This document shows positions 1 to 48,544 of a DNA stretch of 48,544 nucleotides, piece after piece. The translations under genes and the position numbers were made by a program. The stretch is from a virus. The notes beneath the pieces are model-generated. The model saw only the letters and a program-made list of their open reading frames with translations, was not told the origin of the DNA and did not search any database. The stretch's first letter is position 1; every line of letters begins with the position of its first letter. Location: positions 1 through 48,544 of the IMG/VR virus record IMGVR_UViG_3300041964_000063; one strand, written 5' to 3'.

Positions 1-162
1 CTAATATCCTGGGTTTTAGTTTTATTAATAATGCTCAAAATTTCTTTTCTTATTATCGAGTTTTTAACGTCTGCCTTAATTCCTATTAGTTTAATTGTAG
101 GCTTATTCTTATTAGGATATGCAATTGTCTTAGGTATTAAGAAGACGTTCAGGTTGTATTAG
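1..162 (+). CDS. C-terminal part of a small membrane protein (partial)
   Basis: The frame is open from the first base to a TAG at 160-162, giving 53 residues; an internal ATG lies at 31. Nearly the whole stretch is hydrophobic (Leu, Ile, Val, Phe) with room for one or two membrane helices, and it ends in a short basic tail, IKKTFRLY. The upstream part lies outside the window. Small hydrophobic phage proteins of this kind include holins, but nothing here proves that role, and no lysin gene is visible nearby. It could also be a complete 43-residue protein starting at 31. Confidence 0.45.
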   Translation, partial: LISWVLVLLIMLKISFLIIEFLTSALIPISLIVGLFLLGYAIVLGIKKTFRLY

Positions 163-195
163 TCTAGAATAAGAACATCGTTGCCAAACAGCTAA

Positions 196-552
196 ATGTT
201 CAACCTAGACCCTGATCCGCACCGGATTTCTAGAGCTGACCTGTTAGACGAAGATCCCAGAGACAGACGCAAACGACTACTGGCAAAAAACAATGGTCTC
301 TGTCTCTACTGTGATAACCCTGGTACAACGTTAGATCACATCATCCCTAAACGGTCTGGTCTGCCTTTTGTAAACCAAGACTGGAATTTATACCCCTGCT
401 GTGAATCGTGTAATTCCTCCAAAGGCCCTGACCCTTGGAGGAATTTCTTTAGGAGGTCAAGACACTACTGCCCATCTAAAGAACAATTGATTTATGCCAT
501 CATCACAGAACACCTAACAGAGACCTGTAGGAAAAATAGGTGGATCAGGTAA
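196..552 (+). CDS. HNH endonuclease
   Basis: A 118-residue protein with a zinc-finger type HNH core: a CLYC knuckle at about residue 36, LDHIIPKRSG at about 46, then NLYPCCESCNSSKG at about 64. These give the two Cys pairs that hold the structural zinc, the general-base His (LDHI) and the Asn/His of the helix. Proteins of this size and order are common in tailed phages, either beside the terminase as packaging helpers or as free-standing homing nucleases. Here it precedes the ribonucleotide reductase with 121 bases between. No clear Shine-Dalgarno precedes the ATG. The fold is clear; the biological target is not. Confidence 0.85.
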   Translation: MFNLDPDPHRISRADLLDEDPRDRRKRLLAKNNGLCLYCDNPGTTLDHIIPKRSGLPFVNQDWNLYPCCESCNSSKGPDPWRNFFRRSRHYCPSKEQLIYAIITEHLTETCRKNRWIR

Positions 553-553
553 G

Positions 554-640
554 ATGAAAGTATTGGTTTACAAATGCCCTTGTTATGTGACTGACAGGAG
601 CATCTTTCTATCTAATGTGTTAGTATTAAGACGGCTGTAA
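554..640 (+). CDS. Possible 28-residue peptide
   Basis: A short frame from an ATG one base after the HNH stop codon to a TAA, beginning MKVLVYKCPC. The close spacing suggests translational coupling. There is no recognisable domain and the length is marginal, so it may be chance. Its last bases lie in a small inverted repeat (GGCTGTAACAGCC). Confidence 0.2.
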   Translation: MKVLVYKCPCYVTDRSIFLSNVLVLRRL

Positions 641-673
641 CAGCCAACCAAATTACCGCTAGGAGACCGAACT

Positions 674-3600
674 TTGAATAATAAGCATTTCTTTCCTGAG
701 ATGGCTAGCACAGGTCAGGCTGTGTATTGGCGATCTTATAACCGTGTTATCGACGGTAAACCAGAAACGTTTCTAGAATCAGTAGATCGTTATGTAGAGG
801 GTTTACGGAAACTAGGGTTAAGTGAAGAGGCTTGCCTAAATCTGCATAACCAGATCTGCAACCTGAAAGCTTTTCCTTCGGGTCGTTGGATGTGGGTAGG
901 AGGAACACCCTGGTTAGAGAAACCTGCCAATTTCATTGGAAGTTATAACTGCGTTTCTAGACAGATCAAGACTACTAAGGATCTGGTATCTCTGGCAGAC
1001 ATGGCCATGATGGGGGCTGGTACAGGAGCAGACCTATCCTTGATCGGTACAGCAGACCCGGATCAGTATTGTGAAGAAGATTACAGCATTTTTCGGGCAG
1101 TCATGCGGCCACTGAATGTAACGACTAGAGGCAAACCCGGTACTTCTGAATACAGAGAGGATGATACCGTTTTTTGCGTGGTGGAAAACACCCTAACGAT
1201 TACCGTAGGGGATTCCCGGCAAGGTTGGGTTTTAGCATGGTGGTTACTAATTGAGGCTGCTTACGGTTCGCATTTTCCATTTAACCCAGGTGAACCGATA
1301 AACGTTGTTATTGATCTGTCCAATATCCGGGCACAGGGAGAACGGTTAAAAGGCTTTGGGGGAGTCGCTAACCCTGTAGCGCTAGCAGAGTCTTTTGAAC
1401 GTATGGGGGCTGTCCTGAGCGGGGCTGTAGGACGTAGGCTGAACACCCTGGAAGTTACGTTACTAATCGACTGGTCAGCTATGGCAATTGTTGCCGGAAA
1501 TATCCGCCGCTGTTTGCCAGAGCACACCCTAGTTCACACTGATAATTCTTTGGTGCCGATCCAAGACATTAAGGTAGGAGATCTTGTTCAGACTCCTATT
1601 GGGGACAGAAAAGTTACAGCAGTGTTTGACCAGGGGGAGCAACTTGTTTATGAACTGCTGACCAATGGGCCTACGATTGAAGCTACTGAAAATCACAAAA
1701 TGGCTGTGTTGAGTGATTCTTTTGGTGGTCATGTTTGGAAGACTGTTAGTGAGCTAGAACCAGAAGATCAACTTATTTACTTGAAGCTTGTTCCTTTTGG
1801 TGTCTCTCCTATAACGCTAGGGGAACTAACATGTTACCCGGTAAACTTCCGGGGTCTGGGTCAAACGAGAATCGTTAAGACCTACGACATAGAGGTAGAA
1901 GAAGCCCATTGCTTTTTTGCCAATGGGTACCTTACCCACAATTCAGCGGGAATGCGTCAAGCTGCTTTTGGTGACCCTGATTTCACAGGCGCTAAAAATA
2001 ATCTTTGGGTGCAAGACGATAAAGGGGAATGGTCTGTAGACCCTTTGCGATCTGCGTTGTCGATGGCAAACCATACAATGATTCTGAAACAGGAACCAAT
2101 CCCTGAACAGATTACGGAAATGGTAAAGAGTCAGTATGCCTCTGGTGAAGGTGCGATCCAAAATGCGGTAGTTGCATTGTGGAGAGCAAACGGCCCTGAC
2201 CTATCGCACATCTGGGAAAAGGAAACTACTTACCGCAGGAAACGGCTTTTCCGTAACTGGGTTAAAAATCTTTTTTTTGAGGCGTTTTATAACGGTAAAT
2301 TGAAAGAGTTTCTGGTTGAGAATCTACTAGAGGAAGAGATCGAAGCCCAGATCAATCACCGGGTAAATCGGTGGGGGCTTAACCCTTGCTTTGCCGCTGG
2401 CACTATGGTTATGACCCGTGACGGTAGTTTCCCGATTGAGACCCTGGTAGGGAAGTCTGTAGAGGTATGGGATGGTTCAAGCTGGCAACCGACAGAGTTT
2501 AAGGTTACTGGAGAAAACCAGCCTGTAAACAAGCTGACTCTGTACAGCGGCGAAGAGATTTACGCTACCCCTTACCACACGTTTATTCTGGAAAATGGGG
2601 ATCGCGTAGAGATGAAAGATCTTAAACAATGTGACATTTTGTTTAAGGCTTATGAACGATCTGCCGACATCACAACCCCTATTGTTTTGTCTGTTGAATT
2701 TGATCATGTAGCCGATAAGGTTTACTGCTGTACGGTTGAGAGTAACCATACTTTCCTATTGTCTAATGGGTTGTTGGTGGGGCAGTGCGGTGAAATTGTG
2801 GGGCACAATTTCGCTTGTGTTGCCGCCGATACGATCTTAGTTCATAAGGACGGTCTAGGTACAATCAAAGAGTTAGCTGATAATGGTCAGCCAATTCAGA
2901 TCTGGAATGGTGAGGAGTGGTCAGAGGTAACCCCAATCCAAACAGGGTCAAACCGTGAATTGTTTCGAGTGACCTTGAGCGATGGCACATATCTAGACGT
3001 TACGGCTAACCACAAGTGGGTAGTAAATGATCGCTTTCGTAAAAACTATCAGACTGTGGAAACCAAAGATCTGATGGCAGTATCTAACTACCAGATTCAT
3101 ACAAAACCATTCACGGTTGAGTATGATGATGATTCAGCAGAAAACCTTGATTACTGGTATACCCTAGGGTTTGCTTTTGGGGATGGCTCTTTGGACACTA
3201 AGCGCAACACTATTTGTTTTCAGGCTTACGGTTCAAAGCGTGACGTTGAGTTAGCTTCTCGTTACGTTAATACATACACCAACCATCTGGGTACACCTTA
3301 CGATTACTCAGAATGGAAGGATGACCTAGGGTTGTTTGCTAAGCTCAGAAGCCTTGAGCAACAAAACAGGGATGGCCTAGATTGGAAACCGGGGTTGATT
3401 GAGATCTTTGATAAAATCTCATCTCAAAGTAAGCCTCAGATACTTCACTTCCTAGCGGGGTGGCTTGATACAGACGGATGTAATACCCAATCAGGAGGGG
3501 CTAGGCTTTACTTATCAGGCTACTTTAAGGCTTACCTGGCTAAGCTGTTGCTAATGAAATGTGGGATCAAATCTTCCCTGTGTTTGATGGCCGAAAAGGG

Positions 3601-5035
3601 TGCCGTTACTAACATGGGTCAGAGAATGGAAAACGTGTACTACCTTTCAATTACCAGGCTTGGTCAGCTACCTTGCCAAAGAATTGATGTGAGCCGAAGC
3701 ATTGAGGGAAAGTGCAAAGGCAAATGGCAGATTATTAAGTCTGTTAAAAAATTGCCAGGGTTGCATGATACTTATTGTTTTGATGAGCCACTACTACATC
3801 AGGGTGTGTTTGGTGCAACGTTAACTAAGCAATGCAACCTTTCGGAAGTACACCTTAACAAACACGACCCTTACGACTTCCAAGACCAATACCAGTCATT
3901 TAACACAATGGGGCAATCTGTAGCCACATTGCTAGCCCACAAATTCGATGATCCTGTTATGCAGGAGTCACGGGAATTTGATCCTATTGTAGGGGTATCA
4001 TTCACGGGGCTGTTTGACTTTTTCGTTAACGTGTTTGGTCGGCCCTGGTTGGAATGGTGGAAAGACGGCAGACCAGAATATGCCTCAAAAGAAAGCTACA
4101 GTCAGTTTTGGCTAACTGAGCTTATAACTAACGTTTCTCCCTTGTTTGATATTCTCCCAGAAGATCTCGATACTGACCTAATCTTGAGTGAGTGGGAGTG
4201 GTTGAAAGAGAATCTTTACGAATACTTAGAAACGCAACATGCATTTATATCTAACCTATTGAGAACAGTAGAAAGTGCCTACCTTACCTACTGGAAATAC
4301 GCAGCTAGGGATGGGGTTAACGCCCATTGTTACGCTAAAGGTTTTAAGTGCCCTAACCGTTACACTACGGTGCAGCCCAGCGGTAGCAAATCTCTCCTAA
4401 CAGGCGCTTCCCCTGGGTGGCATCCTCCTAAATATTCCACCTACATCAGACGGATCACCTTTGGCAAAGATCACCCTGTAGCGTTAGCGCTAATGGATTA
4501 TGGTTTTAGCGTAATCCCTGGCCAGGATTCTAAAGATGAATACGGTAACTTACTAGCGCCTGATCAGATTCATGATCCTCGCTGTTTGTCCTGGTTGGTC
4601 GAATTCCCATGCCGTACCCCCTGGGCAGAAGCTAACCCTGATATTGATCCATTTGATTTTAGTGCTCTAGCTCAAATGGACTTTTACATGCAGGTTCAAA
4701 AGTATTACGCGACTCACACGACATCAGCCACGATTGAATTAACAGAGGAGGAAATTGAGCCATTAGCGGCTATGATTTACGGCCTGATTTATGAGCGGGA
4801 AGATTACAATTCTGTAGCCATGCTTGCCCGGTCTAATGCCCCCTTCCCCCGTCTACCGTTTGAACGGGTATCTCTGGAAGATTATGATCGCATGGTTGCT
4901 GAGGTGGCCGCTAGACGGGTCTCTGACGACTTTACAGAGCTGATGTTTAGGCATCACCAGGGGGAGGAAAGTGAACCTGAAGCAGCCTGTAGTTCTGGGG
5001 CCTGTGAAGTACGGTTCAATTCTGCCAAAAGTTAA
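674..5035 (+). CDS. nrdJ: Class II (B12-dependent) ribonucleotide reductase, split by three inteins
   Basis: Reduces ribonucleotides to deoxyribonucleotides with adenosylcobalamin as radical source. The precursor is 1453 residues; removing inteins of 144, 133 and 339 residues leaves about 837, near the size of the monomeric Lactobacillus-type enzyme. Visible landmarks are SYNCVSRQI (first redox Cys), GNIRR-SAGMRQ, NP-CGEIVG (thiyl radical Cys), HNFA-CNLSEV (second redox Cys), QPSGSKSLLTGASPGWHPP near the C-terminus, and a C-terminal Cys-x4-Cys tail (CSSGAC) for reactivation. Start: TTG at 674, seven bases after AGGAGA of the phage-wide CCGCTAGGAGA signal. A terminator follows at 5108. All three inteins interrupt active-site segments, so no activity is expected before splicing. 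Cyanobacteria of the Nostoc type carry this enzyme class, which fits a cyanophage. Confidence 0.95.
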   Translation: MNNKHFFPEMASTGQAVYWRSYNRVIDGKPETFLESVDRYVEGLRKLGLSEEACLNLHNQICNLKAFPSGRWMWVGGTPWLEKPANFIGSYNCVSRQIKTTKDLVSLADMAMMGAGTGADLSLIGTADPDQYCEEDYSIFRAVMRPLNVTTRGKPGTSEYREDDTVFCVVENTLTITVGDSRQGWVLAWWLLIEAAYGSHFPFNPGEPINVVIDLSNIRAQGERLKGFGGVANPVALAESFERMGAVLSGAVGRRLNTLEVTLLIDWSAMAIVAGNIRRCLPEHTLVHTDNSLVPIQDIKVGDLVQTPIGDRKVTAVFDQGEQLVYELLTNGPTIEATENHKMAVLSDSFGGHVWKTVSELEPEDQLIYLKLVPFGVSPITLGELTCYPVNFRGLGQTRIVKTYDIEVEEAHCFFANGYLTHNSAGMRQAAFGDPDFTGAKNNLWVQDDKGEWSVDPLRSALSMANHTMILKQEPIPEQITEMVKSQYASGEGAIQNAVVALWRANGPDLSHIWEKETTYRRKRLFRNWVKNLFFEAFYNGKLKEFLVENLLEEEIEAQINHRVNRWGLNPCFAAGTMVMTRDGSFPIETLVGKSVEVWDGSSWQPTEFKVTGENQPVNKLTLYSGEEIYATPYHTFILENGDRVEMKDLKQCDILFKAYERSADITTPIVLSVEFDHVADKVYCCTVESNHTFLLSNGLLVGQCGEIVGHNFACVAADTILVHKDGLGTIKELADNGQPIQIWNGEEWSEVTPIQTGSNRELFRVTLSDGTYLDVTANHKWVVNDRFRKNYQTVETKDLMAVSNYQIHTKPFTVEYDDDSAENLDYWYTLGFAFGDGSLDTKRNTICFQAYGSKRDVELASRYVNTYTNHLGTPYDYSEWKDDLGLFAKLRSLEQQNRDGLDWKPGLIEIFDKISSQSKPQILHFLAGWLDTDGCNTQSGGARLYLSGYFKAYLAKLLLMKCGIKSSLCLMAEKGAVTNMGQRMENVYYLSITRLGQLPCQRIDVSRSIEGKCKGKWQIIKSVKKLPGLHDTYCFDEPLLHQGVFGATLTKQCNLSEVHLNKHDPYDFQDQYQSFNTMGQSVATLLAHKFDDPVMQESREFDPIVGVSFTGLFDFFVNVFGRPWLEWWKDGRPEYASKESYSQFWLTELITNVSPLFDILPEDLDTDLILSEWEWLKENLYEYLETQHAFISNLLRTVESAYLTYWKYAARDGVNAHCYAKGFKCPNRYTTVQPSGSKSLLTGASPGWHPPKYSTYIRRITFGKDHPVALALMDYGFSVIPGQDSKDEYGNLLAPDQIHDPRCLSWLVEFPCRTPWAEANPDIDPFDFSALAQMDFYMQVQKYYATHTTSATIELTEEEIEPLAAMIYGLIYEREDYNSVAMLARSNAPFPRLPFERVSLEDYDRMVAEVAARRVSDDFTELMFRHHQGEESEPEAACSSGACEVRFNSAKS
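1511..1942 (+). other. Intein 1 of the ribonucleotide reductase (mini-intein)
   Basis: Residues 280-423 of the precursor, 144 residues, inserted between GNIRR and SAGM. It has a normal block A (CLPEHTLV), a block B TENH, and a canonical C-terminal end, TYDIEVEEAHCFFANGYLTHN, followed by Ser as the +1 nucleophile. There is no endonuclease domain, so it should splice but cannot home by itself. Confidence 0.93.
2387..2785 (+). other. Intein 2 of the ribonucleotide reductase (mini-intein ending in Gln)
   Basis: Residues 572-704, 133 residues, inserted in the NP-CGE motif. It begins CFAAGTMV, has a TPYH block B, and ends HTFLLSNGLLVGQ before the +1 Cys. The usual penultimate His is Gly and the usual terminal Asn is Gln. 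The +1 Cys is also the catalytic thiyl-radical Cys of the enzyme. No endonuclease domain is present. Confidence 0.9.
2816..3832 (+). other. Intein 3 of the ribonucleotide reductase, with LAGLIDADG endonuclease
   Basis: Residues 715-1053, 339 residues, inserted between HNFA and CNLSEV. It begins CVAADTIL with a TANH block B. Two LAGLIDADG helices are seen, LGFAFGDGS and LAGWLDTDG, each with its acidic residue, so the homing endonuclease may be active. It ends GVFGATLTKQ before +1 Cys: Gln replaces Asn and Lys replaces the penultimate His. Only 30 bases of host-gene sequence separate it from intein 2. Confidence 0.92.
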
Positions 5036-5107
5036 AGCGATTGCTACCCTGATAACGTTCTGCTTAACAGCTTGATGCTAGCCGTAGAACAACGACGGAT
5101 ACAACAC

Positions 5108-5137
5108 AAACCCCCTGGTAGGAATATCAGGGGGTTT
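5108..5137 (+). terminator. Rho-independent terminator after the ribonucleotide reductase
   Basis: A 10-base-pair stem, AAACCCCCTG against CAGGGGGTTT, with a ten-base loop and a short T tail. It closes the reductase transcript before the next promoter. Confidence 0.8.
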
Positions 5138-5168
5138 CCTATTGGAAAAATAAATCTGTTATAGGGAG

Positions 5169-5197
5169 TTGACAGCTAGATAATTAGAAGGTATATT
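5169..5197 (+). promoter_or_regulatory. Phage standard promoter
   Basis: -35 TTGACA at 5169 followed at once by GCTAGATA; -10 TATATT at 5192 after a 17-base spacer. The leader then has GTGAGCAAAACAGCC and ends in CCGCTAGGAGA before the next start codon. This is one of ten exact TTGACAGCTAG copies in the window. Confidence 0.85.
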
Positions 5198-5245
5198 GAT
5201 TACAGGTGAGCAAAACAGCCACCCTTACCGCTAGGAGAACGTTTA

Positions 5246-5548
5246 ATGCGTTGTACACAGGCCACATTAGAAGCGTTTGGGATTCAAGGGGTTTGCCCTA
5301 TTCACGGGGCAGGGGTAACACAAGCATTAGTTTCTAACGGGTACAAATTCCGAGTATCCCCTTGGTATTTTGATAGGGCATTCTCTGACCCCAAGCTAGG
5401 GGATTTCATTAAAGACCATCCTACGGGGGCCTACGTGCTATCTACGGCCTCTCATTCAATGGCCTTGATTGATGGGGTCTTAACCGACACAGCCCAGGGG
5501 ACAGGCCGTAGAAAACTGTTATATGCGTTGGAAATTACTAAGGCTTAA
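5246..5548 (+). CDS. Unknown 100-residue protein
   Basis: It has its own standard promoter and CCGCTAGGAGAA ribosome site, with ATG ten bases later. The C-terminal half reads TGAYVLSTASHSMALIDGVL followed by TDTA, a His then Asp-Gly pattern that resembles the His strand of papain-like cysteine peptidase folds, and there are Cys residues near the N-terminus. That similarity is weak and I do not assign an enzymatic role. No membrane segment or signal peptide. It is the first gene of the small-gene island, likely expressed singly because another promoter starts four bases after its stop. Confidence 0.7.
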   Translation: MRCTQATLEAFGIQGVCPIHGAGVTQALVSNGYKFRVSPWYFDRAFSDPKLGDFIKDHPTGAYVLSTASHSMALIDGVLTDTAQGTGRRKLLYALEITKA

Positions 5549-5551
5549 AGG

Positions 5552-5581
5552 TTGACAGCTAGATAAGTAAGGTGTTATATT
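5552..5581 (+). promoter_or_regulatory. Phage standard promoter
   Basis: TTGACA at 5552 with GCTAGATAA; -10 TATATT at 5576 after 18 bases. It begins only four bases after the preceding stop codon. The leader has GTTGAGCAAACAAGGAAACC, so this copy uses AAGGA rather than CTAGGAG as Shine-Dalgarno. Confidence 0.82.
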
Positions 5582-5611
5582 AGGTTTAGTTGAGCAAACA
5601 AGGAAACCGAA

Positions 5612-5926
5612 ATGACTACCCAACAGCAGCAAGCCGCTTACAACAAAGCATTAAAAGCTTTAGACGGTGCAGTAGAAGTTAAGATCGGTAAAACGGTTTA
5701 CAGCATCGAAGAAATTAAAACGGCTACCGACAACACCGCCTATTCTGTGGTCATTCGTAAAGGGAACACACTGAAAGATCTAATCCCTGATACTAGCGGT
5801 GGCTGGTCTCTCTGGAGTGGTCGGGCTGGCTCTAGAAGGGGCCTACCCAAAAATGTTACTCCTGAGTTCATCCTTGGGGAAACTGTTGTTAAGGTTGACT
5901 TTGCTAAGAAAGCTAAAATCGCATAA
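5612..5926 (+). CDS. Unknown 104-residue protein
   Basis: A monocistronic unit: promoter at 5552, AAGGAAACCGAA before the ATG, and a strong terminator directly after the stop. The N-terminus is Gln-rich (MTTQQQQAAYNKALKAL) and helical; the rest looks like a small beta domain with Trp-Ser-Leu-Trp and a Gly/Arg-rich turn (SGRAGSRRGLP). No known domain recognised. Such small single genes behind strong promoters in phages are often host-interaction proteins, but that is inference. Confidence 0.7.
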   Translation: MTTQQQQAAYNKALKALDGAVEVKIGKTVYSIEEIKTATDNTAYSVVIRKGNTLKDLIPDTSGGWSLWSGRAGSRRGLPKNVTPEFILGETVVKVDFAKKAKIA

Positions 5927-5927
5927 G

Positions 5928-5962
5928 AGCAAACCCCTGGTAACAATTAACAGGGGTTTGCT
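5928..5962 (+). terminator. Rho-independent terminator
   Basis: A perfect 12-base stem, AGCAAACCCCTG against CAGGGGTTTGCT, with an 11-base loop. It lies two bases after the preceding stop. Confidence 0.8.
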
Positions 5963-5999
5963 AAAGGCCAGATACTTTTATTAAATATAAATCCTAACT

Positions 6000-6452
6000 A
6001 TGGCTAAATATCGTTGCACGATTAGAAACTATAACAGCAAAAGTTTTTGGGCAAAGCTACAGATCGGGGATCTAATAACTATTAGTGATTCTGTTATTGT
6101 CGCAAGCCCGGTACACGTAAGAAAGAGCGCACGAAATCGGGGGGTTATCCTAGAATGGTCACCTACTCGAAACGCATGGGAGGTCACTGATCGCCGTATC
6201 GTTGAGCCTAAGTCAGAAGATATAACCCCGACACAAGCCAAATACATGCTGTCAATGATTCAGCAAGGCAACGATTACCTTTTAGCCAGTAGTAGCGATC
6301 CCAATCTTATCGACCTACAGAAGAAAGGGTTAGTGAAATGGGAACGTAACGCAAAAAGGAACGGTTTTACAGGTCTTTGGCTGATTACCCCATTAGGGAT
6401 ACAGGAGGGGGATCGTATCCGCAAAAGCTTAAGTGTTGCCGATTGTAAATAA
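6000..6452 (+). CDS. Unknown 150-residue protein
   Basis: Starts at an ATG with no strong Shine-Dalgarno and no standard cassette, unlike its neighbours, and lies behind a terminator. The N-terminal half is rich in short beta strands (QIGDLITISDSVIVASPVHV) like a small barrel. The C-terminal half (DLQKKGLVKWE then FTGLWLITPLG) has the helix and wing pattern of a winged-helix domain (KKGLV, W, ITPLG), which would suggest nucleic acid binding. Function unknown. Confidence 0.65.
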   Translation: MAKYRCTIRNYNSKSFWAKLQIGDLITISDSVIVASPVHVRKSARNRGVILEWSPTRNAWEVTDRRIVEPKSEDITPTQAKYMLSMIQQGNDYLLASSSDPNLIDLQKKGLVKWERNAKRNGFTGLWLITPLGIQEGDRIRKSLSVADCK

Positions 6453-6454
6453 GG

Positions 6455-6483
6455 TTGACAGCTAGGTATCAATTTGTTATTCT
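6455..6483 (+). promoter_or_regulatory. Phage standard promoter
   Basis: TTGACA at 6455 with GCTAGGTA; -10 TATTCT at 6478 after 17 bases. The leader has GTGGAGCAAAACAGCCC and ends AAAACCGCTAGGAGAAAG. Confidence 0.83.
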
Positions 6484-6529
6484 ATAGGAGTGGAGCAAAA
6501 CAGCCCACAAAACCGCTAGGAGAAAGATC

Positions 6530-6739
6530 ATGGTTCAGGTATTTGCCCCTCGCTTTTTCGACATCTACCAAGGTGAAGAACTACCCCAATACACGATCAA
6601 CATCAATTATGTTGTTGACGTTAACCGGGAAGATGAAGACACTTGGGAAGTCTCCCTAATTGGCGGGGTTTCCTACACCCTAGAAGGCAATGACCTACAG
6701 CGTTTTATGAAGGAACTCAGCGTTTTATGGAAGAAATGA
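6530..6739 (+). CDS. Unknown 69-residue acidic protein
   Basis: The ATG follows CCGCTAGGAGAAAGATC in a monocistronic unit between a standard promoter and a terminator. It is acidic, with alternating beta strands (YTININYVVDV, WEVSLIGGVSYTL) and a C-terminal helix (LQRFMKELSVLW), like a small alpha-beta domain. No family recognised. Confidence 0.65.
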   Translation: MVQVFAPRFFDIYQGEELPQYTININYVVDVNREDEDTWEVSLIGGVSYTLEGNDLQRFMKELSVLWKK

Positions 6740-6763
6740 CCAAGTAATGATCGCTGCTTAATG

Positions 6764-6787
6764 CCCCCTGCTAACTTCAGGGGGTTT
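6764..6787 (+). terminator. Rho-independent terminator
   Basis: Stem CCCCCTG against CAGGGGG with a seven-base loop, then TTT. Confidence 0.7.
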
Positions 6788-6818
6788 CCACAAAACCGCT
6801 AGAGATGGATTAAACGAT

Positions 6819-6944
6819 ATGCTCTCTTACATCAATAGCCCCAAGTTCAACTGTGGTGATTCCCTGGATCGCTACGTGAACACAAAGGATATTGAGAACA
6901 GAATCAGGCAGATTCAAAGCAATATGTTTACCGAGTCCATCTAA
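6819..6944 (+). CDS. Small 41-residue protein
   Basis: A short gene beginning MLSYINSPKF, preceded by AAAACCGCTAGAGATGG, a slightly altered copy of the phage ribosome site, and flanked by terminators on both sides. The C-terminal half is charged and helical (KDIENRIRQIQSNMF). The matching leader and the terminator at 6952 argue for a real gene. No function recognised. Confidence 0.5.
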   Translation: MLSYINSPKFNCGDSLDRYVNTKDIENRIRQIQSNMFTESI

Positions 6945-6951
6945 CTGTTAC

Positions 6952-6972
6952 AGGGGGCCTAGAAAGCCCCCT
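6952..6972 (+). terminator. Rho-independent terminator
   Basis: Stem AGGGGGC against GCCCCCT with a seven-base loop, eight bases after the small gene's stop. Confidence 0.65.
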
Positions 6973-6999
6973 ACTACCCTCTAAAACATTGTTATTATC

Positions 7000-7287
7000 A
7001 TGCCTAGAAAAATCGTATCCGTTACTCTCACAGACGAAACGTTAAAGACTCATAGGCTATCATCCCTGGTAAACCATGAATTGTGTAAGCTCTGTTACTG
7101 TGATCATTTAGTCTACGATAAAGGGGCTTACATCCTGGTAGGCAAGGCAGCAATAAAGGAATTCTGCCAAAACATTAATCAAGAGTTAGATGAGATTCTT
7201 GAGATGATGCGCGATCCCGAAACGGTGGAAGATGTAGCGCATGATCGGAAAGTGTTGAGCAGTTTCTTAAAGGTTAAGGCTAGTTAA
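7000..7287 (+). CDS. Unknown 95-residue protein
   Basis: Begins MPRKIVSVTLTDETL, with a Cys-rich stretch CKLCYCDH at about residue 29 that could bind a metal, then a hydrophobic AYILVGK strand and a long acidic helix to the end. No standard cassette precedes it; it lies 27 bases after a terminator, so its promoter is unclear. No family recognised. Confidence 0.6.
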   Translation: MPRKIVSVTLTDETLKTHRLSSLVNHELCKLCYCDHLVYDKGAYILVGKAAIKEFCQNINQELDEILEMMRDPETVEDVAHDRKVLSSFLKVKAS

Positions 7288-7301
7288 TTTTCGCTTATAA
7301 G

Positions 7302-7334
7302 TTGACGACTAAGCATCTAACCATTTAGTATAAT
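7302..7334 (+). promoter_or_regulatory. Variant phage promoter
   Basis: GTTGACGACTAAGCATCTAA then a perfect TATAAT at 7329. The TTGACG sits 21 bases upstream, too far for a normal -35, so the promoter may rely on the strong -10. A leader ending AAAACCGCTAGGAGAAA follows, as in the standard cassette. Confidence 0.6.
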
Positions 7335-7364
7335 CTCAAGATCAAAACCGCTAGGAGAAACGCA

Positions 7365-7664
7365 ATGTCCAAGTTACAGCAAGCTAACGAGCTAATTGAC
7401 ACGTTTGAACCTATCTCGGTTGAAGGTGGAATTGATCAGTATCTCTGGGATATGGATCTATCTTCCTCCCACATTTCCCAATACTCTACCGAGGTTAAGC
7501 AGTTAGCCTTGAAACTAGTTGACAACACTATTAATCACTGGGAAAACGCAACCCCTAGACGTAGATCTCACATGTCTCATTTTGGTCATGGTGCCGATTA
7601 CGTGGAACGTTGCCGGATTCTGGAAGGTGCTTTGATCGATGCCTTACAGCCTGTTTGTTGCTAA
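7365..7664 (+). CDS. Unknown 99-residue protein
   Basis: ATG after CCGCTAGGAGAAACGCA. Mostly helical and polar, with a central His/Arg-rich segment (TPRRRSHMSHFGHGADYVER) and a C-terminal QPVCC. It heads a likely four-gene transcript running to 8687, since the following genes are 15 bases apart or overlap. No known domain. Confidence 0.65.
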   Translation: MSKLQQANELIDTFEPISVEGGIDQYLWDMDLSSSHISQYSTEVKQLALKLVDNTINHWENATPRRRSHMSHFGHGADYVERCRILEGALIDALQPVCC

Positions 7665-7679
7665 CCCTAAATAACCCCC

Positions 7680-7946
7680 ATGAACCATAACACTATTTTC
7701 AACCGGGCTACTTTCAAGTTTACGTTTGCCCATTTCCTAGCGTTAGTACGTATCAAAGATCGTCGTGACGTATGGAACTATGTAGACGCTAAAATGCTGC
7801 GTGAAGTACAGCAGGTATACCCTCAACTCCTGGTAATAGGGGAATCTGAAACCAGAACTACCGGAGTAGAACAAGAGCCTTACTTTGGGGCTGAGCTGAC
7901 GGAGAAAGGACGGCAATTTATCGACGCTTTGGAACTAACCCCGTGA
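7680..7946 (+). CDS. Unknown 88-residue protein
   Basis: Second gene of the 7365-8687 group. It is helical at the N-terminus (FKFTFAHFLALVRIKDRRDVWNY) with an ELTEKGRQFIDAL end that resembles the last helix of a winged-helix domain. There is no strong Shine-Dalgarno. The stop overlaps the next GTG start by four bases (GTGA). Confidence 0.6.
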   Translation: MNHNTIFNRATFKFTFAHFLALVRIKDRRDVWNYVDAKMLREVQQVYPQLLVIGESETRTTGVEQEPYFGAELTEKGRQFIDALELTP

Positions 7947-8320
7947 TCAGTACAGAACCTTTTATTTACCAGGGTTGGCTAGGTACACTAGGCCCCTGTG
8001 AACGGGAAGATACATTATCTCTTATGCGGTCGATACGGGATGAGTCCACAGCCCTGCTAGAACGTTCTAGGCTACCTTCTGGCGTTATCCCTGTGGGTGC
8101 TGGTTTGTTCGATCTGTTCTTACAAGGAGAGACCCTATCGGTCTTGCTTAGGCAGCTAGGGAACGGTGACACCCCAGACCAGGCGGGGGAGGTGGCCAAG
8201 GTAGAAGCTAGGGCCATGATCGAAAAATGGAATAACTCTAGAGAATGGCAGGTACAACGCTGGGAAGGTACTGCCGATACGTTGATCGAAAGAAAAGTTT
8301 TCTTATTAAGGGGTTGCTGA
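7943..8320 (+). CDS. Unknown 125-residue protein
   Basis: Starts at GTG inside the previous gene's end (GTGA overlap), indicating coupled translation. Helical throughout with a basic and Trp-rich C-terminal part (WNNSREWQVQRWEGTADTLI). One base separates its stop from the next gene. No recognised motif. Confidence 0.6.
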   Translation: MISTEPFIYQGWLGTLGPCEREDTLSLMRSIRDESTALLERSRLPSGVIPVGAGLFDLFLQGETLSVLLRQLGNGDTPDQAGEVAKVEARAMIEKWNNSREWQVQRWEGTADTLIERKVFLLRGC

Positions 8321-8321
8321 T

Positions 8322-8687
8322 ATGGAAGTTACTTTGGATAAAGTTCTTGAATTAGTTAATCTTGACTTTCCCGTTTTTAAGGGAGTCAAGACGGTTGAGC
8401 TTATAGACGAAGATATCTGTGTAGATCCAAAGTTTGTTAATAAGGTTGTCGTTGATACACAGTATGGTCAGCCTCAAGCTTACGCTTATCAAAACAGAGA
8501 TGTAACGTTTGACGATAAGGAGGTTCAGGATATTTATCTTAACCTGCTTTCTACAAAGGTCTGTGAGTTTCGGGTTTGTTGGTTAGGTGATGAAAAAGGC
8601 TTACTGGTTAGCTTCAATCAGGTTAACCACGATTGGTTACCGTTTACTGATGAAGCCGTTCAGTCGGTTCTGGTACAGGATGTGTAA
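8322..8687 (+). CDS. Unknown 121-residue protein
   Basis: Last gene of the group starting at 7365, preceded by TAAGGGGTTGCTGAT. Acidic, beta-rich, with a YGQPQAYAYQN segment in the middle and a C-terminal FTDEAVQSVLVQDV helix. Its 3' end is followed by the upstream element of the next promoter (AACTAATTTCTAAATAGGGG). No function assigned. Confidence 0.6.
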   Translation: MEVTLDKVLELVNLDFPVFKGVKTVELIDEDICVDPKFVNKVVVDTQYGQPQAYAYQNRDVTFDDKEVQDIYLNLLSTKVCEFRVCWLGDEKGLLVSFNQVNHDWLPFTDEAVQSVLVQDV

Positions 8688-8707
8688 AACTAATTTCTAA
8701 ATAGGGG

Positions 8708-8737
8708 TTGACAGCTAGACATCCCATCGCTTATACT
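8708..8737 (+). promoter_or_regulatory. Phage standard promoter
   Basis: TTGACA at 8708 with GCTAGACA; -10 TATACT at 8732 after 18 bases. Upstream is AACTAATTTCTAAATAGGGG, which matches the AT-rich element found before several other copies. Confidence 0.83.
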
Positions 8738-8776
8738 GATTACAGATAAAAAAACAAATCGCTAGGAGAAACCCCC

Positions 8777-9292
8777 ATGCCCGCTATCACCGCATCTGTA
8801 GCCACCATTCGTACCTTCTGCAACGCACCTAAGACCGTTGATCTGATTCGTCAGTACAAAGATCTACAAAGTACGTTGCTTACCGTGAAAGCAGAAGTTG
8901 AGCCTATTTACCAGGCGATCTTTGAAACCTACGATTTTCAGGCCCCTGTGTATGATGACAACGCAGAACCTACCGGAGAATTTGAGAAAATTACCGACCG
9001 CAAAAACCTGTATGAATGCCCAGATGATGATCTCTGTAACGCCTACTTTACGGCGTGTGCCAACGCTTTGATCGCTAAAGGTTGGGGTACCTGGCTGAAA
9101 GACTATAACGGTAAATCGGTAGCTGATGGGCATTGCCCGATTCTGGTTGTTGAGTCTGCGATCACCGCTCACGAAAACAGAATTCTAGAATACTTCGCTG
9201 ATGCTCTAGAATGTCCTGTGCCTACACTCATGGCAGACCGTAAGGCTATGTTAGACATGTTCTTTAACAACCCTGCCCAACTCGCACGATAG
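8777..9292 (+). CDS. Unknown 171-residue protein
   Basis: ATG after AATCGCTAGGAGAAACCCCC behind a standard promoter. It is acidic and largely helical. A central segment is rich in acidic and aromatic residues (ETYDFQAPVYDDNAEPTGEF), and a second reads ADGHCPILVVESAITAHENR. It is the largest gene of this island and probably strongly expressed. No homology recognised from sequence alone. A short hairpin lies just after it. Confidence 0.7.
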   Translation: MPAITASVATIRTFCNAPKTVDLIRQYKDLQSTLLTVKAEVEPIYQAIFETYDFQAPVYDDNAEPTGEFEKITDRKNLYECPDDDLCNAYFTACANALIAKGWGTWLKDYNGKSVADGHCPILVVESAITAHENRILEYFADALECPVPTLMADRKAMLDMFFNNPAQLAR

Positions 9293-9299
9293 ACGCTAC

Positions 9300-9316
9300 A
9301 GGCCCTTACGGGGCCT
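9300..9316 (+). terminator. Short hairpin, possible weak terminator
   Basis: AGGCCC-TTACG-GGGCCT with no T tail. It may only protect an mRNA end, or partly terminate transcription before the next gene, which has a ribosome site but no promoter. Confidence 0.35.
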
Positions 9317-9354
9317 ATGCGGCTCAACACAAACACCGCTAGGAGAAACCAACC

Positions 9355-9660
9355 GTGCAATTAGATGTAGAAGATTTGGTTTCGTTCTATAACGAAATTA
9401 TTGCCAGTATTCCCCCTGCTAACACTCCGTATCTAAAAGATGATCTGATCGGCAAAACAGTAATGATTCCCCACTGGAAAGAGGGACGGGAAATTGAGTA
9501 CGTTGTTTGGTCAAAGATGAAAGGGGTGTTTCAGCTCAAGTCAATTCTTCGCCCCAGCTTTGATCCTAAAGCTGGGGTACAGCAAGGTTACGATTTTCAT
9601 GTATCAGATACCCAACTCAAAGCATGGATTAAAAACCGATACGCTAAATTAATCGATTAA
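9355..9660 (+). CDS. Unknown 101-residue protein
   Basis: GTG start six bases after the GGAGAAACC of a standard ribosome site (ACACCGCTAGGAGAAACCAACC), which decides the start. The middle reads LIGKTVMIPHWKEGREIEYVVW, a beta-barrel-like pattern, then a basic C-terminal helix (LKAWIKNRYAKLI). It probably reads through from the 8708 promoter. No family recognised. Confidence 0.65.
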   Translation: MQLDVEDLVSFYNEIIASIPPANTPYLKDDLIGKTVMIPHWKEGREIEYVVWSKMKGVFQLKSILRPSFDPKAGVQQGYDFHVSDTQLKAWIKNRYAKLID

Positions 9661-9665
9661 CAATT

Positions 9666-9875
9666 ATGACAAACCAACCACCTCGAAATTTAGGAGAATG
9701 TTCAGATCGTGTTAATGAAGCGGTTGAAGAGTTAATATCATCCGGCTTAACCGATAAGCAAAAACAGCAAGTGGCAACATTAGTTAACGCTTATTTATAT
9801 GTGGCTAACTTAGCAGAAAAACTAGATGCCATCGCTAAGGATGCGGTTGACCTAATTAAAGACGCTGTGATCTAG
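9666..9875 (+). CDS. Unknown 69-residue helical protein
   Basis: Five bases after the previous stop, so in the same transcript. All-helical and acidic (VNEAVEELISSGLTDKQKQQ, then LVNAYLYVANLAEKLDAIAKDA), possibly a two-helix hairpin. A strong terminator follows. No function recognised. Confidence 0.6.
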   Translation: MTNQPPRNLGECSDRVNEAVEELISSGLTDKQKQQVATLVNAYLYVANLAEKLDAIAKDAVDLIKDAVI

Positions 9876-9884
9876 CCGCAAATA

Positions 9885-9912
9885 AAAACCCCTGAGATTC
9901 CCCAGGGGTTTT
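9885..9912 (+). terminator. Terminator, probably bidirectional
   Basis: Perfect stem AAAACCCCTG against CAGGGGTTTT with an eight-base loop. The T and A runs on both sides allow it to serve the plus-strand island and the converging minus-strand pair. Confidence 0.75.
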
Positions 9913-9941
9913 GCCATGTTGACTACCTAGATCAGTATTCC

Positions 9942-10118
9942 CTAATTCTCTCCCCCATACGTTTCTTCTCTGGTCTCTTGCAATGTCTCTAGGGCATCGT
10001 CAGCAGAATCGCTAGCGTCGTTACCAGCCCCGGCATACTGCCACGTTCTTAGCGCTACCAGGCCCCCTAGGATGAACAACAGCCCAGCGGCTAGGACTAA
10101 CAGATTACTTTTTTTCAT
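9942..10118 (-). CDS. Small 58-residue membrane protein
   Basis: Reads MKKSNLLVLAAGLLFILGGL and then VALRTWQYAG, a Lys-anchored N-terminus with one clear membrane helix at about residues 6-24, followed by an acidic tail (DASDSADDALETLQETREE). It lies 26 bases downstream of the nuclease gene on the same strand and ends near a bidirectional terminator. The gap holds a small inverted repeat, TCTCTT with AAGAGA. One-helix proteins like this occur as holin, spanin or accessory proteins; the role here is unknown. Confidence 0.65.
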   Translation of the reverse strand: MKKSNLLVLAAGLLFILGGLVALRTWQYAGAGNDASDSADDALETLQETREETYGGEN

Positions 10119-10144
10119 AGTCTCTTGTATAAAGAGATTCTATT

Positions 10145-10939
10145 CTACCAAGACTCTTGAAGTGTGGCCAGTTTCCGCATAGATTCCCTAACCGTGCTTT
10201 TCGGGTTGCTATAAAACCGTTTTACACGCCTATTCCACTGAAACCAGAACTGCTTAATCTGCACAGGGCCAAACTCAAACAACTGGGGAGGTCTGCCATC
10301 CTCGAAACAGACCACAACTAACCCACGTTTGATCACACCCAGATGTTTGTAGTTCTCATCCTGGTTAGCAGCTCCCAGGTAAGCGGCGATCTGAAAAGGA
10401 TTATCGTACAGGTCGCTCAATTCTAGCGGCTGATCCTTCTTAAACTTTTCGATTTTGTAAGGGCTGTCTACACCCTCGATAGGCATCTCTTTAGTTTTCC
10501 AATCGACTAGATGCAGCTCCCCTTTATACCGGGCTAACAGGTCAAACGTGCCAGAGTATTTAACAGTGGGATGGTAAGTAAAGCTTTCCATTGCCAGGGG
10601 TTCAATCTCTGGTAATACCTGAACAATAGAATTCCACCAACCAATAGACAAGGGATCTTCAAAAATATCAGGGGTATACCCTGACTTAAAATAAGACTCG
10701 ATCCATTCATGTACTTGAGTACCGGATCTAAACCTTTCCTCAACCGCTGCCTCAAACGCCTCTTTACCTAGCGCTTCAATTCTGCGGTTTTTCCATTTCT
10801 CTAGAATAAATGCTTTAGATTCATCGGCTGTTTTAGATAAAACAGTTGTGACAGACGGATAATGAATACCGTTAGGCGCTACATAGTAGCGCCCGTTCTG
10901 TGTTTGTTTCCTCTCTGCTTTAATGGTTATGATTGACAT
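10145..10939 (-). CDS. PD-(D/E)XK nuclease, RecB/Cas4/MGME1-like
   Basis: A 264-residue exonuclease-type protein. Seen in order: YPSVTTVLSKT near residue 27, GTQVHEWIES with the conserved His at about 76, YSGTFDLL with the first catalytic Asp at about 132, LVDWKTK (D-x-K core) at about 144, and NPFQIAAYLGA (Q-x3-Y) at about 182. This set is typical of RecB-family nucleases such as Cas4 and MGME1, used by phages in DNA recombination and end processing. No Cas4-type Fe-S Cys cluster is seen. It stands alone on the minus strand between the small-gene island and the head genes, away from the replication operon at the other end. Confidence 0.88.
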   Translation of the reverse strand: MSIITIKAERKQTQNGRYYVAPNGIHYPSVTTVLSKTADESKAFILEKWKNRRIEALGKEAFEAAVEERFRSGTQVHEWIESYFKSGYTPDIFEDPLSIGWWNSIVQVLPEIEPLAMESFTYHPTVKYSGTFDLLARYKGELHLVDWKTKEMPIEGVDSPYKIEKFKKDQPLELSDLYDNPFQIAAYLGAANQDENYKHLGVIKRGLVVVCFEDGRPPQLFEFGPVQIKQFWFQWNRRVKRFYSNPKSTVRESMRKLATLQESW

Positions 10940-10982
10940 AGAATTTTGAATACTTAACCTTTATTTTAACATATTAAATTAA

Positions 10983-12569
10983 ATGTCTGTAACAGCTCAA
11001 GTTGCTATTCTAGAAGAGTTTAATGACGTAGTTAAAGGTTTAGAAGACCGGGCTATTGCAGATATTCAATCGTTATTAAAGCCATCACTTAAATCGTTAG
11101 AAGCCGGACTATCTAAAGTTAAAAAGAAATACAAAGATCGGCCTGAAGTCTTTTTAGCCAGGTCTGCACGGGTTGAGATCCTGACCCAGGAGATTGCAAC
11201 CTTAGGAACGTTTCTAACGGCAAAACAGGAAGGTCAGCTAGAAGATGTCTTTAGCCGTACCTACAAAGAGACTCAGCGGCAAGCACAGGTAACCGGGGAT
11301 ACTCTATCACCAACTCGTAACGACCCTACCGCTATCAGGCTAGAAGGGGTATCTGCTAGGCGGTTAGCCTACCTGGCAACAGATTCAAGGGACAGGCTCA
11401 AGGGCCATACCGAGACTCTAAGACAGGTTGCTATAGAAACAATCGGTCTAGGTCTCTTGCAGAATTCCCCGATGGGGAAAATTAAAAAAGAACTGCAAAC
11501 AGCAACGGGGCTAACGTCTTACCAATCAGAACGGATCGTAAGAACAGAAACTATCGGGGTTTCTAACTCTGCAATCACAGCTCAGTATCTAAAAAATGGG
11601 CTGACGTATTACGTATGGATCGCTACGGCTGATTCTAGAACATGCCCTTATTGCGTAGGCCGTAATACCTCTATTTTTGAATTAGGGAAAGTAGAGGCCC
11701 CTGCTCACCCATTATGTAGATGTTTCAAAATCCCGTTTATCCCTGGGGTATCTGACTTTAACAGTCTGCAAGATTTCCAAAAAGCTGTACTAAAAGAAGC
11801 ACCTAGAGACTTTAAGCCGTTATACAACAAACAGACCCCTTTCGAGATCAAGAATAGCCTACCCTGGCAACCGCCGCTTTGGTCGCCTAAGACAGGTTTC
11901 GTTGATGATGAGGCTAAAGATACTCTAAGCACTGCCCCCACATCAGAAAGACCGATAGAACCGGAAGAAATAGGGTTAGAAGTATCTGAGGTTATTGAAA
12001 CCCCTGCCTTTGATGAATATGAAGAGGTATTAGGTTATCGATCTGTAAAAGGTAGCGAGTACAGATTTACAATTAAAGGGGGTAACAGTGATGGTACAGA
12101 TACAGAAGTATGGGTAGCTATCGCTGCTGAGGGTACTAAAAAGTCTGTACCTTTCAGTGTTGATTTTAAGGTTAACGACCTCTTTGCCGTAGTCGATGGC
12201 ACTGTAAATAAAAAAGCTAATACACTAATTGCTAACCAGATTAGTAAGATATTTAGGGAGAACGTAGCAGCACAACCAAATGGTACGCGATTTATGACAA
12301 CCCCTGCTATTGGAGATTCTAGAGGCGCTTTCCGAGAGTCTATGTACGCTAAAATGGGGTTTAGCTTTGCAGGAGGAAACACAACGCCTAGCTTAGGTAA
12401 AAAATCAACGCAGGCTAATCCTTCACAGTTTGGTGTTGTCGAAAATGGTAAGCTTACCCCAGCAGACAAAGCATTTAAGGCATTCAAAGAAGAAAAGGCT
12501 AAAGAGCATAAAAGCTCTATTAGGCAAGCGATAAAAGACGCCATTAGTAAAGCGAGGGAAGAACAATGA
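10983..12569 (+). CDS. Minor head (Mu gpF/SPP1 gp7-like) protein with a long C-terminal extension
   Basis: 528 residues. The first 250 form a head morphogenesis domain: a helical N-terminus, RIVRTETIGVSNSA at about 184, then VWIATADSRTCPYCVGRN and PAHPLCRCF, giving the zinc-type Cys/His set C221, C224, H242, C245 and C247. These proteins act inside the procapsid near the portal. The extension after a Pro-rich linker has a domain at about 350-470 with FAVVDG, then a helix, then DSRGAFRESMYAKMGFSF, which looks like the last part of a GNAT acetyltransferase fold. The end is a basic helix. No Shine-Dalgarno is visible at the ATG. It overlaps the next gene by four bases (ATGA). Confidence 0.85.
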   Translation: MSVTAQVAILEEFNDVVKGLEDRAIADIQSLLKPSLKSLEAGLSKVKKKYKDRPEVFLARSARVEILTQEIATLGTFLTAKQEGQLEDVFSRTYKETQRQAQVTGDTLSPTRNDPTAIRLEGVSARRLAYLATDSRDRLKGHTETLRQVAIETIGLGLLQNSPMGKIKKELQTATGLTSYQSERIVRTETIGVSNSAITAQYLKNGLTYYVWIATADSRTCPYCVGRNTSIFELGKVEAPAHPLCRCFKIPFIPGVSDFNSLQDFQKAVLKEAPRDFKPLYNKQTPFEIKNSLPWQPPLWSPKTGFVDDEAKDTLSTAPTSERPIEPEEIGLEVSEVIETPAFDEYEEVLGYRSVKGSEYRFTIKGGNSDGTDTEVWVAIAAEGTKKSVPFSVDFKVNDLFAVVDGTVNKKANTLIANQISKIFRENVAAQPNGTRFMTTPAIGDSRGAFRESMYAKMGFSFAGGNTTPSLGKKSTQANPSQFGVVENGKLTPADKAFKAFKEEKAKEHKSSIRQAIKDAISKAREEQ

Positions 12570-12748
12570 ACTATGAAGAACTAATTGAGAATGGAGAGCT
12601 GAGCGATAAAGGCTTAGACTACGTTATTGAATTGAGCAATGAAGGAAAAACAGATCTACCTATCCGTATGCCGGTAGCGGTTAGGAAGCTAGTAATTGAA
12701 GCGTTAAATGTTGCTGCTGACGCTTTGTTAGGATACCTAGACGAATAG
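12566..12748 (+). CDS. Unknown 60-residue acidic protein
   Basis: Overlaps the minor head gene by ATGA, so translation is coupled. Acidic and helical, with MNYEELIENGELSDKGLDYV at the start and EALNVAADALLGYLDE at the end. Its place between the head morphogenesis and scaffold genes suggests a small head-assembly accessory. No domain recognised. Confidence 0.6.
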   Translation: MNYEELIENGELSDKGLDYVIELSNEGKTDLPIRMPVAVRKLVIEALNVAADALLGYLDE

Positions 12749-12872
12749 TTTTAATATATTAAATATCTAACTATTTAATAGTAACTAATACGTTAAATCT
12801 GTAAATTAATCTAATAGTTCACACCATAAAAATCTTTGTTAGTATAAGATCTGAAACCTCTAAAATATCTAA

Positions 12873-13802
12873 ATGTATACTGTAACTCAAGCATTAAAAG
12901 TATTAGAAAAACTGCAAACCCTCAAAGCGGGCGATACGTTGCCAGAGAAAGTTACGTTAGATGGGGAAGATAAACCCCTTTCTCTAGAGGCGATTCGTTC
13001 TGTTTTGGATGACCACGTTACCACCGTTAACGGTGAATCCGCATCTCGTAAGCATAAGCTACGTGAGCTTCAAGCGACGATTGACGAAAAGAATACCCTG
13101 GTTAAAGAACTGTCTGACGCTATCGGGGCTAACTCTGCAAACCCTGGTGACCTGACAGCGAAAATCGCGGAATTCAGTAACAAATACAGCAATGCTGCTG
13201 AAAAGGAATCGCAGATCAAAACGCTGCAAGAGGAAGTTGACGCGCTTAAAGCAGCTAAGGTTGAGCTAGAAAACACGGTCAATTTGAAAGAAAAGGCCCT
13301 GGTAGAAGAACAGACCAACGCTAAAACATTGGCAGAAAGGGCTGAACAGTTAGCCAAAGAAAAGGCAGAAACTTCCCGGAAATTGAGCGTTAACGAAACA
13401 ACTAACGCATTGAATCTTCGCCCTACGGTCTTTTCTACCCTGTTTGATTCTTACCAAAAGTCTGTAGGTAAGGATGTCCAAATCAAGTTAGAAGACGTTA
13501 AAGGGGAAGGAGACACTAGCACAAAAGAAGCTTTCTTTGTTACTATTGACGGTGAGGGAGAAAGCGCTAAAGAAACCAGGGTTGGTTTATCGGATTTAGT
13601 AAAAGACCGATTTTCTGATCTTGCTGATGTGCTCTACTTAGGAAAAGACACTACCTCTTCTGATTCCGGGGATACTCGTAAACCCATAGCTGGGGGTAGC
13701 GGTAAAAAAGTTGATGATGGGAAGAAACCTGTACTGGGTTCTACTTTCCTCAACCGTAAACCGCAATCATCACCTATTCTCGATAGGTTTGTTACTAAGT
13801 AG
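12873..13802 (+). CDS. Capsid scaffolding protein
   Basis: 309 residues, dominated by a long coiled coil from about residue 50 to 175 (SQIKTLQEEVDALKAAKVEL and LAERAEQLAKEKAETSRKLS). A charged C-terminal region ends in a short basic segment, LDRFVTK, the usual capsid-binding end of phage scaffolds. There is no sequence-family motif; the call rests on structure and on its place two genes before the major capsid protein. The 124 bases upstream are very AT-rich, with a possible -10 TATAAG at 12843, and the ATG lacks a Shine-Dalgarno. Confidence 0.75.
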   Translation: MYTVTQALKVLEKLQTLKAGDTLPEKVTLDGEDKPLSLEAIRSVLDDHVTTVNGESASRKHKLRELQATIDEKNTLVKELSDAIGANSANPGDLTAKIAEFSNKYSNAAEKESQIKTLQEEVDALKAAKVELENTVNLKEKALVEEQTNAKTLAERAEQLAKEKAETSRKLSVNETTNALNLRPTVFSTLFDSYQKSVGKDVQIKLEDVKGEGDTSTKEAFFVTIDGEGESAKETRVGLSDLVKDRFSDLADVLYLGKDTTSSDSGDTRKPIAGGSGKKVDDGKKPVLGSTFLNRKPQSSPILDRFVTK

Positions 13803-13823
13803 TTAACCCACAAAATTTAAGAT

Positions 13824-13903
13824 TAACCAGTAGGTTCCTTGCCTAGGTAAAGGCGACAGCTTGATCAGTAGATCACTGCTAGTAAAAAAGGAACCTATTT
13901 GTT
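13824..13903 (+). promoter_or_regulatory. Structured 5' leader that can hide the Shine-Dalgarno
   Basis: TAGGTTCCTT (13831-13840) is the exact complement of AAGGAACCTA (13888-13897), and the latter holds the AAGGA Shine-Dalgarno of the gene at 13904. Inside are two smaller hairpins: GCCT/AGGC (13841-13854), and AGC-TGATC/GATCA-GCT (13858-13880). Together they form a three-way junction. The conserved 5' part TAACCAGTAGGTTCC also precedes the tail tube gene at 26743. Confidence 0.6.
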
Positions 13904-14542
13904 ATGGCAAGAGTTGTTTATAATTCAACCCAACTAACTGCCCCCAACTGGTTGGGCGGTTTTCGTGTTGGTGCTGACGCTGTTGGCACGGTTACCCCGT
14001 TTGGTGCCCTAGTAAAAGCTGAACTTTTCCCCGCTGATTCTATGGGGAAGCGATACATCCAAAGCGGTACCCTTCTCGGTCGGCGCGATCAAATTTCGGA
14101 TTTTGAGCCAGTAGCGACGGCAATGACTACCGACCTGGCTACTACCCTAACTGAGGGTGTTGCTGCTACTGCTGACACGGTTACTGTTGCCTCTACCAGT
14201 GGCTACATGGAAGGCGATTCTGTCACTGTTGGGGGTGCTGCAAAAACAGTTAAATCTGTTGATCACCAGAACAGCAAAATCACCTTTACCGCTACGGTTG
14301 GTTCGATTCTGGCTGAGGGTGCACCTATTGCCCTTGCTGCCCCTGAACCACAAACCGATTTCTATCTTCTCCTAGAAGATATTCACGATGCAAATGTTTT
14401 TCGTGAGGCTTCTTTAGCCCGTCATCAGGCCCTTGTTAAGCCTGAATGGTTGCCCGGATACGCTGATCTTGATCCTGCTGTTCAGGCTGTCATTAACGAG
14501 AATTACCAGACCTACGCTGTACCCAGTCAAGGCCGGGAATAA
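13904..14542 (+). CDS. Probable capsid decoration or head structural protein
   Basis: 212 residues, just before the major capsid protein and with a structured leader that suggests high, controlled expression. The central part, VAATADTVTVASTSGYMEGD and on to AKTVKSVDHQNSKITFT, is a small beta domain of the kind found in phage decoration and tail proteins. The flanking parts (LGRRDQISDFEPVA, TDFYLLLEDIHDANVFREA) are mixed alpha-beta. Decoration proteins of lambda-like phages usually lie between scaffold and capsid genes, as here. The exact role is inferred from position. Confidence 0.65.
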   Translation: MARVVYNSTQLTAPNWLGGFRVGADAVGTVTPFGALVKAELFPADSMGKRYIQSGTLLGRRDQISDFEPVATAMTTDLATTLTEGVAATADTVTVASTSGYMEGDSVTVGGAAKTVKSVDHQNSKITFTATVGSILAEGAPIALAAPEPQTDFYLLLEDIHDANVFREASLARHQALVKPEWLPGYADLDPAVQAVINENYQTYAVPSQGRE

Positions 14543-14596
14543 TTCACGTTTTAGCTAACTCAATCTCCGCTTTTAGAAACTACAGGATCAAGAATT

Positions 14597-15746
14597 ATGG
14601 ACGTTATTGGACTTGTCAAAAGTCTAGAATCCGACCGACAGATTTACCAGGTTGCTAACAACGCACGTTTGCAATTTGGTACACGGCAAGCCCCTTTCTT
14701 GTTTTCAGCTCTGATGCCTGAACGGCTTGTAATGGATAGGATCATCTCTGATGAACAGATGAGCCTAAAATCTGTATCTGCTCTCGATGCCCCCCGTAAC
14801 AGCCCCGTTACCCCCCCGTGGTCAGGCTAAGGGTGGGAGCAACCTATTTGAGCTGGCAGATTCTAACATCGGTTCTGAGTTCACTGGACGGGCGTATGAG
14901 GGTTTCCTAGGTTACCTGGCATCTGCTGAGGTTAATGGTGTTCCTGGTATGGAAGTCGCCGCTAACCAGTTGTTGCAGTGGGAAGAATCCCAGATTGCTC
15001 GACCCCTGGCTATTCTGCGTGAACGCTACCGCTGCCAAGCTGTAGTAGACGCTCGAATCGTGCGTAAGGGTGATGGTGGTTTTTATGAGGTGGTTGATTA
15101 CCCCAACCCCGAAGGTCACCGGATAACCGTTCCTAGTGGTACGTTTGACAGCCCTGCGGGTCTTTATGATCGTGAGTACGATATCTGGGAAGATATTGTT
15201 TCTCGTCGTGACTCACTGCTGACTACTGAAGGTCTGACGGTTTCGACGCTGATTACCACTCAAAAAATGGTATCTCAGTTTTCCCGTCACCCCATTACTC
15301 AGTCTTACGGTGGTGCTGCTCCTGGTGGTGGTAACATGCAACCCAACGCTTTCCAAGGCGCTTTGGCTTACTTCAATTTGCCCTCTACGATGGGGGAAAA
15401 TCTGTGGTTGTACGATTCGATGTATGACGTTGAATCAACTGATAAGCGTACTTCTCGCGCCCGGTTTATTCCTGATAACGTTGTTATTATGCTGTGTAAT
15501 ACCAACCGGGAAGAAACGATTCAGCTAGGGGATGACGTGGATCCCGCTGTGTTTTACGACACTTTGGGGTATACCGCAATTGGCCCTGTTTCTGGTGAAG
15601 CTCAGCCATTTGTGAAAGTGCAAATGTTTCCTCAGCAACGCCACCCAGCCGGGATTATTTATGAAGGTGTACAATGCGCTTTCCCGATTCTGCAAGAGCC
15701 TGACGCGATTGTTGTAATCCGTTATCCCGATCTGACTGAAGCCTAA
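14597..15746 (+). CDS. Major capsid protein, lambda gpE-like (reading frame broken once)
   Basis: Two frames cover one protein: 14597-14830 (ends WSG*) and a +1 frame from about 14790 to 15746. Dropping one C from the seven-C run at 14811-14817 joins them as SPVTPRGQAKGGSNLFELAD, about 382 residues. The body has the gpE-type layout: PFLFSALMPERLVMDRI near the N-terminus, then YRCQAVVDARIVRKGDGGFY, DIWEDIVSRRDSLL, and a C-terminal domain with VVIMLCNT. It forms the head shell. The SD AGGA is ten bases before the ATG and a strong terminator follows. The shift is either a sequencing indel in the C run or a +1 slip; an intact protein must exist in a working phage. Confidence 0.85.
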
Positions 15747-15759
15747 CCTACATGACCAA

Positions 15760-15790
15760 GCTGGGTAGTTCTAAACTGCCCAGCCTTTTT
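15760..15790 (+). terminator. Strong Rho-independent terminator after the capsid gene
   Basis: Perfect 11-base stem GCTGGGTAGTT/AACTGCCCAGC with a three-base loop, followed by TTTTT. It should make the capsid message more abundant than downstream head-tail genes. Confidence 0.88.
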
Positions 15791-15813
15791 GTATTTTGAT
15801 TGGGTAAATAATC

Positions 15814-16365
15814 ATGGTCAAAGTAACTCTTAAACAGTCGTATTCTTTCGGGGGTCGGTTGTTTGGCCCATCGGTTGACAATACCGAAGAGTCTAAGATT
15901 GATGTCCCTGTCTCTCTTGCTAAAGCTCTAGGGTTGGCTCAAGCGGCCAAAGCAGAGAAACAGGAGGAAGAAAAACCCCCTGCTAAAGAAGAAAAGGTTG
16001 TTGAACCTACCCCTGGTGTTTTTGACAATCCTGATAAGACTACTTCTCCTGTGAAGGTAGATCCTCCTATCCCTGATGAAGAGAAAGGGCCTTTTTCTCC
16101 GGGGTTCAAAAATCTACCAGGTAAGGTGCTCGTTAATGGTCGTTTGAATCTAGATCACCCTGATCTGACGGTTCAACACATGGCGGTTTTAGATGGCATT
16201 GGTTTGGTTTCTGCTAAAGCGATTCTCGATTACAGAAACCAAATTACAGATAAGGTTTTTGGTGGCCTAGATACGTTTAAGCAGGCTATCAAGATTCTTG
16301 ATCTGGATAGTCGGGTTAAGGTTGACCAGATTGCTAATGATATCTATTTTGAGTCTGCAAGCTAG
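15814..16365 (+). CDS. Head-region protein with a helix-hairpin-helix end
   Basis: 183 residues. The middle is low-complexity Lys/Glu/Pro (EKQEEEKPPAKEEKVVEPTP), a flexible linker. The C-terminal 75 residues contain MAVLDGIGLVSAKAILDYRN, a helix-hairpin-helix motif (GIG-x4-A) normally used to bind DNA without sequence preference. The N-terminal KVTLKQSYSFGGRLFGPS is beta-like. Position after the capsid gene suggests a head completion or DNA-contacting structural protein. The ATG follows GGGTAAATAATC. Confidence 0.65.
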   Translation: MVKVTLKQSYSFGGRLFGPSVDNTEESKIDVPVSLAKALGLAQAAKAEKQEEEKPPAKEEKVVEPTPGVFDNPDKTTSPVKVDPPIPDEEKGPFSPGFKNLPGKVLVNGRLNLDHPDLTVQHMAVLDGIGLVSAKAILDYRNQITDKVFGGLDTFKQAIKILDLDSRVKVDQIANDIYFESAS

Positions 16366-16374
16366 GTAGAAATT

Positions 16375-16842
16375 GTGACGTTTTTTAATCTCCTAACTAA
16401 CAGTGTTTTTATCGAAATAGGGTTAATACTATTTGTCCTAATCGCGGTAGTGGTTGAGGTTAGTTTTACCAAACTAAAACCTTTCTTTGTCGGCCTATTA
16501 CAGCAACCCTGGCTACTGACTCATCAAGAGGTAATTAAAAAAGCATGGTTTGTTTTTGACATCTTTTTTGATTTGGATCTGGGTGAACCTGTAGACCTGA
16601 TGACCAACATTTTAGAAGCACTGGTTGATCCAGAAGATTCTAAGCCAGTTGACCTTAGATCTAAAGCTGAGGTGCTGTTGAAAGGGTATAACCTTTTTAA
16701 GGCTATTGAGACCAGAGAAACAAGCCCAAAGGTTGAACATATTGCTGCTGTAGAAGAAGTTGCTAAAAACAAATTCTTTGGAAAGTACCAGCATATTTTT
16801 GATGGATACATGGCGGTTGTCCACACTGATTTCCCAGACTAA
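16375..16842 (+). CDS. Membrane-anchored unknown protein in the head-tail cluster
   Basis: 155 residues from a GTG start. A strong membrane helix lies at about residues 12-32 (IEIGLILFVLIAVVVEVSF); the rest is soluble and helical, with DIFFDLDLGEPVDLMTNILE. A membrane helix is unusual in the middle of head-tail genes. It could be a moron or a protein that contacts the host membrane. Gene spacing (nine and two bases to its neighbours) shows co-transcription. Confidence 0.6.
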   Translation: MTFFNLLTNSVFIEIGLILFVLIAVVVEVSFTKLKPFFVGLLQQPWLLTHQEVIKKAWFVFDIFFDLDLGEPVDLMTNILEALVDPEDSKPVDLRSKAEVLLKGYNLFKAIETRETSPKVEHIAAVEEVAKNKFFGKYQHIFDGYMAVVHTDFPD

Positions 16843-16844
16843 CC

Positions 16845-17273
16845 ATGCCTTTTCAATTAGCAGATGACCAAAAGATACTGGCTCTGGCAGTAGCAGGGTT
16901 GCCAGAAGCTCAGGCCCCCTCTGTTGATGTTCTGCTAACTCAATCAGCAGCGGTAGACCTAAACGGTAAAACCCAGTACAGGCCGTATTACGTGGCGGCT
17001 AAATTAATTGAACAATCCCCCAAATACCAACAGTTAAAATCGGCTGAGGGTGGGGTAGCGTTTACCGGAATGATCCGGGCGATTATTTCCCATTACCGGA
17101 CACAGCAGAGTTTAGATCGGCGTTACGCGTGGGCAGTACCGTTAGGGTTTGAAATCACTGACGAATTCTTAGCGATTCTGGAAGGAAGACCTACCGGGGC
17201 TAATAACACAACGGGTAAGGGACTTCCGATCTTTTCTACAACCCAGTTAGTCAGACAAGTTAACCACTGGTGA
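16845..17273 (+). CDS. Probable head-tail connector (adaptor) protein
   Basis: 142 residues, two bases after the previous stop. The helical body with YRPYYVAAKLIEQSPKYQQL resembles small head-tail adaptor proteins that sit under the portal, as does its place between capsid and tail genes. No diagnostic motif; the call is by position and general shape. Confidence 0.5.
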   Translation: MPFQLADDQKILALAVAGLPEAQAPSVDVLLTQSAAVDLNGKTQYRPYYVAAKLIEQSPKYQQLKSAEGGVAFTGMIRAIISHYRTQQSLDRRYAWAVPLGFEITDEFLAILEGRPTGANNTTGKGLPIFSTTQLVRQVNHW

Positions 17274-17274
17274 T

Positions 17275-17715
17275 ATGGCATCCCTTACCGCTTACCCTGC
17301 CAATGGCACGATTACGGTTAACGTCCCTACTCGTAACCAGGTCACCCAAACAGGGCCTAGGGGTAACGTTGCCCCTGCTGTCGAACAGATCGTGTATGAG
17401 GTGTACCTAACAGGATCGTCACAGAGTAGCCCAGGAACCATACCAGGGATATCACAGATTGATCCAGGTATCAGCTTAAAGGGAAAGATAGTAAACCGGC
17501 TACAGCCCCCTCTAGCCCCTGGTGAAGGGTTGTCTTTAGACCTCCGTGTGCAGAATAACGATAAATGCGCTTGCACATGGGGAGACCGGGACGGTGTACT
17601 GATTCTGAAAATCAAACAACCATCAGCTTGGTATGAAGAGGCTGATACGTTGGGTTACCCTTTTTCTGGGGTATTCAATCAGCCGAAACGATCTGTAGGT
17701 TTGCCACAAGGGTAA
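17275..17715 (+). CDS. Probable head-closure or neck protein
   Basis: 146 residues, one base after the preceding stop. Beta-rich with Pro/Gly loops (TITVNVPTRNQVTQTGPRGN) and a CACTWGDRDGVLILKIKQP segment. Position points to head completion or neck. The fold class is a guess. After it, transcription meets a convergent minus-strand gene; a weak imperfect GC-rich hairpin lies at about 17724-17748. Confidence 0.45.
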   Translation: MASLTAYPANGTITVNVPTRNQVTQTGPRGNVAPAVEQIVYEVYLTGSSQSSPGTIPGISQIDPGISLKGKIVNRLQPPLAPGEGLSLDLRVQNNDKCACTWGDRDGVLILKIKQPSAWYEEADTLGYPFSGVFNQPKRSVGLPQG

Positions 17716-17797
17716 TAAAAACCCCTGACCAAAGGCCAAGGGCTTATAGACTCATAAAGGCATAAACTTATAATAACAAATATGTGCGAGATTAACC

Positions 17798-18721
17798 TTA
17801 AATCGCGCAAACACAACTACCCATAAACTCATCAGATTGATCTGGTAATTTACCTGACTCAATCATTTCTCTAAATTGAGTTAGCGTTAAGTAAACGTCT
17901 TGACCCTTGATTCTCTTTTTCAAAAAAGGTTTCATCCTAGGGTTGTTATCCATAAGCATTTTATAATTTGCTTCATGCTTAAGGAATAGCTCTTTATTTG
18001 ATTCTAAAAGAAGTCTCCAATGGGCTAATCCCGCTTTAACACAACCCTGGTAACAATTGTTATGCCCAAACCCAGTCTTATAGGCTTGTGGATTTTTCAC
18101 CCAAGATTCATTCTCAAACGCTTGCCATAATTCTGATTCAAAGGCCCATGCGTTGATTAAGAGGCTTACCAGTTTGTAAGGCTTCCAGTGTGATCTAGCA
18201 CCTTTCTTATGCTTGCTGCCAATCAATCTATGTGCTTCATAGATGCCTATCCCAATAGCAATAATTACTTCTTCTGGATCATAGTTGTTTTTGATGAATG
18301 TAGATGATTTATTTCTTTTTAAGATTTCGCTACAAATGTCTACCCTACTATTTCCTAAGTAAGCTTTATCATCAAATACATCTAAAATACTTCGATGCTT
18401 GCTATCCACATCGTAAACAAAATTAGTTAACCTAGCTTCTAGCTCTTTTCCTTGGTTATAAAGGTATTCTTTTCTTTCCTCCATCTGATCAATATCTGGA
18501 ATATTTTTATACAAGTCGTTTGTAACAACGTCTTCAAAAAATCCTAGAGTTGACGCTAGAAATTTGTAGAGGTCTGGAGATTCGTAAAAGGTATCGTTAA
18601 AATAGGCTAAAGGGTTATAACCATTTTTCCACAACAGATAATGGGCTAGGCACGATCCCTTGCCTCCACTGTAAAGAGTTACCACTTTTTTTGTCTTTGG
18701 GTAAGGTAAGGGGTTATTCAT
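17798..18721 (-). CDS. PP-loop ATP pyrophosphatase (PAPS reductase-like) with Cys pairs
   Basis: 307 residues. VVTLYSGGKGSCLAHYLL at residues 13-30 is the ATP-binding PP-loop (SGG-x-x-S), with Lys in place of the common Asp. Later features are NNCYQGCVKAGLAHW at about 227 and a C-terminal GSCVCAI, four Cys that could hold a metal or Fe-S cluster or take part in sulfur transfer. Relatives activate substrates as adenylates for sulfur or amide transfer (PAPS reductase, DndC, tRNA thiolation). The exact reaction cannot be told. It lies backwards among head genes with its own CGCTAGGAGA ribosome site, as a moron would. Its 5' end may overlap that of the plus-strand gene. Confidence 0.75.
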   Translation of the reverse strand: MNNPLPYPKTKKVVTLYSGGKGSCLAHYLLWKNGYNPLAYFNDTFYESPDLYKFLASTLGFFEDVVTNDLYKNIPDIDQMEERKEYLYNQGKELEARLTNFVYDVDSKHRSILDVFDDKAYLGNSRVDICSEILKRNKSSTFIKNNYDPEEVIIAIGIGIYEAHRLIGSKHKKGARSHWKPYKLVSLLINAWAFESELWQAFENESWVKNPQAYKTGFGHNNCYQGCVKAGLAHWRLLLESNKELFLKHEANYKMLMDNNPRMKPFLKKRIKGQDVYLTLTQFREMIESGKLPDQSDEFMGSCVCAI

Positions 18722-19131
18722 TAAGGCTCAGTCTCCTAGCGTTGTTTACTTTTATCTTAGCTTTTATGGCTGTCTTCGTCCCAAAAACTGATCCCGGAGA
18801 AATGATAGAAGCCGCTTTCGATACAGAGATGGCGCTTCTATCTGGGGAATTTACATTAGCTATTTCTAACCCGATCTACGATTGGCCTAATGGTCAAAGC
18901 CCTAGAGACATTGTAGATAAAGGGGGGCTTAGGTCTTCCCAGGAATTTCTAAAAAGCGGTGCAGGAACCCAATTGGTAAGCTACGTTTTTCGGTGGAACG
19001 TGGAACACTCACTTTACGTTCTGATGGGATACACACACTGGATTTCTGGTAAGCGGTACCCTGGTCGGGATTGGATTAACCAGGGTTTAGCGCAACTTAG
19101 AGAGCATCCGGGATCGAAGTTTAATCAGTAG
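18691..19131 (+). CDS. Head-tail connection protein, HK97 gp10-like
   Basis: The motifs IYDWPNGQSPRDIVDKGGLR, SSQEF, VLMGYTHWISGKRYPGRDW and INQGLAQL match the pattern of HK97 gp10-type tail-completion proteins (DIVDTG-x-LR-x-S, then a Gly-Tyr-Thr and aromatic-Pro-x-R-x-W motif). The start is uncertain: TTG at 18691 overlaps the divergent gene by 31 bases, while TTG at 18697 or 18739 would shorten it. The N-terminal LSLLALFTFILAFMAVFVP looks like a membrane helix, which is odd for this family and may be upstream sequence that is not translated. It continues the head-tail series after the inserted minus-strand gene. Confidence 0.65.
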   Translation: MSLGKVRGYSLRLSLLALFTFILAFMAVFVPKTDPGEMIEAAFDTEMALLSGEFTLAISNPIYDWPNGQSPRDIVDKGGLRSSQEFLKSGAGTQLVSYVFRWNVEHSLYVLMGYTHWISGKRYPGRDWINQGLAQLREHPGSKFNQ

Positions 19132-19354
19132 CGGATTCGTTTTCAGCCTCAAGTTCTGCTTCAATTTCTTCCACCCATTCAGGCCGGGTGTAATCTAATT
19201 CACCCAGGGTAATCGCGTAATCCTGGCTACCAATTTCATCGGGGGAGTAAGTTAACCATTTTCGGAAACAGTCTTTGTAGAATTTGAAAAACTGTTCTTT
19301 GGAAAGCTGGGTAAAGTCAACTACAGCAGTACCGTTAATCACGGGATAAATCAT
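19121..19354 (-). CDS. Unknown 77-residue acidic protein
   Basis: ATG after ACCGCTAGGAGATTT, behind a standard promoter. It has a Tyr/Phe-rich middle (EQFFKFYKDCFRKWLTYSPD) and a very acidic C-terminus (EEIEAELEAENESATD). It overlaps the 3' end of the converging plus-strand gene by 11 bases. No domain recognised; a last-gene single unit of the minus-strand island. Confidence 0.65.
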   Translation of the reverse strand: MIYPVINGTAVVDFTQLSKEQFFKFYKDCFRKWLTYSPDEIGSQDYAITLGELDYTRPEWVEEIEAELEAENESATD

Positions 19355-19381
19355 AAATCTCCTAGCGGTTGTTTCTGTAAT

Positions 19382-19411
19382 AGTGTAGCTTCTACCCTAT
19401 CTAGCTGTCAA
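19382..19411 (-). promoter_or_regulatory. Phage standard promoter (minus strand)
   Basis: TTGACA at 19411-19406 with GCTAGATAGGG; -10 TACACT at 19387-19382 after 18 bases. It starts five bases after the methyltransferase stop and lies in a 44-base direct repeat. Confidence 0.83.
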
Positions 19412-19434
19412 CCCCCTACACAAAATTAGATTCT
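19391..19434. repeat. 44-base direct repeat, copy 1
   Basis: Identical to 21317-21360. It covers the promoter core and, in this copy, the last six codons and stop of the methyltransferase gene (TESNFV). Confidence 0.9.
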
Positions 19435-20936
19435 GTCTGAGGTAACCAGTTTTTATACTTAGCGGCTATCGTGTTGAACTTGTGTAACAGTGCTTCATCC
19501 CTCCACCAAATATGCACAGTACCTTTTTTGTAGATCCTGAATTCAAAAAAGGTTGATACAAATTTATCTGAATACTCCCCTTCTGTAGAGTTTAGGTGCT
19601 TATACATAGCATCCATTGCAGACAGAAACGTAGGGTCTTCGGGATCAGTACCAGATAAGTACGTTGTTATAGCGTCAAGGTCTCGTAGGTAATCGCTTCT
19701 GCCGTAGATCGAAAACTTGCGATCATCGTGGAATACCCCATCAGGCCATACCATTTTTTTATTGATCTTGTGGCCAAGGTTTGTTTTCCAGCCCCCTGTA
19801 ATATTGTCTTTATGTTTGCTGGTGATATGGTCAAAAACGTCAGTGATAGACTCTCTCATCATCCCGTCTGCTTTTTCCCATAACCGATTTAACATCTCTT
19901 TGACGTTATCAGTAGAGAATTCAATGGCTAGGTATTCACCATTAAGATCTTCAAACTTAGCAGCGAATTTAGAGGTTAACCTTTTCTCAACCCTGGTAAG
20001 AATAAACAGATGAGACCAAAATCGGGCTTTCAAAACACGGATTTGTAAATCGAGATCTCCTTTAATGCTCAAGGTATCGTTTGACTGATTCAAACGGCTG
20101 ACAAAAGAAACCGTTGCTATTCCTTCTAGAATCTGGTCTAGCTCTTTCTGTCTCGCGTACCGTTCTATCAGAATCTCCTTAGCGGCTAGGTACTGACCAA
20201 CCAGGCCCTCTATCGCGCTAGCTGATACCAGGGCTGTAGATGCACCTACGGTAGGCTCTGACAGCTCTGCTTCAAGCTTCATGCCTTCGGTACCTAGCGG
20301 GTCTGCTGTATCGGTCTCTGGCTTGTGCAGACGCACACAGACAACTTCAACGTCTGTGGGTCTCTCGCAGTCAGAAAAGCAACTACCCAGGTACTCAACC
20401 GATACATCTACAGGATCGCCTTCCTCAAGCTCTCCTAGCTCCTGTGGGCAACTATCTCCAAACAGATCGATTAACTGGTCTAGCTGTCTCTCTTTAGCGG
20501 TTGTAGGAGTCTTTACCGATTCTGCGTTTAGCAGGTAGATTAACCGTCCCCCTGGCTGTAGCAACTCCCAGGAATGCAGTAGGTGATCAACGCCTGTTAG
20601 AAAAGGAGGGTTAGCAATAATAAAATCGTAGCCAAGGGGATCGGTATGGTTGAGATGGTTAATCCCTACAACCTGGTAACTTTTGCTGTGCAGGATTGCC
20701 CGGAAGTCAGGGTCAATTTCGCAGACAGCACAATCTGAAAGATTGTAATAGCGCAACCGTTCGAGAATTGCACCGTTTCCTGCCTGTGGTTCTAACGGCC
20801 TCTTGTGGGGAACTTTTATAAACCGGGTAATTCTTTCAAAACCATTTCTCTCTTTAGAGCTGTACACCCTGACGTATGGGGCAACCATACGATCTACAAC
20901 ATCAGTGGAAGTCGGATACCATTGATTCTCAATCAC
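19416..20936 (-). CDS. DNA adenine-type methyltransferase with DUF4942 end
   Basis: 506 residues. The SAM-binding motif LEPQAGNGAI (about 48-57) and catalytic IIANPPFLTG (N109-P-P-F) mark an amino (N6-A or N4-C) DNA methyltransferase. The C-terminal third, with FEFRIYKKGTVHIWW and a Lys/Phe/Asn end, matches DUF4942, a domain found on phage and plasmid methyltransferases. There is no partner nuclease beside it, so it may be an orphan enzyme protecting phage DNA. GTG start after CCGCTAGGAGAAAATTT. A central acidic linker is less conserved-looking. No separate promoter is seen; it may read through from the upstream gene across a hairpin. Confidence 0.85.
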   Translation of the reverse strand: MIENQWYPTSTDVVDRMVAPYVRVYSSKERNGFERITRFIKVPHKRPLEPQAGNGAILERLRYYNLSDCAVCEIDPDFRAILHSKSYQVVGINHLNHTDPLGYDFIIANPPFLTGVDHLLHSWELLQPGGRLIYLLNAESVKTPTTAKERQLDQLIDLFGDSCPQELGELEEGDPVDVSVEYLGSCFSDCERPTDVEVVCVRLHKPETDTADPLGTEGMKLEAELSEPTVGASTALVSASAIEGLVGQYLAAKEILIERYARQKELDQILEGIATVSFVSRLNQSNDTLSIKGDLDLQIRVLKARFWSHLFILTRVEKRLTSKFAAKFEDLNGEYLAIEFSTDNVKEMLNRLWEKADGMMRESITDVFDHITSKHKDNITGGWKTNLGHKINKKMVWPDGVFHDDRKFSIYGRSDYLRDLDAITTYLSGTDPEDPTFLSAMDAMYKHLNSTEGEYSDKFVSTFFEFRIYKKGTVHIWWRDEALLHKFNTIAAKYKNWLPQTESNFV

Positions 20937-20981
20937 AAATTTTCTCCTAGCGGTTTTGTGAGTTTAGATTTATTTATATTA

Positions 20982-21021
20982 CTTAGGGTCTTTGGTGTCC
21001 CCAATCACCAAAGACCCTAAG
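20982..21021 (-). terminator. Long perfect hairpin at a gene end
   Basis: Sixteen-base perfect inverted repeat, CTTAGGGTCTTTGGTG with CACCAAAGACCCTAAG, around an eight-base loop. It covers the stop codon of the gene at 21017. The following minus-strand bases are AT-rich but lack a T run, so it may be an mRNA-stabilising or processing structure as much as a terminator. Confidence 0.6.
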
Positions 21022-21268
21022 ATGCAGTGTCGTATTCCGCTATGCAATACCAGCAAGAGTAGGTGACCCCATGCCGTTTTTCACCTAAATCTTCTTCCCT
21101 GACATTTGATTCTAAATTGATTGAGTCTAACAATTGTTGTAACCGATTACCTTTATTGGTAACATGTCGAGGAGATCCTGCCCGGACTTTGATCACTCCC
21201 CCTTTTACCGTTACCTTGTCGTCAGGGAATGTCGCCTTGACGATATCCCTTATGTCCTTAGTTTTCAT
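21017..21268 (-). CDS. Unknown 83-residue protein
   Basis: ATG after CCGCTAGGAGAAACCAACG, with a standard promoter upstream. The N-terminal half reads MKTKDIRDIVKATFPDDKVT then VKGGVIKVRAG, an alpha-beta fold with basic Arg/Lys loops. The C-terminus has SCWYCIAEYD. Its stop codon lies in the hairpin at 20982. Function unknown. Confidence 0.65.
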   Translation of the reverse strand: MKTKDIRDIVKATFPDDKVTVKGGVIKVRAGSPRHVTNKGNRLQQLLDSINLESNVREEDLGEKRHGVTYSCWYCIAEYDTAS

Positions 21269-21307
21269 CGTTGGTTTCTCCTAGCGGTTGTTTGCTCAAC
21301 TGAACCA

Positions 21308-21337
21308 ATACTAACCTCTACCCTATCTAGCTGTCAA
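21308..21337 (-). promoter_or_regulatory. Phage standard promoter (minus strand)
   Basis: TTGACA at 21337-21332 with GCTAGATAGGG; -10 TAGTAT at 21313-21308 after 18 bases. The leader has GTTGAGCAAACAACCGCTAGG. Confidence 0.83.
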
Positions 21338-21360
21338 CCCCCTACACAAAATTAGATTCT
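21317..21360. repeat. 44-base direct repeat, copy 2
   Basis: Identical to 19391-19434. In this copy the part that encodes the methyltransferase end elsewhere is non-coding, so one copy probably arose by duplication of the other. Confidence 0.9.
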
Positions 21361-21363
21361 ACT

Positions 21364-21384
21364 AAAAAGGAGGGGTTACCCTCC
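21364..21384 (-). terminator. Rho-independent terminator (minus strand)
   Basis: On the minus strand, GGAGGG-TAAC-CCCTCC followed by TTTTT. It ends the 21400-21606 transcript just before the next promoter. Confidence 0.75.
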
Positions 21385-21399
21385 CTCAATAATACAGGT

Positions 21400-21606
21400 C
21401 TAATCAGCAATCACTTTTTTTACCGTAGCGGTGTGTCCGTTTCGTTTAATCCGTTGGCCTACCTTGTAGCTATCACAATTCTCGTTTAGGAAAAACCCAA
21501 ACATTTTAAGTCTTGGGTATTCCACGATAACAGCGGGGGAATCTGTATCAAATAATTCCCGTGTTTCTTTGGCCTCAGTAATTGCCTCTTGCAAAGACGT
21601 AGCCAT
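21400..21606 (-). CDS. Unknown 68-residue protein
   Basis: ATG after ACGCTAGGAGATAACCCCCT. Helical acidic N-terminus (LQEAITEAKETRELFD), then strands ending in KVGQRIKRNGHTATVKKVIA, the shape of a small SH3-like or KOW-like beta barrel (V-G-x-R-I-K-R-N-G). That last similarity is only suggestive. Single-gene unit with its own promoter and terminator. Confidence 0.65.
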   Translation of the reverse strand: MATSLQEAITEAKETRELFDTDSPAVIVEYPRLKMFGFFLNENCDSYKVGQRIKRNGHTATVKKVIAD

Positions 21607-21663
21607 AGGGGGTTATCTCCTAGCGTATTTTTGTTTTGTGTTACATTCGGCACCCCTAAATAA

Positions 21664-21692
21664 ATTATAACGCTTAGATAACTAGCTGCTTA
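21664..21692 (-). promoter_or_regulatory. Variant phage promoter with perfect -10
   Basis: On the minus strand TAAGCA then GCTAGTTATC, with TATAAT 17 bases on. The GCTAG after the -35 is kept while the -35 itself is poor and the -10 is perfect, which mirrors the variant at 7302. Confidence 0.6.
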
Positions 21693-21748
21693 TGGGTTAA
21701 CCCCCTCTTTACCAAAAAAGATAATTATTAAGCCAAATCACTGTAGGC

Positions 21749-21778
21749 AAAAAGAAACCCCCGTGTTACCGGAGGTTT
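21749..21778 (-). terminator. Rho-independent terminator (minus strand)
   Basis: On the minus strand AAACCTCCG pairs with CGGGGGTTT (one U-G pair), followed by CTTTTT. It ends the 21786-22109 gene. Confidence 0.72.
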
Positions 21779-21785
21779 TGTGTTC

Positions 21786-22109
21786 TTAGAATGTTAGGTC
21801 TGTGTCTTCCTCTTGAGCGGCCAGTATACGGCCTTCTAATGCGTAAGATTGGGGGCAGTAAGCTAAGGTTGCCCTGTAGGCTTTGCGGGCTTTTTCCCTT
21901 CTCTCTAGCTCATCGTGGATTTGGGGTAGTACCTGGTACCGTTCGATACGGTGTAGGGTAAAGCTTGCCCCGATCCGGCTGAGCCTTGCGTATGCTTTGG
22001 GATCGACTTTCAACCAGTAGTTTTCGTCAATGCCCTCAACCCCTTCACAACGATCCGCTTCTTCCTTGAGTTCGGCGGGGGTCAGCACTCGCTTATTCAG
22101 TTCAGACAT
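21786..22109 (-). CDS. Unknown 107-residue protein
   Basis: ATG after CCGCTAGGAGAAATCAA, with its own promoter and terminator. Charged and helical, with many Glu, Arg and Ala (IHDELERREKARKAYRATLA). It may be a helical bundle that binds another protein. No recognised family. Confidence 0.65.
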   Translation of the reverse strand: MSELNKRVLTPAELKEEADRCEGVEGIDENYWLKVDPKAYARLSRIGASFTLHRIERYQVLPQIHDELERREKARKAYRATLAYCPQSYALEGRILAAQEEDTDLTF

Positions 22110-22146
22110 TTGATTTCTCCTAGCGGTTGTTTGCTCAACTGAATCT

Positions 22147-22176
22147 AATATAGGGCATATTATATCTAGCTGTCAA
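22147..22176 (-). promoter_or_regulatory. Phage standard promoter (minus strand)
   Basis: TTGACA at 22176-22171 with GCTAGATATAA; -10 TATATT at 22152-22147 after 18 bases. Upstream AACTAATTTCTAGATAAGGG matches the shared AT element. The leader has AGTTGAGCAAACAACCGC. Confidence 0.85.
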
Positions 22177-22214
22177 CCCTTATCTAGAAATTAGTTTGCA
22201 GTGTGACGACCAAA

Positions 22215-22240
22215 GAAAAACCCCTGTTTTACCAGGGGTT
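22215..22240 (-). terminator. Rho-independent terminator (minus strand)
   Basis: On the minus strand AACCCCTG-GTAAAA-CAGGGGTT and a run of T. It closes the 22323-22607 transcript. Confidence 0.78.
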
Positions 22241-22322
22241 GTAAGGGGTATCTATAAGAGTAACGTAATCTTAACCTGATTAATTTCTTCATCCAGCATG
22301 TCTAGTTAGATGGGGTGTAATG

Positions 22323-22607
22323 TTACTTAATGTCTGGGTGAACGTCTAGCAAAGCTTCTCTGCTCACAATGTCGTAACGAAGCTTTCCTTTAATAGTGCG
22401 AGTGACTACTATGCTTCTAGGGTGTTGGTGCTCTAGATGATTCCTAAAAGCTACTCCTTTAGGCATATCGGCAAAAGAAACTTTTACAACTTTTTTGCTA
22501 TCAACAACGATCCGGGTTGAAGCCATTTTTCTAGCGATTGTTTTGATCTGGTCAATCGTAGCAGTTTTATCAAACTTTTCTTGAATAGTCGGGCTAAGCT
22601 TTTGCAT
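22323..22607 (-). CDS. Unknown 94-residue basic protein
   Basis: ATG after AAAAGGAACACCTCAAT, so this gene uses AAGGA rather than CTAGGAG. Basic, with a helical start (MQKLSPTIQEKFDKTATIDQ), a VVKVSFADMPKGVAFRNHLE segment and RSIVVTRTIKGKLRYDIV strands. Its promoter is not clear; upstream bases include a nine-C run at 22657-22665. Could bind nucleic acid, but there is no recognised motif. Confidence 0.62.
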   Translation of the reverse strand: MQKLSPTIQEKFDKTATIDQIKTIARKMASTRIVVDSKKVVKVSFADMPKGVAFRNHLEHQHPRSIVVTRTIKGKLRYDIVSREALLDVHPDIK

Positions 22608-22689
22608 ATTGAGGTGTTCCTTTTACTTACTTGAATTCATGACAAGGGATTAACTACCCCCCCCCTGGTATCAATACCCCTAGATACAG

Positions 22690-22710
22690 AAAACCCCCGA
22701 CTAGCGGGGG
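22690..22710 (-). terminator. Rho-independent terminator (minus strand)
   Basis: On the minus strand CCCCCG-CTAGT-CGGGGG-TTTT, directly after the 39-residue gene. Confidence 0.78.
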
Positions 22711-22723
22711 TGTAGTAAACGGT

Positions 22724-22843
22724 TTAGAATTCGTCTTCAAAAATAGGGGCGTTGCGTAGGGTCTCAACATCAATTCCGCTTTCAACTTCACCTTGCGCGA
22801 TTAGGGTCAGTTGGGCAGCGGTGGTTTCAGGGGTGATGAACAT
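22724..22843 (-). CDS. Small 39-residue acidic protein
   Basis: A very short gene in a complete cassette: promoter at 22920, leader GAGTGGAGCAAACGCC, ribosome site AACCGCTAGGAGAAACTTAAT, ATG, and a terminator 14 bases after the stop. It starts MFITPETTAAQLTLIAQGEV and ends in an acidic PIFEDEF. The full set of signals makes it credible despite its size. Function unknown. Confidence 0.7.
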   Translation of the reverse strand: MFITPETTAAQLTLIAQGEVESGIDVETLRNAPIFEDEF

Positions 22844-22891
22844 ATTAAGTTTCTCCTAGCGGTTTGCTGTGGGCGTTTGCTCCACTCCTAA

Positions 22892-22920
22892 AGAATAACC
22901 CTAATCTATCTAGCTGTCAA
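22892..22920 (-). promoter_or_regulatory. Phage standard promoter (minus strand)
   Basis: TTGACA at 22920-22915 with GCTAGATAG; -10 TATTCT at 22897-22892 after 17 bases. The TAG of GCTAG also serves as the stop codon of the gene upstream. Confidence 0.85.
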
Positions 22921-23065
22921 CCCTTACCCCTAAATTAGTTTTTGAGGTCTCTTGGAACATACCAGGGTGAACAATACGCTCAACCCAGGATCGGTAAACG
23001 CTTTCCCAGTCAGGGGCTTCTGAGTTAGCAGAAAGCTGGCTTGGTATAATAGTGTTTTGTGACAT
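22910..23065 (-). CDS. Small 51-residue protein ending inside a promoter
   Basis: ATG after AACCGCTAGGAGAATCCTG. It starts MSQNTIIPSQLSANSEAPDW and has ESVYRSWVERIVHPGMF. The last codons GTT GAC AGC TAG are the -35 region of the next promoter, so the C-terminus Val-Asp-Ser is fixed by that signal. It has its own near-standard promoter. Function unknown. Confidence 0.68.
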   Translation of the reverse strand: MSQNTIIPSQLSANSEAPDWESVYRSWVERIVHPGMFQETSKTNLGVRVDS

Positions 23066-23091
23066 CAGGATTCTCCTAGCGGTTTGATTAA

Positions 23092-23120
23092 AGTCTATCT
23101 AATCAATATCTTACTGTCAA
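23092..23120 (-). promoter_or_regulatory. Phage promoter, divergent from the 23138 gene
   Basis: TTGACA at 23120-23115 with GTAAGATA in place of GCTAGATA; -10 TAGACT at 23097-23092 after 17 bases. It lies between two divergent genes. Confidence 0.75.
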
Positions 23121-23137
23121 GTTATAAGGATACTTTT

Positions 23138-23752
23138 ATGTCTCATGGAATTTTAGGCGCTCTAGCTTTAGTAGTAGAGGTTAAAACATTGTTAGAGGCT
23201 GACCCTAATTTATTGGGAAGTTACATTTTTGCTAATGGGTTAGTGTTGCCAGCGATCCGGGAAGGTAGGGTAGCGTTTAGCGTTGAACCTATCGAGGTAG
23301 TTGGGTTAGAGGTTGTGATCCGTCATGGGATGCGGTACAGAGAACAACCTTTTCTAAATAGTGAGAGCATGATCGAAGCACTCTCAGAGGTTGCGCTAAT
23401 TCAATGGGGAGGTAACGTAACTACTAATGAAGCGGTGTTACGGCTGATGTTTGCAGACTCAGTTGACTTTGCTCAATCCTCGGTTATCCAACCCGCTACA
23501 GAGGCGCTAGGCAACCAGGAGATGTGTTTAGGCACCATCACAGAAACGTTCTACAAGATCGGCACCGAGACCCCTGGTAAAGCCGTAGACACGGGTAGGT
23601 TCTTTAATGCCGTGGGTACCGCTACCGGGCTAGAGGTAATCGCTTCTCAGAACGGGGGAGTGTTCCTAGACCCAGGGGCTTATTCTTATCTGCTAGGCCA
23701 AACAGCGGTAGAGATGAAATTAAACGCAGATGGGTCTGGGGTATTGGCATGA
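23138..23752 (+). CDS. Probable neck/tail structural protein, 204 residues
   Basis: Start chosen at ATG 23138 after AAGGATACTTTT; an upstream start at 23084 would run through the divergent promoter. Begins MSHGILGALALVVEVKTLLE. Strands and Gly-rich turns dominate (GNVTTNEAVLRLMFADSV, TATGLEVIASQNGGVFLDPG), like tail terminator or neck proteins. It is the only plus-strand gene between head-tail gene 18691 and tail tube 26743, which supports a structural role. No family motif seen. Confidence 0.6.
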   Translation: MSHGILGALALVVEVKTLLEADPNLLGSYIFANGLVLPAIREGRVAFSVEPIEVVGLEVVIRHGMRYREQPFLNSESMIEALSEVALIQWGGNVTTNEAVLRLMFADSVDFAQSSVIQPATEALGNQEMCLGTITETFYKIGTETPGKAVDTGRFFNAVGTATGLEVIASQNGGVFLDPGAYSYLLGQTAVEMKLNADGSGVLA

Positions 23753-23781
23753 AAAAGGAGGGTTACTAGAGCCAGTAACCC
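23752..23781 (-). terminator. Rho-independent terminator (minus strand)
   Basis: GGGTTACT/AGTAACCC stem; on the minus strand it is followed by CTCCTTTTT. It ends the minus-strand gene at 23788, and may also stabilise the converging plus message. Confidence 0.7.
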
Positions 23782-23787
23782 TATGGG

Positions 23788-24006
23788 TTATTCGTATGGT
23801 TTTGAGGCTATAGGGGTTACAGATATCAGGTCGGTATTGGGCAAACCCAGTCCTTTGCCTTGCCTATTAGGATTTCCCCAGATGACTGCATGATCGATCA
23901 ACTCAGGATGGGCTTCTAGCCAGCCAGAGGTAGTCATTGTGGTTTCCTGCAATGTGCCATCGTCTTGGCGCATCAATGATCGAAGGGTAATTATCGCGTG
24001 TTCCAT
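23788..24006 (-). CDS. Unknown 72-residue protein
   Basis: Begins MEHAIITLRSLMRQDDGTLQ and ends in NTDLISVTPIASKPYE. No standard cassette precedes it; it may be the last gene of the transcript that starts before 24984. The middle reads HPELIDHAVIWGNPNRQGKG, rich in turns. No recognised domain. Confidence 0.55.
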   Translation of the reverse strand: MEHAIITLRSLMRQDDGTLQETTMTTSGWLEAHPELIDHAVIWGNPNRQGKGLGLPNTDLISVTPIASKPYE

Positions 24007-24065
24007 TTAGTATATCCCTGTGGGCGTGTTTAGTTAGAGACCTGTGATACCGGCAAAACCCCTTA

Positions 24066-24311
24066 TCAGGCTGTTTTCCTAAATTGCTGCAAAGATTCGG
24101 ATAACGCTTTTATACTCATCTCGTTTTCAAGGTTGCCAACAATCTGGTTAGCCTTGATTACAACCGCCTGAACGGTGCCCTTACCTAGACTGAGATTAGA
24201 CGCTATCTGAGGGATGGTTAAGCCCTGTAGGGCTAACAAGAGAATGTCTTTGTTGTTCCCTACCTTGGCCAGGTCTGAGAGGCTTTGATGGGTGGCTGTG
24301 TTGGCGTTCAT
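24066..24311 (-). CDS. Helix-turn-helix DNA-binding protein
   Basis: 81 residues. LLALQGLTIPQIASNLSLGK then GTVQAVVIKANQIVG forms a helix-turn-helix of the LuxR/sigma-70 region 4 kind (T-x-x-Q-I-A-x-x-L-x-x-x-x-x-T-V). Small size and no other domain suggest a phage transcription regulator. It overlaps the upstream gene by ATGA, so they are co-expressed. It is the only clear free-standing DNA-binding regulator in the window and so a candidate for acting on the repeated promoters, though nothing proves that. Confidence 0.72.
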   Translation of the reverse strand: MNANTATHQSLSDLAKVGNNKDILLLALQGLTIPQIASNLSLGKGTVQAVVIKANQIVGNLENEMSIKALSESLQQFRKTA

Positions 24312-24631
24312 CGTGCAAAGCTTTCTTTTGGAAAAGCAATAATTACGTTTTTGATTTCGTCTAGCTTAGTCATGTCTTTTAGGATATCAGGATCATTAAA
24401 ATCCAATCCTGTAGCCTCAACAGCTTTAATAAAATCTTCTGCCCATTTCTTCGTTTTGAGGTGACCAGGTTGGCAGATATGCCCTGTGGGAATGTATCGA
24501 ACTTCCCAACCTGGTTTTGCTTTATAGGTCCCAAATGCTCCACTATCTGACACGTAACCGGAAACGGTCTCAGGGGTTGTTTCCTTAGACATGTAGATAT
24601 GTCGCTGAATCGTAAAGCAACCTTTCTTCAC
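24308..24631 (-). CDS. Unknown 107-residue protein, paralogue of the next gene
   Basis: Contains SGYVSDSGAFGTYKAKPGWE then VRYIPTGHICQPG, which matches GLISDSGVFGIHRFYTKEG and ITYIPTGLSVSV in the neighbouring gene: shared S-D-S-G-x-F-G, Trp, and Y-I-P-T-G. So the two arose by duplication. An internal ATG 13 codons in (MSKETTPETV) may be the true start. Function unknown; a compact beta domain is likely. Confidence 0.68.
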   Translation of the reverse strand: MKKGCFTIQRHIYMSKETTPETVSGYVSDSGAFGTYKAKPGWEVRYIPTGHICQPGHLKTKKWAEDFIKAVEATGLDFNDPDILKDMTKLDEIKNVIIAFPKESFAR

Positions 24632-24642
24632 GGTTGTTTCTC

Positions 24643-24984
24643 CTAGCGATTTGTGTTTAGTGTGAGGTGGCTAATTTCTTTGATAGTCTCGATCATATCC
24701 CAGGTTAATTTATTGGATTCTCTTAACCAGTTGATTGGGATTACCTCTAATTGATTCACAATATTAATAGCAGTAGACCTTTTAGGAAAATCAATAACCG
24801 AGACAGATAACCCTGTAGGTATGTAGGTAATCTGCCAAGCATTAACCGGAGGGTAACCCTCTTTTGTGTAAAAACGGTGAATACCAAAAACGCCCGAATC
24901 TGAAATAAGACCTTTTATCTTTACAGGCTCAAACCCTCTTCCAGATGGGCTAATAATTTTAATGTCAAATGACGATTCTTTCAT
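24643..24984 (-). CDS. Unknown 113-residue protein, paralogue of the previous gene
   Basis: ATG after ACGCTAGGAGAAACCCCG, behind the promoter at 25047. Contains the S-D-S-G-x-F-G and Y-I-P-T-G motifs shared with its neighbour, preceded by strands SFDIKIISPSGRGFEPVKIK. First gene of a likely four-gene transcript (24984 down to 23788) with the helix-turn-helix gene. Confidence 0.7.
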   Translation of the reverse strand: MKESSFDIKIISPSGRGFEPVKIKGLISDSGVFGIHRFYTKEGYPPVNAWQITYIPTGLSVSVIDFPKRSTAINIVNQLEVIPINWLRESNKLTWDMIETIKEISHLTLNTNR

Positions 24985-25018
24985 CGGGGTTTCTCCTAGC
25001 GTCTTTTGGTATGCACCC

Positions 25019-25047
25019 AGTCTAACAAATATTTATCTAGCTGTCAT
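25019..25047 (-). promoter_or_regulatory. Phage standard promoter with altered -35
   Basis: ATGACA at 25047-25042 with GCTAGATAA; -10 TAGACT at 25024-25019 after 17 bases. The first T of TTGACA is A in this copy. It overlaps the 3' end of the gene at 25037. Confidence 0.78.
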
Positions 25048-25732
25048 CCCCTATATTAAAATTCGCTGTACTGTACGATTGATAATGGGTCTCCCTATGC
25101 AAACACTCATTATGGTGGGATCGTCCTGTATCATCTGCCATAGGGGTATAACGCCATTGAAACCGACCCCCACAGGTCGCGCAACGATGGAACACCCAAC
25201 GTCTTACGTCTTGCCCAAAATGCCACTGTACCCGCCAATGGTGGATATGAAAAAGAGGTTTCTTATACCAGGGGGTACGAAACTTTACCTGTTGAGTATA
25301 AATACACAACCAAGCTCGATCCCAGTTGTAAGTATCTGTTTTGGCTGTCTTTAAGTACATCCTTAAATTATCTGTGCTGTTAGTAGATAAACGGATAATC
25401 TCTACTAAATCCCGTGGGGTTAGTTTTCTAACATTGAAAAAACGAAAAGCTATAACAGACCAAATATTGTAGGTAATCTCAAAGGGTGTCTGATCCCAAC
25501 CCCCAAACTTCGGGTTAAAACAGTAATCGTGATTCTCAGCAGTTAATCCTTTTAGCTCAAACTTCACCCCCTGGCTAATGGGAATGCTACAAATTCCGCA
25601 AGAATCATAAATGCCATCTTTTCTAGGGTCTTTATGCCAGACGGTAAATAGAGGGGGTCGATACCCTGGGTAAACGGAGTCATCTTTGAACAAACCAGGA
25701 ATGTTAAATAGGACAAATAGATCTGACTTCAT
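25037..25732 (-). CDS. Unknown 231-residue protein with zinc-ribbon-like end
   Basis: ATG after AACCGCTAAGAGAAACACCTT, a one-base variant of the ribosome site. Rich in Trp, Tyr and Phe. Cys sets are SCGICSIP at about residue 44 and FHRCATCGGRFQWRY at about 181, with HHNECLHRETH after it, so one or two metal sites are plausible. Its last ten bases form part of the downstream promoter. No known family; may bind nucleic acid. Confidence 0.62.
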   Translation of the reverse strand: MKSDLFVLFNIPGLFKDDSVYPGYRPPLFTVWHKDPRKDGIYDSCGICSIPISQGVKFELKGLTAENHDYCFNPKFGGWDQTPFEITYNIWSVIAFRFFNVRKLTPRDLVEIIRLSTNSTDNLRMYLKTAKTDTYNWDRAWLCIYTQQVKFRTPWYKKPLFHIHHWRVQWHFGQDVRRWVFHRCATCGGRFQWRYTPMADDTGRSHHNECLHRETHYQSYSTANFNIGDDS

Positions 25733-25758
25733 AAGGTGTTTCTCTTAGCGGTTTATTT

Positions 25759-26052
25759 TTAGTCTAACCCTGGGTAATTAACGTCTACCCAAACCTCAAT
25801 ATCTTCCCAAGGCATTAGATGTTGGTCATCCTCAACAAAAGATCGATATTCATTCTCCCAATCTTCCCCGTAAAGACTACTACCGTATACGTGTAGGGTA
25901 TTCCTTATTTCTTCAAAAACAGCCTTTTTCGTTAGGGTTTTATTGTGATAGACAAGTTTAGATACTGCATGAGCAATGTCGCTTTTAGAAATCCTAAACT
26001 TGACTGTAATTGTAGCTCTTGACTTTCCATCAAGGGATTTAGATGGTTTCAT
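25759..26052 (-). CDS. Unknown 97-residue protein
   Basis: ATG after AAACCTCTAAGAAAA, a degenerate ribosome site behind a standard promoter. N-terminal strand-helix (ATITVKFRISKSDIAHAVSK), then KKAVFEEIRNTLHVYGSSLY and an acidic end with WEDIEVWVDVNYPGLD. No domain recognised. Confidence 0.62.
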   Translation of the reverse strand: MKPSKSLDGKSRATITVKFRISKSDIAHAVSKLVYHNKTLTKKAVFEEIRNTLHVYGSSLYGEDWENEYRSFVEDDQHLMPWEDIEVWVDVNYPGLD

Positions 26053-26082
26053 TTTTCTTAGAGGTTTTCTGCTGACTCCTAA

Positions 26083-26111
26083 AGAATAGCTCTATTTTAT
26101 CTAGCTGTCAA
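26083..26111 (-). promoter_or_regulatory. Phage standard promoter (minus strand)
   Basis: TTGACA at 26111-26106 with GCTAGATAA; -10 TATTCT at 26088-26083 after 17 bases. Four bases separate it from the upstream gene's stop. Confidence 0.84.
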
Positions 26112-26115
26112 CCCC

Positions 26116-26340
26116 CTAATGCTGTTTTACTAACGTGCTTACAGGGTACCGCTGGCAAGGCCGGTTACTCTGAAAGTATTGCCAAGGGTTAAACGTAATT
26201 GCAGGGGATTTCCAACCGACTACAAATCGATCAATCTCTAACAACCCTTCCTGTACTCCCATATCCAGTAAACCGGGTATGCCGTCTAGCAGCTCGTTTC
26301 TAGCTTGCTGGTATAACGTTAATGGTTTATCGGTACTCAC
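26116..26340 (-). CDS. Unknown 74-residue protein
   Basis: ATG after AACGCTAGGAGAATACAGG, 11 bases beyond that site, with a palindrome just upstream. Helical N-terminus (LTLYQQARNELLDGIPGLLD) and a polar, Trp/Phe-rich end (NPWQYFQSNRPCQRYP). No domain recognised. Confidence 0.6.
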   Translation of the reverse strand: MSTDKPLTLYQQARNELLDGIPGLLDMGVQEGLLEIDRFVVGWKSPAITFNPWQYFQSNRPCQRYPVSTLVKQH

Positions 26341-26365
26341 TTCCTGTATTCTCCTAGCGTTTTGA

Positions 26366-26389
26366 GAGATTCTAACATATTAGAATCTC
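26366..26389. promoter_or_regulatory. Perfect palindrome, operator or hairpin
   Basis: GAGATTCTAA-CATA-TTAGAATCTC, a ten-base perfect inverted repeat between two minus-strand genes, just upstream of a ribosome site. It could be a repressor operator or an RNA hairpin between the genes; there is no T run for termination. Confidence 0.55.
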
Positions 26390-26402
26390 GGCAGCAACTT
26401 CA

Positions 26403-26588
26403 TTAAATACCTATCCTGGCTTTACCAATAATACTTAAAAGCATTATTTGATCTTCTGCTGTCAGCTTATGGCGCAAATCATCTAATGTAATAAGTGCCT
26501 CATAAATCCGCATACACTCCTTAAGGTCGTCTAGCGCTGCTCTTAAATGTTCAATTTTGTCTAACGTACTAAATTCCGGTTTCATCAC
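26403..26588 (-). CDS. Unknown 61-residue helical protein
   Basis: All-helical and charged (LDKIEHLRAALDDLKECMRI, YEALITLDDLRHKLTAED), probably a small coiled-coil dimer. It is the first gene of the minus-strand island next to the divergent tail tube gene. A weak promoter could lie at about 26600-26625 (AT-rich with TAAAAT). No recognised family. Confidence 0.58.
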   Translation of the reverse strand: MMKPEFSTLDKIEHLRAALDDLKECMRIYEALITLDDLRHKLTAEDQIMLLSIIGKARIGI

Positions 26589-26680
26589 ATCTAAACAGTG
26601 AGATATCTATATTTTATCGTAATTAAAACAACTAGAAATTTTTGTTGTAAACTAAACCTAATACCCTGTATTTGAAAGAC

Positions 26681-26742
26681 TAACCAGTAGGTTCCCTAAC
26701 CCAGGGTAAGGGTGATTTATTGCCACTACTGGAGAACATTTT
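26681..26742 (+). promoter_or_regulatory. Structured 5' leader of the tail tube gene
   Basis: TAACCAGTAGGTTCC repeats the leader at 13824. Here CCAGTAG (26684-26690) pairs exactly with CTACTGG (26726-26732), which overlaps the GGAG Shine-Dalgarno, and CCCT..AGGG between them can form an inner hairpin like the CCTT..AAGG of the first copy. The upstream 90 bases are AT-rich without a standard promoter. Confidence 0.58.
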
Positions 26743-27447
26743 ATGGGCGCTACTACGCCTCTAGCTGCCACAAAAGGCAAAGAAACCCGCCTTACCTGCG
26801 CGTTACTAGGTGAGGGCCAACGGGTTGAACCTACTGAAGCTGTGCTTACCATTGCGGGCACTGAACAGGCCAAGGGTGCAACTGCTGTAACCCTTTCTGC
26901 TGCCCCGGCTGCGGGGGTAAAAATGTTCACTGGCCAGTATCTACAAGCCAAAGATACTAACGGCCTGGTGTACGTTATGAAACTTGACGCTGATTTTGAG
27001 GGGGGTACCTCTCTTGATGTTGCGCCTCTACCTGAAGCTATTCCTGCCAGCGCTACTATCCAGTGGCCTGTACGGTTTAACCTGCGTACTCAAGCCGATA
27101 TTGATTTCTCTTATGAAAATGAAGAAGTCAATACATACGACCACGAAGATAACGGCGATGCTGTACCCACATCTTCCAGTGCGTCTATCTCGCTAGCGGG
27201 TCTCTACTCTGCTTATGATGCAGGTGGTTTAACGACCGATTACGCTGCACAGAACCGGCTAGAGGTTTGGATTTCTCGTACTCTGGGTAGACCTACTCCG
27301 GCTTACAAACGAGGGGCTGTGATTGCAGGGGCCGCTATTATCGAAGGGATCGCAAGCCCAGCACCCAACGATAGTTTTGTAGCCTCTGACTACACCGCTC
27401 GATTTGTCGGTGACATTACCCGGAAAGACCCTGATCCCATTGACTAA
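26743..27447 (+). CDS. Major tail (tube) protein
   Basis: 234 residues, beta-rich with Ala/Gly/Thr composition typical of tube proteins. RVEPTEAVLTIAGTEQAKGA, then strands and turns, then ADIDFSYENEEVNTYDHEDN and a C-terminal DPDPID. It precedes the tail chaperone pair and the tape measure, the standard tail gene order, and has a leader matching that of the head gene at 13904, as expected for an abundant protein. The shared leader suggests both are controlled in the same way. Confidence 0.8.
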   Translation: MGATTPLAATKGKETRLTCALLGEGQRVEPTEAVLTIAGTEQAKGATAVTLSAAPAAGVKMFTGQYLQAKDTNGLVYVMKLDADFEGGTSLDVAPLPEAIPASATIQWPVRFNLRTQADIDFSYENEEVNTYDHEDNGDAVPTSSSASISLAGLYSAYDAGGLTTDYAAQNRLEVWISRTLGRPTPAYKRGAVIAGAAIIEGIASPAPNDSFVASDYTARFVGDITRKDPDPID

Positions 27448-27449
27448 AA

Positions 27450-27689
27450 ATGATCCGCTGTTTAATCACAAAAGGATTTTGTTTAGTTGGTAGCGTTATC
27501 CAGGGTGACTGCTTAATCGTAGGGGTTGCCCTGGCTGACACACAAGATGGTTATGAGTTTGCAGAACAGACTCTTTCTTTTGTAGATATCGACACAAAAA
27601 AATCTTATTTAGTCGGTACTAAAAAAACTGAATCTCCTTCTATATCTAACGAAAACAGACAAATTGTTTTTGATATTACTAAAAAATAA
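27450..27689 (+). CDS. Unknown 79-residue protein in the tail cluster
   Basis: Two bases after the tube gene. Hydrophobic strands at the N-terminus (RCLITKGFCLVGSVIQGDCL) and a Lys-rich end. The position between tube and tail chaperone fits a small tail-assembly protein. It ends directly before the ATG of the next frame (TAAATG). No motif recognised. Confidence 0.55.
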   Translation: MIRCLITKGFCLVGSVIQGDCLIVGVALADTQDGYEFAEQTLSFVDIDTKKSYLVGTKKTESPSISNENRQIVFDITKK

Positions 27690-28201
27690 ATGGCTCTTAC
27701 TTGGAAGACTAAAGCTAAAGACCCCTGATAAAGTTATTATTGGAAATCTTGAACTAACGAAACGAGGATTCTAGTAGTAGACGAAGAAGTAGCATGGTCT
27801 GATTTTGCCTACAACCTGGCAAACAGCCCGTTAAGCCCTGCTAAGTTAGATCTAGTTGCTACTCTTTTACGAATTAGAGAAGCACCTAATAGCACTATTG
27901 ATGAGGTTAAGACAGAACTAAAGAACCCTGAGAACGGGGGTTTTCCTCAGATCGAAAGGCTGTACCAGTTTTTTGTAAGTGAGCGTAACCAGCACCAACC
28001 GGAAGCGGGTTTCTACTCTTAGCTCAAGGCCCTCAAGCTTACGAGCAATGCCGGAAACTGGCTAAAGAAGTCTCAGGGGTTGCCTGTAAATCGGGGGATG
28101 TCTGGATTACCTATAGCAAACTAGAGGATATCCATGAAGGGGTAGAGTTTGAGGCTAAAGACAATTTTACTAATCAAGAAAAACCGGAAAAAAAGAAGTA
28201 A
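27690..28201 (+). pseudogene. Tail assembly chaperone (gpG-like), frame broken three times
   Basis: One protein can be read across three shifts: MALTWKTKAKD (stop at 27726), PDKVIIGNLELTKRGF (stop at 27771-27773), VVDEEVAWSDFAYNLANSPL onward to HQPEAGFYS (stop at 28020), then LAQGPQAYEQCRKLAKEVSG onward to NQEKPEKKK and TAA at 28199. Restoring about one base at each point (one C too many at 27722-27725, one base missing near 27770, one T missing near 28019) gives about 170 residues. Size, position before the tape measure and the slippery end match gpG. Either sequence errors or a decayed gene; errors seem likelier because each piece is well formed. Confidence 0.65.
28189..28195 (+). promoter_or_regulatory. 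Programmed -1 frameshift site A_AAA_AAG
   Basis: In the chaperone frame the codons are GAA AAA AAG AAG TAA. The heptamer A-AAA-AAG is a classic -1 slippery site, one codon before the stop. After slipping, translation continues as EVKETPPTDYDLLLIRLSKA without a break. Lambda G/G-T and many siphoviruses use exactly this arrangement between tube and tape measure genes. Confidence 0.8.
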
Positions 28202-28604
28202 AGGAAACGCCACCGACAGATTATGATCTACTCTTGATCCGTCTGTCTAAGGCTTTTCCTGGTATCTCCTGGTTTACAGTTGAGCATTTTGGGGAATGCC
28301 CTATCCCCGTATTAAATAAGTTTTTATATGAACTTCTTAAACTAGAGAATGAAGAACGGTCTTTAATCTCTACCCCTATTGCGTTAGCGGCTGATGCAAT
28401 CTGTAGATTAAAGGTTCTAAAAAGTCTGACGTTATTTTATTCAACCCATTCTTAAAGAAAGAATTAGTCTGGTCAGCAAGAGAAGAAATTAGCGTTGAAA
28501 TGGCTGATTTAGTCTTAGACCTGGTAGGGGAGAATAAGTTACCTCAATGGGCACAGGAGGAGGTTAATATGAATACAGTAATGCTGGCTTCCTCAAAGGG
28601 TTAA
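28195..28604 (+). CDS. Frameshift extension of the tail chaperone (gpT-like)
   Basis: Reached by -1 slippage at 28189. It runs EVKETPPTDYDLLLIRLSKA, then PGISWFTVEHFGECPIPVLN and LYELLKLENEERSLI to RLKVLK, where a second, unplanned shift at the five-A run 28419-28423 stops it in this sequence. Adding one A restores KKSDVILFNPFLKKELVWSA onward to MLASSKG and TAA at 28602. The whole extension would be about 135 residues. The fusion protein helps the tape measure assemble the tail tube. Confidence 0.68.
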
Positions 28605-28639
28605 TGATTAATTCCAGTCCCTTTCAATTAATAAGCTAG

Positions 28640-31600
28640 ATGGCTATTAACGGTGTTGCAGAATTCCAGGCGCGGCTGATAGCCAAAGACTTTTACAAGG
28701 AATACAACCGGATTAAGAAAGACATCTTAGGGGCACCTGAGTTAGATCTTCGCATCAAAAGCGCTGGGGATATTAACAGGTTAGCCGAAGACTTTGGGGG
28801 GTTGGTAGAGAAAGCATCGTTAGCGAGTCTAGGTCTTCAAAACGCATCTCAAGCCATTGGTGGTTTAGCCAGTAGATTTGATGGGGCTAGGGATAGAGCG
28901 TTAGCGGCTACAGCAGCGTTTACAGCAGCGTATGCAGCGGCATCTACCTATCAGACGACACAGCAGGACTTGCCAGTACATTAGGTGACCTATCGGCTGA
29001 GCTGAATTATTCCCAATCGACTACCGGGTTACTAGCAGCGTCTTACGATGTCCTATCCGCTGGTTACTCAGATACAGCAGATGCGGCGGAAGTTCTTAGG
29101 GCTTCTAATAATGCGGCAATTGGGGGTTTCTCCTCAATTGGCACCGTTAGTGACGCTGTAACGACGATCTTAAACTCTTACGGTAAATCGGCGGCTGACG
29201 CTAGCAGAGTTACCGATATTCTGATCAAAACCCAAGATAAGGGTAAAATCACTGTTGATCAATACGGTGCGTTAATTGGTCAGGTCGCTTCTACTGCATC
29301 AGCGGCGGGGGTATCGTTTGAAGAGTTATCGGCTTTTGTCGCCACATCTACAGCGGCGGGTTTACAAGCAGGGCCAGCGATTACGGGTTTAAGGCAAGCG
29401 ATATCAAACATACTGAAACCCAGTGCAGAAGCAGCGGCTTACGCTAAAGAAATGGGGGTTGAGTTCAACGCATCGGCTCTAGAATCTAAGGGCTTATCCG
29501 GCATTCTTCAAGAGCTAGATTCTAAGGGTTTAGCTACTGCGGAAAACTTAATTAAGTTGTTTGGATCAACTGAAGCGGTAGCGGCGGTTATGCCAGCGGC
29601 GGGGGCCGGTGCTGCGCTCTTTGCGAGTAACCTAGATGCTATTAATAACAGTGCCGGTGCTGCGGCTGCGGGTGCTGAAAAGGTAGGAGGTACATTTGAT
29701 AAATCAGTTGAACGAATCTTAAACCAGGTCAACAACCTTTTAGTAAAAGTAGGCACAGGAGTACAAAAATCGTTAGCTCCTATCATTGCAATTGTTGATG
29801 GTTTAGTAAAAGTATTTTCTCTTCTACCTACTCCAGTATTAGAACTTGCTGGGGTATTAATCACAGTCACAGGAGGGGCACTAACCGTTACCAGTGCTCT
29901 ACTCGCTATGGCGGCTGTTATCCCAATCTTGACCACGGGTTATAACTTCCTGAGAGCTACCTTACTGGCAAATCAAGCGGTTTTGTTAGCAACGGGTAAA
30001 GCTAACGGAATTCTAAATGCCGCTAGTTTAATTACCAACGCTACGATTTCTAAACAAAGTATTTCAACCGGGCTTAACACAGCCGTTACCTCAGCGAACG
30101 CAGTAGTTAAAAATATTCTGGTAGGAATCAACTTAAAACTAGGCGCGTCTTCTACTGCTGTATCTGCGGGAACGATTAAGGAAAACGCTGCAATGGCCAT
30201 TAACCTGGCTGGCACCAAAGCGTTAGCTATCGCTAAATCGTTACTCAATGGCACCATGCTAGCGGGGGCTAAATCATCCCTGGCCAATATTGGGGCATTA
30301 GGGAAATTAGGGATTACAGCGGGGTTAGTGGTAGGCGCTGCAATCGCGCTTAATGAAGCGTGGAAATCATTAGCGGCTGGTCTAGGGCTTGAATCAAAGC
30401 GGGGGGCTAGTGAGGCTGTAGAAAGTCTTACAGACCTTCGAGCGGAAATCAATCAGACTAAAGAAACAGCAGAAGAGTCTAGCGGTGGCTTTGCAGCATT
30501 TGCCAGGGGGTTAGGGTTAGTTTCTAGAGAAGAAGTTAAAGCCCAAAACCAGATTATCCAATTGGGTCGGGTAACTGAGGAAACCGGGAAAATCTTTGAT
30601 GAGGGAAACGCCACATTAAGTAAGTACGGTCTAGGAATCGTTGACGCTGGTAAAGAGGTTACCCTTAGCGAATCTCAGATCGCGTCATTCAACACCGAAG
30701 CTGAAAAACATATTAAGATGCTAGACGCTTCTAAGCAAGCGCTTAGAGATTACGCCGCTGCTAACCCTGAAGCTGCAAAAGCGGTAGAGGCTGAGATTGC
30801 CGTAATTGATAAACAGATTGCAACCTATCAAGATAGGATTAACCAGCTAAAAGAAAATGGTAAAGTAGTCGGTAAATCCAACGATGAAAACGCCGCTACT
30901 GTTAAATCGTTAGAGGAAGTTAACCTAGCGTTAGAAAAGTTGGGGAAAGACACTGGATTATCTGACGCTAAGGGTATAGCAGGGATTAAAGAAAGTGTTG
31001 CATCAGGGGCTAAATCAGTAGAAAAAGGTAATGCTGAAATTGAGGCGTTAGAGAAAGCGTCGATTCAAAAACGAATTACTGAAAATCAAAAAGCGTTAAA
31101 AGATCTTGAGACTGCAAAAATCGGGGCTGCTCCTGAGACCGTTAAAGAGATTAACGACCGCATTTATGAGATCGATTCTGATACTACAAAAGCCAGAATT
31201 GAATTAGCCGATAAAGTTGCTACAGCAAATGAAGCGGCGGCAACCAGGGCCATAACCGCAATTACTGACGTTAAAGAAGCGGCTGTTTCTACAGCCGATA
31301 ACACAGCACAAAGGGAAACTAATACTGCAAAACGAGGTCTTCTATCTGGTAAATCTACAGAATCAGAGGTAGACGATAGTATTGCTAAAGCAGAAATAAA
31401 AGCGGGGGAAGCTAGAATATCCGCTATTAAAAAAGAGCAAGAGGAAATCGAAGCACTTAGAGATAGTGGTGTGATTACGGCTGAGGATGCCGCTAAACGG
31501 TTACTGGCTATCGAGGGTGAGTTAGTATCAGCCGAAGGAGAAGTATTAGACGCACGAATCACCCAAAGAGAAGCGGCTGTTAACCGATTAAAAGAAGCCA

Positions 31601-33555
31601 GTGAAAAAGAAATTGACGCTGCTGAAAAATCCGTTAAAGAAGTAGAGATTGCCGCCAAAGAAGCCCAGCTTGCCGGTGGTTCCCCTTCTGACGTTCAGGC
31701 TAAACGGGTAGATGCCCAAGTCAAAGCCAGCAAAGAAATTATTACAATTCTGAATAATGAAAAATCAGAGATTGATAAACTCAGGGCTGATGGGACTATA
31801 TCGGCTGATGTTGCGGCTGAACGAATCAAAGAAATTGATAACCAAATTTTAGAAGCAAAGTCAGAAAGCTTAGACGCTCAAATTGAGCAACAACAAAAAG
31901 CAAATGACCTTATCCTAAAAGGAATCCAGGATGCTAACCGAAAAGCAGAAACAGAAATCGCATCATCTACCAGGCGGCAAAACCAGGCGATCCGTGCTGC
32001 TGTTATCTCCGGGTACAAAACCACAGAAGACGCTGCATTAGCCAGTGTTGATGCAGCACTGGCCACTAATCAAAAACAGATTGACTTAATCAGCAACCGG
32101 ATTAAGGAAACCAATCGGTTAGAGATGGAGGGGGTTATTTCTGCTCAAGACGCAAGGGATCGCAGAATCGACCTAGAGGGTGAACTAGGCTCAGCTCAGT
32201 TAGACAGAATCGACCTGGTACTAGATCGGGAAGAAGCTGCTAATAATGCTGTTATATCCAGCATGAGAAAACAGGCTGACCTTGAAAAGCAAAGCCTTAC
32301 TAACCTAGCCGCTGCTGTAGACCTGGTGAAAGATCGCTATAACGCACAAGAGGCACTGATTAGCCAACAGCTACGGCTAGAACAGGCCCTAAACGGGTTA
32401 CAGCAACAAAGGTTTAGCAACGCATCTACAGCCCTACAGAACCAGGCTAGACGGCAGATAGAAGTATTGCAAGCTCAGGCAGACGCTAGCAATGATGAGA
32501 ACGAAAAACAGAAAATCCAGGGTCAGATCAAAGACATCCAAAATAAAGCAGATAAAGAAGCTAGCGAGTTAGCGTTAGCCGCTGCTATACAAGCCGAAAA
32601 GAGTCTAGCCAGACAACAGCAGTTTGAACGGGAGAGCTTAGCGATTAAACAACAGATCGCTAGAGCTGAGGCTGAGAATCTAGCCATCCAACAGGAGATC
32701 GCTTTACTCGAAAGTAAAACAGCTTTATCAGAAGCTAGACGGAATAACGCTAGTCAAGAGGAGATTGCCAATCTAGAACAGATCGTAGGGTTACGGTCAA
32801 AAGCACTAGAAAGTGCTAACGGCAATATTGGCCGTTTGGATCAGCTCCAACAACTAGAACGTCAAGAGGTCGGGGTAAACCAACAGACAGCTAGGGAGCA
32901 AGCTAGTTTTAATAGGTCTGAAGCTGAGAAAGACCTTAGGGATGATAAAGGCAATTTCAAAGATGAGCGTACTTCTTTAGAACGTACTCAGGTTGATACA
33001 TCCATCGTTGCTGACGCTTCCCAATTTGAGATTAATACTCAGGGCCTAGCTACCAGTTTTGATCAAAGCCTGCAGTCGATGCTTACCCAGGTATCAGCAG
33101 GAGAAGCGTTAATAGCTGGTGAGATTAGGAGTCTCGGTAGAGGTGGTTCTGCAACCCCTCAGCAGAGCCTAGAACCTGGTCAGGTATCAAATACTGTTGA
33201 GGCTGTACCAGGGGAACTAGAGGCGCTTACATCCCAGATTAGGGCATTGAGCGGGGGGTTAAACGTTCCCCAAGATCAAGCCAGTATTGCTAGGGAGATC
33301 AGGGAAAAACCTGTTATGAGTCCTGAAACCTTATCGGTTCAAGCCACGTTAGCAGAAACTAGCGTTAGCACTACAGGATCAGGGGTAGGAGGTAACACCG
33401 ATGTAGTAGCAGGGATTAAACAACTAGAGACCGCAATCCTAGCGCTAGCTAACAGTCCTAGAAACCTATCAGTTACTACCCCTGATCCTGTAGAAGATAC
33501 CCGGCAAATTTTAAGGGATGTCGCTGAAATGTCTACCCAGGGGGTCAACGCATGA
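28640..33555 (+). CDS. Tail tape measure protein (reading frame broken once)
   Basis: About 1638 residues if one missing base near 28955 is restored. The first frame, 28640-28984, ends QQDLPVH; the second is open to 33555 and begins SDDTAGLASTLGDLSAELNY. The core at 28960-29450 has the TP901-type pattern of repeated Ala/Ser helices (LSAGYSDTADAAEVLRASNN, GVSFEELSAFVATSTAAGLQ). Hydrophobic segments at about 29830-29950 could insert in the host membrane. The rest is long coiled coil with three internal repeats, the ruler that sets tail length. Its length predicts a tail near 250 nm by the usual 0.15 nm per residue. No strong Shine-Dalgarno. Confidence 0.87.
31336..32330 (+). repeat. Three internal repeats of about 110 residues in the tape measure
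   Basis: Each unit starts near LLSGKSTESEV, QLAGGSPSDV or VISGYKTTEDA, then shares a G-x-I-x-x-x-D-A-x-x-R-x-x-x-I-x-x-E-L core: GVITAEDAAKRLLAIEGEL, GTISADVAAERIKEIDNQI, GVISAQDARDRRIDLEGEL. Each ends in a charged helix. The borders are approximate. Confidence 0.8.
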
Positions 33556-34007
33556 ACAGCTTAAAACTATCCTTCGGGGGGATTAGTGTTTTACTAAATA
33601 AGTTTGCCCCTGGTAATTATCCTAGAGAAAGACCCACTTACCAAATTAGTAGAACAGCTTACGGCGCTATCAATAGAAGGGGGTCTGCCCAAGAGGAACC
33701 TTTTCTTTGGCAAGTTGACACTATCGTAAACAAAACTGATAGAGATAACTTGTTAGATCTGCATAATGCCTATAGCCAAAATCCAGGGCCAATTGTCTTA
33801 GATGATCTCGTTAGTTTTTTCAGTGAGCCTGTTAGAACTAGAGCATTAGCAGAAGGTTCACCAGCGGCTATAACTGTTAACGGTAGGATTCGATATTTTG
33901 CCCGGTTTAATGTAGAAATAGAAGGCACAATGTCTGTGTTAGGATTGGGTGGCGGTTACTACCGTGTAGGTTTTCAATTGGTAGAAACATCTAAGGTTTT
34001 AGCTTAG
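33552..34007 (+). CDS. Distal tail protein (tail tip)
   Basis: 151 residues, overlapping the tape measure end by ATGA and followed by a GTG start overlapping its stop. It has PGNYPRERPTYQISRTAYGA, WQVDTIVNKTDRDNLLDLHN and beta strands around RIRYFARFNVEIEG. Size and place directly after the tape measure suit a distal tail or minor tail protein that starts the tip complex. No diagnostic motif. Confidence 0.6.
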   Translation: MNSLKLSFGGISVLLNKFAPGNYPRERPTYQISRTAYGAINRRGSAQEEPFLWQVDTIVNKTDRDNLLDLHNAYSQNPGPIVLDDLVSFFSEPVRTRALAEGSPAAITVNGRIRYFARFNVEIEGTMSVLGLGGGYYRVGFQLVETSKVLA

Positions 34008-36870
34008 TGACGGTTGTTGATCTTAGGGCGATACCTGTTCAAGTTTTGGTCAACAATGGGTTTGATGACTTAGACGTTTCTATTGCTTTTCAACAGCTAT
34101 CTTGTAACAGCCATACGTGGGATGATCGGGGCTGGTTCCAACCAGAGGGATCACTAACGTTAGCGGCTTATGTTGATGGCTTTAACGAGTCTTTTGATTG
34201 CAGGGTTAACCCTAGCAGATGGGCACCCGGTAATACCGTTAAAATCCTGTTATGGTTTGGTTATTGGATACCATTACCCTGGGTTTTCAAAATCCTAAAG
34301 CACCCTAACCGTCCTTACCCTGGTAATCCTGATATAACAATTAATTTAGGTACTGACGCTACTTTACTAAGCTATCGAGAGCCTGAAGGCGATCCTACCG
34401 GAGTAGAGTACGGTACCAGTACCAGTGCAACATTTTTGGTTAATGCGGCTCTAGCAAAAGCAGGGGCACCCCAACTTACAGATACAATTGAAAACCTATT
34501 TTTACCGTTTAGCCCTGGTAAAAATCAGGGAGGAAGCTGGATTAATTATGCTGGTCAAGTTGCCTACTCAGGGGGATATATCCTCTGGCAACAAGGTAAC
34601 GGGTTAATCAGATCAACACCTTTAACAACATCTGGGTTAGTACCATTTGCCCACTATGTTGTAGGTCGGGACGAAGCAGATTACATACCGGAGATGGCGC
34701 AAGAGTCACCTCCTGAAGATGTACGTTTCACGGGAACCACTTACAAAATAGATGATGTTGGAGACACTACAAATGTCTCAATAGATACTGTAGACGGTGT
34801 AACTGTAAGAACAACCGTTACCTATAGAGACAGGGATACTAACAGCCCTACTTATATTGAAAAAGTAGAACAGCCCGCTAATGTCGTTTTACCTATCTTA
34901 TTCCCCAGTAATGGATCGCTAATTACAGATAGTGAACTTACCCGTGACTGGTTTTATGCAAATAATACAGCAAGGTTAAACAGAGAAATTGAAACGATAC
35001 GAGTTCCTGTATCTAGGATTTTTCCTAATGACACTTTTGGCAATCCTACAGATTTGACAATAGAGACTAGACAAACAATTGATTACACGTATGATTCTGA
35101 AAATACTGTTCTTTCTAAGCGAACTACTTAGAAAAAGCGGTAATTTCTGGTATTACTGTAACCGTAGCAGTATCACAGATCATAATTGAAAAGTGGGAAA
35201 AGGTTGGGCCGGAAGAGTACACGTATAACCGTGTTTTAGTTAACCGGGATGGTTCAGTTAATCCTTTGCCTCAACGTAGAGGGGGTTCAACCAATAATAA
35301 ACCCCCGTCTACACAGTACAGACCAGCGGAAAAGCAGCGTACAGAAAAGAAGTTTTTAGGAGAAGCAAAATTTACTAGCCCCGCTGGTAATGGGTTTGCT
35401 GAAAAACTTTGGGCTGTTACTCTTCCGTCTGGAATGTGTGTCAGTAATCAGCAGTGTCGGGATCGTGCTCAAACGTGGGGGAGTATCAGACAAGGTAGAC
35501 AATTTGCTATTCAATGGGCTGCGGATATTACCCAAGGTTGGCTTGAAAATTTTAACCCTGTGCGTCGAATAGATTTTACAGTTGATGGTAGACGTACTGC
35601 TTATTTGGTAGAGGCGCTAAATATTCAGGTTGATAAGAAATCAGCGGCTATAGGAGGGAGAGGCATTGAGTTAGGGTTAGTGTCTGTAGATGCGCCATTA
35701 CCGTTACCATCTGTCCCAGGCGATCCCCCTACTCCTGATTTGCCAATACCTGAGACCCCTTTTGTAGTGTCTCAAAACATTGACGTTGAGATCATTGCTA
35801 CGGCTAGAAGATGTGCTGGGTTTGTATTAGGTACGTTAGTTGATGTAGCTGTTATCGCGGCCACCGCTAGACGGGGGAACATGGCGGTAGATGTCGAACT
35901 ACCGATAGTGATTGAGGTAGCAGCAACTTCACGGCGTGGGTCGATGGTGGTAGGTGTTGAGCAACCATTAGCTATTGAAATCACGGCCACCGCTAGACGA
36001 GGTTCTATGGCCGTAGGGGTTGAGTTGCCAGCGCTGATCAATGTTGAGGGTACGGCACGGCGTGGTTCAATGGCAGTGTCGGTAGCAGGATTTGAACCTG
36101 AAACCCTAACCCTACTTGCAGCGCTAACAGGCACCTATGGGTCTGCTCGACGGGTAGAAATGAATGCACTGATCAAGTCACTTAAGGATGCTGGAGTTTG
36201 GGCTACCCTCAATCAGCTCTGCGTTGCTGGACTCAATAGCGGCGATTCACTAATCAACTGGCGATCACCAGGCACACTTAACGCTACCCTGGTGAATGCC
36301 CCAGCATTCACCGCTGATCGTGGTTTTACTGGTAACGGCACTAACAGCTACATCAACAGCAACCTGACACCATCAACGATTGGCAGTAACTTCACCCAAA
36401 ATTCAAACTCGATTTCGGTCTACAGTCGCACCGACAGCAGCGGCGATTTTGCTGAGGTTGGGCTATTTGCTGGTAGCAACCAATTTGCCATCACCGCACG
36501 GCGAACGGTTTCGGGAACACCAAACAGATTCACCGGGCGGGCCAATGAATTTGCGTCCGATGCCGACAACGGCACTAACTCAGATAGCCGAGGGTTGTTT
36601 TCCACAAATCGAGTCAGCAGCACTTCGGTTGTTTCCTACCGCAACGGCACTCAAATTCAGTCAAAATCTACAACTTCCGTTGCCCTGAGCGGCTTTAATG
36701 CTCCCCTTGCAATTGGCGCTCTACCCGTTGTTGGCAGCAGTAGTGTGTTTTTCTATTCGACTCGACAATACGCCGCCTGGGCGCTGGGGGCGGGCCGGTC
36801 GGCTGACCAAGAAGCGGCGTTCAATTCAGCGTTGACGACCTATCTGACGCACATTGGAGCGGCAGTGTAA
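34007..36870 (+). CDS. Tail tip/receptor-binding protein with ARRG repeats and LamG-like end (frame broken once)
   Basis: The 374-residue frame 34007-35131 and the frame open from about 35134 to 36870 are one protein of about 953 residues if one base (probably T) is restored at 35130 (TT-EKAVISGITVTVAV). The first part looks like a tail hub: ISIAFQQL, WFQPEGSLTLAAYVDG, and Trp-rich strands. The middle has YLVEALNIQVDKKSAAIGGR and a Pro-rich linker. Then follow five ATARRGSMAVGVELP repeats, and from about 36100 a concanavalin/LamG-like domain (LINWRSPGTLNATLVN, GFTGNGTNSYINSNL) typical of glycan binding. That last part is clearly GC-richer than the rest. Likely binds the host surface. Confidence 0.68.
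35780..36091 (+). repeat. Five tandem protein repeats ATARRGxM
   Basis: Units of about 22-24 residues: IATARRCAGFVLGTLVDVAV, IAATARRGNMAVDVELP, VAATSRRGSMVVGVEQP, ITATARRGSMAVGVELP and VEGTARRGSMAVSVAG. The first is degenerate. They form a beta-rich, basic stalk between the hub-like part and the LamG-like domain. Confidence 0.82.
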
Positions 36871-37622
36871 TGGGGTACTTCCGCCTACTGCTATCGCTGC
36901 TGATCGTGCAGGCCCACACCAGTGCTCCCGGCGACCACTACGCCCTGGCCAACTTGGCGGTGCTCCTGTTCTACGCCATCAGCGGCTACGGCTGCACGGC
37001 GGCGATGCAGGGCCGTTATCGGGGACGCCCTTTACTGTTTTTGGTAAACCGCTACCTGCGGCTGTGGCCCACCTATGCGATCGTTTTTGGACTCTCTTGC
37101 TGGCTCATGCTGTGGGTGCCCGTGCCATTGGCTAGTATCCCTAGAGGGTGGGCATGGATGGCTAACCTGTTGATGCTGCGGGCTGATGCGGTGCCAGCGG
37201 CGTGGGTAATCCCTTACATGCTCCTGGGCTATGTAGCGATTGGATTGGGGGCTAGTGCTACGGCAAGGCGGGCTGGGCTGTGGCTACTGGTGAGTTTTGC
37301 ATGGGCACAGTATCATGCGTTTTTGCTGGACTGGGGCGACTACTATCACAGCATTGCGGCTTGGTCATTGGCCTACTCAGTGGGGGCTGTCATCTACTGG
37401 CTGGGGCTGGTAGTACCGAAAGATCAGGGGCTTGGGGCAGTGGCGGGGGGGATAGCCTTTCCTGTGTTCCTGGTGCATTTCCCCATTCAGGCTGCTTTGC
37501 CACTAGTCCCAGGCTGGTCGCTGTTCTTTGCCACGCTATTTCCTACGCTGGCATTGTCTTGGGTGCTCTGGCGATTCGTTGAGCTGCCCGTTGATCGTTT
37601 TCGTAAATCACTTAGGAGTTAA
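36870..37622 (+). CDS. Acyltransferase 3 family membrane protein
   Basis: 250 residues with about seven or eight hydrophobic helices. LRaiAallVv-x-H in the family is matched by LLLSLLIVQAHTS (catalytic-type His16), then LFYAISGYGC and LVNRYLRLWPTYAIVF with the conserved Arg, and FPVFLVHFPIQAAL near the end. This family (OafA-like) transfers acetyl groups to surface sugars at the membrane. It is shorter than usual (about 340). The ATG overlaps the previous stop (TAATG). The gene is strikingly GC-rich with different codon use, so recently gained, probably from a host. Phages use such genes to alter the receptor glycan after infection. Confidence 0.83.
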   Translation: MGYFRLLLSLLIVQAHTSAPGDHYALANLAVLLFYAISGYGCTAAMQGRYRGRPLLFLVNRYLRLWPTYAIVFGLSCWLMLWVPVPLASIPRGWAWMANLLMLRADAVPAAWVIPYMLLGYVAIGLGASATARRAGLWLLVSFAWAQYHAFLLDWGDYYHSIAAWSLAYSVGAVIYWLGLVVPKDQGLGAVAGGIAFPVFLVHFPIQAALPLVPGWSLFFATLFPTLALSWVLWRFVELPVDRFRKSLRS

Positions 37623-37624
37623 TT

Positions 37625-38020
37625 ATGGGTTATTCAAATGCTCGCGCTATCGCCGCTAATGATGCGCTGATCAGCACTATTACAAAAATCGAGTTTTACA
37701 CTGCTAACTATGGGACGTTACTAGGTAGCACCAATGCAACTTTTGGGGCTTCTGCTATGCAGTCAAACCTTGCAGTAGCAAATTTGCAAAGTACCCCGAT
37801 TGCAGATACCTGGGATGCATCGGGTACAGTGGGATCAGTACGTTGTAGGAATGCCAGTGATGTAGTGGTCATAGAACGTTCAGATGCAAATGCTGTTGGC
37901 CTATCAAATAGTACGACAGCATTTATAAGGCTTTCATCGCTATCGGCTGTTGCAGGGGGAGCGTACAACATTACGTCTGGTACTCACTCGTTTGATTCAA
38001 GGATGGAGAATGAGAGCTAA
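37625..38020 (+). CDS. Unknown 131-residue tail-region protein
   Basis: ATG after CTTAGGAGTTAATT, two bases past the acyltransferase stop; the base composition returns to the phage average. Ala/Ser/Thr-rich with repeating strands (SNLAVANLQSTPIADTW, VGLSNSTTAFIRLSSLS). Probably a tail tip or fibre-associated beta protein. Its last base overlaps the next start. Confidence 0.55.
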   Translation: MGYSNARAIAANDALISTITKIEFYTANYGTLLGSTNATFGASAMQSNLAVANLQSTPIADTWDASGTVGSVRCRNASDVVVIERSDANAVGLSNSTTAFIRLSSLSAVAGGAYNITSGTHSFDSRMENES

Positions 38021-38646
38021 TGGCTGAAATGTCCGCACGACAACGATCATTGATCGCCACTTCCAAAGCGGTTACAGCGGGTACCCAAGCCCAAGCTGAA
38101 ACTGAAAAAAAAGCCCGTGAGCAACCGATTACAGGCACAGCAACGGGTTATGACCCGATTACGGGGGATTGGTTTGTATCTACCCCGGATGGGGGTACTA
38201 TCCGGGCACAGTCTCTTACAAACGGGGCATTAATTGGAAGACGCTTACCTATACAACGATTTGGGGATTCCCAGACCAGTTCTGTTAATGCTCCCCCTAC
38301 TGATCCGGATCAGGGGTGGATCGTTGCTGAAATGGAATTGTTACAGCAAGATCTATTTCAATTATTAGGAAAGGACTTATCTACAGGAGGGGTTGAATCT
38401 CCAGAACCTAGGCACTATACGGTAATTCTAAATAACGACGCTAGGAGAAGAGTTGATACTTTGAGTATTGCTAATTTTAACGCTGATGACACCCCTGGTA
38501 CAAACGGGTCAGGGGTTCTTAAGATTAATGGAGCTGTAGTCACGTTAGGGGAATCTGTATTAGAGCTAGGATCCAGACTAACCATTCAAATAACAAATAT
38601 TGGCACAGGGTCTTTGTTTTGGTCGATAGCGCTTACCAGAGTTTGA
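38020..38646 (+). CDS. Unknown 208-residue tail-region protein
   Basis: ATG overlaps the previous stop (TAATG). A helical N-terminus with QAETEKKAREQP, then TATGYDPITGDWFVSTPDGG, an OB-like or beta-barrel segment as in baseplate spike proteins, then a Gly/Asn-rich region and a C-terminal beta domain (LTIQITNIGTGSLFWSIAL). Fits a tail tip or fibre linker. Role inferred from position. Confidence 0.55.
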   Translation: MAEMSARQRSLIATSKAVTAGTQAQAETEKKAREQPITGTATGYDPITGDWFVSTPDGGTIRAQSLTNGALIGRRLPIQRFGDSQTSSVNAPPTDPDQGWIVAEMELLQQDLFQLLGKDLSTGGVESPEPRHYTVILNNDARRRVDTLSIANFNADDTPGTNGSGVLKINGAVVTLGESVLELGSRLTIQITNIGTGSLFWSIALTRV

Positions 38647-38647
38647 T

Positions 38648-39529
38648 ATGGGATTATTGCCGTTTGTTTGGTACGGTGGGAGATCTTCTTTTAAGTCTGC
38701 CATTATCTACCGCAAGGATGCAGGCAACAACGTAGAGATCTGGCTTCAAGACGAAGGGCTAGATCCAATCCTTATTAATCAGGTACCTAAGCGGATAATC
38801 CTGAACTGGGCATACACTGGGGCGGGGGCTACATCCCAAATTCTTGGATACGTCAGGAAGCCAAACGGCAGTCGAATAGATGACTTGATAGAAGGGTTTG
38901 GGTCAGGGGGTAGCGCAATCTCAAGAGAGAATTATCTTGTCAACTACGATGGGCCTGTAATAGGGGGGCAAGCACCGACATTGACACATGTAGGCTTTCT
39001 GTCGCAAGGGGATCGCTTTTATGCGTTCCTGAACGGGAGCGAGAGTGTTTCTAATCAAACGGTTTTGGTGGGTTTGAATCAGAACAGCGGCATAGCGACA
39101 GTAATGGTAATCAGCATCAGCAGTTACCTGGTCATCGGCGCGGCAAAAACGCATGATGCCGTTTACGTATCAGGTCGTCATGGCCTTTATGCCGACCAAT
39201 CTACACCTAGCATAGGGGATGCCTACAACTCTGCTTTTTATTGGGATAATGGAGCGCTTTCGGTATTTTCTCGGGTTGCCGGGGACACCCCATCGGTTAA
39301 TCCTGCTGACTTCAATTTGCTGAGTTATCAAAACGATCCAATAAGTCCAACCCTTAATATTTTTGACGGAGTGCAATACACTTTTAACGGGAACCGAAAC
39401 AACCTCATAAATGGCGGGGTAGTCTCTGATTTCCTAATATCTGTCAATGGGTCACCTCATACGATCTCTATCAAAGGCGTAGAATCGGGTGCTGTTGAGG
39501 TGCTAGCGGTAAAGATTATTTCTACCTAG
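38648..39529 (+). CDS. Probable tail fibre or tip protein, 293 residues
   Basis: Beta-rich throughout, with Gly/Ser/Asn turns (GSGGSAISRENYLVNYDG, ISSYLVIGAAKTHDAVYVSG) and a C-terminal jelly-roll-like end (NGSPHTISIKGVESGAVEVL). Last plus-strand gene of the tail module, where receptor-binding proteins normally lie. It converges with the EAL gene, four bases away, with no visible terminator. Confidence 0.58.
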   Translation: MGLLPFVWYGGRSSFKSAIIYRKDAGNNVEIWLQDEGLDPILINQVPKRIILNWAYTGAGATSQILGYVRKPNGSRIDDLIEGFGSGGSAISRENYLVNYDGPVIGGQAPTLTHVGFLSQGDRFYAFLNGSESVSNQTVLVGLNQNSGIATVMVISISSYLVIGAAKTHDAVYVSGRHGLYADQSTPSIGDAYNSAFYWDNGALSVFSRVAGDTPSVNPADFNLLSYQNDPISPTLNIFDGVQYTFNGNRNNLINGGVVSDFLISVNGSPHTISIKGVESGAVEVLAVKIIST

Positions 39530-39533
39530 TACA

Positions 39534-40838
39534 CTAACCAGTTACATCAATAATCTTTTCAATAGGCAAAGGTTTTCCAAACAGATACCCCTGCCCTAAA
39601 ATATCAAGCTCTGGTGTATTTTCTTTGACAGCCTCACAAATCCAAAGTCTCTCCTCTTCTCGCTCAATACCCTCAACCACTACACTTAAACCAGCACCAT
39701 ACGCAACAATTAAAATAGCCTTAAAAATAGCTTCTTTTTTCTTATCACCTTTATCAATATCTTCTACAAAAATACGGTCTACTTTAATACCATCTAAAAT
39801 TAACTCTCCTAACAACCAGGAGAAACCCGCATTACCTGATCCAAAGTCGTCAACAAAAATAGATTTAATATTTAGAGTTAGAAGCTTTAATAGCGTGGTA
39901 TCTTGCAGGTCTTTAATAGATGACCGTTCATTTATTTCAATATGAATTAATCTGGGGTTTACTTTTGATTTTGATACAGCTTTATTAAAAACACTTTCAA
40001 AGTTATCAAACTGGTAAATTTCTTCTAGATTGACCGATAAAAACAAGCCTGCTGTATTTGGGTGCTCTTGCATTTGAGCTAACAGCTTACAAGCTAACTC
40101 AATGACTACCTCTTCTAGTTTGTGTAGCAACCCAATATCTTTTGCAGCGGGGAAAAATGTTAATGGTTGGTAACGTTTATCTTTAGATTCTTTCCAACGT
40201 AATAAGCACTCAAACCCAACAACCTCTTTAGTCCCTAGCCTTACGATAGGTTGCATGTAGAGTTTGAAATCACTAGGGGTTTCATAGATTGAGTGTGTTA
40301 ACTCTTTTTCAATCTCGATTCTGTTGAATACCTTAGCTGTGTCTTTCCCTGCAACCTCTATATAGGTCCCAGGGGTCGCCTCAGCGATAGCCAGGGCCAA
40401 ATTAGCGTACAGTGTCACCCCCTCAATGGATCGATGCTCCTCAACCAGGGTGGTTGAATCACAAAGACCAATTGTAGGCGTAAACCTTAGCGTGTGTCCT
40501 TTGTAAGGGATCGTAGATTTTAGGCAAGCGATTAGTAGACGGCGGCAAAATGGAATAGCTTTTTGTTGGCTACCGGAAAGAATAAAATAGAAAGCATTAC
40601 CAATTTGGCAAAACTTCGCATTTTTTGGTAATGACCTCTTTATTATCTCGTTAAACCTTTCAACAATTAAATCTCCAGCTTCAAACCCGTAGTTTCTATT
40701 GATTAGATGAAATTTGTTTATCTTGCAAGAAACCATAACAAAATTAGGGTCTACCTCATTAGATGGAGATAGACCCTCTTTAAGTTTTTCCCAAAAGGAA
40801 AGCGGTTGAAGATTTAACACAATGCTCGGGGAATGCAT
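39534..40838 (-). CDS. Cyclic-di-GMP phosphodiesterase (degenerate GGDEF plus EAL)
   Basis: 434 residues. The first 170 have the GGDEF fold but the signature is IGNAFYFIL (79-87) in place of GGDEF, so no cyclase activity is expected. The EAL domain (about 175-430) keeps the catalytic set: MQPIVRLGTKEVVGFECLLRW (E210, ECL for EAL), SVN (N270), HIEINE (E301), VDDFGSG (D330, D331), DGIKVD (K352), VVEGIE (E389) and GQGYLFGKP (Q416). It should hydrolyse the second messenger c-di-GMP. No sensor or membrane part is present. It is the last gene of the replication operon, 14 bases after the resolvase gene. In cyanobacteria c-di-GMP governs motility and aggregation, so the phage may reset host behaviour. 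Confidence 0.9.
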   Translation of the reverse strand: MHSPSIVLNLQPLSFWEKLKEGLSPSNEVDPNFVMVSCKINKFHLINRNYGFEAGDLIVERFNEIIKRSLPKNAKFCQIGNAFYFILSGSQQKAIPFCRRLLIACLKSTIPYKGHTLRFTPTIGLCDSTTLVEEHRSIEGVTLYANLALAIAEATPGTYIEVAGKDTAKVFNRIEIEKELTHSIYETPSDFKLYMQPIVRLGTKEVVGFECLLRWKESKDKRYQPLTFFPAAKDIGLLHKLEEVVIELACKLLAQMQEHPNTAGLFLSVNLEEIYQFDNFESVFNKAVSKSKVNPRLIHIEINERSSIKDLQDTTLLKLLTLNIKSIFVDDFGSGNAGFSWLLGELILDGIKVDRIFVEDIDKGDKKKEAIFKAILIVAYGAGLSVVVEGIEREEERLWICEAVKENTPELDILGQGYLFGKPLPIEKIIDVTG

Positions 40839-40852
40839 TCTATTAGTGTAGC

Positions 40853-41461
40853 TTACGCTGCTTTCTTCTTTGATTTAGCCTTCTTCTCTTTTGCCAACGG
40901 TTTAAGATTAACTAAGTAGTTAAACCACGCTTTTCTAGCGTCAACATCCCTCCCCATAGTCAAACGAGATTCACAATCTAACCGCCATCCTGTAACCGCA
41001 ATAGCAATAGCGTCTAATGCATCATCATCAGAATGGGTTACCCCAAATAGCGCTTTTGTGAATGCCCGGATATCACTCTTAGCAGCGTTACCTTTTGCTG
41101 TGCAGTGCAGCTTAACCTCTGTAGAGGCAATGTCTTTTAGAACAACCCCTTTGAAAGCGTAAGCCAGATGAATAACACCTAACGCTTTAAGAATGTTCTG
41201 AGAATTCGTGATTGCCTGTTTGCCGTAAAACCGGGGATCTTCAATGATCACAGAATCCGCTTTATGGGAATCTGTGATCAGGGTCATCGCTTCAAAAATT
41301 CGTTTTAACCGAACATGAAAGGGGTCTTGTGGGTTAGTGCGAATAGACCTGTACCCTACTAACGTAGGTCTTAGATCCGGGTTTGCAGGGTCAGCTTTGA
41401 TTTCAGCGATCCCAATCGTTCCATACCCAGGGTCTACCCCCTGGTAAATCTTTAGGGTCAT
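40853..41461 (-). CDS. RuvC-like Holliday junction resolvase
   Basis: 202 residues. GVDPGYGTIGIAEI at the N-terminus carries the first catalytic Asp, SVIIEDPRF the Glu, and HSDDDALDAIAIAVTG the C-terminal acidic pair of the RNase H-like fold. The end is a Lys-rich tail (AKEKKAKSKKKAA) for DNA contact. Such enzymes resolve branched replication intermediates before packaging. ATG after CCGCTAGGAGAGCACACTT. Next gene on each side is 14-30 bases away in the same operon. Confidence 0.88.
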   Translation of the reverse strand: MTLKIYQGVDPGYGTIGIAEIKADPANPDLRPTLVGYRSIRTNPQDPFHVRLKRIFEAMTLITDSHKADSVIIEDPRFYGKQAITNSQNILKALGVIHLAYAFKGVVLKDIASTEVKLHCTAKGNAAKSDIRAFTKALFGVTHSDDDALDAIAIAVTGWRLDCESRLTMGRDVDARKAWFNYLVNLKPLAKEKKAKSKKKAA

Positions 41462-41491
41462 AAGTGTGCTCTCCTAGCGGTGTTGTATTGG

Positions 41492-43591
41492 TTAAGGGGC
41501 AAGGATTGCTTTCTTAGCTCTGTTTTTTTCGTACCAATCAGATACCTCCGGGTAAACGTTTCGAGTAGCTTCCCAAAGTAGGTCACAGGTTTTTTGCGCT
41601 TCTAACTGTGCGTTTTTCTTCCAACGCAGATCAAGCATGTGCATTAGCGATCTGAGGTTGAAAGATACAACAAAGTGTTGACGATAATCAAATGGCAACA
41701 TTCCCCTAGCGTGTTCAGGGGCAAAACCTGCTTTTAGCTTTTTCACGTATAGCCCTAGGGCATCATAAGCTAGCTGTAGGTCTTCTTCTAGCCAATTCTG
41801 CGTGTAGTCATACTTAGCCGCTTCACGGTCTCCGTAGTGGCCAATGGGGCGGAAATAAAAGACTTTGTGCAGGGGTTGAAGAGATGCCAGCTCGTTACAT
41901 AGGTTATAGGCGTTAATTAAACCCTGCGATGTATATCTAAAAGAGTTATGAACTACTAAACCATTTGCTACAAAGTTATGCCAAGGGCCATCAACCTCAA
42001 TATCATAGGTTGTTTGAACACCTATGTACTCAACAGAAACTACGTCAACTGGGTGAGACCTCAACTTTTTAGGCTTTTTTTGTTTTTTAGGCCAATTTGT
42101 AAAGGTTAGATCTGGCTTAAAATCTTTGGCAAAATCAAGCTCTGTGTTAGTATGGTGAACCCATTCATGACAGTCTTTGCAGAGGGTAACAAGATTATCA
42201 AAGTGGTAGGCTAAAGAGGGATCGGCGTACACGGGGATTAAGTGGTGAGCGTGAAGGAATTTATCAGGCATACCACACATTTGGCAAGTGTAATTAAACC
42301 TTCTATGCACTTTTGGGGCAATGTTCCTTGTCCATGCACTGATTAATTCTCTTTCTTCAGAAGTACCCCCCTTCCAAAAATGAGAGTCTTTTCCTTTTTT
42401 TACATTTTTGGAAGACATCTTAGACCTTGCTTCCCTAGCATCGTTAGTGAGGTTTAACGAGTAATCTCCACACAAGCCCTTATTCCATGGTTTTTGTGTA
42501 CCAGGTGCCCTTTTGTTGATGTGGATAGCATACTTATAACACCATTTTTTAATGGTTTCTTCTGAGCACCCTGCTATAGACGCCATTACATCAATAGTTA
42601 ATCCTTTGGTAATTTGATCTAACAGCCATTTTTTGTTTCTATAAATCCCATTACCTACTACGGCCTTGACTCCTTTTGCGTAACCACGCTTAAGTGATAT
42701 TTCATAATGCTTTGCCCAATTATGAATAACATTAGATGAGCAGCCAGCGAGATCCGCAATATCGTTAGCGTTTAATCCCTTAGCAGCATGGTAAGATAGC
42801 CAAGTTTCTTGTGTGTAAAGAGCGTCTGTTCTTACAACGCCGTTAACCATTACTGTACAGTTTTTAGTTACAGCTAAGACGATATTATCTGAGTTAGTAA
42901 TTAGTCCCAGAGCTTTGCCCATTGCTTGCCAGCCTTGGGATGTATACAACCTGTGCTCTTTTGTACAGTCAAGTGTCTTACCATCAGATAAAGTAATCCT
43001 GTAAACAGGCTTTTCACCGCTGCAAAGTATGTCCTTAATATGACCAACCTCAAAACAGTTGGTTTCTTCATTAAGAACCCGCAAGTTCATTTTTTTAATT
43101 CGTGTCTTTGTGTCTCTTCTGTATTGACCGGGGGGTTCATTATTGCGACCCCTTACCTTTCGGTCTCTGACAGCTTTTTCTCCGTTTTCCCACAACTCAT
43201 AAAGGTCTTTGATCTTTTTTCTAAGTTTTGGGTTAGTCACACCGTTTGTGTTTACGAAAGTGATATTAGTATCACCAGCGAGACACTGACAATCGAAACT
43301 CACCCCGACACGATGTGTGCGTAATTGCTGCATGACTGAGTGAGGAATGTGCCCAAAAGCAACCTCAATTATTCCATTTTCCAGAGGCCCCCAATGGTGC
43401 TTTTTGCCTTCTAGTAAATTATCAACAATTATCTTTCCGCATACCGCATCTGTAGGCATGTCGCCACGTTCTATCACATCAATGATGTATTCATGGCAAT
43501 AATCTTGATGTAGGTGTGCCCATGCTAATTGATTAGGAGTCAACCCATCTAGTAAATTAGCTTGCATGTAAGGATCAAAAAATTCAGGCAT
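41492..43591 (-). CDS. thyX: Flavin-dependent thymidylate synthase ThyX, split by an intein
   Basis: Makes dTMP from dUMP with folate and FAD. Start chosen at ATG 43591 (MPEFFDPYMQANLL), which follows AAGGAAATAATT; a start at 43651 would run into the upstream gene. The 699-residue precursor minus a 447-residue intein leaves 252 residues, normal for ThyX. The signature region is LRTHRVGVSFDCQ-SFRYTSQG, cut by the intein; HHWGPLENGIIEVAF precedes it and FVVSFNLRSLMHMLDLRW follows, as in the family. With the ribonucleotide reductase at the other end it gives the phage its own dNTP supply, both depending on splicing. Confidence 0.93.
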   Translation of the reverse strand: MPEFFDPYMQANLLDGLTPNQLAWAHLHQDYCHEYIIDVIERGDMPTDAVCGKIIVDNLLEGKKHHWGPLENGIIEVAFGHIPHSVMQQLRTHRVGVSFDCQCLAGDTNITFVNTNGVTNPKLRKKIKDLYELWENGEKAVRDRKVRGRNNEPPGQYRRDTKTRIKKMNLRVLNEETNCFEVGHIKDILCSGEKPVYRITLSDGKTLDCTKEHRLYTSQGWQAMGKALGLITNSDNIVLAVTKNCTVMVNGVVRTDALYTQETWLSYHAAKGLNANDIADLAGCSSNVIHNWAKHYEISLKRGYAKGVKAVVGNGIYRNKKWLLDQITKGLTIDVMASIAGCSEETIKKWCYKYAIHINKRAPGTQKPWNKGLCGDYSLNLTNDAREARSKMSSKNVKKGKDSHFWKGGTSEERELISAWTRNIAPKVHRRFNYTCQMCGMPDKFLHAHHLIPVYADPSLAYHFDNLVTLCKDCHEWVHHTNTELDFAKDFKPDLTFTNWPKKQKKPKKLRSHPVDVVSVEYIGVQTTYDIEVDGPWHNFVANGLVVHNSFRYTSQGLINAYNLCNELASLQPLHKVFYFRPIGHYGDREAAKYDYTQNWLEEDLQLAYDALGLYVKKLKAGFAPEHARGMLPFDYRQHFVVSFNLRSLMHMLDLRWKKNAQLEAQKTCDLLWEATRNVYPEVSDWYEKNRAKKAILAP
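41945..43285 (-). other. ThyX intein with HNH homing endonuclease
   Basis: 447 residues from CLAGDTNITF to NFVANGLVVHN, with Ser as +1. Splicing block B is TKEH and the C-terminal His-Asn is normal. The insert has two helix-turn-helix units (LNANDIADLAGCSSNVIHNW, LTIDVMASIAGCSEETIKKW) that look duplicated, a HFWKGG segment, then an HNH nuclease (CQMC, LHAHHLIPVY, NLVTLCKDCHEW). Most intein nucleases are LAGLIDADG; an HNH type with tandem helix-turn-helix units is less usual. Confidence 0.92.
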
Positions 43592-43601
43592 AATTATTTC
43601 C

Positions 43602-44060
43602 TTAAAACTTAGTGGTAATCTTGTAGAAATTGATCGGGATACATGGAACAATAGTTACCCAGTAATTAGACTTTTTTTGAAAGGTTGTTTCTGTTTTCTC
43701 TGACCTAAAACCGATCCATGTACAAGTAGGATCAACGTTAAGTCTCAAGTAATGCCTATTACTAACCCCGTGTGATGGTTCGGTGTACTCAATCTTTTCA
43801 AACGTCTGCTTTTCTCGTAGCACAATAGGATAAATAATATCCTTAATCGCGTAATCTCGAAAATCTTTCTTTTCCCAATCCCAAACCCTCATAAAAAACT
43901 GGTACTCTGGGTGGTATTCTGTTTTTCCATACCAGGGAAATAGAAAAGCTACCTTACGAAGATTAGTCTCACCTTTCCAGTTTTTGTAAATTAACTGCTC
44001 TGGTGTTGTGAGGTGCAATAACGAGTTTATAACATTGGCAATCAACTTAAAGGTTTCCAT
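43602..44060 (-). CDS. Unknown 152-residue protein
   Basis: Helical N-terminus (METFKLIANVINSLLHL) then a basic, aromatic body (YGKTEYHPEYQFFMRVWDWE) with DPTCTWIGFRSEK. It overlaps the upstream membrane-protein gene by 14 bases and ends ten bases before the ThyX start, so it is part of the operon. No domain recognised. Confidence 0.6.
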   Translation of the reverse strand: METFKLIANVINSLLHLTTPEQLIYKNWKGETNLRKVAFLFPWYGKTEYHPEYQFFMRVWDWEKKDFRDYAIKDIIYPIVLREKQTFEKIEYTEPSHGVSNRHYLRLNVDPTCTWIGFRSEKTETTFQKKSNYWVTIVPCIPINFYKITTKF

Positions 44061-44253
44061 TGCTCCTGTGCCCTAAGTTTTTAATGAAAATTAAAATAGC
44101 CGCTACAAACCAAAAAGGCCAGATAGAGGAAATCAAAACACGGCGAATGAAAGAGAGTTTCCGTCTATTGGTAAAAACCTTTTTACAATCATCCATCGTC
44201 TTTAGGAAAAAATGTAGGTAGGTTAAACCTAAAAACCACCAAAACAGATTCAT
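44047..44253 (-). CDS. Small 68-residue membrane protein
   Basis: Two hydrophobic segments, MNLFWWFLGLTYLHFFL at the start and ISSIWPFWFVAAILIFI at about 42-58, with a basic loop (KKVFTNRRKLSFIRR) between. Likely a hairpin in the inner membrane. It overlaps the next gene by 14 bases. Function unknown; size and topology allow a holin-like role, but its place in the replication operon argues against lysis. Confidence 0.6.
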   Translation of the reverse strand: MNLFWWFLGLTYLHFFLKTMDDCKKVFTNRRKLSFIRRVLISSIWPFWFVAAILIFIKNLGHRSNGNL

Positions 44254-44260
44254 AGAGTAC

Positions 44261-44476
44261 CTAGTTAGGTTGACAAAAAAAGTAGGAGATAACTAACCTT
44301 TCCGAGTAGATCTCAACGTCTGTAAGACTGTCTAGAGTCGAACGCAACTCTTCATAAACGTAACCGTAAGCTCCTTCGGTTTTGTAAGCTAAAACCACCT
44401 TGGCTAATGTGCGTTCATACCGGCAACCGACAGGGTTAAAGCAATGCCCTGTAATTACCGTAAAATAACTTTTCAT
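44261..44476 (-). CDS. Unknown 71-residue protein
   Basis: Overlaps the upstream gene by ATGA. It has YFTVITGHCFNPVGCRYERT and a helical middle (LAKVVLAYKTEGAYGYVYEE), ending in VISYFFCQPN. Four Cys in total. No domain recognised. Confidence 0.58.
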   Translation of the reverse strand: MKSYFTVITGHCFNPVGCRYERTLAKVVLAYKTEGAYGYVYEELRSTLDSLTDVEIYSERLVISYFFCQPN

Positions 44477-44706
44477 GCAGCCTTAGCCCCCCGGATTAGG
44501 TCACTAAGTTTCTGTGCCAGTCTGTCTAGAAATTGATCTAGAGATTCAGCATGAACCGTAGGGGGACTATCTACTATGGTGTTGAATAATGGCCCTGTTA
44601 GGAGAGCATAATAACGGCGGTTACGTCGCTGTTTGATATGTACTAACCAGGGGCCTATCTTGGTTTCACCTTGAGATAGTTTTGCTTTGATCTGTTGTGT
44701 GTTCAA
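44473..44706 (-). CDS. Unknown 77-residue basic protein
   Basis: ATG after ACGCTAGGAGAAACAGAATTTG. Basic N-terminal strands (KIGPWLVHIKQRRNRRYYAL) and a helical end (LDQFLDRLAQKLSDLIRGAK). It could bind nucleic acid. The overlap with the next gene (ATGA) shows coupling. Confidence 0.6.
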   Translation of the reverse strand: MNTQQIKAKLSQGETKIGPWLVHIKQRRNRRYYALLTGPLFNTIVDSPPTVHAESLDQFLDRLAQKLSDLIRGAKAA

Positions 44707-44755
44707 ATTCTGTTTCTCCTAGCGTTGATTTGTTTGATGTTAATTCATTCTAAAC

Positions 44756-45205
44756 TTAAATAGAAACTATCGGCTTAGAATTCTTTTTATTTATAGGAAT
44801 TTGCTTTATAGGTTTAGTAGGCTTTGTGATTTTATACAGATTAGAGTAATCGGTTGAACCTAAGATATAGATTTCTGTGGAGCATTTTACCATGTACTTT
44901 TTTTGTTCAAGATAACTAGCCTTATGTATAAAAGCGTTTTTAATAACTCTTTCTATCACCCTGGGATGGCCAGAGGTTGATAGAAATAATGTTGCTGTAG
45001 GCTTTTTACAATTTTTCTTAAATGATTTTACCCTTTGTAGTGCTTCGCTAAAACTACCCTCTGTCATTCCAATTTTGAATCGGTCTAATAATGGCTCAAG
45101 AATTTGAATACAATACACCCAGCCGTATACGTTTTTGAACTCGCTTTGGTAAGCGGGAAAACCTTCTGGTAAAGATATGTTTTTCTTTGGTGTTCTTATT
45201 AACAT
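44756..45205 (-). CDS. GIY-YIG-like (T5orf172/MUG113) protein
   Basis: 149 residues. GWVYCIQI, then FKIGMTEGSFSEALQRV and HPRVIERVIKNAFIHKA follow the pattern of the T5orf172 branch of GIY-YIG domains (G-x-V-Y, x-K-I-G-x-T, R, E), in which the Gly-Ile-Tyr motif is relaxed. Such proteins may cut or bind DNA. It starts behind the promoter at 45253 with a very short leader and no Shine-Dalgarno. The C-terminus is a Lys/Pro-rich tail (TKPTKPIKQIPINKKNSKP). Confidence 0.7.
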   Translation of the reverse strand: MLIRTPKKNISLPEGFPAYQSEFKNVYGWVYCIQILEPLLDRFKIGMTEGSFSEALQRVKSFKKNCKKPTATLFLSTSGHPRVIERVIKNAFIHKASYLEQKKYMVKCSTEIYILGSTDYSNLYKITKPTKPIKQIPINKKNSKPIVSI

Positions 45206-45224
45206 AATGGCTGAATGTATCTAA

Positions 45225-45253
45225 ATTTTAACAACTTAATTGCTAGCTGTCAA
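45225..45253 (-). promoter_or_regulatory. Phage standard promoter (minus strand)
   Basis: TTGACA at 45253-45248 with GCTAGCAA; -10 TAAAAT at 45230-45225 after 17 bases. It starts ten bases after the DNA polymerase stop and drives the operon down to the EAL gene. Unlike the other copies it has neither the GAGCAAA leader nor the CTAGGAG ribosome site. Confidence 0.8.
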
Positions 45254-45262
45254 CCTAGATAA

Positions 45263-47929
45263 TTATGCTTTCTCCAACCATGAAGGAACAATACAATCAG
45301 ACGGGTCAGGATTACCGGATTCAGTAGGTATCCATTTTCTCAAATACAATTCCATCCCCTTACGAACGCTGTTCATAAATGCTGTAGCAACCGACTCCCT
45401 AAACAACTCAAAGCAGCCAGCGTTTTCTTCATCGTGCGGGAAGTTAGTAAACCTAAACTTCCAGTGGGGATTTTGATCGGCTAATTTTTGCATCTCGATC
45501 ATGCTCCACTTCATCGTACAGGCTTCAGTACCTAACCAAGCCGTACTAACAATGTCGGTGCCTTTTGCGGCAAGCTTATCGTTTTTATATTTATCTGGCC
45601 GCATTTCTAAAAACACTCTTCGACCTGACAAAGAATAAGCAACTGCCCATTCTTTGACGTTTTGAGATACACCAAAAAACTCTTTTTGTAGTTCAGGGCT
45701 AATAACAATAGTGGTATCTCCAGCCAGGTTCATTAGCCAGCGCTGTAGGCTGTAGGTACCGCAATAGGAGTACCTAAAAGCGTCAATTGCATCTTGAGCT
45801 TCTTCTAGGGAGATCTCCCCTCCTGTGCTTTCTACGGTACCTTTCAGGGTGTACTTACCTTGCAGGTTGATAGATCCATAAAAAGCTGGCTTACCTTTGT
45901 TTCTTAAAGATGCCACCTCATAATGAAATTCGTGATCATGCTCCTTATACCAGACCACCATATTTTTATAATGCCATTGCCCAGGGTCTTTACCGTTCAC
46001 AGCAGCAAGACCAGCGGCGGTGTGAATGTGTACATCTTCCCCCTCTCTAAAGATCTGCATCATCAACAGATCCCCGTGGGAACCAACGTATCTAGCGTGT
46101 AGCTGTGATCCATCCATCGCTAGAAACTGAGACCCAAACCTTACCCCATCATTTGTTATTAAGTTTTTATCGGTGTACTTAAACACTGAACGGATCGAGG
46201 GTAAATTATACTTTCTCAAATCCTTAGCCAGGTTTTTAGGGTTAGCAGGGTTCTGTAGGTTAATCCCTAAACCTGATCCGTCACTATCCCCCCGTGAGTC
46301 TTTCCCACAGGAAGATCGCCCGGTTCCTTTGCGGGCCATAACAAAATAGTTACCTCGCACAGTACCGTTAATTTCCTGATCTCTAACGTTCTCCAAGTAT
46401 TTAATGAACACCTCAACAGAACGATAAAGAGACAATGCCCGGATTGGTAGGATGTCTGTGAATGGGGCTAACGCTTCAGTGTCAGTCGATAGTTTCTCAA
46501 CGCCTTTAACGACTTTATGGGGCCTAACTTCCCTGACGTTTAACCCGTGTTCAGTTAGATAAGTTTCCCAATCAAACTCTTTAATTGTCTTCAAAACCTG
46601 AGCGCTTGATTTAGGATTTGACTGTGGGAATAAGTCAAACCAAGGAGTAATAATTTCCTTGGCAACCTGGTAATAATGCGTTAAAGCAGAGTTAACGGCG
46701 GCAACGTCTACAGGCATACCGTATTGTTCCATGTCGGCAAAACAACTGGAAACCTGACTCTCCCTAATTGCAGCGTCTAGAGGAGACCCAAACAATTGAG
46801 ACTGCAACGGGAAAAGGTTTGCTGATTGATCTAACAACTGTCTCAGCCGATCAACTAACAAGTAAGTAACAACAGCGTCCCTAGCACCATAATTAATCTG
46901 ACGGTTAGACAACCTGGGTAGAGACCAATCGCTTTTTTGTTGGGATTTATCTACTGTTATCCCTAACGCACGTTTTGATAATGGCCCCATGCCGTGCTTA
47001 AGTGGCAACCCAGCCCATAGGCTAATACTAAGTTGCTGAGTATCTGCAATATTCCTAGGAGAGATACCCCAATGCACTCGTAAAAACCCTTCATCAAACT
47101 TGTAGTTTGCCCCTCTGGTTTCTACTTCCCAGGACTCACATTGACGCTTGAAAATATCCCAAAAATTAAAACCGTCAATCTCAATTTCTGCCAAGGCTTT
47201 ATACGCTGATTCCCTATCTGCGTTAGCCCCTCCTAGATCGATTACCAGAGTGGCTAAATCTGGCAATGTAATCTGAATCAAACGGATCTGTCCTTGCCTG
47301 GGGTTAAGGCCACCTTCTTTATCAAAGACCCCAAAGGTCTCTAGGTCGTTTGCAAAAGCAGGGGCATCTCTAAGACCTCTCAAGGCATCTAGGAATTTTT
47401 TCTGTAATCCCCTATCCTTCGCCCACAGATCAACGTTCCACAGGATTACAGCGCTGTTTAACTTCTCATCAACAGACGAATGAAATTGAGCGGTTTGTTC
47501 TGCCAGAAACCCTGATAGCAAGCTTTCTTGTCTATACGTTGCAGAATCTACAGCTTCAAAATCCCAACCGGGGCGATCCCGCTTATCCCAATTCGGGTTA
47601 TTTTGGTCAATACCTCCGAAGGAATCTTGTAACTCTTGTGCTACAAATTCAGCAGCTTGTAATACAAGGTTAACGGTAGTCTCAGAATATAAAAGCGTTA
47701 TATCCTGATCAGATTTTGCCCAGTAGGTTAGCCAGGGTTTATAAAAGCTGGCAAACTTAGAAGAATACAAACGGTTAGACCATACCTCGGAAAACTCACG
47801 AATGGTACGGGTAACGTCTGCTTTGTACAGAGCTAGAAAAGACGTGTCTAGGTCAGTTGCAACTACCGGGAATCTCCCCCCGTGGTGATGGGTTTTTTCC
47901 CAGATACTTGCAAAATAAATTTTACCCAT
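45263..47929 (-). CDS. Family A DNA polymerase with 3'-5' exonuclease
   Basis: 888 residues. Exonuclease: FANDLETFG (D195, E197), GANYKFDEGFL and YGARDAVVTYLL supply the DEDY acidic set. Polymerase: motif A MDGSQLHARYV, motif B LRNKGKPAFYGSINLQG, motif C FPHDEEN. In motif A the usual Glu (SQIEL, position 710 in E. coli Pol I, the steric gate) is His. There is no 5'-3' nuclease domain; the first 190 residues, including THHHGG and a long helical stretch, are not recognised. It is the replicative enzyme of the phage. ATG after CTGGGAGAATTTAAGA. The promoter for the operon below begins just after its stop. Confidence 0.93.
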   Translation of the reverse strand: MGKIYFASIWEKTHHHGGRFPVVATDLDTSFLALYKADVTRTIREFSEVWSNRLYSSKFASFYKPWLTYWAKSDQDITLLYSETTVNLVLQAAEFVAQELQDSFGGIDQNNPNWDKRDRPGWDFEAVDSATYRQESLLSGFLAEQTAQFHSSVDEKLNSAVILWNVDLWAKDRGLQKKFLDALRGLRDAPAFANDLETFGVFDKEGGLNPRQGQIRLIQITLPDLATLVIDLGGANADRESAYKALAEIEIDGFNFWDIFKRQCESWEVETRGANYKFDEGFLRVHWGISPRNIADTQQLSISLWAGLPLKHGMGPLSKRALGITVDKSQQKSDWSLPRLSNRQINYGARDAVVTYLLVDRLRQLLDQSANLFPLQSQLFGSPLDAAIRESQVSSCFADMEQYGMPVDVAAVNSALTHYYQVAKEIITPWFDLFPQSNPKSSAQVLKTIKEFDWETYLTEHGLNVREVRPHKVVKGVEKLSTDTEALAPFTDILPIRALSLYRSVEVFIKYLENVRDQEINGTVRGNYFVMARKGTGRSSCGKDSRGDSDGSGLGINLQNPANPKNLAKDLRKYNLPSIRSVFKYTDKNLITNDGVRFGSQFLAMDGSQLHARYVGSHGDLLMMQIFREGEDVHIHTAAGLAAVNGKDPGQWHYKNMVVWYKEHDHEFHYEVASLRNKGKPAFYGSINLQGKYTLKGTVESTGGEISLEEAQDAIDAFRYSYCGTYSLQRWLMNLAGDTTIVISPELQKEFFGVSQNVKEWAVAYSLSGRRVFLEMRPDKYKNDKLAAKGTDIVSTAWLGTEACTMKWSMIEMQKLADQNPHWKFRFTNFPHDEENAGCFELFRESVATAFMNSVRKGMELYLRKWIPTESGNPDPSDCIVPSWLEKA

Positions 47930-47968
47930 TCTTAAATTCTCCCAGCTTTATTTTTAATATACTAGCAC

Positions 47969-48343
47969 CTAGATACCCTTAATGGGTTTGCCTTGAAGTA
48001 ACGTTTGCCAGGTCTCAAAGTCGATAAAATATTGCCGGGTTTCATAGTCGTTTGGGATAGTTGAAGTTTCATCTAGAGAGGAAACGGGACAACCTATTTC
48101 TTCAATATCTTGCACCTGATCACTAATAGAAACAATTAACCATTAGCGATAGGCTGAACGTAGAACGGTCTCCATTTAGGGCCTAGCCCGTATGTTGTGG
48201 CTAGGTAGACGGTTAGAGGAGAGGGTCATACTGGCGATCATTGTGGTTTCTACTTTCTCAGGTATTGGTGTTTCAAAAAAGCTGTCAGATAAACCGTAGT
48301 AATCTTTTAAGACTTGACCTACAGCGCTAATTTTCCGTGCCAT
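47969..48343 (-). pseudogene. Unknown gene of about 126 residues, frame broken twice
   Basis: Three frames read as one protein: MARKISAVGQVLKDYYGLSD to ETTMIASM, then PSPLTVYLATTYGLGPKWRP to FYVQPIANG, then LIVSISDQVQDIEEIGCPVS to WQTLLQGKPIKGI and TAG at 47971. One C is missing from ACCC near 48224, and one T from GGTT near 48130; both are homopolymer losses. The ATG follows AGGAAGAAGAATAGG, two bases after the upstream stop. If read as it stands the gene ends at 48176 after 55 residues. No domain recognised; it precedes the polymerase gene in the operon. Confidence 0.6.
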
Positions 48344-48344
48344 C

Positions 48345-48544
48345 CTATTCTTCTTCCTCATCTAAGCTGTTAACGGCAATCTCTAAAGACCTGACTATAG
48401 TTGCTGTACAATTAATAAAAGCCTCTATCACAGTACTAAATGACTTTTGGGAGGTAACCCCGGAAAAAGACCAGACATAACCATACTCATCATGCTCAGA
48501 AATTGTTAACCCTGGTATCTGTTTGTCTATTAATAAAAGGATTT
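48345..48544 (-). CDS. C-terminal part of an unknown protein (partial)
   Basis: The frame is open from the window edge and gives 65 residues ending NSLDEEEE. It has SEHDEYGYVWSFSGVTSQKS and a hydrophobic helix (VIEAFINCTATIVRSLEIAV). It is one base from the next gene, so in the same operon. No domain recognised. Confidence 0.6.
   Translation of the reverse strand, partial: ILLLIDKQIPGLTISEHDEYGYVWSFSGVTSQKSFSTVIEAFINCTATIVRSLEIAVNSLDEEEE

Follow-up and report, generated by a model that had tools for sequence, protein, structure and literature searches.

A putative sensor-less EAL c-di-GMP phosphodiesterase encoded next to ruvC and thyX in a cyanophage genome

The DNA analysed here, referred to as the window, comprises the whole of a linear IMG/VR contig that is 48,544 bases long (IMGVR_UViG_3300041964_000063), and one of its minus-strand genes (39534-40838) probably encodes a soluble cyanophage EAL c-di-GMP phosphodiesterase that lacks a sensor, is likely to be transcribed with thyX and ruvC, and would deplete the c-di-GMP of the host. 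Its sequence, domains, active-site residues, predicted fold and genomic position, as well as the phage and cyanobacterial context, are direct observations. At least one filamentous cyanobacterium cannot live without c-di-GMP (PMC13075795), and a phage-borne c-di-GMP hydrolase, if active, would represent a direct rewiring of a host signal during infection. The gene product is also small, apparently soluble and easily assayed, and belongs to a family of known chemistry.

The open reading frame starts with ATG and encodes 434 amino acids without internal stops, comprising a degenerate GGDEF domain (about residues 15-165) followed by an EAL domain (about 190-430), with no sensor domain found. The EAL match (PF00563) has an E-value of 1.2e-39 and a score of 136.5 bits against a cut-off of 31.3, spanning residues 190-403 and positions 12-223 of the 236 in the profile, and the GGDEF match (PF00990; 1.2e-9, residues 15-150) is likewise over its cut-off, which rules out chance for both. 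Since nothing beyond these two domains passes the cut-off in a Pfam scan of the protein, it consists of the GGDEF-EAL core alone, with no sensor attached. An AlphaFold2 model built with 37 viral relatives (mean pLDDT 88.5) predicts a TIM-barrel EAL fold, with lower confidence near loop 6, where residues about 301-320 and 331-350 are the least certain. Foldseek ranks the GGDEF-EAL part of PA0575 first among full-length PDB matches (E 1.8e-31). Taken by itself, the EAL domain of the model fits the c-di-GMP complex 3n3t (TM 0.89, rmsd 2.0) and the pGpG-bound PdeA (TM 0.89) equally well. The preliminary description of this DNA had placed an EAL phosphodiesterase here, and the exact reading frame, the strength of the EAL match, the predicted barrel and the complete catalytic set all agree with it.

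The same description held that the GGDEF signature had been lost, which is confirmed: in the alignment with 86 relatives the signature reads GNAFY, and three further positions are changed (metal Asp39 to Lys, Arg78 to Gln and Lys153 to Glu). As both the GG(D/E)EF motif and the metal Asp are missing, the GGDEF half appears to be dead as a diguanylate cyclase and may serve as a scaffold.

The active-site columns of the EAL half were read from the same alignment, with the roles of the metal, catalytic and substrate residues taken from PMC9683572. All metal and catalytic residues are present (E210, N270, E301, D330, D331, K352, the base E389 and Q416), together with the loop-6 stabilising Glu (E304) and the substrate-contact residues Q196, P197, R214, D331 and D354. 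Among the 31 EAL columns with at least 95% conservation in the 86 relatives, 27 are retained. Since none of the 87 terminal branches in the gene tree is longer than that of the phage protein (4.38 changes per site), this retention suggests that the active site has been under selection. The claim that every residue needed for hydrolysis is kept thus stands for the metal and catalytic set but is overstated for its surroundings. The substrate-contact Tyr of the Y-Q-P stretch is Met195; E233K and T303N fall at positions invariant in 86 of 86 relatives; S337A replaces a Ser found in 85 of 86; and Y336N and S338G affect positions that are constant or almost so, loop-6 conservation among the viral relatives being biased because these, unlike the cyanobacterial ones, were picked by the loop-6 pattern. 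Loop 6 reads DFGSGNAGF where DFG(T/A)GYSSL is expected, with DFGSG retained and YSS replaced by NAG.

These changes lend some weight to the main rival reading, which we consider unlikely though not negligible, namely that the protein is an impaired EAL that binds c-di-GMP, alone or with a partner protein, as a sponge or receptor in the manner of LapD or FimX. It would account for the degenerate second half of loop 6 (GNAG for GYSS), for T303N and for the Tyr-to-Met195 change, and a degenerate loop 6 can reportedly accompany loss of activity, according to work on RocR. Receptor-type EAL domains, however, lose metal ligands or the general base, all of which are present here; moreover, the 2r6o, 5m3c and MorA phosphodiesterases match the phage protein far better than FimX does, and the LapD family reaches only 3.7e-14. 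Active EAL domains carry the loop-6 motif DFG(T/A)GYSS, yet its serines are conserved in only 61-65% of 8082 EAL sequences and its second half has been termed flexible (PMC2994820), so that the protein may well be active, while the loop-6 changes mean that full activity is not assured. The phage EAL is also a natural experiment on the extent to which such an enzyme depends on loop 6.

The changes within loop 6 and adjacent to the substrate residues could also be read as a shift in specificity, with the EAL domain destroying, in an anti-CBASS-like manner, a cyclic dinucleotide other than c-di-GMP that serves in defence against phages. Messenger-depleting counter-defences are known in phages (PMC12657218), and an earlier statement that second-messenger hydrolases in general are rarely reported in phages is wrong for this reason. 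Nevertheless, the substrate contacts Q196, R214, D331 and D354 are present, no match was obtained with PADLOC (whose models cover defence proteins, not counter-defence ones), and no prokaryotic STING was detected in 262 cyanobacterial genomes in a search run without a positive control. The suggestion that the protein acts against a nucleotide-signal defence thus finds no support here, the empty STING search being uninformative in itself, and we regard such a shift as improbable, below the sponge-type receptor.

The placement of the gene is informative as to its expression. It starts 14 nt past the stop codon of ruvC (40853-41461, minus strand), which encodes a RuvC-like Holliday junction resolvase, and the rightward tail region ends in a gene (38648-39529, plus strand) that converges on the EAL gene with 4 nt between the stops, so that the EAL gene lies inside phage DNA rather than in a host flank. 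Upstream of ruvC on the minus strand are the gene for a ThyX thymidylate synthase split by an intein of 447 aa that carries an HNH endonuclease domain (41492-43651), a 152-aa ORF belonging to phrog_3715 (43602-44060) and a 149-aa ORF with a weak T5orf172 match (44756-45205), the latter being the first gene past a phage-type promoter (TTGACA-17-TAAAAT with an extended -10; 45225-45253, minus strand). The DNA polymerase A family gene (45263-47929, minus strand) lies beyond. This promoter heads the leftward unit orf44756-orf43602-thyX-ruvC-EAL and is one of 11 repeated copies, located at 5169, 5552, 6455 and 8705 on the plus strand and at 45253, 26114, 25049, 22923, 22179, 21340 and 19414 on the minus strand, which probably serve as the early promoters of the phage. 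The copies share a constant GGTTGACAGCTAGATA-like upstream half with the -10 about 17 nt further on, and in many cases GAGCAAAC and the RBS box ACCGCTAGGAGA come next. The box is a phage-wide translation signal: 19 copies lie 4-11 nt ahead of ORF start codons (plus strand: 657, 5229, 6514, 7349, 8760 and 9337; minus strand: 44724, 41479, 26359, 25001, 24648, 23081, 22861, 22125, 21625, 21286, 20952, 19367 and 18741), one more lies inside a gene at 38439, and CGCTAGGAG occurs 20 times in the window against 0.19 expected.

While ruvC has such a box (41470-41481, minus strand), no repeated promoter, RBS box or clear Shine-Dalgarno sequence precedes the ATG of the EAL gene, and the simplest model is that transcription starting at the 45253 promoter probably continues through the gene. 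Its description as the end of a replication operon with ThyX and the resolvase holds as far as position is concerned, the EAL gene being the 3'-most member of the leftward thyX-ruvC unit; co-transcription is something we infer as plausible from the 14-nt gap and the upstream promoter, for a gene without a recognisable RBS. Within the first 100 nt of the reading frame, a 12-bp hairpin followed by AATTTTG (40746-40777, minus strand) was observed, and the 146-nt start region has a folding z of -4.25; the hairpin is a possible attenuator, or may be due to chance. An Rfam scan of the whole window returned no c-di-GMP riboswitch and no family at all.

The missing RBS box and the internal hairpin, together with the decayed GGDEF domain and the extreme branch length, might instead point to a captured host gene that has no function in the phage and is decaying. 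Against this, the reading frame is full-length and free of stops, its codon use resembles that of the other phage genes (r 0.86; GC 0.378), its active-site columns are selectively retained, and it is packed tightly between phage genes, while the long divergence argues against recent capture. A useless passenger therefore seems a poor explanation and, like the specificity shift, ranks below the receptor reading, with a c-di-GMP phosphodiesterase remaining the preferred interpretation.

A cyanobacterial host for the phage, as proposed earlier from the DNA alone, is well supported by sequence comparison. The polymerase matches Nodularia and Pseudanabaena phages only, which are thus its nearest relatives, all 12 of the 12 best matches of the class II ribonucleotide reductase are from cyanophages, and the tail genes at 34007-35131, from 35266 and from 38020 share 73-82% identity, where they align, with those of a Mu-like prophage on contig C4 of the cyanobacterial genome G180. 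That prophage (about 68-104 kb of the contig, L229-L231) also shares MuF-like genes with the window phage, although no transposase was recognised in the latter. An EAL gene at 56 kb of the same contig was discarded as a candidate prophage gene, since its neighbours are host genes and the prophage is about 12 kb away. No close relatives of the EAL protein, the polymerase, RuvC or the tail proteins were found in IMG/VR, and the virus collections searched contained neither a close relative of the window phage nor a homologous phage with an EAL gene at the same place. DNA searches over window positions 1-20000 and 28545-48544 gave no clear short high-identity matches to CRISPR spacers.

Several other genes of this phage deserve mention. 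The ribonucleotide reductase gene (674-5035, plus strand) also contains an intein, which together with ThyX makes two intein-bearing nucleotide-metabolism genes in one phage. A 506-aa protein (19416-20936, minus strand) combines a methyltransferase-like N-terminal part with DUF4942, and its gene is preceded by the phage RBS box. In the tail region, an acyltransferase-like gene of the O-antigen acetylase type (36870-37622, plus strand) has a GC content of 58% and atypical codon use and was probably acquired recently.

The donor of the EAL gene is likely to have been a cyanobacterium, judging from sequence similarity. Relatives at E<=1e-30 occur in 214 of 291 cyanobacterial genomes, indicating that c-di-GMP turnover enzymes are widespread in the probable hosts. 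The top cyanobacterial relatives are CHASE2-GGDEF-EAL proteins (157.7 bits, 32% identity), the best scores found anywhere, and in a like-for-like comparison the top cyanobacterial protein reached 156 bits versus 112 for the top protein from a viral contig. The best NCBIfam family is the cyanobacterial Tlr1612 c-di-GMP phosphodiesterase, with a score below the full-length cut-off. The position of the phage protein is not fixed by the gene tree because of its very long branch.

The preliminary view that EAL genes are rare in phages holds only in part. The BFVD collection of predicted viral structures contained GGDEF proteins only and no EAL barrel, a scan of 84,980 genomes with the phage protein gave no confirmed match, and among the annotated-phage EAL matches inspected the sole genuine-looking case is the temperate Citrobacter phage Chris1, most others being mislabelled or doubtful. 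On the other hand, EAL relatives are encoded on at least 165 IMG/VR contigs. In many of these the gene is close to one end of the contig and could belong to adjoining host DNA. A few are located deep within large contigs, next to phage replication genes, among them L073, in a contig of 224 kb at 1.3 kb from the gene of a DnaB-like helicase, and L032, in a 184-kb contig near an RNA ligase gene; the families phrog_11823 and phrog_22021 also hold matches to the GGDEF-EAL core or the EAL part. No gene for ThyX, RuvC or a polymerase adjoins an EAL gene in any of the 80 viral loci compared, whose flanks were often short. Among the rejected candidates, the Acinetobacter phage MD-2021a record (CAKLQH02/CAKLQF02) holds an ilv operon and thus bacterial chromosome genes, a gut scaffold labelled as phage carries dxs and xseA and is cellular DNA, and AS-1 contig_14, with 72% GC, is probably not a cyanophage and is likely mislabelled or contaminated. 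The phage-collection records CAKLQH02/CAKLQF02, MT835504 and DQ115821 (loci L006, L004 and L003) are likely to be mislabelled or contaminated.

A coherent scenario can be proposed for a c-di-GMP phosphodiesterase in this setting, in which activity, timing and effect are what we infer for the EAL protein. Its gene is probably transcribed together with thyX and ruvC, starting at the 45253 promoter. The protein would be made early to midway in infection, along with the replication genes, and would convert c-di-GMP into linear pGpG through the metal-dependent chemistry usual for EAL domains. In the absence of a sensor domain, the enzyme would act constitutively, whenever the protein is present, and host c-di-GMP would fall during genome replication. 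One of the two likeliest outcomes is that receptors would be freed of c-di-GMP, which in Anabaena would leave CdgR to control cell size and viability. In that organism, c-di-GMP below about 80% of the normal level shrinks the cells and below about 50% kills them via free CdgR (PMC13075795), so that even modest activity could have a strong effect. The other is a shift away from a sessile, aggregated or receptor-bearing state, which may help the progeny to disperse or keep rival phages out; because the receptor of phage N4 in E. coli is a glycan under c-di-GMP control (PMC8669469, PMC8669472), such exclusion is conceivable by analogy. A bolder version, to which we attach little probability, is that the altered loop 6 frees an unregulated EAL enzyme from dimer or sensor control, and that c-di-GMP is thereby driven below the threshold of CdgR occupancy, switching the size, viability or surface programme of the host for the benefit of the phage.

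Comparison with known systems places the phage protein among several neighbours. It has the GGDEF-EAL core in common with the L180-type CHASE2-GGDEF-EAL proteins (about 850 aa) and the Tlr1612 family, at 30-32% identity. These cyanobacterial relatives possess a sensor (CHASE2 in L180, a response-regulator domain in L184), an intact GGDEF domain and a canonical loop 6, whereas the phage protein has nothing beyond the core, in which the GGDEF domain is dead and loop 6 altered, and sits on a very long branch that is not firmly joined to them. With the LapD/FimX-type receptors it shares the joining of a degenerate GGDEF domain to an EAL domain, but its metal site is complete and the residues lost in such receptors are retained. 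Fold and catalytic residues are common to the phage protein and the solved EAL phosphodiesterases (2r6o/3n3t, MorA, PA0575, PdeA and RocR), from which it differs in the second half of loop 6, in T303N and Met195, and in having no attached sensor. L073, L032 and Chris1 resemble the window phage in carrying GGDEF-EAL genes in phage DNA, two of them near replication or nucleic-acid genes, yet the EAL proteins of other phage contigs are 519-725 aa long, include a PAS domain in L032, show about 25-29% identity, and are encoded by genes of which none adjoins thyX or ruvC. A phage EAL gene is therefore rare but has precedents, and what is new in the present case is the combination of a bare core, an altered loop 6, a cyanophage and a thyX-ruvC unit.
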